From assembly GCA_903858815.1 (NCBI GenBank), contig CAIOKE010000238.1:1-64000 (forward strand): a DNA stretch of 64,000 nt, written 5' to 3'. Of this stretch, positions 1-64,000 are shown piece by piece (position 1 is the first letter of the stretch; each line of letters begins with the position of its first letter). The notes beneath the pieces were generated by a model. That model was not told the DNA's origin. It ran no database searches and was given only the letters and a program-made list of their open reading frames with translations. The translations under genes and the position numbers were made by a program. This DNA is from an uncultured Planctomycetaceae bacterium (GTDB taxonomy: Bacteria > Planctomycetota > Planctomycetia > Planctomycetales > Planctomycetaceae).

Positions 1-300
1 CCCGCCGAGCCGCAAGCCCGTTTATCACCGTCACCGAGCTGGTGCTCGGTGGTCCCGGGAACGCTCGGTGAAGGCCCCCTTGGGAGGGCGAGGCTCCCGC
101 CGAGCCGCGGAAAGTAATCAGTAATCAGTAATCAGTTGTCAGTAATCAGTTGTCAACACACGTTGGTTGCCCCTCGGGAGGGCGAGGCTCCTGCCGAGCC
201 GCAAGCACGTTTATTATCGTCACCGAGCTGGTGCTCGGTGGTCCCAGGAACGGTCAACTCAGACCCCGCCCCGGCGGGAGAGGCTCCTGCCGAACCGGGA
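1..300. repeat. Cluster of dispersed hairpin repeats and heptamer repeats downstream of groEL
   Basis: This gene-free stretch holds two full or near-full copies (1-63 and 170-253) and two partial copies (75-110 and 267-300) of a repeat found elsewhere in the window. Each full copy has a block like GGAGGGCGAGGCTCCTGCC followed about 25 bases later by CACCGAGCTGGTGCTCGGTG, which folds as an 8-bp stem with a TGGT loop. Between the copies, 113-154 is a tandem run of six 7-bp units (AGTAATC or AGTTGTC). I see no supportable gene here. Confidence 0.8.
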
Positions 301-308
301 CGCACAAA

Positions 309-380
309 CAAAAAACCGCGTGCAGATGTCTGCACGCGGTTCCTGGATTTCCGACTTACAGCGGTGCCAGCACCGCTGTA
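309..380 (-). terminator. Double-hairpin terminator of groEL
   Basis: Two strong inverted repeats follow the groEL stop codon on the minus strand. The first has 10-bp arms at 357-366 and 371-380 with a 4-base loop. The second has 13-bp arms at 314-326 and 329-341. On the plus strand the outer hairpin is preceded by an A-run at 309-315, which becomes a T-run after the hairpin in the minus-strand transcript, the form of an intrinsic terminator. The inner hairpin has no T-run and may protect the 3' end. Confidence 0.85.
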
Positions 381-386
381 CCACCA

Positions 387-2006
387 TCAGTACATGTCTT
401 CTGCACCGTGGTTGTGAGCCTTCTTATCTTCCTTCGGCTTCTCAGCGATCAGTGCATCGCTGGTCAGCAGCAGGGTAGCCACGCTGGCGGCGTTCTGCAG
501 GGCGGTACGAGCAACCTTGGTGGGGTCGATCACGCCGGCCTTCACCATGTCTTCGTACTTGTCAGTGGCAGCGTTGTAGCCGAAGTTGCCTTCGCCGGTC
601 GCGACCTTCTCACACACCACACTGCCGTCAACACCCGCGTTGTCAGCAATCTGCGTCAGCGGAGCTCGGCAGGCTCGGACGATAATCTCGTAACCGACCT
701 TCTCGTCGTGGCTCAGCTTGCCGGGCTTCACGCCCAGAGAGGCACGCAGCATCGCCACGCCACCACCAGGCAGAATACCTTCTTCAACGGCAGCACGAGT
801 TGCATGCAGAGCGTCTTCAACGCGTGCCTTCTTTTCCTTCATTTCGCTTTCAGTAGCGGCACCGACGTTGACCTGGGCAACCCCACCGGCCAGCTTCGCA
901 ATGCGCTCTTCCAGCTTCTCACGGTCGTAATCGCTGGTGCTGTTTTCCAGTTCCCGGCGAATCTGCTCGATACGAGCCTGGATGTCGGCCTTCTTGCCGC
1001 CACCTTCGACAACCGTTGTGTTGTCCTTGTCCACTACGATCTTGCGAGCTGTGCCCAGATCGGTGATGTCGATTGCGTCCAGCTTAATGCCCAGATCGTC
1101 GAAGATCGCCGTGCCACCGACCATGATCGCGATGTCCTGCAGCATCGCCTTGCGACGATCGCCGTAACCAGGAGCCTTCACAGCGGCGATACGCAGATTG
1201 CCTCGCAGCTTGTTGATCACCAGTGCAGCCAGGGCTTCGCCTTCCACATCTTCGGCAATGATCAGCAGAGGCTTGCCGGAATTCACAACCTTCTCCAGCA
1301 CAGGCACCAGGTCCTTAATGCTGCTGATCTTCTTTTCATGAATCAGAACGTATGCATCTTCCAGGACGCATTCCATCGATTCTGAATTGGTCACGAAGTA
1401 CGGTGACAGGTAACCACGGTCGAACTGCAGGCCTTCGACGACTTCGAAATTCGTCTCAAGGCTCTTGCCTTCTTCCACAGTGATCACGCCGTCCTTGCCC
1501 ACCTGGCTCATTGCGTCAGCCAGAATGCGACCAATCTCGGCGTCGCCGTTTGCAGCAACCGTGCCGACCTGAGCGATCGACTTGGCAGTGCTGATCTTCT
1601 GTGACATGTTCTTCAGGCTGTTGATGATATCCTCAACAGCCTTCTCCATGCCCCGCTTCATTTCCAGCGGGCTGACGCCGGCCACAACAGCCTTCAGACC
1701 TTCGTTGTAGATCGCTTCCGCCATGACGGTCGCAGTCGTTGTGCCGTCACCAGCGACGTCGTTGGTCTTGCTGGCAACTTCGCGGACCATCCGAGCACCC
1801 ATGTCCTCGAACTTGTCCGGCAGCTCGACTTCACGAGCAACCGTGACGCCGTCCTTGGTCACCGTCGGCGAGCCAAAGCTCTTCTCAATGATCACGTTGC
1901 GTCCGCGTGGGCCGAGCGTCACTTTGACGGCTCGAGCCAGCTTCGATACGCCACGTCGCATGGCTTCCTGTGCTTCCTGATCAAAGGCAATCATCTTTGC
2001 TGCCAT
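387..2006 (-). CDS. groL: 60-kDa chaperonin GroEL
   Basis: This is the 539-residue chaperonin subunit that forms the ATP-driven double ring for protein folding in the cytoplasm. The start [20 protein letters not shown], the ATP-site motif [14 protein letters not shown] near residue 86 and the late GGGVAMLRA segment are typical of GroEL, and the length is normal for the family. The C-terminus ends HNHGAEDMY rather than in a Gly-Met-rich tail. The ATG has a GGAG box upstream. The gene lies 194 bp downstream of groES in the same direction, so the two probably form a bicistronic unit. Other planctomycetes carry several groEL copies; whether this is the main one cannot be told from the window. Confidence 0.97.
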
Positions 2007-2200
2007 TGCTGTATTCTCCAGTCTGATATGGTATTCGCGAAACTGATGTTCCAGAGGATTGCTGGTGCCGAAATCTCACTCACCAGCCACTGGCCAGAAC
2101 CCACGGCTCCAGCCCGCGTTGCTTGTCGCCTGCCAAACTGACTGCCAACCTGACGCATGCGGTTGAGAGACAGCCACTGAACAGGCCACAATCACAGAAT

Positions 2201-2512
2201 TCACAGAGTTGCCAGGATGTCGCTCTCTCGCAGCAACAGGTAGGTCTGGTCGCCAACCTTGATCTCGTCCCCAGCGTACGAACTGAACACTACCCGGTCG
2301 CCTTCCTTGACCGACAGCGGAATTCGCTCGCCCTTGTCATTCACGTGACCGTCACCCACAGACACTACCTCGCCCCGCTGCGGCTTGTTCTGAGCCGCAT
2401 CCGGCAACAAAATCCCGCCAGCAGTCTTCGATTCCGCTTCGGCCCTCTTCAGAACCACGCGATCCCCCAGAGGCACAATGCGAGTTGCTGCTGCGGAAGC
2501 CTTCTTTGCCAT
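2201..2512 (-). CDS. groS: 10-kDa co-chaperonin GroES
   Basis: This 103-residue co-chaperonin caps the GroEL ring. Family features are VPLGDRVVLKRAEAE at the N-terminus, the mobile-loop region KTAGGILLPDAAQNKPQRG, and the core GDRVVFSSYAGDEIKVG. A short Ala/Lys-rich extension (MAKKASAAAT) precedes the usual start. The ATG is preceded by AGGAGAGGG, a good ribosome-binding site. No CIRCE operator (TTAGCACTC-N9-GAGTGCTAA) was seen in the 130 bases upstream, so control by HrcA is not supported by the sequence. Confidence 0.96.
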   Translation of the reverse strand: MAKKASAAATRIVPLGDRVVLKRAEAESKTAGGILLPDAAQNKPQRGEVVSVGDGHVNDKGERIPLSVKEGDRVVFSSYAGDEIKVGDQTYLLLRESDILATL

Positions 2513-3008
2513 GACCCTCTCCTGACCTCAATTTCAATGCACTTCGCTGATACAAATCCAATTGATTCGAACTTGACCGCCAATCATGGCTCCAGCCAGT
2601 TCAGCAGCCTAGTCTCTCATATAGGCCTCCCATGCGAATCACGTGCCATGATGTTGCGTTTGTTTCGTAAGTCGTTTGGATTCAATGGTTTGCGGTGTTT
2701 TTGTGTCGGTTGCAGGCGGCGGTGGGTGACTCGAGACTGCCGTTTTGACACACGCCGGCTACCGCCCACCAGTGCTGCTTTACCGGCAAATGCAGCACCT
2801 TGCCAGCCCGCCATCGCTCCAGAACGCCCAACAACGCATGATCGACTCAAACGGCATAATTGGAAAATCCGGAAAATTCGGAAAAATAGTTGTTGTTCGC
2901 ACTTCACGAACGTCGCTATGCTCTGGATTCTCACTCTCGCACGTGTTCCGAGTTTCTCTGACTGACATTGCCACGCCTTCCGTGGCCATCCCAGGAAAGA
3001 TACTCAAC
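2513..3008. promoter_or_regulatory. Divergent intergenic region between groES and a hypothetical gene
   Basis: This 496-bp region must hold the promoter for groES-groEL on the minus strand and probably one for the plus-strand gene that follows. I could not find a convincing -35/-10 pair or a CIRCE element. An A/T-rich patch at about 2858-2893 repeats a GGAAAAT-like word at roughly 10-bp spacing, which could give intrinsic curvature. No supportable gene was seen. Confidence 0.4.
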
Positions 3009-3893
3009 GTGAACTTTCGCAGACGCCCCTCCCGCAAACTGCAGGCTCTCCACTTTCAAACCCGGAACCGGCTGTTCCAATTCCTCGTGTGCCGCATGCC
3101 AGTCCGTTCATTGGAATCCGGCTCGCCAGAGCGTCGGGTTGAGCCTTTTGATCGCTGTGCCCGACCGGCCCCACACCTGCTGCTTTCCTTCGACAATGCT
3201 TCAAGCACTGATACTGCACCTCACAAAGACTCTGCTGCACGGCTCAGCCATCGTCGGTCGCTGAATCCCGCGGGTCGGTACTGGTGGCCCGAGCAGTCGG
3301 CGGAGGCGTCAGAGAGCGTGGTCCAGCAGGCTCAGCAGAGGCTGCTCTCCGCGGATTTCTGTTCGGCAGATCAACTGATGCAGAAATGGCTGTCTGACAC
3401 GTTCGGTTCGGGCGCCGTTGCGGTCCTCAATGGTTCTCAGTGGCTCATGCTGGCCCGACTGGCTTTCCTGCGCGATGACCTGCATGGCGGTTTGCTGTTC
3501 CTCGATCGCGCAGCGGCTGCCCGGCAGGTTGCCGAACAGCAATCTGCCGAAGATGAGTCCCGCAAACGCTGCCAGACACATGAATTGCTGTTGCGCGCAG
3601 CGGCTGCTTCGATGTCAGGTTGCCCGGAATTGTCGGCCATCCACCTGCAATCGGCGGAATGTGTTGGCCTGACAGACGATCCTGCAGAACTGCAACTGAC
3701 CATGCTCTGCCGAGCACTCGTCGATCTTGCGCATCACCGCAGCCAGTCGGCCAGCCGGCTGTTTCAGGCATCCCTGCTGTTGCGGCAGGAATCAGCGTCT
3801 GCATCAGCAGGAGCTCTGCTGAACATGCAGCACGAACTGCTGGAATCGCTGCAGTTACTGGCCGAGATTCAACCTGCCGCCCCAGCCAGTTAA
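3009..3893 (+). CDS. Hypothetical protein, helical C-terminal half
   Basis: I do not recognise this 294-residue protein. An open frame extends further upstream, but the earlier part is low-complexity and has no ribosome-binding site. The chosen GTG at 3009 has AGGAAAG about 9 bases upstream. The N-terminal third is basic and Arg/Ser/Pro-rich. From about residue 100 onward it looks like a chain of amphipathic helices rich in Ala, Leu, Gln and His, such as QLMQKWLSDTFG and RLFQASLLLRQ, which could be TPR-like. No signal peptide or catalytic motif is evident. It stands alone between the groES promoter region and the lactonase gene. That it is coding rests on the long frame and the start signal only. 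Confidence 0.6.
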   Translation: MNFRRRPSRKLQALHFQTRNRLFQFLVCRMPVRSLESGSPERRVEPFDRCARPAPHLLLSFDNASSTDTAPHKDSAARLSHRRSLNPAGRYWWPEQSAEASESVVQQAQQRLLSADFCSADQLMQKWLSDTFGSGAVAVLNGSQWLMLARLAFLRDDLHGGLLFLDRAAAARQVAEQQSAEDESRKRCQTHELLLRAAAASMSGCPELSAIHLQSAECVGLTDDPAELQLTMLCRALVDLAHHRSQSASRLFQASLLLRQESASASAGALLNMQHELLESLQLLAEIQPAAPAS

Positions 3894-3995
3894 CCGGCCG
3901 CAACTTGGCTTTCCGGCGACAAGGCTTTATGATCTGCGGCTTCAAGTCCAGTTCGTGAATGCTCCCACCACCCTCTGCCTGCCCGGAAACTACTT

Positions 3996-5213
3996 ATGAT
4001 TTCTGCCGTCCATTCCAGCCTTCCTGCCGGCACATACCATTGTCGCATGGCCGTTTCCTGCGGGCGTCTGTGTTGTGCTGCACTGCTGTTCATGGCGGTG
4101 GCCGTCACTTCTGCCGCCTCCGTGTCGGCCGGAACCATTCGTCTGTACATCGGAACCTACACGAATGGTGACAGTCTCAGCAAAGGTGTCTACACATGCA
4201 CTTTCGACGATGCCACCGGTCAGCTCAGTGAACCCAGTCTTGCCGCGGAGCTCAGGAATCCGTCATTTCTTGCCGTTCATCCTTCAGGCAAATTCCTGTA
4301 CGCGGTGAATGAGCTGAGCGAGGGCGGAGGTCGAGGTCAGGGCGGTGTGACTGCGCTGAAGATCGAAGCTGATGGTCGTCTGACGAAGATCAACGAGCAG
4401 CCCAGCGGTGGCGGTGCTCCCTGCCACTGCAACGTCGATGCGACCGGTACTGCACTGCTGACTGCCAACTATGGCGGTGGTAATGTGATGGTCTATCCGA
4501 TTGCAGCCGACGGGTCGCTGCTGCCCGCATCCTGCAACATTCAGCACGCAGGGTCCAGTATCGACAAATCGCGGCAGGAAGGGCCTCACGCGCACTCAAT
4601 CAACCTCAGCAGCGACAATCGATTTGCCTACGCTGCCGACCTCGGGATCGACAAGGTGCTGATTTACAACTTTGATGCTGAGACTCATCAGTTGTCACCG
4701 GCAAAGCAGCCTGCCGCGCTCGTTACTCCGGGTGGTGGCCCGCGACACTTTGCCATTCACCCGTCCGGGAAATTTGCGTGGACCAACAATGAAATGACAA
4801 TGGTCGTGACGGGCTTCAACCGTCGCCCGGAAGATGGCAGTCTGTTTGCGATTCAGGAGATTTCCACAGTTCCCGGTGGATATAACGGACGTCGCAGCAC
4901 CGCAGAATGCCTCTGCCACCCGTCGGGAAAATTCCTGTATGTCAGCAATCGTGGCCATGAATCCATCACGGCCTACACGATTGATGAAACGACCGGACTG
5001 CTGACGTGGGTGGAAAATGAGCAGACCGGTGGCCGTGAACCGCGCAACTTCTATATTGAGCCCACTGGAAAATGGTTGCTGGCCGAAAACCAGAACTCCG
5101 ATACTGTGTTTGTCTTCGGGATCAATCAGACCACTGGCGCTCTGGATCCCACCGGTCGTTCAATCAAAGTCGGAAAACCCGTCTGCATTCGTGCAGTTCC
5201 GGTTGCTCCGTAG
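3996..5213 (+). CDS. Lactonase-family seven-bladed beta-propeller protein (6-phosphogluconolactonase-like), exported
   Basis: This 405-residue protein belongs to the YbhE/Pgl lactonase family, whose best-known members hydrolyse 6-phosphogluconolactone. Family hallmarks are YIGTYTNGDSLSKGVYT after the signal region, repeated blade motifs of the type HPSGKFLYAVNE, HPSGKFAWTNNE and HPSGKFLYVSNR, and the GPHAHSI and GGGPRHFAIHP segments. A hydrophobic, cleavable-looking signal peptide begins at the second Met (4047, MAVSCGRLCCAALLFMAVAV), so that Met is a good alternative start. Export argues against the cytoplasmic pentose phosphate reaction and for a periplasmic sugar-lactone or related substrate, which is inference. 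It is co-directional with the two following genes. Confidence 0.88.
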   Translation: MISAVHSSLPAGTYHCRMAVSCGRLCCAALLFMAVAVTSAASVSAGTIRLYIGTYTNGDSLSKGVYTCTFDDATGQLSEPSLAAELRNPSFLAVHPSGKFLYAVNELSEGGGRGQGGVTALKIEADGRLTKINEQPSGGGAPCHCNVDATGTALLTANYGGGNVMVYPIAADGSLLPASCNIQHAGSSIDKSRQEGPHAHSINLSSDNRFAYAADLGIDKVLIYNFDAETHQLSPAKQPAALVTPGGGPRHFAIHPSGKFAWTNNEMTMVVTGFNRRPEDGSLFAIQEISTVPGGYNGRRSTAECLCHPSGKFLYVSNRGHESITAYTIDETTGLLTWVENEQTGGREPRNFYIEPTGKWLLAENQNSDTVFVFGINQTTGALDPTGRSIKVGKPVCIRAVPVAP

Positions 5214-5248
5214 TTGTCCATACCTGTCAGTCCTCAGGATCTCTGACT

Positions 5249-5479
5249 ATGCCGTTGTTTGAATTCGTCTGTGAACAGTGTCAGCACGAGGCCGAATTGC
5301 TGGTGGGGCGTAACGAACAGCCAGCCTGTCCGTCGTGTGGTTCTCCCAGGATGCAGAAACAGCTCAGCGTGTTTGCCGGGCGAGTCGCCGGAGGCAGTTC
5401 CAGCCTGCCGATGGCGTCTGCCTGCCCACCTCCGGAAGCCGGTCCCTGCAGTCCGCACTGCTGCCGGATACCGCAATAA
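5249..5479 (+). CDS. FmdB-type zinc-ribbon protein
   Basis: This is a 76-residue protein starting MPLFEFVCEQCQHEAELLVG. Cys8, Cys11, Cys27 and Cys30 form the two CxxC knuckles of the FmdB/CxxC_CxxC_SSSS putative regulatory family. The C-terminus is rich in Ser, Pro, Gly and Cys (GPCSPHCCRIPQ), as is common in these proteins. The ATG lies 35 bp after the lactonase stop and 21 bp before the next gene, so the three probably share a transcript. The molecular function of the family is not established. Confidence 0.85.
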   Translation: MPLFEFVCEQCQHEAELLVGRNEQPACPSCGSPRMQKQLSVFAGRVAGGSSSLPMASACPPPEAGPCSPHCCRIPQ

Positions 5480-5500
5480 GCTTTTCAGGGGACTTCGTTC

Positions 5501-6856
5501 ATGCGGCAACAACTTCTGTGCCCAATTTTCGTTGGGCTGGCTGCGGTCACGTGGATTGCTGCAGCCTGTCAGGGCGAAGATTCGTCACTCAGTCAGTCAC
5601 CTGCCGCATGGACCACTGGTGGACCTCGTGCCGAACTGTTGCCGAAGTTTTCCAGCAGTGATCAGGGTGGGCCTGCCGGCGGTGGACTTCTGACGGCTGC
5701 CTCTGATGCTCGTGATGGTCTGCATGGCTGGTGGAAACGCACGATCTCGGTTGCCGGCGGTCGCTGGTATCAGTTTTCTGCGTGGCGTCGTGTGCGTGGC
5801 AAGGCCATCGCTCGGCAGACCGCGGTCGCACGCATCTTCTGGAAGGACGCCAAGGGAAATCCGCCACTGCACGATTTCCAGGCACGTACCACATACCGAG
5901 AAGGGGAACGTCCGCGTGCGGAGCCCGAGTATCCGGGAGACGGCGAGGTACAGGGCGAATGGGTGCGGACAACCGGAATCTTTCGGTGCCCTGAAGCCAG
6001 TACTCAGGCAGAAATCGAACTGTCGTTTCGCTGGGCTGCCGACACCACGGTGGACTGGTCTGATGTGCAACTGGTGCCTGTTGAGCCACCGCCCGCCCGC
6101 AAAGTGCGTCTGGCGGCCGTGCACTACGCACCTGCAGACGGCCAGACCAGTGCTGACAAATGCCGTCAGTTCGGACCGTTTGTCGAACAGGCTGCAAAAC
6201 AGCGGGCGGAACTTGTCGTGCTGCCGGAAACACTGACCTGGTACAACGCCGGCAAGCCGGCCGAAGACTGTGCCGAGCCTGTTCCGGGGCCGTCGACTCA
6301 GTACTTCGGTGAACTTGCCCGACAGCACAATCTGTACATTGTCGCCGGGCTGCTGGAACGCGATCAGCACAAGGTCTACAACGTGGCTGTACTGCTGGGG
6401 CCGGACGGCACACTGGCTGGCAAGTACCGTAAAGTGGCACTGCCACGAACGGAGATCGATGGCGGGATCACACCGGGAACTGAGTACCCCGTCTTCGAAA
6501 CTCGTTTTGGCAAGCTTGGAATGATGGTGTGTTACGACGGATTCTTTCCGGAAGTTGCTCGTGCGCTCAGTCGCAACGGCGCTGAAGTGATCGCCTTTCC
6601 GGTCTGGGGCTGTAACCCGCTGCTGGCCGCCGCACGTGCCTGCGAAAATCACACCGTTGTGGTCAGCAGTACCTATACGGATCCAAAGTCGAACTGGATG
6701 ATCACCGGAGTTTTTGATCGGGACGGCCGCGTGCTGGCGAGGGCGGAAAAACAGGGCGATGTCGTGATCGCCGAAGTCGAGCTTGGACGCCCCGCAGTCT
6801 GGCACAGCCTTGGTGATTTCCGAGCAGAAGTCCTGCGACATCGACCAGAACCCTGA
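5501..6856 (+). CDS. Secreted carbon-nitrogen hydrolase (nitrilase superfamily) with N-terminal beta domain
   Basis: This 451-residue protein has a signal peptide ending near AAACQG; the Cys could be a lipobox, though it is a weak one. Residues of about 30-200 resemble a beta-sandwich, carbohydrate-binding-like module (GRWYQFSAWRRVRGK, ELSFRWAADTTVDWSDVQL). The C-terminal 250 residues form a nitrilase domain with all three catalytic residues visible: Glu243 in LVVLPETLTW, Lys311 in GKYRKVALP and Cys344 in MMVCYDGFFPE. The domain therefore probably cleaves a C-N amide or nitrile bond outside the cytoplasm. The substrate is not predictable from sequence. A dispersed repeat begins about 27 bp after its stop. 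Confidence 0.88.
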   Translation: MRQQLLCPIFVGLAAVTWIAAACQGEDSSLSQSPAAWTTGGPRAELLPKFSSSDQGGPAGGGLLTAASDARDGLHGWWKRTISVAGGRWYQFSAWRRVRGKAIARQTAVARIFWKDAKGNPPLHDFQARTTYREGERPRAEPEYPGDGEVQGEWVRTTGIFRCPEASTQAEIELSFRWAADTTVDWSDVQLVPVEPPPARKVRLAAVHYAPADGQTSADKCRQFGPFVEQAAKQRAELVVLPETLTWYNAGKPAEDCAEPVPGPSTQYFGELARQHNLYIVAGLLERDQHKVYNVAVLLGPDGTLAGKYRKVALPRTEIDGGITPGTEYPVFETRFGKLGMMVCYDGFFPEVARALSRNGAEVIAFPVWGCNPLLAAARACENHTVVVSSTYTDPKSNWMITGVFDRDGRVLARAEKQGDVVIAEVELGRPAVWHSLGDFRAEVLRHRPEP

Positions 6857-7225
6857 ACTGCCGTGATCAGCGATCAGTGAAGCCCCCCCTCGGGAGGGCA
6901 AGGCCACCGCCGAGCCGCAGGCACGCGGATCATCGTCACCGAGCTGGTGCTCGGTGGTCCCAGCGGCCGTGTCAGGCGATCCGTTAGCGTAAGTTGACGG
7001 GTGTTGTCGTCAGAACGTCACCGAAACCGGCGATCGGTCGTCCCGGGGGAAGCTGCCGAGTTCTGCGTGAACACGTCTTTGGGAACACCTGTGGCTATGC
7101 AATTTGCCCGTTCCACATGTTTTTGCGTTGATCCAGGAAACGCAGGAGCCGCCGACCTTCCCTGGCCAACTGCTCCTGCGTCTGTAAATCGCCGGAATTC
7201 AATCGCTGATGAGTTGACCCATCAA
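6857..7225. repeat. Intergenic region with one full hairpin repeat
   Basis: A full copy of the dispersed repeat lies at 6883-6964, in the same orientation as those at the start of the window, including the CACCGAGC-TGGT-GCTCGGTG hairpin. It is preceded by a weak ATCAG-type heptamer echo at 6865-6880. Downstream of the convergent PQQ-propeller gene, 7140-7149 and 7172-7181 are 10-bp inverted arms with a 22-base loop. On the minus strand they are followed only by TTTCC, so they are at best a weak terminator. No gene is supported here. Confidence 0.65.
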
Positions 7226-8464
7226 CTACTTCCAGCCATAGACAATCAGGCTGTCCAGTGCTCGCACGAAGACCTGCCCATCGGCCACGGCAATGTGGGC
7301 CCATGCAGTCGCATCCGTGACATGTACCTTGTCAATCTCCTTGTACTCCGCCGGATCCGCCTCAAACAGAATCAGATCACCAGCTTCGTCCAGAGCCAGG
7401 ACTCGCTTGCCATTCACTGCCATGCTCCAGTACTTGCCGAACGGAGTCGTTCGCCAGAGCGATTCCCCGTTGGTCGGATCGAGGCAGCAGAATCGCTGAT
7501 TCCGCAGATGCAGGTAAATCCGACCATCCACAACCACCGGGGAACTCATGTAGGCTTCAGTCTTGTTCTTCCAGATCTCTTTCACCTCCAGACCGGAAGC
7601 ACCCTTCGTCACTTCATACATCAGCGCTCCGCCACCATAACAGCTGGTGAAAATCCGATCGCCGATGATCGTGGGCGTCAGAATGTTCATGTCGCGGAAG
7701 GAGGGGATCGCCACTGACCACAAATCTGCTCCGGTTGCAAGGTCGACGCCACACAGCTTTGCCCGAGTCTGCACTACGATCTGCCGAGTCCCGGCCAGAG
7801 TGGCAAGAATCGGTGATGAAAAGGCACCGCCCATCATCCCGCCCTGCTCCTTCAGGCCACGCCACACAACCTCACCCGTCTCGCAGTTCAACTTCACCAG
7901 ACCACCCGAGGTCTGCACGTAAACAAACCCCTCGTCCACCAGCGGAGAACACACAAAACCAAATGTCTGACCCACCGTCTCAAACATGGCCTTGAAATCA
8001 GCCCGCCACAGTTCCTTACCCGTCGATGCGTCCAACGCAACCAGCACGTCCAGCATCCCCGGAACATACAGCCGCTTGCCGTCATACACGGGAGTCGCGC
8101 GGATCCAGCTGCCGTTCGATGCTGCAAAAAACGGCACCGCCATCGCACCTTCCCATTCCACCTTCCACAACTCTTTGCCCGTGTCGCGGTCCAGTGCCCG
8201 AGTAATCTCGTTTTTCTTGCCTTCCGTCTCCGTCACAAACACCCGATCCGCAGCCACAATCGGACCGGAATAACTGGGACCCAGCGGAACGCGATACAAC
8301 TCCTTCAGAAACTCAGGCTTCAACGAAGAAGGCCACTCAACCGGTTGCGAAACTTCGCAGTTTCGAGCATTTCCTCGCCACTGTACCCACTGCTCACGAT
8401 CGCCAGCAGCACTCGCGCCAGACATCACAATCACACTCAACATCGCCAGCGACAACAATCGCAT
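7226..8464 (-). CDS. PQQ-like beta-propeller repeat protein, exported
   Basis: This 412-residue protein starts at the ATG at 8464, which has CTCTGGAGG just upstream and opens a clear signal peptide (MRLLSLAMLSVIVMSGASA). The frame is open further upstream, but that part is not protein-like. After the signal come repeated propeller blades with WQ-type motifs: QWVQWRGNARN, LDRDTGKELWKVEW, LDASTGKELWRADF, VDLATGADLWSV and LDPTNGESLWR. This pattern is that of the PQQ_2/BamB-like eight-bladed propeller family, which is abundant in planctomycetes. No quinoprotein dehydrogenase active-site pair was identified, so a scaffold or binding role is as likely as an enzymatic one. It appears to be monocistronic. 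Confidence 0.85.
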   Translation of the reverse strand: MRLLSLAMLSVIVMSGASAAGDREQWVQWRGNARNCEVSQPVEWPSSLKPEFLKELYRVPLGPSYSGPIVAADRVFVTETEGKKNEITRALDRDTGKELWKVEWEGAMAVPFFAASNGSWIRATPVYDGKRLYVPGMLDVLVALDASTGKELWRADFKAMFETVGQTFGFVCSPLVDEGFVYVQTSGGLVKLNCETGEVVWRGLKEQGGMMGGAFSSPILATLAGTRQIVVQTRAKLCGVDLATGADLWSVAIPSFRDMNILTPTIIGDRIFTSCYGGGALMYEVTKGASGLEVKEIWKNKTEAYMSSPVVVDGRIYLHLRNQRFCCLDPTNGESLWRTTPFGKYWSMAVNGKRVLALDEAGDLILFEADPAEYKEIDKVHVTDATAWAHIAVADGQVFVRALDSLIVYGWK

Positions 8465-8605
8465 GCAGGCCTCCAGAGGACTGAAATAGGATAACAGTGT
8501 CCTGAAATCTGCCGATCCTATCTGTGTGAGGTTCGGCGGTGAACGATATGAACGTTTTAGGTGCCATGCCGAATCTGTCCACGCGGTTTTCGTGACCCAG
8601 CCAAC

Positions 8606-8635
8606 AAAAAAGCCGGGACTGATTTCAGTCCCGGC
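8606..8635 (-). terminator. Intrinsic terminator after the DegP gene
   Basis: There is a perfect 10-bp stem (8612-8621 with 8626-8635) with a 4-base loop. On the plus strand it is preceded by AAAAAA at 8606-8611, so the minus-strand RNA reads hairpin then a U-run. It lies 40 bp beyond the stop of the HtrA/DegP gene and closes the long type II secretion transcription unit. Confidence 0.9.
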
Positions 8636-8674
8636 CTGAACGCCAGCAATCTGTGACAATTTCAGCAATTCTGC

Positions 8675-10186
8675 TCAGTTGAAAGGCACGCTGACCAGCT
8701 GGGTACCGTTTGGAGTCCTGACCAGCAGCACCAACTGACCGCGTTCCTTCGCCGCCGCCAGCCCGGTCTGCAGATCTTCCAGATTCGTCAGGTCAGTTTT
8801 TCCAATGCGAACAAGCACATAGCCGGGACGCAGGCCGATTCGAGCTCCAATGCCCGTTCGATCGACATTCGTCACCAACAGCCCACCCTCGCCCTCAATC
8901 TCAAGTTGCTGTGCCAGCTCAGCCGTCAAGACCTGCACCTGGACTCCCAGTTGCTCAATCGTATTACCGTCCGCCTGAGCCACTTCCTGAGGGAACTCAG
9001 CGGCCGTGACGTCCAGTTTCACTTCCTTGCCATCTCGCAGCACCACCAGCCCGTATGTCTCGCCAATCTTCAGCCGTTCGGCCGTAGCAATCAACTGCTG
9101 TCGCGAATTGATGTCTCGGTCATTCAGCCGAATAATCACGTCCTGTACCTTCAGACCTGCCTTGTCGGCCGGAGAATTCCTGCGGACTTCCGCCACGACC
9201 ACGCCACGACGACTGCCCAGTTCCAGAGCTCCGGCCAGTTCCGTGTTCAGATCTTCCGGTGTCACTCCCAGATAGGCTCGACGCACCTTACCGTCAGTCA
9301 GCAGCTGGTCACCAACCCACCGAGCAAGGCTGACGGGGACAGCGAATCCAATGCCATCATAGCCACCACTGCGAGTTTCAATCGCGGTATTGATGCCAAT
9401 CACCTCGCCGCGCATATTGACCAGTGGTCCGCCACTGTTACCCGGATTGATCGCTGCATCCGTCTGCAGAAATTCCTGCCGCGATGGCAGATTTTTCAGA
9501 CCGCGGGATTTGGCACTGATAATTCCCTGAGTCACCGTACTGTCGAGTCCAAATGGGCTGCCAATCGCCAGCACCCAGTCACCGATCTCCACTTTCGAGT
9601 CATCACCCAGTGGGATCGTCGGCAAGGGCTTGTCGGCTTTGATTCTGACAACCGCGACATCTGCGAAATCGTCCGACTTGACATCGGTGGCTTTGTAATC
9701 CGTGCCGTCAGCCAGTGACACAATAACCTCGTCTGCTCCGCGCACCACGTGCGCGTTGGTCATAATCACACCTTTCGAATCGATGATGAACCCGGAACCC
9801 TCGCCCGTCGCAACGCCCGGGGATTCACCGCCCTGCCCCTGCTGCTGACGCATGCGTTCCCGCAGATCCCCGAACAGGTCCTCAAACGGCGTTCCACCAA
9901 ACTGCCGACCAAACGGACTGCCTTCGAACGGGTCGGCCATCGTCTGCCGCTGCTCAGACAGCTTCCGCACACTGCGAATTGACACAATGGCCGGCAAGGT
10001 CCGTTTGGAAACCCAGCGAAAGGCTGACGATAATTCGTCCGCACGCGCCAGCTGTTCGGGAGCCGGCGGTTCATCGGCCGGCCCACCCGCAGAAACGGTC
10101 GCCGGTGCCCACGTGGTCAGACTGGAAACGGTCCAGACCCCACCAGCCAATACGCTGGCCAACAGTGAAAGACGCTTGAAAGACAT
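8675..10186 (-). CDS. DegP/HtrA-family periplasmic serine protease with two PDZ domains
   Basis: This 503-residue protein starts at the ATG at 10186, preceded by CACAGGAGAAC; it opens a signal peptide (MSFKRLSLLASVLAGG). The trypsin-like domain carries His146 (TNAHVVRG), Asp176 (DDFADVAVV) and Ser251 (NPGNSGGPL), a complete catalytic triad. Two PDZ domains follow: about 275-375 (RRAYLGVTPEDLN, NSPADKAGLKVQDVI) and about 400-500 (GGLLVTNVDRTG, LRPGYVLVRIG). A Gln/Gly-rich loop (RMRQQQGQGGESPG) sits before the protease, like the LA loop of DegP. It probably degrades or refolds misfolded envelope proteins. Its place at the end of the secretion operon suggests quality control of secreted or pilin-like proteins, which is inference. 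Confidence 0.93.
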   Translation of the reverse strand: MSFKRLSLLASVLAGGVWTVSSLTTWAPATVSAGGPADEPPAPEQLARADELSSAFRWVSKRTLPAIVSIRSVRKLSEQRQTMADPFEGSPFGRQFGGTPFEDLFGDLRERMRQQQGQGGESPGVATGEGSGFIIDSKGVIMTNAHVVRGADEVIVSLADGTDYKATDVKSDDFADVAVVRIKADKPLPTIPLGDDSKVEIGDWVLAIGSPFGLDSTVTQGIISAKSRGLKNLPSRQEFLQTDAAINPGNSGGPLVNMRGEVIGINTAIETRSGGYDGIGFAVPVSLARWVGDQLLTDGKVRRAYLGVTPEDLNTELAGALELGSRRGVVVAEVRRNSPADKAGLKVQDVIIRLNDRDINSRQQLIATAERLKIGETYGLVVLRDGKEVKLDVTAAEFPQEVAQADGNTIEQLGVQVQVLTAELAQQLEIEGEGGLLVTNVDRTGIGARIGLRPGYVLVRIGKTDLTNLEDLQTGLAAAKERGQLVLLVRTPNGTQLVSVPFN

Positions 10187-10244
10187 GCTGGTTCTCCTGT
10201 GTTTGCCTGCAACTTCTGCTATCCAATACGCCGCAACGACAGAT

Positions 10245-11570
10245 TCAGTTGCCGCTTTTTGCACTTTCCTTGTCTGAATCCGAAGTTTTTTCGAGTTTGA
10301 AACTTCGTTTTTTCAGCCGCCCGGCTGTTCCACCCTCCAGGAATCTCAGCGACTGCAGTGCCCCCTGCAGAGCCACAAGGCCACTCAGCCACAACATTCC
10401 ATTCCACCCAAACAATTCCAGTCCCAGCACCAGCGACGCTACCGGAGCTCGTGTGGCCGCACCAAAGACTCCCACAAATCCCAGTCCTGCCAGCAGGTCC
10501 ACCGGCAGCCCCGCAATCCGCGCAAAACTGTGCCCCGCAGCTGCTCCAATCAGAAACAGCGGAGTCACCTCGCCACCACGTAACCCGCTGCCCACCGTCA
10601 CGGCCGTAAACACCAGCTTCCACCACCATGTCCACCAGCCCGCACCACCGGGATGAAATGCCGATTCCAGAGTCGTGGCCTGCGGCTGCTGCGGATTCGA
10701 ATCTGCACCAAGGCTCAGACATTCCGTCTGCCCCGTAACAACGACCAGCAGAATCAGTAGTACCGCCCCGCTGACCGGACGCAGCACAGTTTTGCGCACC
10801 CAGCTTTGCTGCATGAATTGCACTGCATGCAAACAGCACTCATAGCCTCGACCGATCGCCGCAAACGTGACCCCCGCCAGCACAATCCATCCCAACTGCC
10901 AGATGCAACTCTCCCACGGCAGACTCTGCTGAGGGGCGATCGTGTACACAGCATGTCTGATCCCGCAGAACGTTGCGGTCAGGTGTCCCACAACCGCAGC
11001 AACGATCGTCGGCAGCAACGCATGCCAGCGAACTCCTACCGTTCGCGGGGCCTCCATCGCAAAGATCACCCCGGCAGCTGGAGTTCCAAAGACGGCACCA
11101 AAACCAGCTGCAATACCGGACTGCAACAGTGTCTGCAGACGCACCCCGGACAACCTCAGTCTACGACCAAGCCCACCAGACAGGCTGCCACCCATCTGAA
11201 CCGCAGTTCCCTCACGACCAGCCGAACCCCCGCACAGGTGAGTCAGCAGCGTGCATGCCAGAACCAGCGGCGCCATACGCAATGGGACTCGACCCTCGGT
11301 CCCCCGAATCTGCTCGAAGATCAGTTGATTACCCCGCTCAATCCCCAGACCCCCACGCGCATACAGCAGCCCCGAAACCAGTCCCGACACTGGCAGGCAA
11401 TACAGCAGCCACGGATGAGACCACCAGATCCTGATCGTCATCTGCAGCAGACTGAGAAACAACGCGACCATCAGCCCCGTAGCCACACCGCTGATTGCGG
11501 ACCACAGACAATCACCGGCCGTTTGTCGCCAGTTCCACGACCTGCCCAGCGATACCGTGTCTGCCGTCAT
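10245..11570 (-). CDS. CLC-family anion/proton antiporter, probably the fluoride-exporting CLC-F subtype
   Basis: This 441-residue polytopic membrane protein has the CLC fold. Chloride-type CLCs have GSGIP and GREGP motifs at the anion site. Here the corresponding segments read IERGNQLIFEQI and GGSAGREGTAVQMGG. From established knowledge, GNxLI and GREGT mark the CLC-F branch, which exports fluoride in exchange for protons. VPLRMAPLVLACTLLTHL and GSGLRGGEVTPLFLIGAAAG are also typical. The C-terminus is a short basic tail without CBS domains. It begins 22 bp after the PilO/P-like gene and 58 bp before the HtrA gene, so it seems to be co-transcribed with the secretion genes. No fluoride riboswitch fits in the 22-bp gap. 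The CLC assignment is firm; fluoride specificity is likely but untested. Confidence 0.87.
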   Translation of the reverse strand: MTADTVSLGRSWNWRQTAGDCLWSAISGVATGLMVALFLSLLQMTIRIWWSHPWLLYCLPVSGLVSGLLYARGGLGIERGNQLIFEQIRGTEGRVPLRMAPLVLACTLLTHLCGGSAGREGTAVQMGGSLSGGLGRRLRLSGVRLQTLLQSGIAAGFGAVFGTPAAGVIFAMEAPRTVGVRWHALLPTIVAAVVGHLTATFCGIRHAVYTIAPQQSLPWESCIWQLGWIVLAGVTFAAIGRGYECCLHAVQFMQQSWVRKTVLRPVSGAVLLILLVVVTGQTECLSLGADSNPQQPQATTLESAFHPGGAGWWTWWWKLVFTAVTVGSGLRGGEVTPLFLIGAAAGHSFARIAGLPVDLLAGLGFVGVFGAATRAPVASLVLGLELFGWNGMLWLSGLVALQGALQSLRFLEGGTAGRLKKRSFKLEKTSDSDKESAKSGN

Positions 11571-11592
11571 TCGTTCAGGTTTCTCAACAGAA

Positions 11593-12486
11593 TCAGGGGA
11601 CCACCGCCTTCGCCTCGGACAACGGGCTGCCCAGAGTCAACAGCAGACGTCGCCCACTGCTCTCCACGACCACATCCTGAGCCCGCACCTCCACCACCGA
11701 ACCACTCATGGCTGCCGTACTGAAAGTTTCGCCAGGCCCTGTACGAGTCACTCGGTCGGAAAGCTGATCAGTAATCCAAACCAGTGGCTGTCCATCGCTG
11801 AATGTAATCGCTGAAACAAATGTATGCTTCAGCGGATCTACTGTATTCAGACCGATTGCAAAAATGTTCTGGGCTGCAATCGCCGAATACTCGGCCGCCG
11901 TGGCCCGCGCGGGTAACGTTCCCGGCATTGTATTCAGCTCAGCACCCTTCCGCGATGGCAGCAACACCGTATCAATCGAAACTGAGACATCAAAGATGGT
12001 TGAACCACTTACCGGAGTCAGATTAAAGCTGGTGATCTGGTGCAGCAGGCCTGCCCGCGTGAACTGGTAAAGAAAATCATTGAACTGCAGCAGCGATCCA
12101 CGTGCCCGCAGCGTAAACGGCAATGAACGAGACAGGACCGCTCCGCTGCGCAGTCTCCGAATTCCCGCCGAACCCGAATCCACAACGGCATCCGTCATGC
12201 GAGTACTGCGGAGCAGACTGAGCAGCCAGCTGCGATAAGCCGTTCGGGCCGTCTCAGGATCCGCCGGCAACGACTGCTGCACCCACTGCTCCACTCGCTG
12301 CCCCGCCGCACGCAGGTCCGCCAGTTGCTTTACCCGGTTGCGAATGTCCTTCTGCAATTGAGCTGCCTTCGCCCGCCGCTCCTGCAATGGCCCCTCAATC
12401 AGCGACTGCAGGACCCAGTCCCCGACACGCACTACGCCGATCACAATCAACACCCCCAGCAGCAGTTGTTGTCGAGTCAGTTTCAT
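11593..12486 (-). CDS. Type II secretion/type IV pilus PilO-PilP-like inner-membrane protein (GspM position)
   Basis: This 297-residue protein has a short cytoplasmic start, one membrane helix (LLLGVLIVIGVVRVGDWVL) and a coiled coil at about residues 33-75. A ferredoxin-like PilO/GspM-type domain follows (LPFTLRARGSLLQFNDFLYQF, LLHQITSFNLTPV). The last 90 residues (NIFAIGLN, FVSAITFSDGQPLVWITDQ, SSGRRLLLTLGSPL) resemble the beta domain of PilP/GspC. It probably connects the cytoplasmic platform to the secretin. Its start overlaps the end of the PilM/N-like gene by 4 bp (ATGA). The fused PilO/PilP reading is inference from layout and secondary-structure pattern. Confidence 0.75.
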   Translation of the reverse strand: MKLTRQQLLLGVLIVIGVVRVGDWVLQSLIEGPLQERRAKAAQLQKDIRNRVKQLADLRAAGQRVEQWVQQSLPADPETARTAYRSWLLSLLRSTRMTDAVVDSGSAGIRRLRSGAVLSRSLPFTLRARGSLLQFNDFLYQFTRAGLLHQITSFNLTPVSGSTIFDVSVSIDTVLLPSRKGAELNTMPGTLPARATAAEYSAIAAQNIFAIGLNTVDPLKHTFVSAITFSDGQPLVWITDQLSDRVTRTGPGETFSTAAMSGSVVEVRAQDVVVESSGRRLLLTLGSPLSEAKAVVP

Positions 12487-14012
12487 GGTGTCACCCCGGC
12501 TTTCGCTGCAGGTTCAGCAGGCCCCGCATTGCGAATCGTCAGCGTCGCCTGAAAACTGCCCTGCAGTTCCTTCCCCACAAGCTGCTCACGGATCGCCGGG
12601 ATCCGAATGTCATGGCGACCGTCACGCAGCGCACGCTCCATCTGAGCAATCAGTTCGGGCGGTTTACCAATCCCACTGAATGTCGCCACACTTGTTCCAG
12701 GCCCCGCTGCCGAAACACTCAGCTGCTGCACGGTGATCCCGGGACGTGCCGGCATCCGCGTCGTGATGTCCAGCAATTCGTCAGGCCAGCTGAAGCGATT
12801 CTTCTCCCATGTGGTCATCGCCGTGACCAGCGCCCGCCGCGCTTCCGTATCCTTAATCAGTTCATTCAGCTCCTGCAGCCGGACTGACAATCGAGCGTTC
12901 TCGCCGTCCAGTTCATCAAACTGCGACCACACATAACTGGTTCCCCCTCCAGCCACCAACAGCACCGCCACTAAGGCCGCCAGCCAGCGACCATGGCTGG
13001 AACGTGTTGGCTGCGGTCGTTTGGGGGCCGCAAAATCCACCGCCGGTCGCAGTCCCCGCGCTGCCTCAGAGATCGCTCCCAGCAAAGCCGCATAGTCCGC
13101 CGAATCAGGATTGCCCTCCGGAAGTTCAACCGATGCTCCCGCCAGCAGACTCAAAACCTCTGCATGCTCGGCCGGAGCCTGATAGTGGTTGGTAAATGTT
13201 TCAGCCAGTCCCCGAGTCGCTTCAGACGAACCAATCAGAACCACTCGCGAGATGCGAGTTCTCTGAGCCAGATGACCACCAGCCGAAATCAGCGTCCGCT
13301 GCGTCTCGCCAATCAGAAACTGAGCCGCTTCGCCCTGCGGCAGAGCATTGGGCAGACGAATCGTACGCGACAGCAGTGGCAACGTCGCCGTACTCACCAG
13401 CACATCCGCCTGCTCGTCACCCCGCGCCACCAGCAACGTCGTCTCGACCGGCGTCTGCCCGTCCCAACCCGAAGCCGCCGACTGCGCACTATCCGCACTG
13501 GCCGCACTGGCTGCACTGGCCGCAGCGAATGCTCGCAGACTGTGCGGAGCCACCAGAATCGACACGTTGCGGCAACCGCACTGCTCACGCAGCTGACGCA
13601 CAGACGCCTGCTCCTCCGACATGATCGACAACGCACTGACTGTCCGGCTGCCGTCAGCACGAGGCGGATAAGCAATGAAGTCCAGCGGCCCGTCTTCGTT
13701 GAGACCCGCGATATTCTGCTGTGCCAGATTACGCACCAGCAGCGGCAACTCGTCTTCCGTTGCCGGTGGCACATCAAACGTTGTGGATTCAATCGCTCCG
13801 CGACCCAGCAGAATCAACAGACGCTGCTTCTCACACTTCGTCTCACGCACAATCTGACGCAGCAGATCAACAGCCGCAGTCGCAGACTGAGCATCCGTTG
13901 GAAGCCGCTGACCGGCATCCACAAGCGTCAGACGACCACCGCGATCCGCATCAGCACAAACGAATCGCAGCGAGCGACCATTCCAGCGAATCGCCAGAAA
14001 TCGTGCCATCAC
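12483..14012 (-). CDS. PilM/PilN-like fusion (GspL-type) assembly platform protein
   Basis: This is a 509-residue protein. The first 290 residues look like an actin-like PilM/GspL cytoplasmic domain (MARFLAIRWNGRSLRFVCAD, LGRGAIESTTFDVPPATEDEL, ISRVVLIGSSE). A low-complexity Ala/Ser insert (AASAASAASADSAQSAAS) lies near residue 150, encoded by a 9-bp-like repeat around 13480-13530. A single membrane helix near 345 (WLAALVAVLLVAGGG) leads to a coiled coil and a small PilN-like periplasmic domain. In pilus and T2SS machines this subunit bridges the ATPase and the periplasmic ring. It sits between the GspK-like and PilO/P-like genes, the expected order. Confidence 0.8.
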   Translation of the reverse strand: MMARFLAIRWNGRSLRFVCADADRGGRLTLVDAGQRLPTDAQSATAAVDLLRQIVRETKCEKQRLLILLGRGAIESTTFDVPPATEDELPLLVRNLAQQNIAGLNEDGPLDFIAYPPRADGSRTVSALSIMSEEQASVRQLREQCGCRNVSILVAPHSLRAFAAASAASAASADSAQSAASGWDGQTPVETTLLVARGDEQADVLVSTATLPLLSRTIRLPNALPQGEAAQFLIGETQRTLISAGGHLAQRTRISRVVLIGSSEATRGLAETFTNHYQAPAEHAEVLSLLAGASVELPEGNPDSADYAALLGAISEAARGLRPAVDFAAPKRPQPTRSSHGRWLAALVAVLLVAGGGTSYVWSQFDELDGENARLSVRLQELNELIKDTEARRALVTAMTTWEKNRFSWPDELLDITTRMPARPGITVQQLSVSAAGPGTSVATFSGIGKPPELIAQMERALRDGRHDIRIPAIREQLVGKELQGSFQATLTIRNAGPAEPAAKAGVTP

Positions 14013-14111
14013 AGCCTCTCCACGTCAGCCAGCAAAAATCAGCACCACCAACCAACAACCGCCAAAATCCATCGGATCACGCCGTACATGTCGACTCATC
14101 ACCCTGACACT

Positions 14112-15842
14112 CTACTTCACGTCCTCACTGCGCGCCGCCAGACTCTCAAGCCCAAACTCCAGATGCTCGTCCGTGACGTTCCTCCAATATACCCGCTTCG
14201 CAGTCCCCGTCGCAGTATCCAAAATCAGTTTTCGACGCAGCAAGGGACCACCTACCGCCCGAAACACAATCAGTTCCGCCTGAAACACATCTCCGACATC
14301 GGTGAGTTCCGGCAACACCGCTCGCCACTGCTCCACAGTAAACACCCCGGCTCGGACCGGCCACAACAGACTGCGTCGCTCAAATGGCTGCAGTCGGGCC
14401 CGCTGTGCCACAAGTCCTGCTGCCTGCTCCGCCGTTACACCCGGCACACTCCGCAAAACCTCCTCACCAGACTCCTGCAAACTTATCCGCCCCACAATTA
14501 TCGGACCAGCCTCAACACATGCCGCGTCCTGCAACTGACGAAACGTCAGATCGGAATCTGCCTGAGCCGATTGCAGCGGACTTCTGACAACTGTCGCCCC
14601 ACGCGTCCCCACGGCAGGAATCACCACCGCAGAATCCACCAGATCCCCCAGAGACTTCAGCGGCAATGCCCCGACCGCATTTGCCGAAACTGACACCTCG
14701 CCCACACTCTGTTCGGGTAAACCCGCCGGAATCGTCGCCGCCAGCCCGTAGCTGCGAACCAACAACGCATACTGCACCACCGCTTCAGGAACTCGTCCCT
14801 GCAAACCACTGCGAACGGCACTCAGATTCGGCTGGTTCAGATTCACTCGCAGTGCCCCGTCCGGTTGCACCAGACGCTCGGCAGACCACACCGTCAGCAA
14901 CTCACACAAAGGTCGAGTTGCCGCGGTCTGCAGCGCAGAATCCGCATCGGTCGCTGTCCCAAACGTCTCTGCAGTCAATTCCGCCAGCGGTTGCGTCACC
15001 ACCGGATCGCCACCTTCCGGACTGCTCAAAAGCCCACTCGCCTCGTTGCCAGTGCCCGCTGCCGTTGCTGCAGCACCAGCACCCGTTCCATACAGCAGCT
15101 GAGCACTGATCCCGCGCACCGCCAGCAGGTCCTGCAGCGAAGCAGGAACCGCATTCAACGGACGCACAGACGACCCCTGCGTCTGATAGTACTCAGATTC
15201 GGCCCCCTGAGCCCTTGGCACGTCATCCGCATCCATCCAGTCCAGCAGCGAATCGGCAATCACATCAGTCATCCCCGGCAGACGCAGCAGCGCCTGACGG
15301 CCACTGTCAGGCCGTGCCTGCTCCCATCGCAATACCGTACCCAGATGCAGCTTCGCGCTCTCTGAGGTCAGACCGAATCGCTGCACTGCCGCCCCACCCA
15401 CCGGACGATCAATCGATACCACTGAAAATCGCCACGTCTCCGGATCTGCCAGCAGAGCATCAGACTGGAACTGCCCGATGGCTGCAGACCCCGCCGCCGT
15501 TGTCAGCCCCTGCCCCGCGACTCCCGCCTCTGTCCCCACAGCCTGCAAACCCTCGACCGGACGCCCACGGAATAACCCCGGGTTGTTGTAAAGCCCACCC
15601 AGAACCTCACGACGAATCCGCGGCTGACCAGTCAGCCACAACAGCTGAGTCTCTGCGGATACCAGAGTCTGACGGGCCTGCAGCAAAGCTCCGTTCAGAC
15701 GCGCTGCCTCATACTCCGTCGACATCGCCGACAGAAATCCAAACCCCGCCAGCGACAGCATCACCACCAGCACCAGCACCACAATCAGAACGACTCCGCG
15801 ACGATCATCCCACCCGCGACCGCAGTCAACACACGTCTTCAT
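14112..15842 (-). CDS. gspK: GspK-like minor pseudopilin
   Basis: This 576-residue protein starts with a basic leader followed by RRGVVLIVVLVLVVMLSLAGF, the prepilin cleavage site and hydrophobic helix of GspK (no Glu5 is required in GspK). A large alpha-helical domain follows, with a helix-hairpin-helix-like segment (RSVPGVTAEQAAGLVAQRA) and a second related segment (RLPGMTDVIADSLLDWMDADD), as in GspK domains. It caps the pseudopilus tip with GspI and GspJ. It is about 250 residues longer than the enterobacterial protein, mainly through Ala/Gly-rich stretches. The start overlaps the end of gspJ by 4 bp. Confidence 0.85.
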   Translation of the reverse strand: MKTCVDCGRGWDDRRGVVLIVVLVLVVMLSLAGFGFLSAMSTEYEAARLNGALLQARQTLVSAETQLLWLTGQPRIRREVLGGLYNNPGLFRGRPVEGLQAVGTEAGVAGQGLTTAAGSAAIGQFQSDALLADPETWRFSVVSIDRPVGGAAVQRFGLTSESAKLHLGTVLRWEQARPDSGRQALLRLPGMTDVIADSLLDWMDADDVPRAQGAESEYYQTQGSSVRPLNAVPASLQDLLAVRGISAQLLYGTGAGAAATAAGTGNEASGLLSSPEGGDPVVTQPLAELTAETFGTATDADSALQTAATRPLCELLTVWSAERLVQPDGALRVNLNQPNLSAVRSGLQGRVPEAVVQYALLVRSYGLAATIPAGLPEQSVGEVSVSANAVGALPLKSLGDLVDSAVVIPAVGTRGATVVRSPLQSAQADSDLTFRQLQDAACVEAGPIIVGRISLQESGEEVLRSVPGVTAEQAAGLVAQRARLQPFERRSLLWPVRAGVFTVEQWRAVLPELTDVGDVFQAELIVFRAVGGPLLRRKLILDTATGTAKRVYWRNVTDEHLEFGLESLAARSEDVK

Positions 15843-17194
15843 GGAGCACCCCCCGGTACACCACCGTCAACGTCGGAAAAGCCCGGCATCGCACCCGTGA
15901 TGGGCTGCAGAATCATGATCCGCTCAACGGACTGCATCGGGATCGCCGAAGCTGACAACCCCGCGTCCATCGATGCCCCAATCTCCGCAGCTGCCCCGAC
16001 TTCAACAGGCTCCACCAACGGCACCCCCGCCCCCGCTGCTCCGGCCGCAACCTGCGCTTTCAATTCCTCGGCTGCCGCCGCAGAAATCATCCACAGACGC
16101 AGACGCACTGCCACCGGCAGACCACCCCCGCCACCACTTTTCCACGAACTCTGCCAGCGCCGCCCATCAAAATACTCAAACTGCGCCGACATCACCTCCG
16201 GGATCCGCTCTTCCTCCAAAGGCCTCGCTGACTGCAATGGCGGTGTCACTGCATTGAAATCATTCTGCTGATCGATGGGCAACATCACCGCATCAGCACT
16301 TTGCTCCCGCGCAAACTGCAGCAACGTCAATCCATCCCAGACCTGTCGAGTCAATCCGCTTTCCGGAACGGAAAACTCCGGTCCCACCGTCGCCCCAGGC
16401 AGCACACCACTTGCCGACTCCGTGACTGGCGGCAGACCACTCGATTCTGCACTCAACACACCACTGCTCCACGGGCGAAACTGCCAGAGAATAATCTGCA
16501 TCGGCGACACACTCGGAACGACAGGCCCCGGCACGCCGTTCTGGGCGCCCGGAACCGTTGCCGCATCCTGCACCGCCTGCATGTCCGTGTTCAGCTCCGC
16601 CGGATTCGCTGCCACTGCCGTTTCCGTCGTTCCATCGCCCCCATTCACCACGGGCGCAGTGTTTGGGGCTGACAATTCATCCGCTGACATCTGACGAGGA
16701 ACAATCAGCCGCAGCATGGTGGCCGTGCCGGTCAGCGAAATTCCCGGAACGCCCCGCAGATCTTTAGGTAACTGCAGCGACTGCAGCCACGACGGCACGT
16801 CTTCAGCCTCCAGACTGGGCTCCATCGCTGATACCAGCGGGTCTTCCAGATCCTCCGGCACCAGAGATTCCGCAGTCGCCCCGGTCTCGTCAGCCAGCGA
16901 TTCCAGAAACTGCACCTGCCGCCCGCCATCCGCGAACGCTGCTGACTCCAGATCATCCTGTAACTGCACCAGCAGACTGCGTTTCAATTGTCGCTCTTCA
17001 GACTGCACTCGGCCAGCCGTCAGCCAGCCACTATACATCGACAACAGCCCCCACGTGATTGTCATCAGCGTCGCTGACAGCACCGATGCAATCAACAGCT
17101 CGATCAGAGTGTATCCGGCCGGTGACCAGCTCCGCGTCGCCGCCGCCGCTGCGTCGCGAAAGTCTGAAAACCGCGAGTTCACAAGTGACCTCAT
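15839..17194 (-). CDS. gspJ: GspJ-like minor pseudopilin
   Basis: This 451-residue protein has a prepilin N-terminus after a 28-residue leader: PAGYTLIELLIASVLSATLM, with cleavage after Gly and Glu at position 5. The remaining 400 residues are Pro/Ala/Thr-rich with beta-strand patches, including a terminal FEYFDGRRWQSSW motif common in GspJ. The family norm is about 200 residues, so the middle carries a large insertion. It overlaps both neighbours by 4 bp, so translation of I, J and K is probably coupled. Confidence 0.82.
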   Translation of the reverse strand: MRSLVNSRFSDFRDAAAAATRSWSPAGYTLIELLIASVLSATLMTITWGLLSMYSGWLTAGRVQSEERQLKRSLLVQLQDDLESAAFADGGRQVQFLESLADETGATAESLVPEDLEDPLVSAMEPSLEAEDVPSWLQSLQLPKDLRGVPGISLTGTATMLRLIVPRQMSADELSAPNTAPVVNGGDGTTETAVAANPAELNTDMQAVQDAATVPGAQNGVPGPVVPSVSPMQIILWQFRPWSSGVLSAESSGLPPVTESASGVLPGATVGPEFSVPESGLTRQVWDGLTLLQFAREQSADAVMLPIDQQNDFNAVTPPLQSARPLEEERIPEVMSAQFEYFDGRRWQSSWKSGGGGGLPVAVRLRLWMISAAAAEELKAQVAAGAAGAGVPLVEPVEVGAAAEIGASMDAGLSASAIPMQSVERIMILQPITGAMPGFSDVDGGVPGGAP

Positions 17195-17808
17195 GGCTGA
17201 ATCCCTCCGCTGCTGAAGCCGGCTGCCCCGCCCAGCGGCAGCTGCGTCTCCGGAGACTGCTGCCAGAACGGATCTTCAAATGCTCCCGCTGCCGGCGGAC
17301 CGGAAATCCAGCGAGTCAGGGCAAACCGTCGCCGCCGAGCCAGCTGCTGATTCCCCTCAGCCACTTCCACAGTCAATGTCCACATGCCGGGAAATGCCGC
17401 CTGCGACTGCATGCGCACCGAAAATCGCCACGCCACCTCGTCCGTTGTCTGCAGACTGGCAGTAGCTGACCCGGCCGCAGCTGGCGGTACCGCAAACCGA
17501 CCTGCAGCCGTTTCCACAACAGGCTCCAGCACAGGCTGCGCAAGCTGGTCCAGTGGCAGCAGAGGCTGGTCTTCACCCAGGACCAGCGGTCGGGCTCCCA
17601 GCAACAACTCATTCAGCGTGCGTTCACAGATTCGCTGCGCCTGATCCAGAGTTTGTGCGGCCTGAGACTGCTCACGACCCATCCCCGCCAGACGCGACAG
17701 CACCACCGCAGCCCCCATCAGCATGGCCGTCGCAAGAATCACCTCCAGCAGAGAAAACCCACCGCGATCGGCAGCCTTGCCAACGCCCCGCAGACGTCTG
17801 GCTGTCAT
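17191..17808 (-). CDS. gspI: GspI-like minor pseudopilin
   Basis: This 205-residue protein begins with a basic leader and the prepilin motif RGGFSLLEVILATAMLMGAA, which has the Gly cleavage site and Glu5. The segment AQTLDQAQRICERTLNELLLG that follows is characteristic of GspI (a conserved helix with A.. A..... E). GspI nucleates the GspI-J-K tip complex. It shares ATGA overlaps with gspH upstream and gspJ downstream. Confidence 0.85.
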   Translation of the reverse strand: MTARRLRGVGKAADRGGFSLLEVILATAMLMGAAVVLSRLAGMGREQSQAAQTLDQAQRICERTLNELLLGARPLVLGEDQPLLPLDQLAQPVLEPVVETAAGRFAVPPAAAGSATASLQTTDEVAWRFSVRMQSQAAFPGMWTLTVEVAEGNQQLARRRRFALTRWISGPPAAGAFEDPFWQQSPETQLPLGGAAGFSSGGIQP

Positions 17809-18506
17809 GGCGACTCCTGAGCCGCAGCGTCTGTTGCCGAGTTGCTGCCGGCAGGGAGCTCTGAATCGACAGCGGCCGATTCACCCAGCGGCAAAGCAAT
17901 CACCGGTGGTGCCCTGAACGGCGTCGTACTGCTGGCCAGACCAGTCAGTCCGCGAATCGTCAGATCTACCACAAACTCACGCTGCCCCGACAGTCGCAGC
18001 TGCCGACCAGTCGTGCGCCCGGACACGGAAAATCGCACCCGGTCAGACTGACCGGGTGCCACCGTGGAAAATGTCACGCCCTCCGGCAGTCGGTCCATCC
18101 GCAGCACAACCGAGCCACTGACGGGCACCGATGTTTCGCCGCCCTGAAGCCCTGCTGACCCCGCACCCGCAGGACTCACGTCAGTCGCTGCCACCGGATC
18201 AGTGACCGGCGTTATCTCTGCTGAAGCACCAGTCGCCGCATCCACCGACACCGCCAGCGGAACAATCGCCGGGTCACGCTCAATCCACCACTGCTCACCA
18301 CCCGGTTCAAACCGGAACCAGACCGGAGCACCTTCGCGGATGGCCAGTGCGCGAGTCTTCGCCAGTGCAGCCTGCACCTGCTTCGCACCGGCATTCAGAC
18401 GGCTCTTGTCCAGTAACCCGCGAACCGACGGCTGCACCAATGCCGCTAATGCCGCCATGATGGCCAGCACAATCAGCAATTCAGCCAGCGAATATCCACG
18501 CCGCAT
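17805..18506 (-). CDS. gspH: GspH-like minor pseudopilin
   Basis: This 233-residue protein opens MRRGYSLAELLIVLAIMAAL, with the cleavage Gly directly followed by YSLAE (Glu5). Helix continuation RLNAGAKQVQAALAKTRALA and GAPVWFRFEPG fit the GspH/FimT family. A Gly/Ala/Ser-rich loop occupies the centre. A GGGG box lies upstream of the start. It links the major pseudopilin to the tip complex in T2SS models. Confidence 0.85.
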   Translation of the reverse strand: MRRGYSLAELLIVLAIMAALAALVQPSVRGLLDKSRLNAGAKQVQAALAKTRALAIREGAPVWFRFEPGGEQWWIERDPAIVPLAVSVDAATGASAEITPVTDPVAATDVSPAGAGSAGLQGGETSVPVSGSVVLRMDRLPEGVTFSTVAPGQSDRVRFSVSGRTTGRQLRLSGQREFVVDLTIRGLTGLASSTTPFRAPPVIALPLGESAAVDSELPAGSNSATDAAAQESP

Positions 18507-18533
18507 CGGTGCAACCCCCAGTCAGCCTCCCCG

Positions 18534-19061
18534 TCACTCCTTCGCACCTTCCCCATTCCAGCTCACAATGTCGTCTTCCGTGTTCTCCTGACCGTCCGGT
18601 CCCCAGGACCAGATGTCCGGCACGTTGATCTTGTTGTGTGTCGGAGGATACTCGTAGGCATAAACATTGCCCCACGGATCCTTTGGCACCGATTCAGTCT
18701 TCAGATAGGGGCCGTCCCATGAGCCACCAGCCGTGTCGCCACCCGCTGCGGCACCGCCCGCTTCCGCCGACTCACCACTGGCGGATCCCGAACCACCTGC
18801 AGCGCCCGGATTCGCCACCAGTGCGTTCAGTCCCTCTTCCGTTGCCGGAAACTTGTTCATGTCCACCGCATAACGCTCCAGCGCTGACTGGAACATCCCA
18901 ATCTGCGTCTTCACCGCATTCACATCGGCCTTCTGCTTACTGCCCAGCAATCGCGGACCGATCAGCGACACCAGCAGCACCAGGATCGCCATCACAATCA
19001 GCAGTTCAGTCAGAGTGAACCCGCGGCGGATCATCGCCGTTGTCAATGTCTGTCGTTTCAT
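18534..19061 (-). CDS. gspG: Major pseudopilin GspG
   Basis: This 175-residue protein has the prepilin signature RRGFTLTELLIVMAILVLLV, then QIGMFQSALERYAVDMNKFPATEEGLNALV and the calcium-loop region DPWGNVYAYEYPPTHNK ... DIWSWGPDGQENTEDDI. All are standard GspG features. A Gly/Ala/Ser-rich insertion of about 28 residues (near 84-111) interrupts the usual sequence before the GPYLK motif. The ATG is preceded by AAAGGAGCTG, the strongest ribosome-binding site in the operon, as suits the most abundant subunit. Confidence 0.94.
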   Translation of the reverse strand: MKRQTLTTAMIRRGFTLTELLIVMAILVLLVSLIGPRLLGSKQKADVNAVKTQIGMFQSALERYAVDMNKFPATEEGLNALVANPGAAGGSGSASGESAEAGGAAAGGDTAGGSWDGPYLKTESVPKDPWGNVYAYEYPPTHNKINVPDIWSWGPDGQENTEDDIVSWNGEGAKE

Positions 19062-19076
19062 CGTCAGCTCCTTTCA

Positions 19077-20285
19077 TCAACTCATCGAAGTACTCATCTC
19101 GAAGACCGGCAGCAGCAAAGCCACAATCACAAACAGCACAGCGCCGCCCATGACCATCAGCAGTGCCGGCTCAATCAGTCGGACCATCGTGTCCAGCTGT
19201 CGAGCCACCTTGCGGTCTATTCCATCAGCAACATTGCCCAGCACTCGTTCCAGATTATTGGCTTCTTCCGCGATACTGATCATCGCCATAATGCCGGGCG
19301 GAATCAGACCACAGCGAGCCAGCGGAGTCGACAGGGGTTCGCCCGCCGAAATATTTTCCGCGGATGTGCGAATCGCTCGCGCCAAAACCACATTCCCCGA
19401 AGAATCACTGCTGATCTGCAGCGCCTTCAGCATCGGCACCCCGTTTCTCAGCAGTGTCCCCAGAATGCGGCAGAATCTACTGACCGCACTGTTCAGTGAA
19501 ATCGGCCCGAAAACCGGAATCCGCGTCTTCAGGCGATCCACCAGCTCGCGACCACGCTCCGATGACATCCAGCGTCGCAGCAAGGCCAGCAGACCACCCC
19601 CGGCCAGCAGGACCAGCAAACCAAAACGCCCCAGAAAATCACTCAGCCACAACAGAGCGATCGTCGGCACCGGTAAGGTGCCCTCGCGCTCCAGCTGCGC
19701 AAATAACTCGGAAAACTTCGGCACAAAAAACACAATCAAAACCAGCGTCACAGTGAAACCCGCACACGCCAGAAATGTCGGATACGCCATCGCACCCCGA
19801 ATCTTCGCTCGCAACTCCTCCTGCCGCTCCAGAAACTCCGCCGTCTGCTGCAGTGAGGCCTCAAGAAAGGCGCCCTCTGTCCCCGCACGCACGATCGATA
19901 ACGTCAGCTCACTGAATACGTCCCGATGAGCCGCCATCGCTTCAGGCAGTTGCCGACCGTCCGAGACCTTCGCACGGATGTCCGACAACACGTCCCGCAA
20001 ACGCTCATGAGTCGCCTGGCGAGACAACAGATCCAGAGCCTGTAATAACGGAACACCGTTGGTCAGCAGGTCGGACAGCTGAGTCAGAGTGGCAGCCAGC
20101 AGCTCGGCCTTGACACCACGCTGCAGCCGTAACGACAACAACGGCGGACGCGCCTGAGTCACCGACAGCGGACTGAGCGCCCGCTGAGCCAGTAAGGCCA
20201 GCACGTCACGGCGAGTCTCCGCGGTGATGACCCCGGAGACGTCCTGACCGGACATCGTGCGCGCTTTCCAGGCAAACTCAGGCAT
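19077..20285 (-). CDS. gspF: Inner-membrane platform protein GspF
   Basis: This 402-residue protein begins MPEFAWKARTMSGQDVSGVI, the usual GspF/PilC start. An in-frame Met 5 codons earlier (20300) is possible but less family-like. Two GspF helical domains are visible: about 65-190 (LATLTQLSDLLTNGVPLLQAL) and about 265-390 (ILGTLLRNGVPMLKALQIS). Three membrane helices are visible, including FTVTLVLIVFFVPKF and LLMVMGGAVLFVIVALLLP. It is the membrane platform acted on by the GspE ATPase. Confidence 0.94.
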   Translation of the reverse strand: MPEFAWKARTMSGQDVSGVITAETRRDVLALLAQRALSPLSVTQARPPLLSLRLQRGVKAELLAATLTQLSDLLTNGVPLLQALDLLSRQATHERLRDVLSDIRAKVSDGRQLPEAMAAHRDVFSELTLSIVRAGTEGAFLEASLQQTAEFLERQEELRAKIRGAMAYPTFLACAGFTVTLVLIVFFVPKFSELFAQLEREGTLPVPTIALLWLSDFLGRFGLLVLLAGGGLLALLRRWMSSERGRELVDRLKTRIPVFGPISLNSAVSRFCRILGTLLRNGVPMLKALQISSDSSGNVVLARAIRTSAENISAGEPLSTPLARCGLIPPGIMAMISIAEEANNLERVLGNVADGIDRKVARQLDTMVRLIEPALLMVMGGAVLFVIVALLLPVFEMSTSMS

Positions 20286-20311
20286 CGCTGCTGACTCCAC
20301 GCGATACCAAT

Positions 20312-22015
20312 TCAGTCGGCCTTCGTGACCCGCAGCACCTCTTCGATGCTGGTCAGTCCACGAGACACCTTCAGCCAGCCGTCCTGACGCAGAGTCCTCA
20401 TGCCGGATGCAATCGCCGCACGACGAATTTCCGACGTCCCACGCTTCTCTGCCGCCAGCTGACGAATCTCATCGTTCGTCACCAGCAGCTCATAAATTCC
20501 CAGACGCCCCGAATAACCCGTGTTGCGACAGTGACGGCACCCCACTGCACGGTAGATGGGCGCCTGAGCCGTATAGTGGGACAGCGGGAAGTCCGATGGA
20601 ACCTCGTCCTCCGATGGCATGTACGGCTCACGACAATGACGACACAGCGTCCGCACCAGACGCTGAGCCATAATGCCCTCAACAGTGCTGCTGATCAGAA
20701 ATGGCTCGACGCCCATGTCCGACAGACGCATAAATGCCCCGGCCGCGTCGTTGGTATGCAAAGTACTGAAGACCATGTGACCCGTCAGACTGGCCTGCAC
20801 CGCATTCTCAGCCGTTTCAAAATCTCGAATTTCACCCACCAGCACCACGTCCGGGTCATGCCGCAGAATACTTCGCAGACAGGCCGCAAACGTTAAGCCC
20901 ACCTTGTGATTCACCTGAATCTGATTGATGCCCTCCAGCTGATACTCAATCGGATCCTCGGTCGTGATGATCTTGTTCCGCTCGCTGCGAATTTCTGCCA
21001 GCGAACTGTACAGCGTTGTCGTTTTGCCCGAACCCGTGGGGCCCGTCACCAGCACAATTCCATGCGGCAGACGAATCAACTCACGGAATCTCGTACAGGT
21101 GTCCTCTTCCATCCCAACGCCGGACAGCGAAAACTTCATCGCGTCCTTGTCCAGCACTCGCATGACCACACCCTCGCCATGCAGCATCGGGATGATGGAA
21201 ACACGAATGTCAACTTCCCGACCCGAAACTCGCAGCTTGATGCGACCGTCCTGCGGCACACGCTTCTCGGCGATGTTCAGTCGAGCCATAATCTTCAGGC
21301 GACTGAGAATGGCCGCCTGAAACCGATTCAGCTCAGCCGGAACCGGCTGGTTCTGCAGAACACCGTCAATGCGATACCGAATCTTCATCCCCGCCGCCTG
21401 CGACTCCATGTGAATGTCGCTGGCCCGAACCGTCACCGCCTCAGTCAGAATGTCGTTCACCAGCCGCACAACCGAGGCCTGTTGAGCCATCGCGGCGACT
21501 TCGGAATCCTCACACGACAGATCACCAAGCACCTCAATCTCATCGTCCGCCGCCGCCTGAGCCATCAGGCCGTCCAGCGTCTGAGCACCCACGCCCAGAT
21601 GCAGCTTGATCAGACCCGCAACCTCCGTCGGCATCGCGGTACACACCGAGACAAATAAACCTGTCGCCTCTGCCACCGCATCTGCCGCCTGCACGTCAAA
21701 CGGATTGGATAACACAATCCGCAACGACTGCTCTGTGCGAGACACCGGGAAGATGCTGTGCCGGTGAATCAGACGGATCGGAAAGTCCGTCAACAGGTCA
21801 CGAGACGGTTGTTCACGAGCCAGGTCGATGACGGGCAGGACCAGCGCTTGTGCGATGGCCCGCAAAGCATCGAGGTCAGTAGCAAATCCAAAGTCGCGAC
21901 AGACACCAGCCAAACCGTCCTGCAGAAAGACCTGACGCACCTCGTCCAGCTGGTGAGCGTGGAGACGACGCGGTCCATCGCGAAACGTCACAGGACGCTG
22001 AATCAGGGAACTCAT
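20312..22015 (-). CDS. gspE: Type II secretion ATPase GspE
   Basis: This 567-residue ATPase powers pseudopilus assembly. An N-terminal GspE N1E-like domain covers about 20-150. The core has DIHMES near 200, Walker A GPTGSGKTT at 325-333, the Asp box (TTEDPIEYQLEG) near 351, Walker B HDPDVVLVGEIRD at 386-398 and the His box STLHTNDA near 417. Cys458, Cys461, Cys493 and Cys496 form the zinc-binding tetracysteine motif of GspE. It is the first gene of the minus-strand secretion unit. No good ribosome-binding site was seen upstream of the ATG. Confidence 0.95.
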   Translation of the reverse strand: MSSLIQRPVTFRDGPRRLHAHQLDEVRQVFLQDGLAGVCRDFGFATDLDALRAIAQALVLPVIDLAREQPSRDLLTDFPIRLIHRHSIFPVSRTEQSLRIVLSNPFDVQAADAVAEATGLFVSVCTAMPTEVAGLIKLHLGVGAQTLDGLMAQAAADDEIEVLGDLSCEDSEVAAMAQQASVVRLVNDILTEAVTVRASDIHMESQAAGMKIRYRIDGVLQNQPVPAELNRFQAAILSRLKIMARLNIAEKRVPQDGRIKLRVSGREVDIRVSIIPMLHGEGVVMRVLDKDAMKFSLSGVGMEEDTCTRFRELIRLPHGIVLVTGPTGSGKTTTLYSSLAEIRSERNKIITTEDPIEYQLEGINQIQVNHKVGLTFAACLRSILRHDPDVVLVGEIRDFETAENAVQASLTGHMVFSTLHTNDAAGAFMRLSDMGVEPFLISSTVEGIMAQRLVRTLCRHCREPYMPSEDEVPSDFPLSHYTAQAPIYRAVGCRHCRNTGYSGRLGIYELLVTNDEIRQLAAEKRGTSEIRRAAIASGMRTLRQDGWLKVSRGLTSIEEVLRVTKAD

Positions 22016-22927
22016 GGTGAATGTCCGAACATGGCCCGCAACAGCACCGGCTTGAGTTGCAACACCCAGACCGGGGGAATTGAGGACAAAGGCAGGAAAA
22101 TTTAAGGAGGGATTTTCAGTCGCGGCTGAGCATCCGCGGGCTGAAAAAACGAGAATTTCAGGAAGGAAAATCAGGCGGGACCGGTCAGGCCGGAACCCGA
22201 TCGGTGGTTGAGGAAACCAGCACTGGTGTAATTCAGCGGGGCTGCTGTATCAAGGGGCAAGTGGGAAAACACGGCAGTCTGTGGGGAATTACAGAAGATG
22301 AGATCGTCATTTCCGGACCGTTCCACCCTGGCTGAGTCCCGAATTCCAAGGTTTTTCCCACAACAGCCCTCGAACAAGTTGTCAGTTGTCAGTAGTCGGC
22401 GCTCAGCCAAAATGTAGACGGGGCATTCCTGCCCGGCCGCCTTCTGCCCACACAAACCCGGTACCTGCCCCCTCCCCCCCCAGGGTGAGCCGTCACCGAA
22501 CTGCTGCCCAGTAGTCGTAGCATGGGCTTCAGCCAGTGTTGTTACCCACGAACCCCGTCAGACCACAAGGCCGTTGCGGCGTGTGTTTGGTTTGTGCCAT
22601 GCGTTTGTTTGCGATTCAAGCCTGAATCGCCGTTTTCCGGCAGCCCTGGGTCTGGGGCACCCCCGCCCACAATTTGGCCAACGACCATACACACCGTAAC
22701 CTTGGGCAACGCCCAGGGAACACCCCAGCCGAAAATCATGGATTTCCTCTTCCGCAGCAGCGGAGCGGCATCACAAAAATTGCAATTCTTTGGATAACGA
22801 CGAACTCGGGACGACAAGGCTCCCGCCGAGCCGAAAACACGCGAATCCCATCACCGAGCTGGTGCCCTGTGGTCCCATCTGCACTGCGACCCCCGCGCGA
22901 CCTGACGGCCCCGCAACCTGCATCGGG
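22016..22927. repeat. Repeat-rich intergenic region upstream of gspE
   Basis: This gene-free stretch has three AGTTGTC/AGTAGTC heptamers at 22377-22397. At about 22418-22456 is a hairpin word (GGGCATTCCTGCCCGG) that reappears inverted near 28590-28625. The word TCGTAGCATGGGCTTCAGCC at 22515-22534 reappears inverted at 28463-28482. A full dispersed hairpin repeat lies at 22801-22876. The gspE promoter should be near 22020-22170, but no clear -35/-10 boxes were seen. Short open frames here are repeat-derived and not supported. Confidence 0.65.
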
Positions 22928-23413
22928 TCAACAGGAGTTCGTGTTCGCCGGTCGCACCCCGGCATCCCACGTGGAAAGTACGACCCGGACATCAGCCATC
23001 GTGAAATAGAGACGCATCAGCCTGTCCAATGACCGAGTCTGGATAGAAGTTCCCGTCAGCCATCGCGATACCGTCTCGGCCGCAATACCCAAATGCTCTG
23101 CAAAAGCCTTCTGAGTCACCTGACACAGATCAATCCCTCTGCGGATCTCTGCAGGCGTCAGCAAAGCAAGATGACTGCGCAGAGCCAGATTGATTTCCTC
23201 ATCCGTCGATGCTGTAAAATACTGTTCACCACAAAGGTCACACTGGTCAATCTCCAGACCTGCAATAAAGAAACTATGCAACTTCCCATCGTGACGCACT
23301 TCCGCGTCGTAAGGGATGCAGACTTTCGAAACCGCCGCTTCACCGCAGGTCACACACCGTCGCGGATACGGTTTCACTCGCTCGTCAGTTGATGTCCCGG
23401 GCTTATTCATCAT
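22928..23413 (-). CDS. MqsA/YgiT-type zinc-finger HTH antitoxin
   Basis: This 161-residue protein has the architecture of MqsA-like antitoxins. An N-terminal zinc finger carries Cys20-x2-Cys23 and Cys58-x2-Cys61, and a C-terminal Xre-type HTH spans about 96-122 (CQVTQKAFAEHLGIAAETVS, RWLTG). Such proteins neutralise an RNase-type partner toxin and repress their own promoter. Its start overlaps the end of the preceding toxin-like gene by 11 bp, the coupling expected of a toxin-antitoxin pair. The partner is broken, so this may now be a solitary antitoxin or regulator. Confidence 0.82.
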   Translation of the reverse strand: MMNKPGTSTDERVKPYPRRCVTCGEAAVSKVCIPYDAEVRHDGKLHSFFIAGLEIDQCDLCGEQYFTASTDEEINLALRSHLALLTPAEIRRGIDLCQVTQKAFAEHLGIAAETVSRWLTGTSIQTRSLDRLMRLYFTMADVRVVLSTWDAGVRPANTNSC

Positions 23414-23747
23414 GCATGTTCACCACGGTGAGAGTCGGGCCGGTACTTGTTACGTCCAATACAGTTTCGATGTATACCCTGCGACCACCGATCGAAAATC
23501 GAAAGTCATAATGAAACTCATACCGATCACGCCACGGGTCACGCCTTTCAACAACCTGATCAATCGCTCATCCAGCTTCAACATGCTCCAACATCATCCT
23601 TGATGTATCACGCATGTCGACGCTGTCAATGTTCCTTCGCAGCCATTCACCCGGCCTGCGCAGCCACACAACATACCCGTGACAATTCCAGTTCCGCAGT
23701 GCCTCAAGCACAGCCTGCAGAATCTGCGGATCTGTCAAAGGAGCCAT
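23403..23747 (-). pseudogene. Toxin-like small gene interrupted by an in-frame TGA (partner of the MqsA-like antitoxin)
   Basis: Reading the minus strand from ATG 23747 gives 59 codons (MAPLTDPQILQAVLEALRNW ... HVEAG), a TGA at 23570-23568, then 54 more codons in the same frame (AIDQVVERRDPWRDRYEF ... TLTVVNMHDE) ending at TAA. The halves join with no frameshift and look like one DUF4258-like or RelE/HigB-like small basic toxin of about 113 residues. The second half ends within the start of the antitoxin. The simplest reading is a nonsense mutation that silenced the toxin. Neither half was matched to a family beyond general resemblance. Confidence 0.6.
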
Positions 23748-24013
23748 CGAAAAGGCCCAGTCGGTTCAGGGAGATCAATCGCAGCGACAAGACCCTCAAA
23801 AGCTGACTAATTCTATCGTTCAAGTTGACGTAAGTCAATTAGATTCGAAGTGTACAGACTCCGGGTTCATGACCCATGCTTTATCTTTCTCGCACCCGGC
23901 GACGTGACGGCCGATTCGGCTCAGCAGGAGCTTCGCCCTCCCCCCAAAGACACCGGTAACACACCCTTCGGGACGACAAGGCTCCCGCCGAGCCGAAAAC
24001 ACGCGAATCACCG
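23748..24013. repeat. Intergenic region with opposing copies of the hairpin repeat
   Basis: Two partial copies of the dispersed repeat face each other: an inverted one at about 23913-23945 (CGGCTCAGCAGGAG) and a direct one at 23963-24014 (GGCTCCCGCCGAGCCG). They could pair to form a long stem beyond the stop of the secretin-repeat gene. No terminator with a T-run was identified. Confidence 0.6.
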
Positions 24014-27000
24014 TCAACGGCCCAGGACCTCGTCCAGTACCTCCATCACACGACGCGAATTCGTCCGCTGCAACGGAACCAGTCGCACACTCCGCGCTCG
24101 CGATTCACGCGATGACTCGTCCAGCTGACGCACCAGCTCTGTGATCTCCTCTATCAGATTCTGCGGCGCTTTCAGGATCAGCGAATTCGTCTCACGCTGA
24201 GCCTCCACGGTCAATAACGGAGCCGATGACTGAGCATTAATCTGACGCAATACGCTGGCTACCGAACTGTCTATCCCCGCCGGAATCTCAATCGCTCGGC
24301 GACTGCCCCCAGCACTCAATTCCGTCCGATACACCCCCTCAATCACGTCCTCAATGTCCTCCGCATCCGCATGCCGCACCTCCACGACCTCAGTTCGAAA
24401 GACCCGACCCGAATCCGGCAGCTTCTCTGTGTCCAGTATCTCCAGCAACTGCTCAATCCGCTCCCGATCCAGACGCGCTCCATACACAATCAACGCATTC
24501 AATCGCGGCTCAGGGACAATCACCACCGAACCAAAAGCCAGCAACCCCGCCGGACTTGTGTAAATCGAGCGCAGGGTCTGAGCCACATCCTCGGCACCCG
24601 CGTTTCGCAACTGGTATACCGAAAAATCCCGACCCCGCTGACTACCCGCCCGCGAAAATGTCGCTCGCACAATCGACTCCAGCTGATCCAATGCCCCCTG
24701 ATCCTCAGACGCTATCGTGATCCGATCCACTCCCGGGATCACCACCACCGCCGGCAACTCATCCACCGCCCCACTTACCACAACCTCGTCCGAGACAACT
24801 TTCTTAGCCACACCCGCTTCCACAACTGCTGCACCCTGCAACTCATCCACAACACCGCATTGACTCACCGAACCACCTCCTGCGGCTGGCTCCACAACGG
24901 GCTCCACTACTCCTGCACCACTACCACCACCCGCACCACCTGCACCACCCGGCTGCAGCACTCGCAACGGATTGCGACGCACGCGAGGCCACAGGTCCTG
25001 AATCCGCCGCACTGCACCGTCCACATCACCCGTCACCGGGATCACACGCACATTCCCACCACCGCCGCCACTGCCACTGCCACTTCCACCAATACCGCCA
25101 CCGACGCCCACTGCATCAACCGCCGCCACCCCGGGCTCACCCATCTTCTGCAGCAGCACCCGAATGTCCTGCAACTGCTTCTTCGTGCCACGCAGCAGCA
25201 GCTGCTGAGTATCCTCGTCGGCCTGTATCGTCGGGTAATCACCAGTCCGCACATAACTGTCACCGTACAGACTTTCAATCGCGTTCTGCGCGGATGCCGC
25301 ACTTAACACCCGCAGCGAAATCACATCCATCTCCTTTGGATCACTCTGCTGCAGCCGCTCCATCACTCCCCGCACCGCCTCCTGACCAGCCACCGTCGTC
25401 GAAATCATCAGCTGCTGACTGGACTTGTCCCACGAAATCATGGCCGCCGGATCCAGCGGTTGCAGCACATCCCGCACCAGCTGCTCGGCCGTGATCCCAT
25501 TCACGCCCGGCAAGGCATACAGCTCCAGCTGTCGCGGTGCCGCCGCCGCTTCCGGCTCCAGCTGCTTCACCAGTTTCTCTATCACCGCATGCTGCTCCGG
25601 TCGCGCCACGGCAATCAATGCCCGCGCCTGAGTATCCACGGAGATCTGCACATTGTCCGCCCGCCGGAACAGCGTCTGCAACGCATTCGAAAGCGATGTC
25701 CCGTCCGATGTTCGCAGACGATAGGCACGCGGCTCAGGAGTTTCCCCGGTGGACTTCCGCACCATCATCTGCTGCACTACTCGCTCCACCGTCCGATGCT
25801 GCTCCTCAGTCGCCGTCGCCACCAGCACCTCCTGAGACGTATCCGTGACGAAAATCGCATCCGGCAGCAACTTCACCAGCACCTCCTCTGCCTCGTCCGC
25901 CTCAAACGGACGCAGCCAGTAACTGCGAGTATCCAGGGTGGCACCACCACTGCCCGACTGACCCAGCATCTGCTGCACCTTCGCTCGCACCGCCTCCATC
26001 TCGCTGGCCGGAGCACTGACGAACAACTGACGACCAATGCGATCCGGAGTCACCACGACGGAAGCCGGCAGCACCGACTGCAAGGTCTGCTGAGCCGTCA
26101 GGCCGTCCATCGTACCCAGCCGAAACACCGCCAGCTCCTTCGGCTCCGCCGCCGCCGGCGCCACATCAAGCTGCTCAATCAGCTTGCGAATCTCCTCGTG
26201 CTGATGCTGCTGAGCCACCACCACCAACCGACTGGCTCGATCGTTGGCCGTAATCCGAACGCCGTCAAAACGAGTATACAGCGACTGCAGCAGCGTCTGA
26301 GTATCCACGGCACCGCCATGCTTCAACTGATAAATCAACGGCACTGCCACCGCACCGTCAAGACCCTGCCCCTTCAACTCGTCCGTGACCTTCTGAATCG
26401 TCACGTGCTGCTCAGGAGTCGCAGTGGCAATCAACAGCTTGCGATCCGCATCAATGAACAGCCGCGCATCCGGAAACATCGCCAGTAAAGACTCCTGAGC
26501 CTCATCGGCGTTCGGAGCACCCACGAAGTACGTCCGAGTCTCACGGCCAGTCCCATTCAAGCCCGCCGTAATCTGCTCCAGCATCTGCCGAATCTCAGCC
26601 TGCTTTTCTGCGGGTGCCCGCACAAACAGCTGCCGACCACCAGCGTCCGCCGTCAATCGCACCGAACTGTCCACCAGCGGCTGCAGCACCGCAAGCACCG
26701 CCGCCGGAGTACTGCCTTTGAGCGGATAAACCTGCAGCTCAAGAGGTACCGCCGCTCCCGACGGTGCCAGCTGCTGCAACGATTCACTGATCTTCAACTG
26801 ATCGGCCGCCGTCGCCCACGCCACCAGACGACCAGATGCCGTATCAATCCGAAACTGCCCGTCCGGCACAATCAGCTTCAACGTCGCCAGAAACTGCTCT
26901 GAATCCCCCGCAGTCAACGGATACAGCTTCAGCTGCGGCTGCAGCTCCGGACCCTGATTCGCCTCTAACTGGTCAAGTATCGTCTTCGCCTTCGACTGCT

Positions 27001-28015
27001 CATACGGAACCGCATTCACCGAAATCTGCCGCGCCTTGACATCCACCACCACCGTCCCCGAAATGATCTGCTTCAACACCACGGCCGCCTGCTCGGGATT
27101 CGCCAGAGTCAACGGATAGACCAGCAACTCGGGAGGACCACTGGCGGCACCCGCAGATGCCGGTATGCGACCCAGCACCAGTTCTATCAACCGCAGATTC
27201 GCCACCGTATCCGAAACCATCAACTGCGACGTCTGAGGCAACGCCTTCACCTTGCCGTACGTGCCCAGCAGCGGCTGAACTTCCAGCATCACAGCGTCCG
27301 GAAGACGGTTCTCAAGCGGAAACAACACGGTCACAAATTCAAAGCGTCCACGAGTCGCCAGTTCGGCCGGTACCACCCGCGGAATGGCACCCTCAGGCAA
27401 TCCGGCCTTCAGATCCAGACACATCAGCATCCGCTCACGACGCACCAGAGTAAACCCTTTGGTCAGTAGCCAGCCGTTCAGCAGGTCGATCGCCGCCGTC
27501 GTCGTGTACTCCTTCGAATCGGAATAACTGAAGACCCCCGGAGGTGGCGTCTCCATCACCAGAGACAAATCCGCCTCACGCGATACCCAGTCCAGAACCT
27601 CTGGCCACTTCTGAGCACGAAAGTTGAAACGCAGCTGCTTCTCACTGAACAACGCCACAAACAATCGCTGCTGATCCTCAGTCAGCAAACTGCGAAACGC
27701 GGCATCAGACTGCGACAACGCCGCCGACTTCGACGCCTCATCGGTTGCCGCTGTCAATGCCACCTGACGCTGCTCAACCAGCTGACGCATCTGTTCCGTC
27801 TGCTGCAGCGACAGATTCAATGCCGCAGCGATGCCAGGGTCAGCAAGGCGAGCAAAATCAGGCGGCACTGGCACCGGCACCGGGGCGGACGGCACAACAG
27901 CCCCACCTGCCGGAACCGGCGCTGGCTGCTGACCACAAGCAACCAGCACAACGCCCGCCAGCACCCACGTACAGGCTACACACGACACCAGCCGCGCGAA
28001 AAGAGACGTCTTCAT
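24014..28015 (-). CDS. Giant secretin N-domain repeat protein without a pore domain
   Basis: This 1333-residue exported protein has a signal peptide (LVSCVACTWVLAGVVLVACG). From about residue 130 to the end it consists of at least eleven tandem modules of 65-75 residues. Each opens with a beta strand of the form (L/R)xxYxL, then an ABC-like helix with LQxLLP, then a strand R(Q)LxVxA, then EQHxxIxKxxxQL. This is the pattern of the secretin N1/N2/N3 (KH-like) domain. A Gly-rich linker and a Val-rich low-complexity segment break the array near residues 1000-1080. The secretin pore signature (VPxLxxIPxLGxLF), present in the neighbouring GspD, is absent. It could form or extend a periplasmic ring or vestibule for the secretion channel; that role is inference. 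It is divergent from gspD. Confidence 0.85.
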   Translation of the reverse strand: MKTSLFARLVSCVACTWVLAGVVLVACGQQPAPVPAGGAVVPSAPVPVPVPPDFARLADPGIAAALNLSLQQTEQMRQLVEQRQVALTAATDEASKSAALSQSDAAFRSLLTEDQQRLFVALFSEKQLRFNFRAQKWPEVLDWVSREADLSLVMETPPPGVFSYSDSKEYTTTAAIDLLNGWLLTKGFTLVRRERMLMCLDLKAGLPEGAIPRVVPAELATRGRFEFVTVLFPLENRLPDAVMLEVQPLLGTYGKVKALPQTSQLMVSDTVANLRLIELVLGRIPASAGAASGPPELLVYPLTLANPEQAAVVLKQIISGTVVVDVKARQISVNAVPYEQSKAKTILDQLEANQGPELQPQLKLYPLTAGDSEQFLATLKLIVPDGQFRIDTASGRLVAWATAADQLKISESLQQLAPSGAAVPLELQVYPLKGSTPAAVLAVLQPLVDSSVRLTADAGGRQLFVRAPAEKQAEIRQMLEQITAGLNGTGRETRTYFVGAPNADEAQESLLAMFPDARLFIDADRKLLIATATPEQHVTIQKVTDELKGQGLDGAVAVPLIYQLKHGGAVDTQTLLQSLYTRFDGVRITANDRASRLVVVAQQHQHEEIRKLIEQLDVAPAAAEPKELAVFRLGTMDGLTAQQTLQSVLPASVVVTPDRIGRQLFVSAPASEMEAVRAKVQQMLGQSGSGGATLDTRSYWLRPFEADEAEEVLVKLLPDAIFVTDTSQEVLVATATEEQHRTVERVVQQMMVRKSTGETPEPRAYRLRTSDGTSLSNALQTLFRRADNVQISVDTQARALIAVARPEQHAVIEKLVKQLEPEAAAAPRQLELYALPGVNGITAEQLVRDVLQPLDPAAMISWDKSSQQLMISTTVAGQEAVRGVMERLQQSDPKEMDVISLRVLSAASAQNAIESLYGDSYVRTGDYPTIQADEDTQQLLLRGTKKQLQDIRVLLQKMGEPGVAAVDAVGVGGGIGGSGSGSGGGGGNVRVIPVTGDVDGAVRRIQDLWPRVRRNPLRVLQPGGAGGAGGGSGAGVVEPVVEPAAGGGSVSQCGVVDELQGAAVVEAGVAKKVVSDEVVVSGAVDELPAVVVIPGVDRITIASEDQGALDQLESIVRATFSRAGSQRGRDFSVYQLRNAGAEDVAQTLRSIYTSPAGLLAFGSVVIVPEPRLNALIVYGARLDRERIEQLLEILDTEKLPDSGRVFRTEVVEVRHADAEDIEDVIEGVYRTELSAGGSRRAIEIPAGIDSSVASVLRQINAQSSAPLLTVEAQRETNSLILKAPQNLIEEITELVRQLDESSRESRARSVRLVPLQRTNSRRVMEVLDEVLGR

Positions 28016-29059
28016 GCGGAAGCTTCTTCGAAAGGCAGGAACACACGGTGGGAAACAGACCAGCGGCAGAGTGGCTATCTTAGCCTATTGCCGCACGTAA
28101 CCCAACCTTCCATTGGGATTTCGGCCCCGAGACCTCAGCACAAAGAAGGTACCACCCCCCCAATCGGCACGGCCGTTAACGCTCGAGCCTGCCCCACGCA
28201 CACCACCGTGAGCGAACCAACGCTGGCCGCCAGTGAGGCCCTCTCGACCCCCTCGTGTTCGGACATGGGCCGATTTCCCGCAGAGACGCTGAGAGAGTTT
28301 GCTGTTTGTTGCGTTTTCTCCGCGTCTCTGCGGGAGCCTTGCCGTTCCAGGGGAGACTTCCCCCCGGGACCACCGAGCACCAGCTCGGTAACGGCCAACA
28401 CCACCCGTCAGCTTACGCTAACCGGCTTGCCTCGGGGGAGCTTGAACGCGGTGGGCGACACGGGCTGAAGCCCATGCTACGACCCCCGAGCACCAGCTCG
28501 GGGACGATGCCGAGGCGTTCTTCGCCTGGTGGTGATCAACCGACGGAATGGCTGAGCAACGGGCAAACGTGCGCCGCGGCTTTGTGTGGGCACAAGGCTG
28601 CCGGGCAGGAATGCCCGGTCTACGGTTGTCGGCCAGCAACGGCAATTGAACACGGGCAATTGACTTCGGCTCGGCAGGAGCCTCGCCCTCCCGAACAGAA
28701 CTGCCCCCTCACAACCGAAAACCGAAAACCGAAAACCTCACACCCCAACCCCCAACCCCCAACCCCCAACCCCCAACCCCCAACCCCCAACCCCCAACCC
28801 CCAACCCCCAACCCCCGTCCCGCCGTTTCTGCCGAACCGCATCGCCGTCCTGCAGCTTCTGCCGCCTGTACACTGATTTTTCGGCAGGTTTCTGCATTCG
28901 ACCACGTCCCCCCACACACGCAACGTCACGTTTTCCAACGCCCAACCAGGGGCTCGTCTAGCCCACCGTCCCCACGCTCAGATACCCTCAACCCCCTGCC
29001 CTTCGCTCGGTCTTGCCCGAGCCCCGTCGGTTTTATGCCCGGTTCCGGAATCCTGCCCC
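28016..29059. repeat. Divergent promoter region packed with repeats between the two secretin-family genes
   Basis: This 1044-bp gap separates the minus-strand repeat protein from plus-strand gspD and should hold both promoters, though none is clear. It contains a 13-bp inverted repeat (28277-28289 with 28322-28334, CCCGCAGAGACGC). There are inverted hairpin-repeat fragments at 28359-28395, 28487-28506 and 28663-28696. The GGCTGAAGCCCATGCTACGA word is at 28463-28482, and the CCGGGCAGGAATGCCCGG hairpin near 28600-28617. Three CCGAAAA heptamers are at 28715-28735 and ten perfect AACCCCC heptamers at 28747-28816. Open frames across it are low-complexity and not supported. Confidence 0.75.
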
Positions 29060-32000
29060 ATGCCGTCGTTTCCTTCACTGCTGCTGACCTCGCTGGTCTG
29101 GCTGGTCACCGCACCCCTGCACAACTGCCTCGCGGCACAGGATACCAACACGCTCCGCGCGTACCCCGTCGCCCCCGGTCGAGCTGCCGAAGCACAACGC
29201 ATGCTCACAGAACTCGCCGGGCCAGATGCCACACATGCCAACATCACCGTCAACGACGATCAACACGAGCTGCTGATTGACGGTCCTCCAGAACTGCACG
29301 CACTTGCCAAACAACTGCTGCAACAGCTGGAACAACTGCCCGAAACACCCGCTGCGGACACATCACCCCGCAGAACAGCCGCCCGAAAACTGCCCCTCAC
29401 ACCCGCCGAACCACCCGTCCTGCGCACCTACCTGACCCGACCCGGACAGGCCCGCTCTGTCGTTAATACCGCCAAACGCGCCGCCGGAAACGATGCCCGC
29501 GTCACCGTCGCACCAACCAACGACAGACTCTTCATCTCTGCCACGAACACCGCTCACAAACAACTGGCCACCCTGCCCTCACTGCAGCTCCTGGCCGACG
29601 AGACCACCCCACAAATCACCACCCCACAAGCCACCACCCCACAAGCCGCAACCTCACAACCTGCCATCCCCCAGCGCACGACCTCACAACGCAGTCTCAG
29701 TCTGCAGACCATCACCCCTGATGAAGCCCTCCACGCACTGAACACCATGCTGGGAAACAGTCTGCGACGGAACGGCAGTCAGTGGAGCGTGCAGAAAGGT
29801 CGCTCGCGCCGCGCAGTCCTGACAATTCGACCGGATGACAACGCCATTACCGTCTCAGGCGATCCCCAGCTCAGCAGTCAAATGCTGCGACTGCTCGCAC
29901 ACCTCGATGCCGCCAGTGACACTGAAGAAGCCGATACCATTCACTTCGTCAGCCTGTCGCAGATGGAACCGGCGGTCGTCGAACGAGCCGTCCGACTGTG
30001 GCAACAGGCGACAACTCAGTCGCCCGCAACTGACGAAGCTGCCCAACCTTCTCCTTCCGAGATGCCGGAGCTGCCCGCCCTGCCCGATCAGGGCAGCACA
30101 CGCCGCCCCGCCCGGCCGCTCCGCCTCGCCTCCTTGACGTCACCGCAGGAACCTACTGCAGCCACCGACGAACCAGCCACCGCCGACCCGAACACCACGG
30201 ACACAGCCACCGGACAACCACGTCGCGAAGATTCACTCCGTCGCCCGTCGGCCGACGTGCGAGTCGAAGCGCTGCCGGACCTCGACGTGATGATCCTGCG
30301 AGGTCGCGATCCGGATGTCGAAGAACTGGCCCGCATTATTCAGGAAATCGAACGACTCAGCACCGAAACAACTCCCGCCATCGAGATCGTCTATTTGCAG
30401 CAGGTTCGAGGAGAAAGCCTGAACGAACTGATCGAAGAGGTACTGGAAGACCTGACAGGACCCCTGCAGGGGCAGGTCACCATCACCCCTTTGATCAAGC
30501 CCAATGCCCTGCTGCTGATCGGCTGGGGTGAAGCGGTCAAAGCCGCCAAAGAGCTGGCCCAGCGACTGGATGAATCCGTCGCCCCGGAAACGCAGCTGGA
30601 AGTCTTCCGCCTGCGCCGGGCCGCCGCCACGGCCGTGGAAGCCACGATCGCAGAATTCCTCAATAGCCGCGGCGGACTCGGACCGGAAGTCACTGTGACG
30701 GCCGATAGTCGCACCAATTCACTGCTGGTCAATGCCGCCCCGCGGGATCTGGCCGAAGTTCGACTGCTGGTGGAACAACTGGACGTCGACAGCAGTGAAT
30801 CCGTCAATCAGGTCCGCATCGTCGTGCTGAAAAACGCACTCGCACTGGATGTCTCCACCACGCTCAATGCCGCACTGCTGGCAGCTCGTGGCGGTGGGAC
30901 CGGAGCTGCAGCGGGACGCAACGCGGCACTGGAACTGCTGCTGACTCAACCGGATGGCAGCCGACTGGCCGCCTCAGGCATGCTGGAAGATGTTCGTATC
31001 ACGGCCGATGCCCGCACCAATCGACTGTTTCTGACAGGACCGGCCGAAAGCCTCGACCTGCTGGAACAGCTGATCGGCGAACTGGACGAGACGCCGGCTG
31101 CTGCCGCTCAGATCAAAGTCTTTCAGGTCACCAACGGCGATGCCAGTGAACTTGTGCAGGTGCTCAGGTCACTGTTCCCCGAAGGTGGCGTCTCTACTGT
31201 GCCACAACTGCCATCCGCAGCCGACGAAACTGCACTGGTTCCCGTGCGGTTTTCTGTTGACATTCGTACCAACAGCATTATCGCCACCGGCAGCTCGGGA
31301 GATCTGCGGATCATCGAAGTCCTGCTGCTCAGACTGGACGAAGCCGGGACACAGGAACGCATCAACAAAGTCCTGCGATTGAAGAATTCGCCCGCACTGG
31401 ATGTCGCCAACGCTGTCAACAATTTCCTGCGCAGTGAACGCACTGTCGCCCTGTCAGCACCCGGACGACAAAACCCCTTCGCTCAGATCGAATCAGAAGT
31501 CGTGGTCGTTCCGGAACCCGTTGGCAATGCCCTGATCATCAGTGCCACACCGCGGTACTTTGATCAGATTCTGGAACTGGTTGAAGGCCTCGATGCACAG
31601 CCACCGCAGGTGATGATTCAGGTGATCCTCGCCGAAGTGGAACTGGACAATCTGCAGGAATTCGGTGTCGAGCTGGGGTTGCAGGATTCACTGCTGTTTG
31701 ACCGCAGTGTGCTCAGTAATGTGGTCAATCCGGCAGCCGCCACAGTCAACCCGGGATTCAATTTCAACAACCAGTCACTGGGCAATTCCGGGTCCGCCGC
31801 ATCAATGGCCGGTAAAGGCAAAGTGGGCGGGCAGGCACTGTCGCATTTCAGTCTGGGACGAACCAGTGGCGACACGGAATATGGCGGACTTGTGCTGTCG
31901 GCCAGCAGTGAGAATATCAGTGTGCTGCTGCGAGCTATGAATCAGTCACGCACCATGGAAATTCTCAGCCGACCGCAGGTGATGACACTGGACAATCAGC

Positions 32001-32863
32001 CCGCCTTCATTCAGGTGGGGGAACGAGTCCCCCGCATCACAGGAACCTCCATCAACCAGGTCGGGCAGGTGAACAGTGTGGCCCTCGAGAATGTGGGTCT
32101 GATTCTGGGAGTGACTCCGCGGATCAGTCCCGAGGGCATGGTGGTGATGGAAATTGACGCAGAGAAATCGGATGTCGGACCGGAGATCGAAGGCATCCCC
32201 GTGTCGGTGTCCAGTCAGGGCCAGGTGATTCGATCGCCGCGAGTCAATATCACGACGGCCCAGACGACCGTCAGTGCCGCCAGCGGACAGACGATCGTGA
32301 TTGGCGGGCTGATCACCACAGACAATCGCAGTATCTCGCGACGCGTTCCGTATCTCAGCGACATCCCGTTGCTGGGACAGCTGTTTCGCTACGACTCCAG
32401 TTCCAATAATCGCCGCGAGCTGTTGATTATTCTGACCCCGCATGTCGTGCGTGGACCGGAAGAAGCCGAGTTGTTGAAGCAGATGGAAATGTCCCGCATG
32501 TCATGGATCTCATCCGACATTTTCGACTGGATGAATCCCCAGACTCCGATCAGCGGAGGTTTGGACAGCGACGAGGTACCCACGATATATCCGGACAGAA
32601 CCCCGGCTGCCGGCAGTCTGCCGAAACCCACACCGGCAGAACCCACGCCAGCGGTTCCCCCGGTACCAGCCGGCACCGTCCCGCAGGCAACCAGCACGGG
32701 TGCACCCGTCAAAGCCGTCGTACCGGAATGGAAGATCGAACAGACAACCGCCGAAACCCGCCCCTCCGCCGTGCGTCAACTCTCCTGGAAAAAACAAAAC
32801 CAAACCGCCGTGAAACCCGCCACCCGCAACCCGACCAGCAATCAACGCACCCCCCGCCCCTAA
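29060..32863 (+). CDS. gspD: Type II secretion outer-membrane secretin GspD, greatly enlarged
   Basis: This 1267-residue secretin is about twice the usual length. A signal peptide (MPSFPSLLLTSLVWLVTAP) is followed by several N-type domains with low-complexity linkers, including a TTPQATTPQAATSQ stretch at about 180-205 and a Pro/Thr/Asp-rich linker near 335-395. Canonical N1-N3 modules follow, such as IEIVYLQQVRGESLNELIEE. The pore domain covers about 850-1140, with VMIQVILAEVELDNLQEFGV, RTMEILSRPQVMTLDNQPAF, VGERVPRITG and the diagnostic RVPYLSDIPLLGQLFRY followed by ELLIILTPHVVR. The last 110 residues are Pro/Thr-rich. It forms the outer-membrane gate of the secretion system encoded at 11.6-22 kb. 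Confidence 0.94.
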   Translation: MPSFPSLLLTSLVWLVTAPLHNCLAAQDTNTLRAYPVAPGRAAEAQRMLTELAGPDATHANITVNDDQHELLIDGPPELHALAKQLLQQLEQLPETPAADTSPRRTAARKLPLTPAEPPVLRTYLTRPGQARSVVNTAKRAAGNDARVTVAPTNDRLFISATNTAHKQLATLPSLQLLADETTPQITTPQATTPQAATSQPAIPQRTTSQRSLSLQTITPDEALHALNTMLGNSLRRNGSQWSVQKGRSRRAVLTIRPDDNAITVSGDPQLSSQMLRLLAHLDAASDTEEADTIHFVSLSQMEPAVVERAVRLWQQATTQSPATDEAAQPSPSEMPELPALPDQGSTRRPARPLRLASLTSPQEPTAATDEPATADPNTTDTATGQPRREDSLRRPSADVRVEALPDLDVMILRGRDPDVEELARIIQEIERLSTETTPAIEIVYLQQVRGESLNELIEEVLEDLTGPLQGQVTITPLIKPNALLLIGWGEAVKAAKELAQRLDESVAPETQLEVFRLRRAAATAVEATIAEFLNSRGGLGPEVTVTADSRTNSLLVNAAPRDLAEVRLLVEQLDVDSSESVNQVRIVVLKNALALDVSTTLNAALLAARGGGTGAAAGRNAALELLLTQPDGSRLAASGMLEDVRITADARTNRLFLTGPAESLDLLEQLIGELDETPAAAAQIKVFQVTNGDASELVQVLRSLFPEGGVSTVPQLPSAADETALVPVRFSVDIRTNSIIATGSSGDLRIIEVLLLRLDEAGTQERINKVLRLKNSPALDVANAVNNFLRSERTVALSAPGRQNPFAQIESEVVVVPEPVGNALIISATPRYFDQILELVEGLDAQPPQVMIQVILAEVELDNLQEFGVELGLQDSLLFDRSVLSNVVNPAAATVNPGFNFNNQSLGNSGSAASMAGKGKVGGQALSHFSLGRTSGDTEYGGLVLSASSENISVLLRAMNQSRTMEILSRPQVMTLDNQPAFIQVGERVPRITGTSINQVGQVNSVALENVGLILGVTPRISPEGMVVMEIDAEKSDVGPEIEGIPVSVSSQGQVIRSPRVNITTAQTTVSAASGQTIVIGGLITTDNRSISRRVPYLSDIPLLGQLFRYDSSSNNRRELLIILTPHVVRGPEEAELLKQMEMSRMSWISSDIFDWMNPQTPISGGLDSDEVPTIYPDRTPAAGSLPKPTPAEPTPAVPPVPAGTVPQATSTGAPVKAVVPEWKIEQTTAETRPSAVRQLSWKKQNQTAVKPATRNPTSNQRTPRP

Positions 32864-32998
32864 CCCCCATCAAACCTCAAGCCTCAAGCCTCAAACCTCA
32901 AACCTCAAACCTCAAACCTCAAACCTCAAACCTCAAACCGACACCCGAAACCCGAAACCCCACCCCCCACCCCCCACCCCCCAACCCGGACCTCCCCA
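32864..32998. repeat. Tandem heptamer arrays after gspD
   Basis: Three successive arrays share a 7-bp period: nine CTCAA(A/G)C units at 32876-32938, two ACCCGAA units at 32943-32956 and three ACCCCCC units at 32962-32982. They fill almost the whole gap before the lipoprotein gene. The units are C-rich on the coding strand of gspD, like the AACCCCC array upstream of that gene. Confidence 0.85.
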
Positions 32999-33028
32999 GT
33001 GACTGTCTTTCCCCCATCACCATCGCGG

Positions 33029-34099
33029 ATGTTTCTGCATTGTGTCCTGCTGCTGCAGATGCTGGTTCTGCCGGGCTGCATGCTGGGCAGTGGTGTGGGC
33101 AGTCTGTGGGCCGATCGTGAGCCTGAGTATCAGACGCCGCGGCAGATGGTCCCGGTGTGGTCGGATACGGTGCTGCATCAGTCGGGGGAACCGGCCACTC
33201 GAGGAGTCGGTGGGCGGATCATGTTTTATGGTCTGGACAAGCACAAAGCGGTTCGATCAGCAGGAACGCTGGTTGTCTATGCGTGGGACGACAGTCAGGG
33301 GATGCAGGAACGCAGTCCGGATCGCAAATTTGTATTTCCGACGGAAGATCTGCAGCAGCACTACAGTCAGTCGCGGCTGGGGCATTCCTACAGTTTCTGG
33401 TTGCCGTGGGATGCGGCGGGCGGGCAGCTGACGCATCTGACGCTGATCACGCGATTTGTCAGTACGGACGGAGCGGAACTGACCTCGTCACCGGCTCATG
33501 TGGTCTTGCCGGGCCCGGGGGATGGAGTGCCGTTTTATCAGTCACTGGCCAGGTCGCGGCGTCTGCCCGAGGCTGCTGAGGACGATCGCCGGAGGGATGT
33601 TGAGGAGGGCAGGCTGTCGGCTGCTGTGGTTGCTGATACTGAGCGAATGGCTGATCAGCAGACCGAGCTGCAGGCGGGAGAAGTGGAACCACCGGTGATG
33701 CGACGGGGGCGAGTGCTTGGCCCGCGAGCACCGCGGCGAGCAGCTCTGGAGATACCAGTCAGTCCGCAGTTTCTGACGCGGCATGCCGGAGTCACAGCGG
33801 GGGTAGTGGCGTTGGACGATCAGCCGCGATTGCCTGGGATGTTGCAGGCACCACCGCCGCAGGTCACCGAACCGGTGATCAGGGATTCCGCTGTGGCCCC
33901 CGCGTCTTATGAGCGGGTCGAGGAGCAGTGGGATCCACAGTCAGCTGATTCTGAACCGACTGAATCCCTGGTTCCAGCAGCAGCAGCAGTTCGATCTTCT
34001 GACGGTCTTCGTCGGAAGGCACCGCTCCGCGGACAATGGCCGACCGCTCTGCCGACGACACCTCGACAGACATTCCGGCGGTTTGCAGATAATCCGTGA
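33029..34099 (+). CDS. Putative lipoprotein, unknown function, with a 3' end antisense to the BON-domain gene
   Basis: This 356-residue protein starts at the ATG at 33029, which opens a lipoprotein signal (MFLHCVLLLQMLVLPGC, lipobox LPGC). A GTG 10 codons earlier (32999) is possible; neither has a good ribosome-binding site. The mature N-terminal 160 residues look folded (GRIMFYGLDKHKAVRSAGTL, HSYSFWLPWDAAGG, LTLITRFVSTDGAE) and occur beside secretin genes in this locus. The second half is charged and low-complexity. The last 73 codons (33879-34099) lie exactly opposite the BON domain of the convergent gene, so they may be a non-native tail produced by loss of an earlier stop. Function is unknown; an outer-membrane accessory role near GspD is inference. 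Confidence 0.7.
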   Translation: MFLHCVLLLQMLVLPGCMLGSGVGSLWADREPEYQTPRQMVPVWSDTVLHQSGEPATRGVGGRIMFYGLDKHKAVRSAGTLVVYAWDDSQGMQERSPDRKFVFPTEDLQQHYSQSRLGHSYSFWLPWDAAGGQLTHLTLITRFVSTDGAELTSSPAHVVLPGPGDGVPFYQSLARSRRLPEAAEDDRRRDVEEGRLSAAVVADTERMADQQTELQAGEVEPPVMRRGRVLGPRAPRRAALEIPVSPQFLTRHAGVTAGVVALDDQPRLPGMLQAPPPQVTEPVIRDSAVAPASYERVEEQWDPQSADSEPTESLVPAAAAVRSSDGLRRKAPLRGQWPTALPTTPRQTFRRFADNP

Positions 34100-34613
34100 C
34101 GGACGGGGTCAGAGGTCTTGAGCGTCGGTTGCGGATGGATGTTGCGGACGAGCTGAGTTCGGCAGCGGGAGTCAGGCGTTCAGCATACAACCCAGCCACG
34201 CGTGGGATTCGCGGTCGATTAACGGGTGGTCGCGCTTCGGTGATGCCCACAGCCGACTGGACAGCCGTTTGTGCTGCCCCGCTGCGACCCACGAAATCGG
34301 CCGCCGCATCGGCTGCGGTTGTTCCTCCAACGAATCCCCCGGCCTCCCGTTCTTCCCGCAGAAACCGCTGCGGGACCATCGACTGTGCAGCCGCCCCGGT
34401 GCCGGCTGCTCCGCCTGAGCGACCGACCGCTGACCCTGCGCTGCCGGACGTGGCGGAAGCCGCATTGGACCGCCCCGCCAGCCGTTCATTGCGATTACTG
34501 ATGGACCCACCGACCGTTCGCTGCCCGAACAGCCCCTGAGCACAGCAATCCGAGCTGAATCCGGCCACCCACGCCAACATCAGTCCAGCAACACACAGCG
34601 TCCGCGACCCCAT
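33879..34613 (-). CDS. Exported BON-domain protein
   Basis: This 244-residue protein starts at the ATG at 34613, where a signal peptide begins (RTLCVAGLMLAWVAGFSSDC). The frame is open far upstream, but that part includes repeat and transposon DNA and is not protein-like. The middle is Gly/Ala/Ser/Arg-rich and probably disordered. The C-terminal 65 residues form a BON domain (LTPSVTDYLQTAGMSVEVSS, AIVRGAVPSDEDRQKIELLL, LEPGIQSVQNQL). BON domains bind phospholipid or peptidoglycan-associated partners and also occur in secretin-related proteins. Its last 221 bp overlap the convergent lipoprotein gene. Confidence 0.78.
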   Translation of the reverse strand: MGSRTLCVAGLMLAWVAGFSSDCCAQGLFGQRTVGGSISNRNERLAGRSNAASATSGSAGSAVGRSGGAAGTGAAAQSMVPQRFLREEREAGGFVGGTTAADAAADFVGRSGAAQTAVQSAVGITEARPPVNRPRIPRVAGLYAERLTPAAELSSSATSIRNRRSRPLTPSVTDYLQTAGMSVEVSSAERSAIVRGAVPSDEDRQKIELLLLLEPGIQSVQNQLTVDPTAPRPAHKTRGPQRNP

Positions 34614-34936
34614 CACAGTTCCCCCGCCCACCCCAACACTGGTTTTGCACGCCCCTGCCGAACTATTTTCGACCTCCCCGCCACCCCAATCCGACATTTT
34701 GTCCCCCCCCTCCGCCTCTTTTGCTCCCCCGAACCACCCCTTCCCCGGGCCCCCCGAGCACCAGCTCGGGTCCGGCATCCACGCCCCTGCGGCACGGCAG
34801 CAGCCTCGCCCTCCCAAGGGGGCCGTCACCGAAAACCGAAAACCACTCCCCAAATTGCACGCCACCGGGAACCTCTGCCTTTGGGAAGTCTTCAAATTCC
34901 CCTCAGCTAACCACTCCGACCTGACACCGGCAACAG
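34614..34936. repeat. Intergenic region with inverted hairpin repeat, left of the defence island
   Basis: A C/T-rich leader upstream of the BON gene is followed by an inverted copy of the dispersed repeat at 34746-34824 (CCCGAGC-ACCA-GCTCGGG hairpin, then CAGCCTCGCCCTCCC). Two CCGAAAA heptamers lie at 34829-34842. This is the last place where either repeat class was seen; none was found in the remaining 29 kb. Confidence 0.7.
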
Positions 34937-34938
34937 GT

Positions 34939-35615
34939 CGGACATAGTGATGTCCGGCCCTGTGTACGCATGTTTCGCTTTGGGTGTTTTTCTGAGTATT
35001 TTCCAGACTTTTTTTGGTCCATCCGGTTTTTGTGTGGATTTGGTATGATTTTGTGTTTTGGATGGGCGTCCGATGCAGGTTCGAGAGCTGTACCATGAGA
35101 TTCTGGGCTTGAAGCGGCCATGGTCGGTGGCGCATGTGGCCCTGAACCTGAAAGAGCAGCAGGGAGATGTGATTGCGGAGCATCCCTCTGGCACAAAATT
35201 CTTTCGTCCAGAGTGGTCGCTGACACTTCCCTGTTACGACCAGACTCCAGAGCGACAGTGGCGACACCTTGACAGTTGTCAGTTCAAGACACTCCTGCAC
35301 CCCAGTGTCCCGCGAGTCGACTGACCTGAGCATGGCGTCAAACAAGTTCAAGTGCCATGGGCGGAGAAAGGCAGTCGGTTCACTAGTCTCGTTCAGCGAT
35401 TTGCTATCGAGGTGCTGCTGGCGACGCAGACAGTCAAATTCGCAAGGGGCCTCCGGCGAACGAGGCGGGGCCAGCGTGGGCAACGTTCAAACGTACTTTC
35501 ATTGGGGGGAATTTACACCCCGAAGCACAGGCTGTATTTCGTGACTCCGGACTCCCAGGGTGATTCATCACAGTACGTGAAAAAAACCAATGGTGACTGC
35601 CACAGAGAACACTGA
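34939..35615 (+). pseudogene. Decayed ISL3-family transposase remnant
   Basis: A frame from about 35073 encodes MQVRELYHEILGLKRPWSVA, HPSGTKFFRPEWSLTLPCYD and TPERQWRHLDSCQFKTLLH, the typical N-terminal zinc-binding region of ISL3 (IS204/IS1001/IS1165) transposases. After VPRVD an in-frame TGA at 35322-35324 replaces the expected Cys. The same frame then continues with PEHGVKQVQVPWAEKGSRFT and FAIEVLLATQTVK up to about 35440. Beyond that the sequence is unrelated and the DDE catalytic domain is missing. Several expected Cys residues of the zinc site are also changed. A 7-bp hairpin (34939-34956, CGGACAT-AGTG-ATGTCCG) lies upstream, where the element end could be. It marks the left edge of the island. 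Confidence 0.75.
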
Positions 35616-35708
35616 GAGTCGCAATCGTCATCGATTGTGATCAGCATGCACGATTGGTAATGTTAGAGGGGGGCTTCCGTGAACATTGTGTCGGTGGGGT
35701 GAGTCGAA

Positions 35709-35927
35709 ATGAACGCAACCGATGAGTATCTGCTGGTTAACCAGACTGCGGAGCTACTCAGTGTTTCGGCAAACACCGTGCGGGCATGGGCCTCTACCGG
35801 GAAGTTGCAGGAGTATCGGCATCCTGTGAACAACTACCGACTTTTCAGGAAGGCAGAGGTCGAAGCATTGCTGCAGCAGATCGAAAACCCAACTCCCGTG
35901 ACACCAGCAATCCGTAAGGCAAAGTAG
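35709..35927 (+). CDS. Small helix-turn-helix protein (MerR/excisionase-like)
   Basis: This is a 72-residue DNA-binding protein. YLLVNQTAELLSVSANTVRA, WASTGKL and YRHPVNNYRLFRKAEVEALL form the winged helix-turn-helix of the excisionase/MerR (HTH_17) family. GGTGGGGTGAG precedes the ATG. It is the first gene of the BREX transcription unit and ends 2 bp before the next gene, so it may regulate the operon. It is unlike the WYL-domain BrxR regulators that commonly precede BREX loci. Confidence 0.85.
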   Translation: MNATDEYLLVNQTAELLSVSANTVRAWASTGKLQEYRHPVNNYRLFRKAEVEALLQQIENPTPVTPAIRKAK

Positions 35928-35929
35928 GC

Positions 35930-36529
35930 ATGGCACACAGAACGAAGAACTCGAGCGTTGTGGATGCCGAAGTTTCCGACATTGATCGCATTGCAAAACT
36001 ACGATTTGTGGTTGCGCGGTTTGGCGAAATGGATCGGGCGAAATGGTGGAACACGAAAGGGGTGCTTGCGAATCTTGGCGAGATGGCAATCAGCCGAGGT
36101 TTTGCAAAGACACATCTGTTTGCTCGCGCAAGAGCTGTCTTCGCAGTAGCTGCCCATCGCTGTGACGAAATCTTCAACCCACCGGACGCTTTCACTTTGT
36201 GGAAGCTGCCTGCAGAGATCGAAGACAGACTACAGGACGCATGGTCGCAATGGCTGGAAGATCCCACACCATGGACCGAGTTTCTGAATCGCGTGAATCA
36301 AGAGCAGAGTAACGATCTGCTCCAAATCCTCCTCAACCTTGATCTCATCACGGATGCAACAGCCGATCAGGTAAAGCGTCTGCGGAGAGCGGATGACTTC
36401 CGGTCGGTGCCCATTGCCGAAACGGCATCGATCGACGAAGGAATGGTTGCTCTGCTTGCGGCAGCGTTCTCACGAGGCGAGACAGGCAAACTGGCGGTCC
36501 CTTACATTGCCGGTGGGGGGATTGCATGA
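35930..36529 (+). CDS. brxE: BrxE-like BREX accessory protein
   Basis: This is a 199-residue protein. The segments IAKLRFVVARFGEMDRAKWW, NTKGVLANLGEMAISRGFAK and the HRCDEIFN...FTLWKLPAEIEDRLQ region match my recollection of the BrxE family: an N-terminal LR.lVarlGE....WW motif and a mid LFRLP-type motif. BrxE was defined in type VI BREX loci and its function is unknown. The sequence is largely helical with no catalytic motif. It overlaps the brxA start by 4 bp. The family call is from memory of the pattern and is less certain than its operon partners. Confidence 0.6.
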   Translation: MAHRTKNSSVVDAEVSDIDRIAKLRFVVARFGEMDRAKWWNTKGVLANLGEMAISRGFAKTHLFARARAVFAVAAHRCDEIFNPPDAFTLWKLPAEIEDRLQDAWSQWLEDPTPWTEFLNRVNQEQSNDLLQILLNLDLITDATADQVKRLRRADDFRSVPIAETASIDEGMVALLAAAFSRGETGKLAVPYIAGGGIA

Positions 36530-37305
36530 CAGTGCAAGACCGAGAAATTTCCTCCTTCCTTGCAATCAAGGGAATCTACATCGAAGAGACCTTTCGGGCC
36601 TTTCGTGACTGGGATCTGGATGCTTCACTCGAAGAAAATCTGAAGCAAATCCAAACTTCCAACTCTATCGGAGCGCCTTCCGCAGGGTGGCTGAGAAATT
36701 TTCTCTGGGTAACGCACAGACGGTATCGTGTCGTCGCTCAGTATCTGCCGCTCATTCAGCTTGCCAGGGCCGGATGGCACATAGATGAGTGGCGCCCTGT
36801 ACTGCTCTGGCATTCCTGCAGCACAGACGAGCTGTTGAGATTATTCATCTGCGACTGGTTGTTTTCCAAACGCGAAGAAGGGGTAGTGGCGATCACCGCT
36901 CATTCCGTCCGTGAGTTTCTGTCAGGGTTGATTAAGGAACGACTTGGTTCTGCTACAGCCTGGACGGAATCAACGCTTTCTCGTGCAGCGAGCAAGCTGC
37001 TTCGGACAGCCGTCGAATTTCGCCTGCTCGAAGGCCGAAAAATCAAAACCTTTGCTGCCTACCGAATTCCCGAATCAAGTTTCCTCTATTGTCTGCACAC
37101 GCTGATGGAGCGTGATAAAAGCACGCGACGGGTTGTGGACTCGCCGGACTGGCGCATCTTTCTGATGCAGTCACAAGATGTGGAAGAAGAGCTTCTTCGC
37201 TTGCATCAGTACGGCAAGCTGCGATTTGAGCGGGCTGGCACATTTCTTGAGCTGACTCTGCCCTGTGAACATACCGAGGAATTCATCAGGAGCCGAGCGG
37301 GATGA
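36526..37305 (+). CDS. brxA: BREX protein BrxA (DUF1819)
   Basis: This 259-residue protein fits the DUF1819/BrxA family: KGIYIEETFRAFRDWDLDAS then LEENLKQIQTSNSIGAPSAG near the start, and an all-helical body (ICDWLFSKREEGVVAITAHS, TLSRAASKLLRTAVEFRLLE). BrxA is a small DNA-binding protein of the BREX phage-defence system with a NusB-like fold. ATGA overlaps join it to the gene before and to brxB after, as in type I BREX loci. Confidence 0.85.
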   Translation: MTVQDREISSFLAIKGIYIEETFRAFRDWDLDASLEENLKQIQTSNSIGAPSAGWLRNFLWVTHRRYRVVAQYLPLIQLARAGWHIDEWRPVLLWHSCSTDELLRLFICDWLFSKREEGVVAITAHSVREFLSGLIKERLGSATAWTESTLSRAASKLLRTAVEFRLLEGRKIKTFAAYRIPESSFLYCLHTLMERDKSTRRVVDSPDWRIFLMQSQDVEEELLRLHQYGKLRFERAGTFLELTLPCEHTEEFIRSRAG

Positions 37306-37889
37306 GCGACTGGAAAGCACGCTTACGAGACAAGCTGGAGCCTGTTCTCAGCAAAGAGGATCCCCGTCCGGATATCAGCGCATACCGTGACATGCCACTA
37401 TGCATTTTTATCTATGAGCCTGCCGACGAGTTTGCATTACGACAGGAGCTTTCATTGCTGAAGACCCGACTCGAGCAGAAAGGCAAGCGCATCACCTGTG
37501 TTTCCCTGATGGACTGCATGGTCGAAGCTCTCGCGGAAGCAAGTGCTTCTTCGGAATCCCTGATTGAGAACGAAAGAATGCTCGGGCGCAACGGACACAA
37601 AACGGTGGCCCAGACAATACACCAGGTACTGAGTAAATCCGTTCCCCTTGACCAGTTGGTGCTCAAAAAAGTACCACCAGACAGTGATCCCAAACGTGAC
37701 ATTCTGTGGATCACGCGGGTCGGCGCTCTCTACCCCTGCTACCGAACATCGACGCTGATCGAGCATTTTCAGGCAAAGCTGGAAATCCCTGGTGTGCTGT
37801 TTTATCCCGGACAGATCATCCCGCCGGCGGGATTGAGTTTTATGGGCGTCCACGAAGCCGAACACAACTACCGAGCCAAAGTGTTTTGA
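37302..37889 (+). CDS. brxB: BREX protein BrxB (DUF1788)
   Basis: This is a 195-residue member of DUF1788. PLCIFIYEPADEFALRQELS, the central helix region and the C-terminal ILWITRVGALYPCYRTSTLI, then VPGVLFYPG-like LEIPGVLFYPG and a final NYRAKVF, are standard BrxB features. It is required for BREX function in type I systems, though its biochemical role is unresolved. It starts 4 bp inside brxA and ends 14 bp before brxC. Confidence 0.9.
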   Translation: MSDWKARLRDKLEPVLSKEDPRPDISAYRDMPLCIFIYEPADEFALRQELSLLKTRLEQKGKRITCVSLMDCMVEALAEASASSESLIENERMLGRNGHKTVAQTIHQVLSKSVPLDQLVLKKVPPDSDPKRDILWITRVGALYPCYRTSTLIEHFQAKLEIPGVLFYPGQIIPPAGLSFMGVHEAEHNYRAKVF

Positions 37890-37903
37890 CAGGAACGAAA
37901 TCA

Positions 37904-40900
37904 ATGCCTCTGAAGTTCATCAACGAGGTCTTCGCCCGAGATATTCATCGCGACATTCGCGAAGTCATCAAGGTCGACCAGACGGATGAAGATGTCATTC
38001 GTTCGGAAATTGGCGAATACGTCGTCACGAGGACGATCCTCAGTAATTTTGTCGAGATCCTCGAGGCTTACAGTGCTGCGCCCAATAAGCCGAGCGATCG
38101 TATGGCCATCTGGATCTCCGGATTCTTTGGCTCCGGTAAATCCAGCTTTGCCAAGCTGCTGGGATTGGCGCTGGCCAATCAGCAGCTCGGCAGCGATACC
38201 ACGAGCGACCTGCTGGCAAGACACATCGGCGACCCGAAAGTTCAGGTGCTGATCAAAACGATCGTCGAAAAAATCCCGACGAATGCCGTCATTTTTGACG
38301 TCGCAACCGAACGTGGCGTCATGCACGGCAATCAGATGCTGACCGAAATCATGTATCGGCAGTTGCTGGAACACCTGGGATACGCTTCAGACCTCGATCT
38401 GGCGGAGCTGGAAATCACGCTGGAGGGCGAGGGAAGACTCGACGCATTCCGGAAAACATACAAGAAGCTCTATCCAAAGAAAGACTGGGATAAGAGTAAG
38501 AACCTGATTGCATTTGCCATGAACGAAGCCAGCCGCGTCATGCATGAGCTGGAACCGGAAACCTATTCCTCTCCGGATTCCTGGATCCGCGGGGCTCGGG
38601 AACGCGCAGATGTCAGCCCCAACCACCTCGCAGATCGCTGCAGGGAACTCACGGCTCGCCGTGGCGAAAACCGCAATCTTGTGTTCGTCATCGACGAGGT
38701 CGGCCAGTTTGTCGCACGGACCGTCAATAAGATGCTCGACCTTCAGGGCATCGTTCAGGCTCTCGGTCGCGTCGGTCAGGGCAAATTCTGGGTCGTTGTG
38801 ACATCTCAGGAAAAACTGAGTGAGTTGGTCGGCGGCCTGGATGATTCACGCGTAGAGCTTGCCCGCCTGATGGACCGGTTTCCGTTGCAGGTACACCTGG
38901 AACCGAACGACATCTCAGAAGTCACCAGCAAACGCGTTCTGGCAAAGAAAGCCAATGCCGAACAGCAACTGGCAGACCTGTATGAAGCCAATCGAGGAAG
39001 CCTGACCGCTAACACAAACCTGACAGCCGACATTCGCCTGCCACAGGTTGCACGGCAGAACTTCATCGATCTGTACCCGATGCTGCCGTATCAGGTTGAT
39101 TTTGTTATTCACGTTGTGTCGGGGCTGCGAACTCAGGGCGGAGCCAGTCGCCACGTTGGCGGAGCCAATCGAACTGTCATCAAGCTGGCTCAGCAGTTGC
39201 TGGCCCATCCCAAGGTTGGTTTGGGAGATCGGGAAATCGGACAACTGGTCACCTGCGAGCACATTTATGATCTGGTTCGTGACAATATTGACAGCACTAT
39301 TCGCGAAAAAATCGATCGTATTCCTTCAGAAGTCACCCACCCGTTTGCACAAAAGGTTGCCAAAGCGATCTGTTTGCTGCAGTTCGTGAAGAACATTCAT
39401 CGCACTGCAGAAAATATCGCATCGACACTCTACCCCGGCGTGGGAGCGGATGCCGTTCGAGCCAGTGTCGACCAGGCTCTGCAGGCGTTAATTGACTCTC
39501 ACAAAATCCGGCTGGGTGACGACGGTTATCGCATTCCAACGCCGACGGAAGACGACTGGGAAACGCAGCGGGCCAGTCTGAAGCCGAAGCGTGCTGATGC
39601 AAACGCCATTCTGCGTGAAACGATGGAGAAGCTCTGGCAGCCACAGCCTGCACACACGTTTCTGCAAACACGAGTGTTCAAAGGCAGCCTGTATCTGGAC
39701 GGTCGTGAACGGGTGAAGGGAGACCTGACGTTTCAGGTCCGGCTGGCCGAGGACGACAAGGACGATTACGACCGACTGAAGGCAGAGTTGCGTCCACAGA
39801 GTCAGGTGGAAACATCGACGATATTCTGGGTCATCCCTGTCAGTGAACAAATTGACAAAGAAGTCACGGAAGTTTTTCGCTCGAAGGAGATGATCACCAA
39901 AAAGGAACGGGGGGCACATACAGCTGCGGAAGCACGACTGCTGTCGGAAGAGGGCCGTCGTCGCGACAACCATCGTGGTGAAGTGCGCCGTCTGCTGGAA
40001 CGAGCCGCTCTGACGTCAGTGGCGTATTTTCAGGGGAAAGACCGCAGTCCCGATGAAAATGACGTCACAGTCATTAAGGCTGCTGAAGGGATGATGGCGA
40101 GGGCGCTGCCAGAGGTTTTTGATCGATTTGCAGATGGGGCAGCCCGAGTCAGTCGTCGTGATCTGGATGCGATTCTAACCAGTGAAGACCTGCGAGGTCT
40201 GCCAGCCGTCTATACAGAGCTGAAACTTCTGAGAAACGAAGGCAGCTCCGTGGTGCTGAACACGGAATCCGGGCCACTGGCGGAAATGCTCACCTGGATC
40301 AATAACAAAAGTGATTACGGAATTAATCCCACGGGCAAAGCGTTGGAAAGTGAGTTTGGTGGCACCCCGTATGGCTGGGATGTCGATGTCATCAAGCTGT
40401 TCGCATTGTCGCTATTGCGCAGCGGGCAGGTGACGGTGACCAGCCAGGGTGTGACCATTGAATCTGTCGTCGATTTGGGAGCAGTCGACGCATTTACCAA
40501 CAACACCAAATTCAGGGCCTGCACATTTCGCCCGAAGAAAGTGCTGGACTTTGCAGAGATTCTGAAGGCTGGAACAGCATTCGAGCAGACGTTTGGAGAG
40601 AAGATCTCCAGCCTGACGCAGGAACAGGTCGCTCAGGCAATACGCGCGAAGGCAATCAGTTGTCAACGGGATTTGCGATCAGTGTTGTCACTGTTGGAAC
40701 GGCACCAGTTGCCGGGCGGTGAGTTGTTCACCTCGTCCATCAGTCAGATGGAACAGATCTCCACGGCCAATGAAGAAGAGGTCATTCTCAGCTTCGCTGG
40801 TGGACACGAGAGACTGAAGGATGCCCTCGCGAAAGCGGCCGACATCAGCAAGACTATTGCTGAGCCTCAACTTCATATCTTAAGTCGCGCTCGAAAAGTG

Positions 40901-41449
40901 TTGCATCATCATTGGCCATTTCTGGCGCATGAGCCTGCAACATCAGATCAGGATCGCCAGAAAGCCGACGAACTTTCTGAATTGATGCAGCGGGAAACAT
41001 TTTACCGGGAACTGCCCAGGATTGATCAGGCGTCCGGCCATCTCGACAGGCTTTACCGGCGAGCATTTTCAGAAGCCGTTGCGGAGCGAGCAGAGGGCTA
41101 CCTCGTCGCTGGAGACCAGCTGAAATCAACGACCGGCTGGGACCAGTTAAGCGATGATCAGAAAAATCGCATTGCTGAACCGCTGGCACGCCGAACCAGC
41201 AAAGAGGTTTCTGAATCGACACCCATCCCGCAGTTACGTTCCGACATCGACGCTCGCGACAAGCGTCTGTCGGATGCGATTGCGGAAGTTCATCGTTTGA
41301 TTGAAGGTGACAGAATTGTGCAGATCAAAGTTGTCACGCACTTTTCCAGCGGCATCGACACCGAAGAGCAGCTCGACGCCGCCATCGGATCGCTTCGGGA
41401 CGAGTGTCTGCACCATATCGGCAAGAACAAACGCGTATTGATTCAGTAG
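37904..41449 (+). CDS. brxC: BREX P-loop ATPase BrxC (DUF499-type)
   Basis: This is an 1181-residue ATPase. The start at 37904 (MPLKFINEVFARDIHRDIRE) follows an AGGAA box and matches family N-termini; the open frame upstream overlaps brxB and is not coding. Walker A is GFFGSGKSS at residues 73-81, and Walker B (LVFVIDEVGQF) has Asp264-Glu265. The long C-terminal part is helical. BrxC/PglY forms the large NTPase of the BREX complex with PglX and PglZ. It is normally followed directly by pglX; here two extra genes intervene. Confidence 0.94.
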   Translation: MPLKFINEVFARDIHRDIREVIKVDQTDEDVIRSEIGEYVVTRTILSNFVEILEAYSAAPNKPSDRMAIWISGFFGSGKSSFAKLLGLALANQQLGSDTTSDLLARHIGDPKVQVLIKTIVEKIPTNAVIFDVATERGVMHGNQMLTEIMYRQLLEHLGYASDLDLAELEITLEGEGRLDAFRKTYKKLYPKKDWDKSKNLIAFAMNEASRVMHELEPETYSSPDSWIRGARERADVSPNHLADRCRELTARRGENRNLVFVIDEVGQFVARTVNKMLDLQGIVQALGRVGQGKFWVVVTSQEKLSELVGGLDDSRVELARLMDRFPLQVHLEPNDISEVTSKRVLAKKANAEQQLADLYEANRGSLTANTNLTADIRLPQVARQNFIDLYPMLPYQVDFVIHVVSGLRTQGGASRHVGGANRTVIKLAQQLLAHPKVGLGDREIGQLVTCEHIYDLVRDNIDSTIREKIDRIPSEVTHPFAQKVAKAICLLQFVKNIHRTAENIASTLYPGVGADAVRASVDQALQALIDSHKIRLGDDGYRIPTPTEDDWETQRASLKPKRADANAILRETMEKLWQPQPAHTFLQTRVFKGSLYLDGRERVKGDLTFQVRLAEDDKDDYDRLKAELRPQSQVETSTIFWVIPVSEQIDKEVTEVFRSKEMITKKERGAHTAAEARLLSEEGRRRDNHRGEVRRLLERAALTSVAYFQGKDRSPDENDVTVIKAAEGMMARALPEVFDRFADGAARVSRRDLDAILTSEDLRGLPAVYTELKLLRNEGSSVVLNTESGPLAEMLTWINNKSDYGINPTGKALESEFGGTPYGWDVDVIKLFALSLLRSGQVTVTSQGVTIESVVDLGAVDAFTNNTKFRACTFRPKKVLDFAEILKAGTAFEQTFGEKISSLTQEQVAQAIRAKAISCQRDLRSVLSLLERHQLPGGELFTSSISQMEQISTANEEEVILSFAGGHERLKDALAKAADISKTIAEPQLHILSRARKVLHHHWPFLAHEPATSDQDRQKADELSELMQRETFYRELPRIDQASGHLDRLYRRAFSEAVAERAEGYLVAGDQLKSTTGWDQLSDDQKNRIAEPLARRTSKEVSESTPIPQLRSDIDARDKRLSDAIAEVHRLIEGDRIVQIKVVTHFSSGIDTEEQLDAAIGSLRDECLHHIGKNKRVLIQ

Positions 41450-41487
41450 CCCGACGTTATGAATATTGGAAATAGACGAGGTATTCA

Positions 41488-42525
41488 ATGATTTTGCACA
41501 ACCTGCGTGTAGAGAACTTTCGCGGGATGACCAATGTCCACTTCAACGGTCTTGCCCCGCTGAGTATCGTTGTGGGCTCGAATAATGCAGGCAAAAGTAC
41601 TGCTCTCGAGGCAGCAACATTACTTCTGCGACCATTCGACCCGTCACAGTGGGTACAGGTGGCCAAACACCGCGACATTGACATGAATCTTGTCGATGGC
41701 CTTTGGTCCTTGTTCCCTACCGATACTCCCCTGTATCTCGAGGATGGACCAAAGCAGACGAGGCCTCTGCGTGTTAGTGGTCGCGTCTCTAACGCTGAGC
41801 GTGAACTGACTGCTGAAGCAATTGCCAGTTTAAGTTGGGACGCGGAATCGGATCAGGAAGTGACTCTTGATGTACGGGCGACTGTCAAAGCCGATGGACA
41901 CGAACCCAAACGGCATAAAATGGAGTTCAGGCACAAATCGAGGGCGGAGTTCGGCACGGACGTCTTTCTCTTCCGCGCGTTTACTGTCACACCGGCAACG
42001 CATCGCTCAACGAGTCTCCTGGTCGATCATCTGAGCAATGCAATTGACGACGGGCAAAAGGGGCTTGCCGTAGATTTGCTCAAACGTTTTGATGAGGATG
42101 TTGTGGACCTTGATGTAAGTACAAGCAGGGGGCGGTATGCAGTTCGTGTGACCCACAAATCAAGAGGTGTGGTGGACCTCGCATCGTTCGGCGATGGTAT
42201 GCGAAGAGCCACTGCCCTGGCCCTGTCCCTGGCCAGGGCACATGGTGGGTTACTTCTGATAGATGAGATTGAAACTGGGATTCATCCGACAATTCTGCCT
42301 GACATTCTCTCGCGTCTGCTCGTAGCCGCAGAAGAGGCTGACGTTCAGTTGCTGGCAACAACGCATAGTCTTGAAGCGATTGACGGATTGCTCGCTGCCA
42401 CGATGGATAGGCCTGACAGCACCGTCGCATTCTACGTTAAGAAAACCAAAGACGGGCACGTTGTACGTCGCTATGACCAGCCGACTCTTGTTTCACATAG
42501 AGAGGCAGGGCTTGATCTGCGATGA
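41488..42525 (+). CDS. OLD/RecF-like ABC-type ATPase embedded in the BREX operon
   Basis: This 345-residue ATPase starts MILHNLRVENFRGMTNVHF, the usual opening of OLD/AAA_15/AAA_21 proteins. Walker A GSNNAGKST lies at residues 30-38, the ABC signature SFGDGMRRATALALSLA from 233, Walker B GLLLIDEIETGIH with Asp259-Glu260, and the H-loop LLATTHS with His293. The coiled-coil arm is short. It carries no TOPRIM domain itself; the next gene, overlapping by 4 bp (ATGA), supplies a TOPRIM-like protein. Split ATPase plus TOPRIM pairs are known in phage defence (PARIS AriA/AriB; Gabija GajA is the fused analogue). It sits between brxC and pglX and is probably co-expressed with BREX. Confidence 0.88.
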   Translation: MILHNLRVENFRGMTNVHFNGLAPLSIVVGSNNAGKSTALEAATLLLRPFDPSQWVQVAKHRDIDMNLVDGLWSLFPTDTPLYLEDGPKQTRPLRVSGRVSNAERELTAEAIASLSWDAESDQEVTLDVRATVKADGHEPKRHKMEFRHKSRAEFGTDVFLFRAFTVTPATHRSTSLLVDHLSNAIDDGQKGLAVDLLKRFDEDVVDLDVSTSRGRYAVRVTHKSRGVVDLASFGDGMRRATALALSLARAHGGLLLIDEIETGIHPTILPDILSRLLVAAEEADVQLLATTHSLEAIDGLLAATMDRPDSTVAFYVKKTKDGHVVRRYDQPTLVSHREAGLDLR

Positions 42526-43328
42526 AACGTTTTATCTATATCATCACCGAGGGCGTACACGATGTGTTGCTGATCTCACAGGTTCTGCAGCGTGGTTTTG
42601 GCCTCTCCGTGATCAAGAACGAAGCGGGGTTGCCTCAAAACGCCAAGAGCTGGTTGAAGATGTTTCCCTGGCCAATTAAGGGCGACATCACGCGCCGAGC
42701 TGTCCCAACTCCGGAGTTCCTCGAGAACGACGCGGTCTTTGTGGGAATCAGTAATGCCAGAGGGATCGGAGAGATCAGAAAACGCCTCAGTGCTGATTTC
42801 GAGGCCTTCTATCGTGAAGATGGCTGGTTCCCTGGTGGTTTAGGAATAATCCTTGATACCGACGACAAAGCTCCTGAAAAACGTTTTCGGGAGTTCGCAG
42901 ATCTGATTGAGCAAACCGGGTTTCCGCGGCCAACTGTGCTTGATTCTGTGGCAGAGTTAGGAGAACAGTGTGCCGGTGTGTTCTCTTTTCCCGGCGGTGG
43001 CCAACCGGGCACGCTGGAGGATGTCCTGATTCCGCTTGCTGGCACACGATTTCCTGATCTGCATGCACATGCAACTTCGTTCGTGCAGACTTGGCAACAG
43101 CAGGATGCAGCTTCCCCGTCAAATGATCACGAGGAATTACGGAAGCCCAAAGGCGGGCTCAAGGCGACACTTTCCGCAATGGTCAGTCTACTCAAACCCG
43201 GTAAGGGCCTTGCGTCTTCCATCGAGGATCAGAGATGGATTCCTGATGACATAAGCAGCTGTCTGCCTCTGAATCCGCTGATGGCGTTTCTTAACGCACT
43301 TCTGCTCGAACGCAAAGACGAGAACTGA
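42522..43328 (+). CDS. TOPRIM-like partner of the embedded ATPase (DUF3226/DUF4435-like)
   Basis: This is a 268-residue protein. FIYIITEGVHDVLLISQVLQ has the TOPRIM-type acidic residue Glu10 followed by G..D. GGLGIILDTDDKAPEKRF gives the DxD motif (Asp112, Asp114) on a predicted strand. These are the metal-binding signatures of TOPRIM nucleases or primases, and the layout resembles the DUF3226 family. With its partner it would make a two-subunit OLD-type nuclease or toxin. It starts inside the ATPase stop (ATGA) and ends 8 bp before pglX. Catalysis is inferred from two motifs only. Confidence 0.7.
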   Translation: MKRFIYIITEGVHDVLLISQVLQRGFGLSVIKNEAGLPQNAKSWLKMFPWPIKGDITRRAVPTPEFLENDAVFVGISNARGIGEIRKRLSADFEAFYREDGWFPGGLGIILDTDDKAPEKRFREFADLIEQTGFPRPTVLDSVAELGEQCAGVFSFPGGGQPGTLEDVLIPLAGTRFPDLHAHATSFVQTWQQQDAASPSNDHEELRKPKGGLKATLSAMVSLLKPGKGLASSIEDQRWIPDDISSCLPLNPLMAFLNALLLERKDEN

Positions 43329-43336
43329 TCGCCCCC

Positions 43337-46300
43337 ATGGAACAAGAAACCCGTAACAAGCTTCAGCGGGCTACTCAGCAGATCCGTCGTCTTTTGGAGG
43401 ACGAGTTTGCGGAGCAGTTGGAAGGTACGTTTGACATTCTGGCAAACGGAAAGATTCTGCCGGAGGCTGGAAAGCATCTGGATGCCAGGCAAAGGCTGAC
43501 GCGGCAGAAGCTTGTCGATGCGATTGAGCACGTCAAAGCGTGCGGGAAGAAACCGCAGGAGGCAGTTGCCCAGTACACGCGGGAGGCGGCGTTTACGTTC
43601 CTGAATCGCTTTGTCGCGTTGCGGATGCTGGAAGCGCGCGGCATGTTGCAGGAATGCGTTGCCAGGGGCGATCAGTCCAACGGTTTCAAAGAGTTTTGTG
43701 GTCTTGCCCCGGGGCTGGCCAGCGTCGACGATGGTGGCTATCGGCTGTATCTGGAGTGCCTGTTTGACGAACTGAGTGTTGAAGTCAAGGTTCTGTTTGA
43801 CCGTCGCGAATCTGCCAGTTTGCTATGGCCCCGGCGGGGAGCATTGAACACGGTGCTGGAGATTCTTGCGCAGGAAGATCTGGCCGCGATCTGGGCTATC
43901 GATGAGACCATCGGATGGGTCTATCAGTATCACAACGATCCGGATGAGCGAAAGAAAATGCGGGAAGAATCCTCCGCCCCGCGTAACAGTCGCGAACTGG
44001 CGGTGCGCAACCAATTCTTCACGCCGCGATATGTTGTTGAGTTTCTGACCGACAATACGCTGGGCCGCATTTGGTACGAAATGTGTCAGGGCCAAACACG
44101 TCTGAAAGACCAGTGTCGGTATATGGTTAGGAGGCCGACTGAAATATTCCTTCAGCTGGGAGAGTTGGCTCCGGAAACGGCAGGGACAACTCTATCCGAT
44201 TCTGCTGAACGTCAAACTCAGGAAGAACTGCTTCGACAGCCGGTCCATATCCCGCATCGGGCACTCAAAGACCCGCGTGAAATCCGACTGCTCGATCCAG
44301 CGTGCGGCTCCATGCATTTTGGCTTGTATGCGTTCGAACTCTTCAGTGTCATTTATGACGAGGCCTGGGAGATCGCACATAGTCCGGACGCGGCTGCCCG
44401 ATCCGCTGCGACATTTGCCCCATTTGTGACTTTTGCAGCGACGTTTGCGAATAAAGCTCTGTTCCTGCGCGAAGTCCCACGGCTAATCATTCAGCACAAT
44501 ATTCATGGGATTGATATCGATCCGCGTGCTGCACAGATCGCCAACCTGGCGATCTGGCTTCGTGCACAACGGTCGTGGCATGAATCGGGAATTGATCGGA
44601 AGGATCGTCCCCAGATATCTCGTTCAAACATTGTGTGTGCCGAACCGATGCCGGGTGAGAAAGGGATGTTGCGTGACTTTGTGGAACAGCAGTTCCCGGA
44701 GTCAGAACGTCCAGCATTCGCTTTTCTGCTGGAAAAGATATTCGACAAGATGTCGCTCGCCGGCGAGGCTGGATCACTGCTGCAGATTGAGGAAGAGATA
44801 CGAACAGCGGTTACGGAAGCTCATTCCCTCGCACGCAAGCAGTCGGAGAAGCGACAGAAACAACTCTTTGCTGACACTAACCAACCACGCCGGCAGCAAA
44901 TGGAGTTTGACCTGCGTGGACTTACCGATGACGAATTCTGGAACGCGGCTGAGCAGCGGATCTACGACGCGCTCGAAGCCTACGCCGAGCAGGCCGAGAA
45001 CGGCGGCGGATTCCAGCGCCGCCTCTTCGCCGACGACGCCGCGCAGGGCTTCGCCTTCATCGACCTCTGCCGCAAACGCTACGACGTGGTGGTGATGAAT
45101 CCGCCGTTTGGAAGACGTTCCGACCCGAGCAGCATCTATTTCGATGAGCACTACAGTACATTCAAGCCAGACATGGGCCTTGCGTTCGTAGATGGCTTCT
45201 CTCACCGACTTGAAGAGCGAGGGCAACTCGGTGCACTTACCTCGCGAACATTCTTGGCAGGCGGCTCGTTCGATGACTGGAGAAAAGACGTCCTATTATC
45301 ATCAAGACCCGTAAGGGTTCTTTTGGACCTTGGAATTGGCGTATTGGACGACGCATTAGTGGAAACTTGCGCATATGTGGTGCAGCACCAAAAGACTGAG
45401 CACGGCCGGTTCTTGAGAGCACTGGAGGCGACCGACAAAGCCGCGTCGGTTGCAGCGTTCTTTTCCCAAGACGGCGACGGTGGTCAAGGCGTGCACGCGT
45501 TTTTGACGCCGTTGGCCGCGATGCGAGACCTTCCAACGTCGATCATGGCGTATTGGTTGCCTGGGGACGTTGCCGTGACAATCAAGAAAATCGGCACTCT
45601 TGAGAGCATCCAAGCGGCCACGAAGCACGGTGTTCAGACGACTGACGATTTCCAATTCATGCGGTTGGCCTGGGAAGTTCCCCAAGGCAGCGTCTCCTCC
45701 GAAGGACGATGGCCGGTTTTGGCAAAGGGTGGCGAATACGCCCCATATTTCGACAATCTTCATCTGTGCGTTGATTGGATGTCTAGGGGCGGGCGTCTTA
45801 AGGAGTATTTGGCGGCGAAACGAATGAGAACGCAGGGCTCCCCTGATTGGACTCCGTGGATGAACAGTCATGAAGATTACTTCCGCGCCGGGCTAACTTT
45901 TCCGGCACGAACGGCGAGCGATTTTTGTCCACGTATTCTTCCTGCTGGTTGTGTATTCACAGCATCTGGCCAGGCGTTGCTTTTTCCGAAAGACGCTCAG
46001 GCATTTGGCTACTTGGGAGGCGCCTTTACACGGGCTTTCAAGATTATCGTCGATGCCTTTGTCTGCTCTGGCGACAATTCCGTTTCTGGTTCAGCAGCCA
46101 ACACTTACCGAACTGGTCTCGTAAACGCCCTTCCGCTTCCCACTGATGTTAATGGCCGCGACGCACAAGAAATTGGGGAGCAAAGTGTCCACCTTGCTTT
46201 CAAAGTGGCCGCTACTGAGGAGACGTCTCTCAACTTTCGTTTCTCCTCGGGACGACTGCGCTCGTTAAAGAGCTATGCAGCAACGACGGTCGAGTCTGAG

Positions 46301-47758
46301 TTCAAGATAGCCATCGAGCTACTTGCATTGAGTGAGCTCGCAGACCGAACCGCGCAGTCGTTTTTTGGATTCTCCGATGAGCTACTTGCCCATCTCTACG
46401 GCCCCCTTCCAACCGCCTATCCTAAAGCAGTCGGGGATTTGCACGCCGATGTTTTGTTGCTCGCGGAAGACAAGCTGGTTGCAGAAGCACTGAAACGACA
46501 TGGACCGCGTCGGCAACTTACAAAGAAAACATACGTCGCCAATCGGCGGCTTGAGTTGCTGTGTCACATATTTGAGGTGCATCCCGAAAGTATCGTTGCA
46601 GCCTTGAATGCGCTCAATTTGTGGAGTGAACTTCATCCCTCGGTGGCTGAAGATGAGATGTCTGTAGCGCTCGGCTGTGTCTTCGGCCGCTGGGACATCC
46701 GGTATGCCACGGGCGAGCGGCCGGCGCCGGAGTTGCCGGACCCGTTTGCGCCGCTGCCGGTCTGCCCGCCCGGGATGCTCCAAGGCGACGACGGCCTGCC
46801 ACTTTCGCCCGCAGCCGGCCGCCGGCTGCGGACCGAGGGCCGTTACCCGCTCGACGTGGCTTGGGACGGCATTCTCGTGGACGACCCGGAGCACCCGCTC
46901 GACCTCGAACGCCACGTCCACACCGCCCTTGCGGTAATTTGGGGCGAGCGAGCCGACGCGATTCAGCAAGAAGCCTGCGAACTACTCGGCGTGCCAACTT
47001 TGCGAGAATGGTTCCGCCGTCCCGCGTCTTTCTATGCGGATCACCTCAAACGCTACTCAAAGAGCCGCCGCAAAGCTCCGATCTATTGGCCCCTGTCAAC
47101 TCCATCAGCGACTTACACAGTCTGGCTGTACTATCACCGTTTTGCGAAAGACACGTTCTTCAAGGTCAGCGAAATCGTCAAAGAGAAGCACAACCACGAA
47201 CAGCAGAAGCTTACGCGTCTCAAATCGGAATTCGGAGACTCCCCCACGCGAACTCAGTCCAAAGAGCTGGAGACACAGGAGAAGATCGTCGCTGAGATCA
47301 CGTCTCTTCTGGAGGAAGTCAATCGGATCGCACCACTTTGGAACCCCAACCTCAATGATGGCGTGATCATCAACTTCGCACCGCTTTGGCGACTTGTTCC
47401 GCAGCACAAGGTATGGCAAACGGAGTGCAAGGCCTGCTGGGATAAACTGGTCGCTGGTGACTACGACTGGGCCCATCTGGCCATGCACCTGTGGCCGGAA
47501 CGCGTTGTTCCCAAGTGTGTCGGCGATGCAAGCCTGGCGATCGCTCACGGCCTCGAAGAAGTCTTCTGGGGTCAGGACGATCGCGATCGATTCCAGCCAA
47601 AAAAGAAGCCGCAAGGTGGCTGGCAGCCGGTGATTGATGAACTCGTGAAGGAACGCTCCAGCCCCGCTGTGAAGGCCGCTCTGAAAAGCCTGCTGGAAGC
47701 TCCGGTGGCTTCTTCAGGGACAAAAGGAAGCCGCGGTCGCCGGGGGGCAGCAACGTGA
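43337..47758 (+). CDS. pglX: BREX adenine-specific DNA methyltransferase PglX
   Basis: This 1473-residue enzyme methylates adenine in a short target to mark self DNA. The N-terminal region (residues 1-230) carries RFVALRMLEARGML and NQFFTPRYVVEFLTDNTLGR. Motif I is LDPACGSMHFG at 319-329, and motif IV is NPPFG at 588-592. The target-recognition region follows, then a C-terminal domain with a coiled coil (about 1280-1340) and the WNPNLNDGVIINFAPLWRL block typical of PglX. Base composition changes abruptly: about 44971-45105 and 46680-46990 are much richer in GC than their surroundings, and the stretch between is AT-richer, which suggests exchange of the recognition domain. Its stop overlaps the next start by 4 bp. 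Confidence 0.95.
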   Translation: MEQETRNKLQRATQQIRRLLEDEFAEQLEGTFDILANGKILPEAGKHLDARQRLTRQKLVDAIEHVKACGKKPQEAVAQYTREAAFTFLNRFVALRMLEARGMLQECVARGDQSNGFKEFCGLAPGLASVDDGGYRLYLECLFDELSVEVKVLFDRRESASLLWPRRGALNTVLEILAQEDLAAIWAIDETIGWVYQYHNDPDERKKMREESSAPRNSRELAVRNQFFTPRYVVEFLTDNTLGRIWYEMCQGQTRLKDQCRYMVRRPTEIFLQLGELAPETAGTTLSDSAERQTQEELLRQPVHIPHRALKDPREIRLLDPACGSMHFGLYAFELFSVIYDEAWEIAHSPDAAARSAATFAPFVTFAATFANKALFLREVPRLIIQHNIHGIDIDPRAAQIANLAIWLRAQRSWHESGIDRKDRPQISRSNIVCAEPMPGEKGMLRDFVEQQFPESERPAFAFLLEKIFDKMSLAGEAGSLLQIEEEIRTAVTEAHSLARKQSEKRQKQLFADTNQPRRQQMEFDLRGLTDDEFWNAAEQRIYDALEAYAEQAENGGGFQRRLFADDAAQGFAFIDLCRKRYDVVVMNPPFGRRSDPSSIYFDEHYSTFKPDMGLAFVDGFSHRLEERGQLGALTSRTFLAGGSFDDWRKDVLLSSRPVRVLLDLGIGVLDDALVETCAYVVQHQKTEHGRFLRALEATDKAASVAAFFSQDGDGGQGVHAFLTPLAAMRDLPTSIMAYWLPGDVAVTIKKIGTLESIQAATKHGVQTTDDFQFMRLAWEVPQGSVSSEGRWPVLAKGGEYAPYFDNLHLCVDWMSRGGRLKEYLAAKRMRTQGSPDWTPWMNSHEDYFRAGLTFPARTASDFCPRILPAGCVFTASGQALLFPKDAQAFGYLGGAFTRAFKIIVDAFVCSGDNSVSGSAANTYRTGLVNALPLPTDVNGRDAQEIGEQSVHLAFKVAATEETSLNFRFSSGRLRSLKSYAATTVESEFKIAIELLALSELADRTAQSFFGFSDELLAHLYGPLPTAYPKAVGDLHADVLLLAEDKLVAEALKRHGPRRQLTKKTYVANRRLELLCHIFEVHPESIVAALNALNLWSELHPSVAEDEMSVALGCVFGRWDIRYATGERPAPELPDPFAPLPVCPPGMLQGDDGLPLSPAAGRRLRTEGRYPLDVAWDGILVDDPEHPLDLERHVHTALAVIWGERADAIQQEACELLGVPTLREWFRRPASFYADHLKRYSKSRRKAPIYWPLSTPSATYTVWLYYHRFAKDTFFKVSEIVKEKHNHEQQKLTRLKSEFGDSPTRTQSKELETQEKIVAEITSLLEEVNRIAPLWNPNLNDGVIINFAPLWRLVPQHKVWQTECKACWDKLVAGDYDWAHLAMHLWPERVVPKCVGDASLAIAHGLEEVFWGQDDRDRFQPKKKPQGGWQPVIDELVKERSSPAVKAALKSLLEAPVASSGTKGSRGRRGAAT

Positions 47759-49014
47759 ACCACAGTTCGTCATCGATCCGCGTTCAGTTTACGCACCTGT
47801 CATGTGAGCTGAAAGATGCCGAGCTGTCTCGACTTGGCAGCCCGCACGTCAGCAAGAAGGAAGTTGGGCAAACGCTGCTGCCGCTTGTGACGCAACGAAC
47901 GAGGAGACCTGTTCGCGAACTGGATTGTCGATTTCAACGTAAACAGATCATTTGCGCGAACGAAGTCTTTCCGGAATCTGTCAGCGCAGATCCATTGGCC
48001 GATCTGGAGATCTGGGACGAATGGCGACAGAACATCCGGCGGTTTCCGTTTCCCGGGTTGTTTAGCCCGCTTGGTATCACAGGTCAGGCGAGCAAATCGA
48101 CGAGTCCCACATCGGTCGGGGTCCTCGGGGAAATCATGACGGGGCTGTTCAGTCAGGCCTATATTTCGCCCTGGGTCATTGTTCGCCCGATTCGCCGTTG
48201 GCCGGATTTCATCTTCTTCTGCCGCGACGAACGTTACGCATTTGTCGAGTCGAAAGCATTCACCGGAAGCTCGGATGAATCCGACGACTTGCTGTCGCGG
48301 ATTCCCAATTCGACATTGCAGGAATGCCTGGACGATGCGGTCAAACAGCTGAATGCAGATCCATTCGTCACCGTCTGGTTTTCGTTTACGGAAATATGTC
48401 GCATCGATCCGATGGAACTGCGAGTCACTTTTCTTGAATTGAATACGTCCGCAGAGCGTCGGACATCGCGTGCGTCTGAAAGAATTGTTCCAGAGGCCGT
48501 TGTTCATGGTCTGGCAGAACGGGCCGCATCGTCGGGTGCCGCCCGGGTTTTCCAGAGCGAGCGAGATTTATCCGAGACCGTCTACGGCCGGAAAGATGCG
48601 AAGTCCCGTTTTCAAAAGAGAGTCACCGATTGTTCCGTTGATGAGGTACCTCGAGTGCTGGAAGCTGCAGTGCCAGAGACACTGTATGAAGCTGCTTCGA
48701 AAGAAGTCAGCGAAAAGGCTCGAGAACTTGCCGGTAAAGCAAACCCCAAAGTGTCTGATCCTGGCAGGAGAATGACGGCAGCCAAGGAACGAGCTGTGGA
48801 GGGAGAGCTCGGTGAGCTGCGAAGTTTTGGCGGCGATCGTCTGTACCTGGTCGACCTGACGGTCGAGCAACGCAGTCTGCTGGAACGGGATTGGCAACCC
48901 GGCTGGGAACAGGCCGTTCAGAAGTGGAGAATATTGCATGGCACAGAGTTCTGGCGATGCAGCAGTGCGGCTGTGGGGCTGGGGCCGTCAGAACTGGCCG
49001 GGCGGCTCGATTGA
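47755..49014 (+). CDS. Unknown protein with a PD-(D/E)xK nuclease-like motif between pglX and pglZ
   Basis: I do not recognise this 419-residue protein as a BREX component. Residues 124-168 contain VLGEIMTGLF (Glu126), RRWPDFIFF (Asp151) and YAFVESKAF (Glu165, Lys167). This matches the E...PD...ExK pattern of the PD-(D/E)xK nuclease fold, with strands in the right places. The C-terminal half is helical and charged, without known motifs. The gene overlaps pglX by 4 bp and pglZ by 77 bp, so it is tightly integrated in the operon. If active, it could be the DNA-cleaving partner that most BREX systems lack. That function is inference. Confidence 0.6.
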   Translation: MNHSSSSIRVQFTHLSCELKDAELSRLGSPHVSKKEVGQTLLPLVTQRTRRPVRELDCRFQRKQIICANEVFPESVSADPLADLEIWDEWRQNIRRFPFPGLFSPLGITGQASKSTSPTSVGVLGEIMTGLFSQAYISPWVIVRPIRRWPDFIFFCRDERYAFVESKAFTGSSDESDDLLSRIPNSTLQECLDDAVKQLNADPFVTVWFSFTEICRIDPMELRVTFLELNTSAERRTSRASERIVPEAVVHGLAERAASSGAARVFQSERDLSETVYGRKDAKSRFQKRVTDCSVDEVPRVLEAAVPETLYEAASKEVSEKARELAGKANPKVSDPGRRMTAAKERAVEGELGELRSFGGDRLYLVDLTVEQRSLLERDWQPGWEQAVQKWRILHGTEFWRCSSAAVGLGPSELAGRLD

Positions 49015-51580
49015 TTCATTCGTTACGAAACAACAAGCGATGCATGACTTACATAAACATCTGGGAACTCTGCTTTCAGACTATCTGAAGACGCGTCGCG
49101 TTGTGACCTGGTACGATCCTCGCGGTGAATTCTCAGAGTACATCGCGGAACTGGCCGGAGGAACACTGCCTGATGAATGCACAGTGCAGCCGACTGTCAT
49201 AGGTGATATCTCAGCCCAGTTGTGCGTGAAGCAGGATTCCTTCTTCGCCGTCAAATTTGCCGTAGAGCCCATCGTTTCGCCAGATCGCCCTGATCCCGTG
49301 CTGATTTATCTGCCAGCAACCGAGCGTGATGATGACACGGCTGTCCTGATGGAGCTGGAGGCCGGCGGTATCCGCTGGGAACCGCAACTCAAACGCGAAG
49401 CCCGCCGAGTATTGAAGAAGCAGTACGGCGACGGCCAGATTGATCAGATGCTGAGTTCGCCGAATGTGACGTACCAGGACATCGTTCGCCTGCTTGAGTC
49501 TGGTTCGGGAACAAAAGGCTCAGGGTCGCTGCTGGCAGTGATCTATCCCGAAGCGAAGGGGAATAATGCTGAGCTGCTGGGGGCATGGATGTCTGGGGAT
49601 ACCGGGGACAAATCTATCGTTGAAAAGGGCGCGACGACAGAGCTCTTTCAGTTGATCAGCTCACGCCTGGGACTTGAGTGTTCAGAGAAAGATGATCTGG
49701 GGGACTGCCGCAAAAAAGTCTGCCGCTATGTGTTACTGGCTGAATTCCGCAATGATCTGCGCGGGGACGCTCCAGCTTCATTGAATCTTGTGGGGCAACC
49801 AACCAGCAAACAGCTGGAACTGGCACTTGAAGTTGCCGCGTACTTCCGGCAGCGTTTCCCCACGGAGTATGTCGCGATTGCGGATAGCGTGGAGAAAGAG
49901 TTGCATTTGTCGACGCAGGGCATTTCTCCTGAAAAGCTTGGACGAATCGACACGTTTCGCTTCGAAGAGCAGGTGCTTCTTGATCATGTCGGCAATCTGA
50001 TCACATCCGGGAAATTCACTGACGCTCTCGAGGTAATCACGCATCGACGACGCAGTTTCTGGGCACTGCACCAGTTGCAACGTCAGGAGCAGTGGCAGGC
50101 CTATTGCCTGGCTGCCGAGTTGGGAATCGCCGTCCGGGAGATTGAAAAGCAACTGCCTGATGCGAAAAAGACTGCAGTTCACTGGATCGAAGGCTATGTC
50201 GCAGAAAGTGGCTGGTACCGTGCGGATCTGTTGCACCGTCGACTGGAATCGACTTTGGCAGCGATGACCGACACGATCGCTTCGGAGAAGGTCATTCATC
50301 GCGTGCGCCACGACTATGAGTCACTGACCGCAAGAATGACGACAGGGTTTATCACCGCGTTTGGACAGTCTGGATGGGCGGTTGCGGGCGTATTGCATCA
50401 GTCGCAAATCTTTAAGCAGGAGGTTCACAATCCGGCAGAGCCAGTGTGCCTGCTGCTTGCCGACGCTCTGAGGTACGAAATGGCGGTGGAACTGAAGAGT
50501 CTGCTGGAGAATGCGGTCGAGCTGAGTCTGCAGCCGGCCATCGCTGCGATCCCCACAATTACGCCTGTTGGCATGGCGGCATTGATGCCAGGTGCCGACG
50601 AGTCGTTTTCAGTCGTTGATGGCGGTGCAGAGTTGGCGGGGCGAATTGCAGATTCCGTGGTCGGCAACCTGAATGACCGAAAGCGATTCTGGAAAGGTCG
50701 AGTACCCGATATTGTCGATCTGGAACTCGATAAGGTGCTCAGCCAATCAAATGCACAGCTGCAAAAGCGAATCTCCGGTGCGCCAATGTTGATCGTCAGA
50801 AGTGTCGAGATCGATGCGATTGGTGAGGGCGGGAATACGTTTCTTGCCCGGCAGGTCATGGACACGGCGATCAACAATCTGGCAAGGGCAATCAAGCGAT
50901 TGTCCAGCCTGGGAATTTCACGTTTCGTTGTGGCTGCCGACCATGGGCACTTGTTCATTAACGAACGCGATGAGTCTGAACGGATAGAGAAACCGGGGGG
51001 CGAACAGGTCTCTTTGCATCGACGTTGCTGGGCCGGACGCGGGGGGGCTACGCCACCATCAACGGTTCGTATCTCTGCTGCCCAGCTGGGGTATGACTCT
51101 GACCTGGATTTCGTGTTTCCGACCAACAATTCAGTGTTCAAAGCAGGCGGCGATCTGACCTACTACCACGGCGGCCTGAGCTTGCAGGAATTGCTGATTC
51201 CGGTGCTGTCGATTCGCATGCCGGCGGAGGTGAAGGAAGAGTCTACTGACGTCCAGATCACGCTGACCAAAGTACCGGAGAAAATCGCCAATCGCATCGT
51301 AACCTTCGGGTTTTCGACCAGCAAATCGCTGTTCACACCTGAGAATGTTGTCGTGCGGCCGCTACTGCTCAGCAATGGTCAGCATGTGGGACATGTCGGC
51401 ATGGCTTTGGATGCAGTTCACGATTCTTTGACCCATTGCGTGCAGATCAAGCCTGGATCGTCCTGCACTGTCGGCATTCAGCTGTTAAGAGACGACATGG
51501 ACAGTGTCGAAATTGTGGTCCTTGACCCAAATACCGACAGGGTTCTGGCAAAATCAGGCAAGATCCCAGTCAAACTGTGA
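48938..51580 (+). CDS. pglZ: BREX alkaline-phosphatase-fold protein PglZ
   Basis: This 880-residue protein has the PglZ domain. Metal-ligand motifs of the alkaline phosphatase superfamily are visible: LLADALRYEM with Asp509, and VVAADHGHLF with Asp668, His669 and His671. The N-terminal KTRRVVTWYDPRGEFSEYI is a common PglZ opening. The ATG at 48938 has GTGGAG 11-16 bases upstream, which favours it over Met 49040 although it makes a 77-bp overlap with the preceding gene. PglZ is essential for BREX defence and methylation and interacts with PglX. Its C-terminal 150 residues form a beta-rich tail. Confidence 0.93.
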   Translation: MAQSSGDAAVRLWGWGRQNWPGGSIDSFVTKQQAMHDLHKHLGTLLSDYLKTRRVVTWYDPRGEFSEYIAELAGGTLPDECTVQPTVIGDISAQLCVKQDSFFAVKFAVEPIVSPDRPDPVLIYLPATERDDDTAVLMELEAGGIRWEPQLKREARRVLKKQYGDGQIDQMLSSPNVTYQDIVRLLESGSGTKGSGSLLAVIYPEAKGNNAELLGAWMSGDTGDKSIVEKGATTELFQLISSRLGLECSEKDDLGDCRKKVCRYVLLAEFRNDLRGDAPASLNLVGQPTSKQLELALEVAAYFRQRFPTEYVAIADSVEKELHLSTQGISPEKLGRIDTFRFEEQVLLDHVGNLITSGKFTDALEVITHRRRSFWALHQLQRQEQWQAYCLAAELGIAVREIEKQLPDAKKTAVHWIEGYVAESGWYRADLLHRRLESTLAAMTDTIASEKVIHRVRHDYESLTARMTTGFITAFGQSGWAVAGVLHQSQIFKQEVHNPAEPVCLLLADALRYEMAVELKSLLENAVELSLQPAIAAIPTITPVGMAALMPGADESFSVVDGGAELAGRIADSVVGNLNDRKRFWKGRVPDIVDLELDKVLSQSNAQLQKRISGAPMLIVRSVEIDAIGEGGNTFLARQVMDTAINNLARAIKRLSSLGISRFVVAADHGHLFINERDESERIEKPGGEQVSLHRRCWAGRGGATPPSTVRISAAQLGYDSDLDFVFPTNNSVFKAGGDLTYYHGGLSLQELLIPVLSIRMPAEVKEESTDVQITLTKVPEKIANRIVTFGFSTSKSLFTPENVVVRPLLLSNGQHVGHVGMALDAVHDSLTHCVQIKPGSSCTVGIQLLRDDMDSVEIVVLDPNTDRVLAKSGKIPVKL

Positions 51581-51599
51581 ATAAGTTGGAAGAAGAAGA

Positions 51600-53651
51600 A
51601 TGACGGCAGATAACACAACTGTGGCACAGGATGCTCTGGATCAGAAACTCGCTCGCGCGTTTGACGGAAAGGTGGTCCGCAAAGACCTTGTCCGAAAGGT
51701 CAAGGTCGGCGCAAATGTTCCGGTTTTCGTGCTGGAGTTTCTGCTCGGGAAGTATTGCGCGTCGTCAGACGAAATGGCCATCCAGATGGGCCTGAAGGTT
51801 GTCAATGACTCGCTGGCGGAAAACTACATCCGTCCCGATGAATTCATGAAGGCCCAGTCCCGGGTGGAGCAGTTAAAAGGGCAAACTCACACATTCATCG
51901 ACAAGGTGAAGGTGCGTCTGACGGATTCGGACTATTGGGCTGAACTTGTGAATTTCAATCACAAGTTTGTGCATGTGTCGCCACAGTATGTGCGTGACTA
52001 TGATCGCCTGCTGACCGGTGGCGTCTGGTGCTCTGTCGACATGTACCATGAGTACGACGACCAGACAAAAGGCAAGAATCCTTTCTGGATCAGAAAACTG
52101 CAGCCGATCCAGATCGCTTCGTTTGACCTCCCGGAATATCAGCAGGGGCGAGCGAACTTTTCATCCGACGAATGGATCGACGTCATCATTCGCACGATGG
52201 GTTACGAACCCGACGTGATGGACCAGCGACTAAAAATGCTGTTCCTGATTCGGCTCATTCCGCTCGCCGAACGAAACTACAACCTTGTCGAACTCGGACC
52301 TCGGGGAACTGGCAAGAGTTATGCGGTCCAGGAATTGTCTCCGTATGGAGCGCTGCTGACTGGGCCAACAACCGTTGCCAATATGTTTGGGCACATGACT
52401 GGCAAGCAGAAGGGGATGGTCACGATTTGGGATGTTGTGGCATTCGACGAGGTCGCAGACCTTCAGCAAATGCCCAAAGAAGTCATTACCACCCTGAAGA
52501 CCTATTGCGAATCTGGACAGTTTCAGCGCGGCAAAGAGGCGGACACCGGTGATGCCAGTATCGCGATGTTTGGAAATACGAATCAGCCGATCGACGTGAT
52601 GGTTCAACAGGGGCACCTTTTTGCCCCGATGCCAGATGTCATTCGCGACGACATGGCATTCATCGATCGCATGCACTTCTATCTTCCCGGCTGGGAAGTC
52701 CCCAAGATGCGGCCTGATTTGTTCACCAGCCACTATGGATTTGTTGTCGACTATTTTGCCGAAGCTCTGCGAGCCCTTCGCAAACACAATTTCACGGAAG
52801 CTCTGGACAGGCACTTTGTTCTGGGCAGTCACCTGAATACTCGCGATCAGAAGGCCGTTCGGAAGACCGTTTCCGGGCTGATGAAGATCATCTATCCGCA
52901 CGGGGAGGTTTCAAAACAAGAACTGGCAGATCTGGTTGAACTTGCCGTCGAAGGCCGTCGACGTGTGAAAGAGCAACTCAAGAAGATGGGCTCATTCGAG
53001 TACTACCAGACTTCGTTCAGCTACAGCGATCGCGAGTTGGGCGAAGAGAAGTTCGTCGGCGTGCCTGAACAAGGCGGCCGCGACCTTGTTGCTGCCGACC
53101 CATTGGCTCCGGGCTCTGTCTACACCGGGGCGATCGGTGCTGATGGAACTGTCGGGCTCTACCGTCTCGAAGTGACGATCACATCCGGCACCGGCAAGCT
53201 CAAGGCGGCTGGTGGCGTGCGCGGGGCGATGAAGGAATCCATCAACCGCGCCTTCAGCTATCTGACCTCCAAAAAGGTCGAGTTCGGCATGGGGCGAGAG
53301 ATTGACAACTCCGACTTTCACGTCGAGTCAATCGATCTACTGAACAACGGAGTCGAAGCCGAAATCGGTGTTGCGTTCTTCGTCGCCGCTTTTTCCGCTC
53401 TCCGCCACACACCAGCCACCGCCGCTACCCTGATTCTTGGCGACATGAGCATCCAGGGCAACATCAAAGAAGTCCGCTCACTCACTGAGCCACTGCAGTT
53501 GGCCAAGGACAACGGCGTGAAACGGGCTCTCGTCCCCATCGAAAACAAACGCCAATTCCTCGAAGTCAGCGGCGACATCATGGAACACGTGGATCCCGTT
53601 TTCTACGGCGACCCCAAGGCGGCCGCGTTCAAGGCTTTGGGGATGAACTGA
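51600..53651 (+). CDS. brxL: BREX AAA+/Lon-like protein BrxL
   Basis: This is a 683-residue protein. The N-terminal domain is of the BrxL type (DQKLARAFDGKVVRKDLVRK). The AAA+ module has Walker A GPRGTGKS at residues 233-240 and Walker B WDVVAFDEVADL with Asp283-Glu284. The C-terminal Lon-like domain begins near residue 500 (GLYRLEVTITSGTGKLKAAG ... LILGDMSIQGNIKEVRSLTE). Where Lon has its catalytic Ser in DGPSAG, this protein reads NNGVEAEIGVAFF, with no Ser, so it is probably not a protease. BrxL is the hallmark of type I BREX and forms a DNA-encircling ring. A GGAAGAAGAA stretch precedes the start. Confidence 0.95.
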   Translation: MTADNTTVAQDALDQKLARAFDGKVVRKDLVRKVKVGANVPVFVLEFLLGKYCASSDEMAIQMGLKVVNDSLAENYIRPDEFMKAQSRVEQLKGQTHTFIDKVKVRLTDSDYWAELVNFNHKFVHVSPQYVRDYDRLLTGGVWCSVDMYHEYDDQTKGKNPFWIRKLQPIQIASFDLPEYQQGRANFSSDEWIDVIIRTMGYEPDVMDQRLKMLFLIRLIPLAERNYNLVELGPRGTGKSYAVQELSPYGALLTGPTTVANMFGHMTGKQKGMVTIWDVVAFDEVADLQQMPKEVITTLKTYCESGQFQRGKEADTGDASIAMFGNTNQPIDVMVQQGHLFAPMPDVIRDDMAFIDRMHFYLPGWEVPKMRPDLFTSHYGFVVDYFAEALRALRKHNFTEALDRHFVLGSHLNTRDQKAVRKTVSGLMKIIYPHGEVSKQELADLVELAVEGRRRVKEQLKKMGSFEYYQTSFSYSDRELGEEKFVGVPEQGGRDLVAADPLAPGSVYTGAIGADGTVGLYRLEVTITSGTGKLKAAGGVRGAMKESINRAFSYLTSKKVEFGMGREIDNSDFHVESIDLLNNGVEAEIGVAFFVAAFSALRHTPATAATLILGDMSIQGNIKEVRSLTEPLQLAKDNGVKRALVPIENKRQFLEVSGDIMEHVDPVFYGDPKAAAFKALGMN

Positions 53652-53694
53652 TGCGGTAGTCCAGATTTCTTGCCATTGATTCTCGGAGACCTCT

Positions 53695-56600
53695 ATGGGT
53701 GGGACCTCAAGTGCTGGCCGACACGTTCCGGCGGGCGGTTCAGCGACAATCAACGGCGTCCTGTACCAAATGCTGTGGACTCTGCTTCGCGCGTCACGAG
53801 CCCGCTTGGTAAAGCCGACACTCTTCGAGAACAGTCAACTTAAAGAAGTTACGCTTGTTCTTGAGCCCGGTGGAGGTGGTGGGGATTTAGTGGTAAAGGC
53901 AAAGGAGAGGCGTTCGGTCGAACAGTTGAAGGCACGACCAGACGGCAGTACATGGTCTTTGAGGGAAGTTGTCGAGAAAGTTATTCCCGATCTCTATTTG
54001 GCAAATCTCAAGGACAATTCCCCAGCAAACTGTCGATTTGTGACGGAAGGACGAATGGGGCGGTGGGCAAAAGAGTACGAATTTTTTCGTTCATTTTCGA
54101 GTTCTGCGTGTCCTGAAGATCCACTCTCAGATATCGATGACACCCTTCCGCTGAGAACAGTCAAACGCAGGAAGGATGATTCAGGCTCAACTGCTTCAAC
54201 TTCTGCCTCATTCTGGGATCGCGATACGTATACAGCAAGGCAGCTTTTCGTGCAGGTTGTGACTGAGGTTCGCAATCGCAACTCGGTTTCAGAGAATGAG
54301 ACGGAGATCCAAACGCAAAAGGGCCTCCGATCAGTATTGGCCAACTTTGAGTTCTTTGGTGGCCAGTTCATGGAGAACGTCCAAAAAGAGATCGATGCTC
54401 ACTTATTGACGGTTGTGCCACGAAACGACGACATACCGGTAATCCGCGATGCTCTCGCGATGGAGCTCGCGAGACTCGCGACTCAAGGTAATGCTGAAAT
54501 CGACTGTAGGGAGGTCTTTGAAAAAATTGGGATCAATGCAACTCCGCTCACCGAATGGGCTAGCATTCGACGGAGGAGTCAAAGGATTTCGGACCGCTAT
54601 TTTCGGATTCTCGGATACCAGCCTTTGCGTGACGTTCGAATTGCAACCGCAAAACAACTACTCGACTTTTGGCCCCAAGAGTTTCCGATTCTTGCCATCA
54701 CGGGAGAAAGTGGTTCAGGAAAATCGTGGCGAGCGTATGCGATTTGTAATTTGGCACAACATGGCGAATCGCTTTGCGTAATCGTTTCTGCCGGAGCAAC
54801 ACTAGATGAAACTCTCAATCGGGCTGCAGTCAGAATTTGGCAGGAAATCGCGGGTCATGACGTTGCAATTCCGCTCTCTCAGATTGCCAAGAGAGTTGGC
54901 GCTGTTGTCGGAACGAAGCCGAACCCTTGGTTGACGCTTGTAATTGATGGCATCACCGACCGTCAGCACGCTGGGGAATTGATTCGTCAGCCATGGGAAG
55001 ACTGGGGAATTCGCCTCGTGTTTACGGTCAGCCAGCGAGAATCAGCTTCGCTGTTGAATCAGTCGAAAGCACGTTGCAAGGTATCTGTTGTCGAGAACTT
55101 TACGACTCGGGAACTTCATGATTACCTTGCTGAAGTACTCGGCGAACACTGGCCAGAAATGCCGGATTTCGTGCGAAACTTCCTGAAGGTGCCATTTCTC
55201 GCAGACCTATATCGCCAAATTGTATTGGACTCCGGCGACCAGAATTGGAATCCGCAGTCAGAATACGACATGTGCGCCAAGTTCTGGTCGAGAGCGCAAG
55301 AATTGGAACCATCGGACGCCGACATACTCATTCGGCTTGGGGAAACGTTCTTGCTCGATGGCGCAGACTGCTGGCCAATCCGGGAAGTGAACGAGGCGGG
55401 GGCTGACAATGCCACGATTAAGAGGCTTGAGCAAGCCGGTTGGTTGCGAACTAAGCCATCGATAACAGGAATATCGGTGGAATTCGTGCATCTGCGGCTT
55501 CTGAACTGGGTCTGCGCAGTCGCTGTGGTCGCCGCTCAGCAAAGAAAGAGCCCTGATCTTGAACAACTACGCAAAGATGTTCTGTCATTCTTCGAAGGAT
55601 CATCACCCAAGCATGGCCGAAAGCTGGGCTTCGTACCCATGGATGTTATTTGGCTGATGTGTCAAATGCTAGACCTTCGAAATGAGGTCCCCGCGGTGAT
55701 CGCTTCACTTGAAGGCGACTACAGTCGTTCCAAGGCACTTTATGAGCACTTGTTACCAACCTTAGGTTCAACCGTGATTGATGGTCTGCTTTCGCGGTTG
55801 AGGTCAAAGATCGACGATTGGTTTGTGCCTTCGCTCATTACGAACGGCCTCGGGAAGATCGGTGGCGAGGCTGTGGTCTGTGCGGCACTCACGTTCCTTG
55901 ATGACGAGAATCCGTTCCTGCAACTGTCCGCCTGCGATGTTTTTGCAAAGTGTCCGTCCGCTGCACCCCTTGATCAACTGTGGCAACTGCATAATGCTTG
56001 CCAATCGATTCCAGAGAGGTTTTTGCGGGGTCGAGAAAAACACAGTGCCCACATCTTGCGCAACAGAACCTTTCCTGCGTTACTGGAATGTTGTCGCGTA
56101 TCGCCTGACTGGCTGACTTATGCCATTGAACGATCAGATCCCAATAAAGAGTGCATTGCTGATCTGGCATACCTTTTGTCCGGAATTGAACCGCAGCACG
56201 GAGGGCAATTGTGGAGGAGGGCTAAGCCAATACTCTTCCAAAAGGTCCCCGCTGAGCATCACCGTGCACTTGCAGTCTGCATTGACAGTTTTTCTGATGA
56301 AGATGAGGTTCAGTGGCTTATCGAATCGCTCGACAAAGAGCACTTTATTGCAGTGACCGCGGCGAAGGCATTGGCGAGATTTCGTCCTGTCGACTTAATT
56401 AACGAACTTCACAGAGTCCCATTACGTGGATTGATTCTGGGCCGTGCTGCCGTTTTTGATCTTCTTTTCGCAACAGAACCGACTGCTACCCGGCGTCGGC
56501 TGATTGAGCTCATGGATAAGAGCGATAATCTGTGGGCCGTGGCTGCACTTTATGATGGGCGCTGGCATCAAATTGATGTAGCGACTTTAGATGTGTTGCT

Positions 56601-58377
56601 GGTCGACTTGACTAAGCAACTTGAGATTCTTCTTTCCGGGCCTGACTGGGGCGATTCAGAGCCATTGGGACGCGAACTGCATCTACTGGCTCAAAGCCAG
56701 ACTACAGTTTTGGTGCAACATCTTCGGGGGCAATGTGGAACCTCTCTAGAGACGAGGTTGACGGAGTTCGTGCTTCGCATCGGTATACGATCTTGGGACG
56801 ATACATTCTTGCTACGAAGCGCGCTGGCAGTATTGTTCAGAATTGCAGGTGACGGGTTCACGCAGGTTGTGAATGAAATGCTTAGAGCTGGTTCCAGGCA
56901 TATCCGCCTTGAAGCAATCCTTCTTGCGGACCGGAGACCAAATGAAGAGACTTTCAAACGGCTGGCGGAAATCACTTCAGATCTGGAAAGGCGCAATGAT
57001 AGCTACCTCGAACAAAGCAGGGCCGCAGTCATCCTCGCATCGCATGGCAGATGGGACCATGTCCTTGATTACGTCCAAGCAGTAGGGATGCAATCGTTGA
57101 TCAGAACACTGGACTTTCCAGGCCTCGAAGATCTCCCGAGGATGGGCATCCGTCCCCAAAGTACATTGCTGAATAGCGTGTCAGATCGAATACAATCGGA
57201 CCCGACTCGCGTTTCGGAGGGGCAAGTAATAGCGTTGGGCTTTGGCCCACCTGAGTTTGGAGCGATTGTTCGCAGTGTCGCAACGCTTTCCGATCCAAAG
57301 TCCGACGTTGCTCTTGCTTGCGTTGTCGCACTTGACATGATCCATGACAAAGATCCTGGAAGCGTAAGTTTCCTGCAAGCTCAATTGCAGATTAAGAAAC
57401 ACAACTTCGTTGCCACAAATGCACTGATCACGAATGGTACTCAGGTTGCACTTGACGCGTTAGAGGCCTTCGTTGGCGTCGATGTGTCCGACGCCGTCGC
57501 AATCAATTTGGTCAGGCATTCCACTGAGAAGCAGCGAGCTCTTGGCAAGATCTGTTCTACTGTGGTGCGTGCTGTATCAGGACGACGATCGGTCGATTAC
57601 GTTGCTGAGTTGCACCGATTAGTCAAGGGAATCCGAGACTCTGCGACTGCCAAGGCAATTCTCTCACAACCAGTAGTTGCAGAGTATTTGGCTGCAGAAG
57701 CGTTCGCTGATGAAGGAAACATCTGGCTTACCGGATCGAAGTATTGTGCGATCAAGTGCCTTGAGTACATCGATCCTGCGTCAGCATTGGTCGCAGCAAA
57801 GGCCGCGCTGCTAAACCCTTCTGGACGTGATCGAGATTTCTATCCGCCGGTTGTTGCAGAGCTTGATCCTGAGCACGCACCGAAGTTTTTGATTGACCTA
57901 CTCGCTATTGAGACATCTGAATTAGTACGAAAGTCGATCGGCAGAACGATACATTCGCTGGATGCAGAGGCAGAAATCCTCAATGCCATGAAGTCCGCAG
58001 ATGCAATGGCTCAGCTTGCAGGCTGTTTCGCCGCTGGTTGGTTCAGACCAAGCGCTGCCATTTCAGAGCAGCTGATTGCCAAAGTCGGTTCCTCTTCGGG
58101 TGCGATCTCAAATGCTGCGGTAGCAGCCGTCACCCAATTACGGTTACGCAGCGAATGCTACCTGCTTGGTCAAGAAATCTTGCAGACCAACGATGCGTTC
58201 GAACGGTGGCTGTACCTGAGCTGCCTATTAGAGTTGGCAGACTGTGGCGATGATCATCATCTGTGGCCGGTTGGCGGTCCCGTGATTGGAGATGCCATCA
58301 CATCGTTTCAGATCAGCTTTGCTAACAAGCAACTTGAGAAGCGCCGCGCAAAGGAAAAGGAACGCCCGCTTGTATAG
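53695..58377 (+). CDS. STAND/Avs-like NTPase with N-terminal nuclease-like domain and helical repeats
   Basis: This is a 1560-residue protein. Residues 13-110 resemble the DUF4297/Cap4 dsDNA endonuclease start: GGSATINGVLYQMLW, then GGGGDLVVKAK (Asp64) and SVEQLKARPDG (Gln77-x-Lys79), a PD-(D/E/Q)xK pattern. A STAND-type NTPase follows, with Walker A GESGSGKS at 337-344 and Walker B LTLVIDGITD with Asp418. The remaining 900 residues are helix-turn-helix repeats of HEAT/TPR type that would sense a ligand. This order (nuclease, STAND, repeats) is that of Avs-type antiviral sensors, which recognise a phage protein and cut DNA. GGAGA precedes the ATG. It follows brxL by 43 bp. The partner phage protein is unknown. 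Confidence 0.75.
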   Translation: MGGTSSAGRHVPAGGSATINGVLYQMLWTLLRASRARLVKPTLFENSQLKEVTLVLEPGGGGGDLVVKAKERRSVEQLKARPDGSTWSLREVVEKVIPDLYLANLKDNSPANCRFVTEGRMGRWAKEYEFFRSFSSSACPEDPLSDIDDTLPLRTVKRRKDDSGSTASTSASFWDRDTYTARQLFVQVVTEVRNRNSVSENETEIQTQKGLRSVLANFEFFGGQFMENVQKEIDAHLLTVVPRNDDIPVIRDALAMELARLATQGNAEIDCREVFEKIGINATPLTEWASIRRRSQRISDRYFRILGYQPLRDVRIATAKQLLDFWPQEFPILAITGESGSGKSWRAYAICNLAQHGESLCVIVSAGATLDETLNRAAVRIWQEIAGHDVAIPLSQIAKRVGAVVGTKPNPWLTLVIDGITDRQHAGELIRQPWEDWGIRLVFTVSQRESASLLNQSKARCKVSVVENFTTRELHDYLAEVLGEHWPEMPDFVRNFLKVPFLADLYRQIVLDSGDQNWNPQSEYDMCAKFWSRAQELEPSDADILIRLGETFLLDGADCWPIREVNEAGADNATIKRLEQAGWLRTKPSITGISVEFVHLRLLNWVCAVAVVAAQQRKSPDLEQLRKDVLSFFEGSSPKHGRKLGFVPMDVIWLMCQMLDLRNEVPAVIASLEGDYSRSKALYEHLLPTLGSTVIDGLLSRLRSKIDDWFVPSLITNGLGKIGGEAVVCAALTFLDDENPFLQLSACDVFAKCPSAAPLDQLWQLHNACQSIPERFLRGREKHSAHILRNRTFPALLECCRVSPDWLTYAIERSDPNKECIADLAYLLSGIEPQHGGQLWRRAKPILFQKVPAEHHRALAVCIDSFSDEDEVQWLIESLDKEHFIAVTAAKALARFRPVDLINELHRVPLRGLILGRAAVFDLLFATEPTATRRRLIELMDKSDNLWAVAALYDGRWHQIDVATLDVLLVDLTKQLEILLSGPDWGDSEPLGRELHLLAQSQTTVLVQHLRGQCGTSLETRLTEFVLRIGIRSWDDTFLLRSALAVLFRIAGDGFTQVVNEMLRAGSRHIRLEAILLADRRPNEETFKRLAEITSDLERRNDSYLEQSRAAVILASHGRWDHVLDYVQAVGMQSLIRTLDFPGLEDLPRMGIRPQSTLLNSVSDRIQSDPTRVSEGQVIALGFGPPEFGAIVRSVATLSDPKSDVALACVVALDMIHDKDPGSVSFLQAQLQIKKHNFVATNALITNGTQVALDALEAFVGVDVSDAVAINLVRHSTEKQRALGKICSTVVRAVSGRRSVDYVAELHRLVKGIRDSATAKAILSQPVVAEYLAAEAFADEGNIWLTGSKYCAIKCLEYIDPASALVAAKAALLNPSGRDRDFYPPVVAELDPEHAPKFLIDLLAIETSELVRKSIGRTIHSLDAEAEILNAMKSADAMAQLAGCFAAGWFRPSAAISEQLIAKVGSSSGAISNAAVAAVTQLRLRSECYLLGQEILQTNDAFERWLYLSCLLELADCGDDHHLWPVGGPVIGDAITSFQISFANKQLEKRRAKEKERPLV

Positions 58378-58452
58378 ATTTGTTGGCAGAAATGAATGCT
58401 CGATCGCCTTGATCGTACGCATGCCAGAAGTATTCAGGGAGTAGTTCAACGC

Positions 58453-59805
58453 GTGTCAACTATGTTGAAAGCTTTGAAGGCTCCTCCGGGAGCACTGTTC
58501 TGGTCTGCTCCGTTGAGTGCGGATTCTGATTTCACAGCTGAAGATCCGCTTGCACTGGACTATCTGGGGCAGCAGGTGGGACTCTGGTTGTTTCAGGGAT
58601 TCACAACGCGAACAGGACGGGCGCAGAATTACGCGGTTGTGCTGTACGGTCTGTCTCTTGCTGACAAGGCCGTGCGAAAATATGGGTACCTTGGCGACGA
58701 TGAGACACGAACCAGATTGTTCGAACGCTGGGAACGATTCTGGGCGCTGGCAACTCTGGAGTCCAGGAACGGAGAGCTTGAACGCGGAGATGAGGACGCC
58801 ATGCGCGGTGTCCGGGGGGCAACCCGTGCATGGTTTTCCGGACCAAAGCCACTGCCGCTCGATTTTCCGCTAATTTCCCGTCAAAGCGAGCTGGGAGGGC
58901 TTGGTGCTTATCTGACGTCGCTCCGTGAATATGGCCTCGTGTTTTCAGGATCACTCCGGGTGACACCAGCCGCGAATGGCATTCTGGAAGCGTTCTGGTC
59001 GGAACAAGGCGAGCGAGAAACGGCTCATCTTTACGAAGACTACGCAATGGAGGCGTTAGATCTGTCGCGGTCAAAGATTGACCGCAAGTTTGGGCGTCTG
59101 ACTCTTCGAGGTATTGGTGAGGCGTCTCGATTGTCATCCCTCGTGAAACGCAATCGAACCCAGCAGCAAACACGGCTCTGGGAGGTCCTGTTCCTTGGCG
59201 CTCGCGATGGATCCACATTGCCGCTTGCCGAGCAGCTGATCAGTGCTCACAAGGATGGAGTTGACGACGCGGAACCACTCCTTGAAAACTTACTGGTTGG
59301 GCGATGGGGAACTCTTTCTTCAGCCGTGTCAGCCAAACTCGACGTTGCACTGGCATTCGGTAGGCTTGCTCGGTTGCTCCTTGATCGCTTTGACCGAGCC
59401 TACGGTTACGTGGATCAGCATGGATGGGTGGCAGTTGCGGACGCTGTCGCTAATGCCGCTTTCCCTGCGGATGAGATGGAAGAGTTGAGGTTTGCCTGCA
59501 ACGGCGTTCTGGAAGCGACGGAAAGCAATCGATTTCGTCAGTTGCAGTTTCATGGGCCAGAGCTACTCACGCTTTTATCCAAGCTTACGTTTTCCGGGCC
59601 CCGTGATTGCATTGATCACTTGCTGCAATTTCACCGAAGTGTGCAGCGATCGCGTCGCGGTGGCGGTGCCTGGTTAAGGGATGAGCAGGGAAAGATCGTC
59701 ATGCAGGTGCCAGGGTACAACGGCTACAAGAGCGATGCGGCATTCCCCGGCTTCAAACTCAACGTGGTTCGGCAGTTGCTCAACGATCTTGGGAGGCTGT
59801 CATGA
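58453..59805 (+). CDS. Unknown protein, first gene of a PLD/SNF2 module
   Basis: I do not recognise this protein of about 450 residues. The frame is open from an ATG at 58396, but that has no ribosome-binding site. GTG 58453 has AGGGAG 11 bases upstream and is preferred; ATG 58462 is close by. Visible segments include FWSAPLSADSDFTAEDPLAL, LDYLGQQVGLWLFQGFTTRT near the N-terminus, RGGGAWLRDEQGKIVM and FKLNVVRQLLNDLG at the end. It is mostly helical, soluble and without a nucleotide-binding motif. A middle section (residues 130-200) may be winged-helix-like (LGAYLTSLREYGLVFSGSLR). It overlaps the PLD gene by 4 bp, so it is probably a subunit or specificity factor of the same machine. Confidence 0.7.
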   Translation: MSTMLKALKAPPGALFWSAPLSADSDFTAEDPLALDYLGQQVGLWLFQGFTTRTGRAQNYAVVLYGLSLADKAVRKYGYLGDDETRTRLFERWERFWALATLESRNGELERGDEDAMRGVRGATRAWFSGPKPLPLDFPLISRQSELGGLGAYLTSLREYGLVFSGSLRVTPAANGILEAFWSEQGERETAHLYEDYAMEALDLSRSKIDRKFGRLTLRGIGEASRLSSLVKRNRTQQQTRLWEVLFLGARDGSTLPLAEQLISAHKDGVDDAEPLLENLLVGRWGTLSSAVSAKLDVALAFGRLARLLLDRFDRAYGYVDQHGWVAVADAVANAAFPADEMEELRFACNGVLEATESNRFRQLQFHGPELLTLLSKLTFSGPRDCIDHLLQFHRSVQRSRRGGGAWLRDEQGKIVMQVPGYNGYKSDAAFPGFKLNVVRQLLNDLGRLS

Positions 59806-61961
59806 AAATTGCTTCCGGGCGTGTGCTCGATCGATTGCCCTGTGAGGAGCCATGCCTCGGGGCAGTTTTCACCAGCTACAGTTTCGATCCGGGATTCTTT
59901 GAAGACCACGTTCTGAGGGCCATGCTGCGGCTGGTTTCTGATCCTGTTGAACAGGGTGCGCGGTATCACAGCGAAGCCCGCAGTGCGCTGCAGGAAACAC
60001 CTGTGGCTGTGATCGTTGACGCGGGCGAGAGGCGTCCCGGCCGACGGCTACCGTACGATCTGCTGGAAGTCTCGGATGTCGTGTTCCATCCAAAATCTGT
60101 CCTGCTGCTGTACAAAGACCATGCCTGTCTGACGATCGGTTCCGGCAACCTGACGTTTTCGGGATTTGGCGGGAACACGGAGCTATTTATCACCCTTGAC
60201 CTCCGATATGACGACGCTGCCGATGTTGGCCTGCTGCGAGCGTTCGACTCGCATCTCCATCGAATTTCCGGCCTCACGCGACAGAAGGGGACTCAGCTCT
60301 CGTTGTTTCGGAACGAACTGGCCCTCCGAATTGGCACTGTCCCAGCAGATTCCACGTCGTCCACAGTTGTGCTGTTGGATTCAACCACCGCCCCCATCAT
60401 CGAACAGCTGCAGGCGTTGCTGCCGCAGAATGCGATCATTGAACGGGTTGGAATGCTCGCCCCGTTTTACGAACGCGATGATGACGTAGAACTGGACGTC
60501 ACGTCTGTTTTCGGTGCCCTTGCACCTCAGGTCTCGGACGAGGCAATATTGGATGTGGGAGTTGCGTGGGATAATGCTCAGGTATTTCCGGATGGCGAAG
60601 TGGTTCCTCTGGAAAACGGCCTTGGAAGACTCTGGGCATGGTCGCAAGAAGGCGACTCTGGCAGGTTCGTCGAATATCTCGTACCGACTTCGATCGGCAG
60701 CAATACTCTTGGCTATTCCGATCAGAGAGGAAATGGTCGCCGTTGGCCGATCAACGACGTTCACACTGCCGCAGAAGAACGACATTTTTGGATGCTCCCC
60801 CAGCCGATCGCCTTTGCACCAAAACAGGCTTTGGAGGCTGCGAAATCCCGATTCGCGGATGTCCGCCTATGGCTGCATCCGGCGACACGGATGTTGGAAG
60901 GTCGTCCAGTTCATCGCCCGCTCCATGCCAAGCTGCTTCTCATTGCATTCTCGGTCGGAACGTCAAAGGGAGCCCTGGTTCTGGTTGGGTCGGCGAATAT
61001 GTCACGCCGTGCGCTGCTGCTCAAAGCAGGACCGGGACAAGGCAATGTTGAACTCGGTTTGGCCTTTCAGCTTGAGGGCTCATATTCCCTGATCGACTTT
61101 GTCCCCGAATTGGTGTGTACTCCATCATCTGCGATGGAGTTGAGGGAGAGGGATTTTCCTGAAGCTGCACGCAACTTTGCGATGATGATTGAAACAGCGA
61201 TCCACGATCCGGCAGAATGTACTCTCGCAGTCACCTGGGCGGAAAGCGCGACGGATCTCCCGGCATGGCGATTGACCTACTGCGGAAATGAGATTGCCCA
61301 GGCAGCCACGCCTCCATCCGGCAAACTGCTTATCAACGATTTTGTGCTGCAGCCATCGTCTGCCGAGCTGGTGCTGCATGTGGATGGGCGTGAGTTTCCA
61401 GTGCCGATCCTGGTCACAGACCTCATTGCATTGCCTGCGGTTGCTGTGGGGACTGGTCCTGGCCTGAACGAGCTCCTGATGCTGCTTGGTCGGAGAATCG
61501 GGGCTGAACGAGCGGTTCAGATCGCCGAGCGTAAGTCGATCGCCGACGGGGAAAGTGATTCACTGTCTGCTTTCTTCGGTGACGGGTTCAGCCCGACCGA
61601 TGTGTTTCGAGCGTGGTGGGCAGTGGCCGAAGATTTGCAGGATCCGGAATTGTCGGTGCTGGCTTTCCGTCTTCGTCTGGAAGGTGCACTGGGAGTTGGC
61701 GCCGCCTGGGCCCGCATGTTGGATGCGGCCGTGACCGAGCATTCGCTTCAGCCGTTCGAAGTTTGGTTTTACGGGGCCGAGTTGCTGCGGGAATTTGGGA
61801 ACATCAAGCTCGCCCCTGCGGTTGATCGGGCGGCCAGGGAAGCGGTGCTCGCCAAATTCAGAAACCGAATTCAGGCTGACCTGGCCGGTCTCAAGATCAC
61901 TGATGACAACCGGCCCTGGATGCAGATCGTTCGTAAGTTTTACGGGGAGGATCGCGCATGA
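59802..61961 (+). CDS. Phospholipase-D-fold (HKD-like) nuclease-family protein
   Basis: This 719-residue protein carries two PLD-type half-sites: VVFHPKSVLLLYKDHACL with His96 and Lys98, followed by IGSGNLTFSG; and RPLHAKLLLIAF with His375 and Lys377, followed by VLVGSANMSRRALL. The pairing of HxK with a downstream GS(A/G)N motif is that of PLD-family nucleases such as DISARM DrmC and Bfil-like enzymes. The C-terminal 280 residues are an unassigned helical domain. ATGA overlaps join it to both neighbours, which implies a stoichiometric complex with the SNF2 helicase. The substrate (DNA rather than lipid) is inferred from that partner. Confidence 0.85.
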   Translation: MKIASGRVLDRLPCEEPCLGAVFTSYSFDPGFFEDHVLRAMLRLVSDPVEQGARYHSEARSALQETPVAVIVDAGERRPGRRLPYDLLEVSDVVFHPKSVLLLYKDHACLTIGSGNLTFSGFGGNTELFITLDLRYDDAADVGLLRAFDSHLHRISGLTRQKGTQLSLFRNELALRIGTVPADSTSSTVVLLDSTTAPIIEQLQALLPQNAIIERVGMLAPFYERDDDVELDVTSVFGALAPQVSDEAILDVGVAWDNAQVFPDGEVVPLENGLGRLWAWSQEGDSGRFVEYLVPTSIGSNTLGYSDQRGNGRRWPINDVHTAAEERHFWMLPQPIAFAPKQALEAAKSRFADVRLWLHPATRMLEGRPVHRPLHAKLLLIAFSVGTSKGALVLVGSANMSRRALLLKAGPGQGNVELGLAFQLEGSYSLIDFVPELVCTPSSAMELRERDFPEAARNFAMMIETAIHDPAECTLAVTWAESATDLPAWRLTYCGNEIAQAATPPSGKLLINDFVLQPSSAELVLHVDGREFPVPILVTDLIALPAVAVGTGPGLNELLMLLGRRIGAERAVQIAERKSIADGESDSLSAFFGDGFSPTDVFRAWWAVAEDLQDPELSVLAFRLRLEGALGVGAAWARMLDAAVTEHSLQPFEVWFYGAELLREFGNIKLAPAVDRAAREAVLAKFRNRIQADLAGLKITDDNRPWMQIVRKFYGEDRA

Positions 61962-64000
61962 CCACGCGAACGCGGGAATGGCTGCGGAGCTTTTTGAAGC
62001 TGGGCGCTCGTATGGAAAAGGACGGGATCCCCGCAACCGACATCGAGCGACAGGAGGACACGGTGCTGCGGGCGATTGATCTGCTGGAGGATCGACCCGG
62101 CATTTTGCTGGCAGATGAAGTTGGAATGGGAAAGACCTACGAAGCGCTTGGAATTGCCGCCGACACCCGTCACCGGCGGCCCCGGAGTCGGATCGTGATC
62201 GTGACACCGGGACCAGATCTGAACCAGAAATGGTACAAGGAATTCGGGCAGTTTCGCGACATGTTCGATTTTGGTGATCAGGTGTTTGAGGCCCGGCATC
62301 TGTCCGAATTTGTGCAAAACGTGCGGAATCATCCGGTGGTGGTGGCCCCGGTCACCGTGTTCCAGAGTGGCCGAGGTTCCGGAGATCAAACGTACCTGTT
62401 GTCGCTGTACTTTCACTGGAAACAGCTGCGCGGGCCTACGACAAGAGCGATCATGGCACGAGTTGACGGCGGATCGATGGAACGCGTTGATGTAAGGACG
62501 ACCCTGTTTCTGAACGCGTTCGACTACAACACCGTGCGGCCACATCTGGAAAAGACCTTTCGCCGAGGACGCTCAGGCGGTGCTGCCGGGCTGGATGATT
62601 TGTATGAGCAGGGCGGACTTTCGGCTTTTGAGAACCTGCGGGCGGTCAGGACTGCGCTCTATCGCGCCAGATTCATACTGACCGGCCGTCTGATGCCCAT
62701 GATCGATCTGCTGATCGTGGATGAAGCCCACAAACTCAAGAACCCCGGCTCACTGCGAACACGTGCCATGCGGGAGGTCTTTGACCGTCGGTTTCGAAAG
62801 GCATTGTTCCTCACGGCAACACCATTTCAACTGGACGTGACTGAACTCAAAGAGATCTTCTCCCTGTTCGCACGTGCCAAAGGGGCTGCCGTCGATGTGG
62901 CTGAGCAGGCAGAGGAATTGCTGGCGAACATTAAGGAGTACAAGCGAACCTACGAGGACTTTCAGAGCACCTGGTCGTCTCTTGATCCGCTGGTAGCCGC
63001 CCGTTTTCGCGACGCCTATCAGAGCGAACCGGCTGCAGCGAAACAGCTTGATGATCCCGGTATTGGGGTCGTTGTCCGTCAGATTGAGGCCCTGCAGAAA
63101 CTCAAGCAGCATTCCATCGAGCCGGGTTTCCGTCGATGGATGATCCGCAGCCTGCGCGAAGACAAGCGGACGTATCGCCGTCAGGTACCGAAGCACATTC
63201 GCGCCAACGGGCCGGAATTTTTACCGTTTCTTATCTACGAACGTTTCATTTCAGAACTGTTTCGGCGCAAGCGACACACACACAAGGCAGCAGCCGAGAT
63301 CAATATGGTTTCGTCCTATGCAGCCGCCAGGCAGGGCACACTCCTTGCGGAAAACGATGACATTCCGGTGGAGGCAGAGGCGTACCGCACACTGCTCAGG
63401 CAGATCCTTGGCCACATGGAATCCGGACCACACGAACACCCGAAGCTGAAAGATGCCATCAGTGATGCACTCGATGCCGCCGATCGTGGTGAAAAGACAC
63501 TGATTTTTTGCTCTCGGATCGCAACTCTGGAACAGCTTCGCCGAGAACTTGACAGCATCTGGGAATCTCGGCTGCTTGAACGATGGCGTAAGGTCTATCC
63601 GTTTGCTGATTCAGACGACATATTCGATACGCGCGAGGCTGATGAATCGCGGCACCGCGGACGACATGCACTTCTGCAGCAAAGATTCCGCAGTTCACAG
63701 GACGCTCTCTGTCTGGCCCTTCGTGAGTATCATTGCCGGAGCGTCATTGATATCGCCGACTGGGCGAATGAACGGCTTCATGAAATCACCCGGCGAGCCA
63801 ACGATCTGCTGCAGACCTTACGAGTTGGAAAGACATCAGCTGAACGCACTGACTTCCAGCTGGCAAAACGTTGTGTTGAGCAGGCTGCCGCGATGCTGTG
63901 GCTGGAAAACAATCCGGCAGCGCCGTCATTCAAAACTCTGCAGAATCTTTGCGATCCAGGTTATCTCCGGTTCGGGCTGGATCTGGAGCACGACGACTAC
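61958..64000 (+). CDS. SNF2/superfamily 2 helicase, 3' part beyond the window
   Basis: An open frame of 681 codons runs from the ATG at 61958 (overlapping the PLD stop as ATGA) to the window end without a stop. The protein starts MTTRTREWLRSFLKLGARME. It has Walker A LLADEVGMGKT near residue 60, motif Ia-like IVIVTPGPDLNQKWYKEF, motif II VDEAHKLKN at 255-258 (DEAH), motif III LFLTATPFQLD, and the start of the second RecA domain (EKTLIFCSRIATLEQLRREL). It is an SNF2/RapA-like dsDNA translocase. With the PLD protein it would form a DNA-translocating nuclease. The C-terminal helicase motifs V and VI lie beyond or near the cut end. Confidence 0.88.
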   Translation, partial: MTTRTREWLRSFLKLGARMEKDGIPATDIERQEDTVLRAIDLLEDRPGILLADEVGMGKTYEALGIAADTRHRRPRSRIVIVTPGPDLNQKWYKEFGQFRDMFDFGDQVFEARHLSEFVQNVRNHPVVVAPVTVFQSGRGSGDQTYLLSLYFHWKQLRGPTTRAIMARVDGGSMERVDVRTTLFLNAFDYNTVRPHLEKTFRRGRSGGAAGLDDLYEQGGLSAFENLRAVRTALYRARFILTGRLMPMIDLLIVDEAHKLKNPGSLRTRAMREVFDRRFRKALFLTATPFQLDVTELKEIFSLFARAKGAAVDVAEQAEELLANIKEYKRTYEDFQSTWSSLDPLVAARFRDAYQSEPAAAKQLDDPGIGVVVRQIEALQKLKQHSIEPGFRRWMIRSLREDKRTYRRQVPKHIRANGPEFLPFLIYERFISELFRRKRHTHKAAAEINMVSSYAAARQGTLLAENDDIPVEAEAYRTLLRQILGHMESGPHEHPKLKDAISDALDAADRGEKTLIFCSRIATLEQLRRELDSIWESRLLERWRKVYPFADSDDIFDTREADESRHRGRHALLQQRFRSSQDALCLALREYHCRSVIDIADWANERLHEITRRANDLLQTLRVGKTSAERTDFQLAKRCVEQAAAMLWLENNPAAPSFKTLQNLCDPGYLRFGLDLEHDDY

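What the first reader, a model, noticed from the sequence alone, without database searches (positions are those of the whole stretch)
58453..64000. Three-gene module of unknown protein, PLD-fold protein and SNF2 helicase, with no named system match
The genes are linked by ATGA overlaps and contain a nuclease-like PLD protein and a DNA translocase, the ingredients of DISARM-like defence, but no methyltransferase, DrmA or DrmB is visible. The first protein has no family I recognise. Placed directly after BREX and an Avs-like gene, the module is a good candidate for an undescribed defence system.
Basis: partly seen in the sequence, partly recalled or inferred. Interest (0 to 1): 0.8.

Follow-up and report, generated by a model that had tools for sequence, protein, structure and literature searches.

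The report
Divergent Azaca-type three-gene defence cassette
The three genes form a real, co-inherited unit that belongs to the same broad kind as the known but unexplained Azaca anti-phage system, and the protein that looked familyless is a distant relative of Azaca's first protein.

Summary
Confirmed: three co-directional genes joined by ATGA overlaps encode A (469 aa, no database family), B (719 aa, two-site PLD enzyme) and C (SNF2 translocase). C is cut by the window but complete in the contig (962 aa, ends 64846). The next gene is convergent, so no fourth co-directional gene follows.

The module is not without kin. The same A-B-C order occurs in 9 of 12 loci found with A, plus a Methylocystis plasmid. 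PADLOC's PDC-M27 and the named system Azaca (ZacA/B/C) share the layout. B and C match their models. A does not at the standard level, but iterated profile searches started from A or from M27A converge on one superfamily holding A, M27A and ZacA (DUF6361). Of its 33 members, 31 are followed by a PLD gene. In trees of A, B and C, this family, M27 and Azaca are three separate clades.

Best reading: a new clade of Azaca-type modules, probably an ATP-driven DNA-degrading defence complex. Function is untested.

Such cassettes recur directly downstream of BREX (4 loci, three lineages) and beside DISARM or type I RM (2 loci each). None of 6 later loci with at least 8 kb of upstream sequence had BREX. 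Self/non-self recognition is unknown.

The parts
58396..59805 (+). Gene A: 469 aa (about 450 aa if the start is near 58453), ZacA/DUF6361-superfamily first protein; predicted mostly helical, function unknown
   Evidence: ORF; relatives; superfamily by iterated profile search; model mean pLDDT 71.6
58534..58647 (+). Segment of A (residues 47-84) carrying the superfamily pattern D-[PE]-L ... [LF]-P-G-x-[TS] ... R-A
   Evidence: D50 in 93% and L52 in 96% of 28 rows; the rest of the pattern is looser and M27A departs from it
59802..61961 (+). Gene B: 719 aa PLD phosphodiesterase with two active-site halves (residues about 1-450), Tdp1/PLD3-like fold, plus C-terminal helical part
   Evidence: model pLDDT 74.8; Foldseek; VIA-align Z 20.6, 320 residues, rmsd 3.8 to yeast Tdp1
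60087..60149 (+). First active-site half of B: H96-x-K98 ... G113-S114-G-N116
   Evidence: H96, K98, N116 present in all 30 rows kept of 33 (the three rows left out are named under Tried and rejected)
60924..60998 (+). Second active-site half of B: H375-x-K377 ... G396-S397-A-N399
   Evidence: H375, K377, G396, S397, N399 present in all 30 rows kept of 33
61958..64000 (+). Gene C: SNF2 (RapA-like) translocase; continues to contig position 64846, 962 aa in all
   Evidence: nearest solved relatives RapA
62114..62137 (+). Walker A motif of C, DEVGMGKT (residues 53-60)
   Evidence: invariant in 10 of 10 sequences
62720..62731 (+). DEAH motif of C (residues 255-258)
   Evidence: invariant in 10 of 10 sequences

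Best explanation
The module is one functional unit: a divergent, separate clade of Azaca-type systems (ZacA-superfamily protein + PLD phosphodiesterase + SF2 translocase). Shown here: the three genes are kept together, evolve together, keep both PLD active-site halves and the ATPase motifs, and the first protein is a distant ZacA/DUF6361 relative. Inferred: the products form a complex that attacks invading DNA. C, once engaged, uses ATP to move along double-stranded DNA; B supplies the nuclease; A is the adaptor or sensor that recruits or licenses the other two. It would work like the single-chain enzyme SauUSI (PLD + translocase + recognition domain), split over three proteins. How self DNA is spared is not known. 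In most copies I detected no methyltransferase beside the module (only the N6_Mtase and PglZ families were searched), so recognition of DNA ends, a replication structure or a phage protein seems more likely than a dedicated methyl mark.
For: Unit: complete A-B-C in 9 of 12 loci fetched with A alone (L004's B is broken by unread bases), plus a Methylocystis plasmid. Six of 6 further loci found by the B profile carry a superfamily first gene directly upstream; four of these six also have the SNF2 gene. In 6 of 8 later loci (L068-L072, L075) a superfamily first gene abuts a PLD gene (in L073 and L074 my ORF pruning hid A). Co-evolution: trees of C, B and A each give this family, M27 and Azaca as one side of a branch, with matching inner branching where resolved. 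A as ZacA kin: with the A profile, ranks 14-20 of 1664 ORFs are all first genes of PLD modules. Iteration from A or M27A reaches M27A and ZacA; 31 of the 33 members are followed by PLD. The Methylocystis A matches the ZacA model at E=0.0022. B: ZacB and M27B models hit 9 of 9. C: ZacC and M27C models hit 10 of 10. Catalytic residues conserved. Fold Tdp1/PLD3, SauUSI among Foldseek matches at E=4.7e-4. SauUSI mechanism: PMC7913695, abstract and outline.
Against: No experiment. A does not reach the ZacA model at the standard level (no match in G000) and only weakly M27A (E=0.023). Profile-profile probabilities are low (2.6% ZacA, 14.6% M27A; single-comparison p 0.018 and 0.0018). Starting from ZacA the iteration stops at 13 members, with a member of the A family just outside (E=0.0041), and one reversed decoy entered the run started from A at iteration 6. 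The B iteration also took in one chance ORF. The fold of A has no solved match. The third gene is not universal: L045 and L046 have A-like + PLD without an SNF2 gene in the stretch read, and L075 has a lone A-like ORF. The trees are quick ones with long branches. The complex and each protein's role are inferred.
Confidence: 0.62

Rival explanations
1. Structure-sensing suicide or clearance system like Hachiman: C patrols DNA and holds B back; damage or phage intermediates release B, which degrades DNA broadly.
For: A helicase-nuclease pairing without a methyltransferase is the Hachiman layout (PMC12278908: start of abstract in the listing, one passage). Among 26 genomes or records, N6_Mtase hits lie within 20 kb of a module only at G206:C6, G206:C4 (a BREX), G162:C24 and W04; that model missed the window's PglX, so this undercounts.
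Against: B is a PLD enzyme and C an SNF2 translocase, not HamA/HamB; a third protein A is present in all complete copies. No data on toxicity.
Confidence: 0.25
2. Accessory effector of modification-based systems: the cassette gives BREX, DISARM or type I RM an extra nuclease and reads their methylation as the self mark.
For: Module within 10 kb downstream of PglZ, same strand, at 4 of the 8 PglZ places in 26 genomes or records, in three lineages; BREX gene sets. DISARM DrmA/DrmB at the 3' end of Azaca in L068, DrmA upstream of Azaca in L022. Type I RM around L031 and upstream of L046.
Against: No BREX gene at phmmer 1e-8 in 8 later loci; in 6 of these at least 8 kb upstream was read, in L072 and L075 the contig ends about 1 kb or less upstream. 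Defence islands cluster anyway; the 26 genomes were chosen for carrying modules.
Confidence: 0.12
3. A DISARM or Dpd relative that has lost parts.
For: DrmC, DrmD and DpdE model matches of B and C; PADLOC's PDLC02572, labelled DrmA, matches C at 2.3e-24.
Against: M27C scores 171.7 bits on C against 103.6 for DrmD and 83.4 for PDLC02572. The profile of C finds no solved DrmA at E <= 1e-5, whereas true DrmA proteins do. No MZB domain in the whole assembly. C groups with M27 and Azaca counterparts in co-evolving trees (no DrmD was put in them).
Confidence: 0.03
4. DNA repair or stress operon rather than defence (Tdp1-like B removing adducts, RapA-like C clearing DNA).
For: Best fold match of B is Tdp1; C's nearest solved kin is RapA.
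Against: Patchy distribution (1 of 149 own-phylum genomes, the window's own; 1 of 349, that one being the search centre; 9 of 195), a plasmid copy, and neighbours that are defence genes in several loci.
Confidence: 0.08

Closest known systems
Azaca (ZacA-ZacB-ZacC)
   Same: Gene order, PLD second protein, SF2 ATPase third protein, near or overlapping genes; B and C match the ZacB and ZacC models in 9 of 9 and 10 of 10 sequences; A is a distant ZacA relative.
   Different: ZacA is DUF6361; A does not match DUF6361 or the ZacA model; separate clade in all three trees; C is an SNF2/RapA-type protein, whereas the one ZacC scanned with Pfam (L023) matched Helicase_C and DEAD.
PDC-M27 (PADLOC: M27A, M27B, M27C; 'candidate' is my recall of the prefix)
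   Same: Same order and similar sizes (L028, L029); C's best model is M27C (6.3e-51); the WYL+DUF2779 neighbour pair is shared by L004 and L028.
   Different: M27A is only weakly similar to A (E=0.023; p=0.0018); separate clade in the trees.
SauUSI and similar PLD-translocase restriction enzymes
   Same: PLD nuclease coupled to an ATP-driven DNA translocase (PMC7913695, abstract and outline); Foldseek match to B.
   Different: SauUSI is one chain with its own target-recognition domain; here three chains and no recognised reader domain.
DISARM
   Same: Has a PLD protein (DrmC) and, in class 1, an SNF2 protein (DrmD) (recalled; model names).
   Different: No DrmA, DrmB or methyltransferase in the unit; no MZB domain in the assembly.

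Membership tests
Azaca | ZacA (DUF6361) first gene by model match | tested here: not met
   No match of PDLC03828 in G000; no DUF6361 hit
Azaca | First protein homologous to ZacA at superfamily level | tested here: met
   Iterated profile searches from A and from M27A include ZacA proteins; not reciprocal from ZacA, where an A-family member is the best excluded at E=0.0041
Azaca | ZacB-type PLD protein | tested here: met
   ZacB model 9.7e-12 on B; 9 of 9 members; a partial, domain-level match
Azaca | ZacC-type helicase | tested here: met
   ZacC model 2.4e-30 on C; 10 of 10 members; M27C scores higher
Azaca | Same clade as Azaca in gene trees | tested here: not met
   Separate clades
Azaca | Anti-phage activity | not testable with these tools
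   Needs an experiment
PDC-M27 | M27A first gene at significant level | tested here: not met
   E=0.023 for the window protein; 4 of 10 members hit, best 0.0046
PDC-M27 | M27B and M27C | tested here: met
   1.3e-5 and 6.3e-51
PDC-M27 | Same clade as M27 in gene trees | tested here: not met
   Separate clades
DISARM | DrmA and DrmB | tested here: not met
   MZB 0 hits in G000; the unit and the contig to its end show none. PADLOC's PDLC02572, labelled DrmA, matches C at 2.3e-24 below M27C, but the profile of C finds no solved DrmA
DISARM | DNA methyltransferase in the operon | tested here: not met
   The unit has three genes; the PglX upstream belongs to BREX
Dpd | 7-deazaguanine synthesis and insertion genes | not tested
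   Only the DpdE match of C was seen
BREX accessory | Constant association with BREX | tested here: not met
   4 loci with BREX upstream; none in 6 later loci with at least 8 kb upstream read

The most novel reading that the evidence does not exclude
ZacA-superfamily/PLD/translocase cassettes are a portable effector that has plugged, several times independently, into the downstream end of modification-based systems (BREX above all, also DISARM and type I RM); there they supply the DNA-cleaving arm and use the host system's methyl mark as self signal. In the window the cassette would be the nuclease arm of the BREX island.
Probability: 0.12. Interest if true: 0.8.

Novelty: new variant of a known kind. 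Interest (0 to 1): 0.52.

Why it matters
A 2026 review still lists Azaca's mechanism as unknown (PMC12926258, one passage). Joining A, M27A and DUF6361/ZacA into one superfamily, with a conserved pattern and an almost unvarying PLD partner, turns separate orphan names into one testable machine and gives a diverse alignment for structure prediction and mutagenesis. The recurrent place next to BREX, DISARM and type I RM suggests a direct test of whether such systems recruit extra nucleases. A January 2026 survey of BREX reports the HKD nuclease in BREX primarily on BrxL (PMC12839542, passages).

Tried and rejected
DISARM and Dpd: rejected on score order and the absent MZB domain. Contig-end artefact or hidden fourth gene: rejected, C is complete and the next gene is convergent. 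Fold of A: Foldseek against PDB and BFVD and VIA-align gave nothing usable (no E <= 0.001; best Z 4.8); the absence of a match is not evidence of a new fold. PDB sequence search with A: best E 0.9; with B: none at 0.1. Relatives of A or M27A in viral contigs: none by pattern scan and tblastn. Literature: ZacB+ZacC, PDC-M27, DUF6361 and PADLOC+'candidate defence systems'+PDC gave 0 papers; ZacA+phage gave 2 unrelated papers; the 2022 paper I recall as describing Azaca is not held. BREX as a constant partner: rejected. Intrinsic terminators or promoters splitting the operon: fewer hits than in shuffles, uninformative.

Rows dropped: one search counts leave out L022|10240-11643 (a chance inclusion) and the two pieces of the broken L004 B gene, so 30 of 33. 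Tree B left out the same three. Tree A left out the fragments L012, L013, L024, L025 and L032. Tree C holds 27 rows; L024, L032, L045 and L046 were not in it. L014 (54 residues) was taken as a spurious match. The 1664-ORF set leaves out duplicate loci. In one search my ORF pruning hid the A genes of L073 and L074. Of the matches I fetched the new G621, G559 and G711 but not G691, G692 and G693. The searches left out G208 and G209 (truncated A genes).
Full report
Observation. The three ORFs are at 58396-59805, 59802-61961 and 61958-64000 on the + strand; both overlaps read ATGA. The window's contig (G000:C238) runs to 66212; C ends at 64846 (962 aa) and the next long ORF lies on the opposite strand. 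Upstream, 18 bases (or 75, with the later start) separate A from a 1560-aa gene with HEAT repeats, and before it lie BrxC, PglX, PglZ and BrxL.

Families. A has no Pfam, NCBIfam or PHROG match. Its only PADLOC trace is PDC-M27A, E=0.023 (4 of 10 members hit it, best 0.0046). B matches PLDc_2 and the models ZacB (9.7e-12) and PDC-M27B (1.3e-5); 9 of 9 members match both. The complete C matches PDC-M27C (6.3e-51), then DrmD (2.3e-30) and ZacC (2.4e-30), in 10 of 10 members. A further model labelled DrmA (PDLC02572) also matches C (2.3e-24), but the profile of C finds no solved DrmA. ZacC is named as an Azaca protein in a passage of PMC12278908. Azaca is listed among anti-phage systems in PMC10121019 and PMC10952713 (passages), the latter noting a PLD-like domain.

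The unit recurs. A scan of one genome per species with A alone gave 12 loci; 9 have A-B-C in order. That count takes L004, whose B gene is broken by unread bases, as present. L012 and L013 hold truncated A genes and L014 a 54-residue match. A plasmid of Methylocystis sp. MJC1 carries A (36%), B (ZacB model 2.3e-11) and C (37%) across its origin. The family is rare and scattered: 1 of 149 own-phylum genomes, the window's own; 1 of 349 in the phylum of the Caballeronia genome, that genome itself; 9 of 195 in the phylum of the Myxococcus genome (including three already known and some partial or distant matches). No relative was found in viral contigs.

The same layout under other names. Azaca loci in planctomycete genomes and plasmids show DUF6361 + PLD + helicase. 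PDC-M27 loci in Rhodoferax and Vibrio plasmids show M27A + M27B + M27C. A profile of B searched in 12 genomes found, besides the main modules, six more PLD genes; all six have a superfamily first gene directly upstream and four also have an SNF2 gene.

Where A belongs. Direct profile-profile comparison is weak (A-ZacA p=0.018, probability 2.6%; A-M27A p=0.0018, probability 14.6%), though colinear over most of the length. I then searched 1664 ORFs from the loci held at that point. With the A profile, after its own 13 members, the next seven ORFs are all first genes of PLD modules: L044 (6.4e-8), L043 (0.0016), L028 (0.0032), L045 (0.0036), L029 (0.0099), L047 (0.053) and the ZacA of L031 (0.89). 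Iterating at E<1e-3 converges on 33 ORFs. With reversed decoys added, the run from M27A gives the same 33 and no decoy; the run from A gives them plus one reversed decoy at iteration 6; the run from ZacA stops at 13, with the Methylocystis A best excluded at 0.0041. Of the 33, 31 have a PLD gene downstream on the same strand, overlapping or within 4 bases in 30 and 363 bases away in the broken L032; the two without are the truncated L012 and L013. Conserved positions include D50 (93%), L52 (96%), E113 and G138 (100%) and Y172 (96%) of 28 rows. I regard the kinship as well supported but distant.

Co-evolution. Trees of C (27 rows), B (30) and A (28) each place this family, M27 and Azaca as one side of a branch (support 94-100). 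Inside the family the branching matches where resolved: Methylocystis outermost; then Polyangiaceae and the Myxococcus pair in unresolved order; then the pair L007/L008; then the group holding the window with Fuerstiella. They are quick trees with long branches outside the family.

Likely biochemistry. B's model (pLDDT 74.8) aligns over residues 1-450 with Tdp1 (Z 20.6, 320 residues, rmsd 3.8) and PLD3 (Z 20.3). Both histidine-lysine-asparagine halves are intact in 30 of 30 unbroken rows. In the window's B the aspartate of the usual HKD motif is missing from both halves (L and A stand there), as I recall for Tdp1. SauUSI, a PLD-translocase restriction enzyme, is among the Foldseek matches (4.7e-4); its abstract describes target recognition that starts ATP-driven translocation and shredding of DNA. 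C keeps the Walker A, DEAH and later helicase motifs in 10 of 10 and is nearest to RapA among solved proteins. A's model is mostly helical (pLDDT 71.6) without a solved match. I therefore propose a three-chain nuclease-translocase with A as adaptor or sensor. The presence and conservation of parts are shown; the complex, the order of events and the trigger are inferred.

Neighbourhood. BREX genes lie upstream, same strand, in four loci of three lineages: the window, L010/L050, L023/L049 (Azaca) and L045/L048. PglZ occurs at 8 places in 26 genomes or records, four of them within 10 kb of a module. Those genomes were chosen for carrying modules, and the window came with BREX in view. Eight loci fetched afterwards without regard to BREX have none; in six of them at least 8 kb upstream was read, in L072 and L075 the contig ends about 1 kb or less upstream. 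DISARM DrmA and DrmB lie at the 3' end of the Azaca in L068, convergent, and DrmA upstream of the one in L022. Type I RM genes surround L031 and precede L046 (HsdM; HsdR and HsdS by eye). A WYL + DUF2779 pair lies near three lineages: L004, L028 and L042 (L062). A QatC-like gene (L026) and an Mrr_N-AAA_5 gene (L008) add to the defence context.

Verdict. A real, co-inherited defence-island unit; a new clade of Azaca-type modules; not DISARM. Function untested.

Noticed in passing
window 53695-58377: 1560-aa gene between BrxL and A: HEAT_2 1.5e-6, weak AAA_22, no PADLOC hit at 1e-5; by eye the N-terminus looks like a nuclease-STAND fusion.
   Followed up: partly
window 41488-43328: A gene pair matching PADLOC PDC-M38A (4.4e-52) and PDC-M38B (2.4e-8) lies inside the BREX operon between BrxC and PglX.
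   Followed up: no
window 47755-49014: 419-aa gene between PglX and PglZ without Pfam or PADLOC match.
   Followed up: no
L002:4051-5211 (-): Gene convergent with C whose sequence looks like an FGE-sulfatase-type domain (motif recalled, not searched); runs off the contig end.
   Followed up: no
L046:4587-8772 (-): ZacA-like + PLD pair without an SNF2 gene in the stretch read, directly after a type I RM operon whose HsdR (by eye) may serve as the translocase.
   Followed up: partly
L045:3490-8261 with L048: ZacA-like + PLD pair directly after a BREX operon ending in BrxD-BrxHI, no SNF2 gene in the stretch read.
   Followed up: partly
L075:9220-18357: A lone A-like ORF, and nearby another ZacA-like + PLD pair followed by a 714-aa gene and what looks like a DUF262-type gene instead of SNF2 (DUF262 by eye).
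   Followed up: no
L004:6777-9335, L028:1-2455, L062:2473-4908: WYL regulator + DUF2779 pair beside three different lineages of the module.
   Followed up: partly
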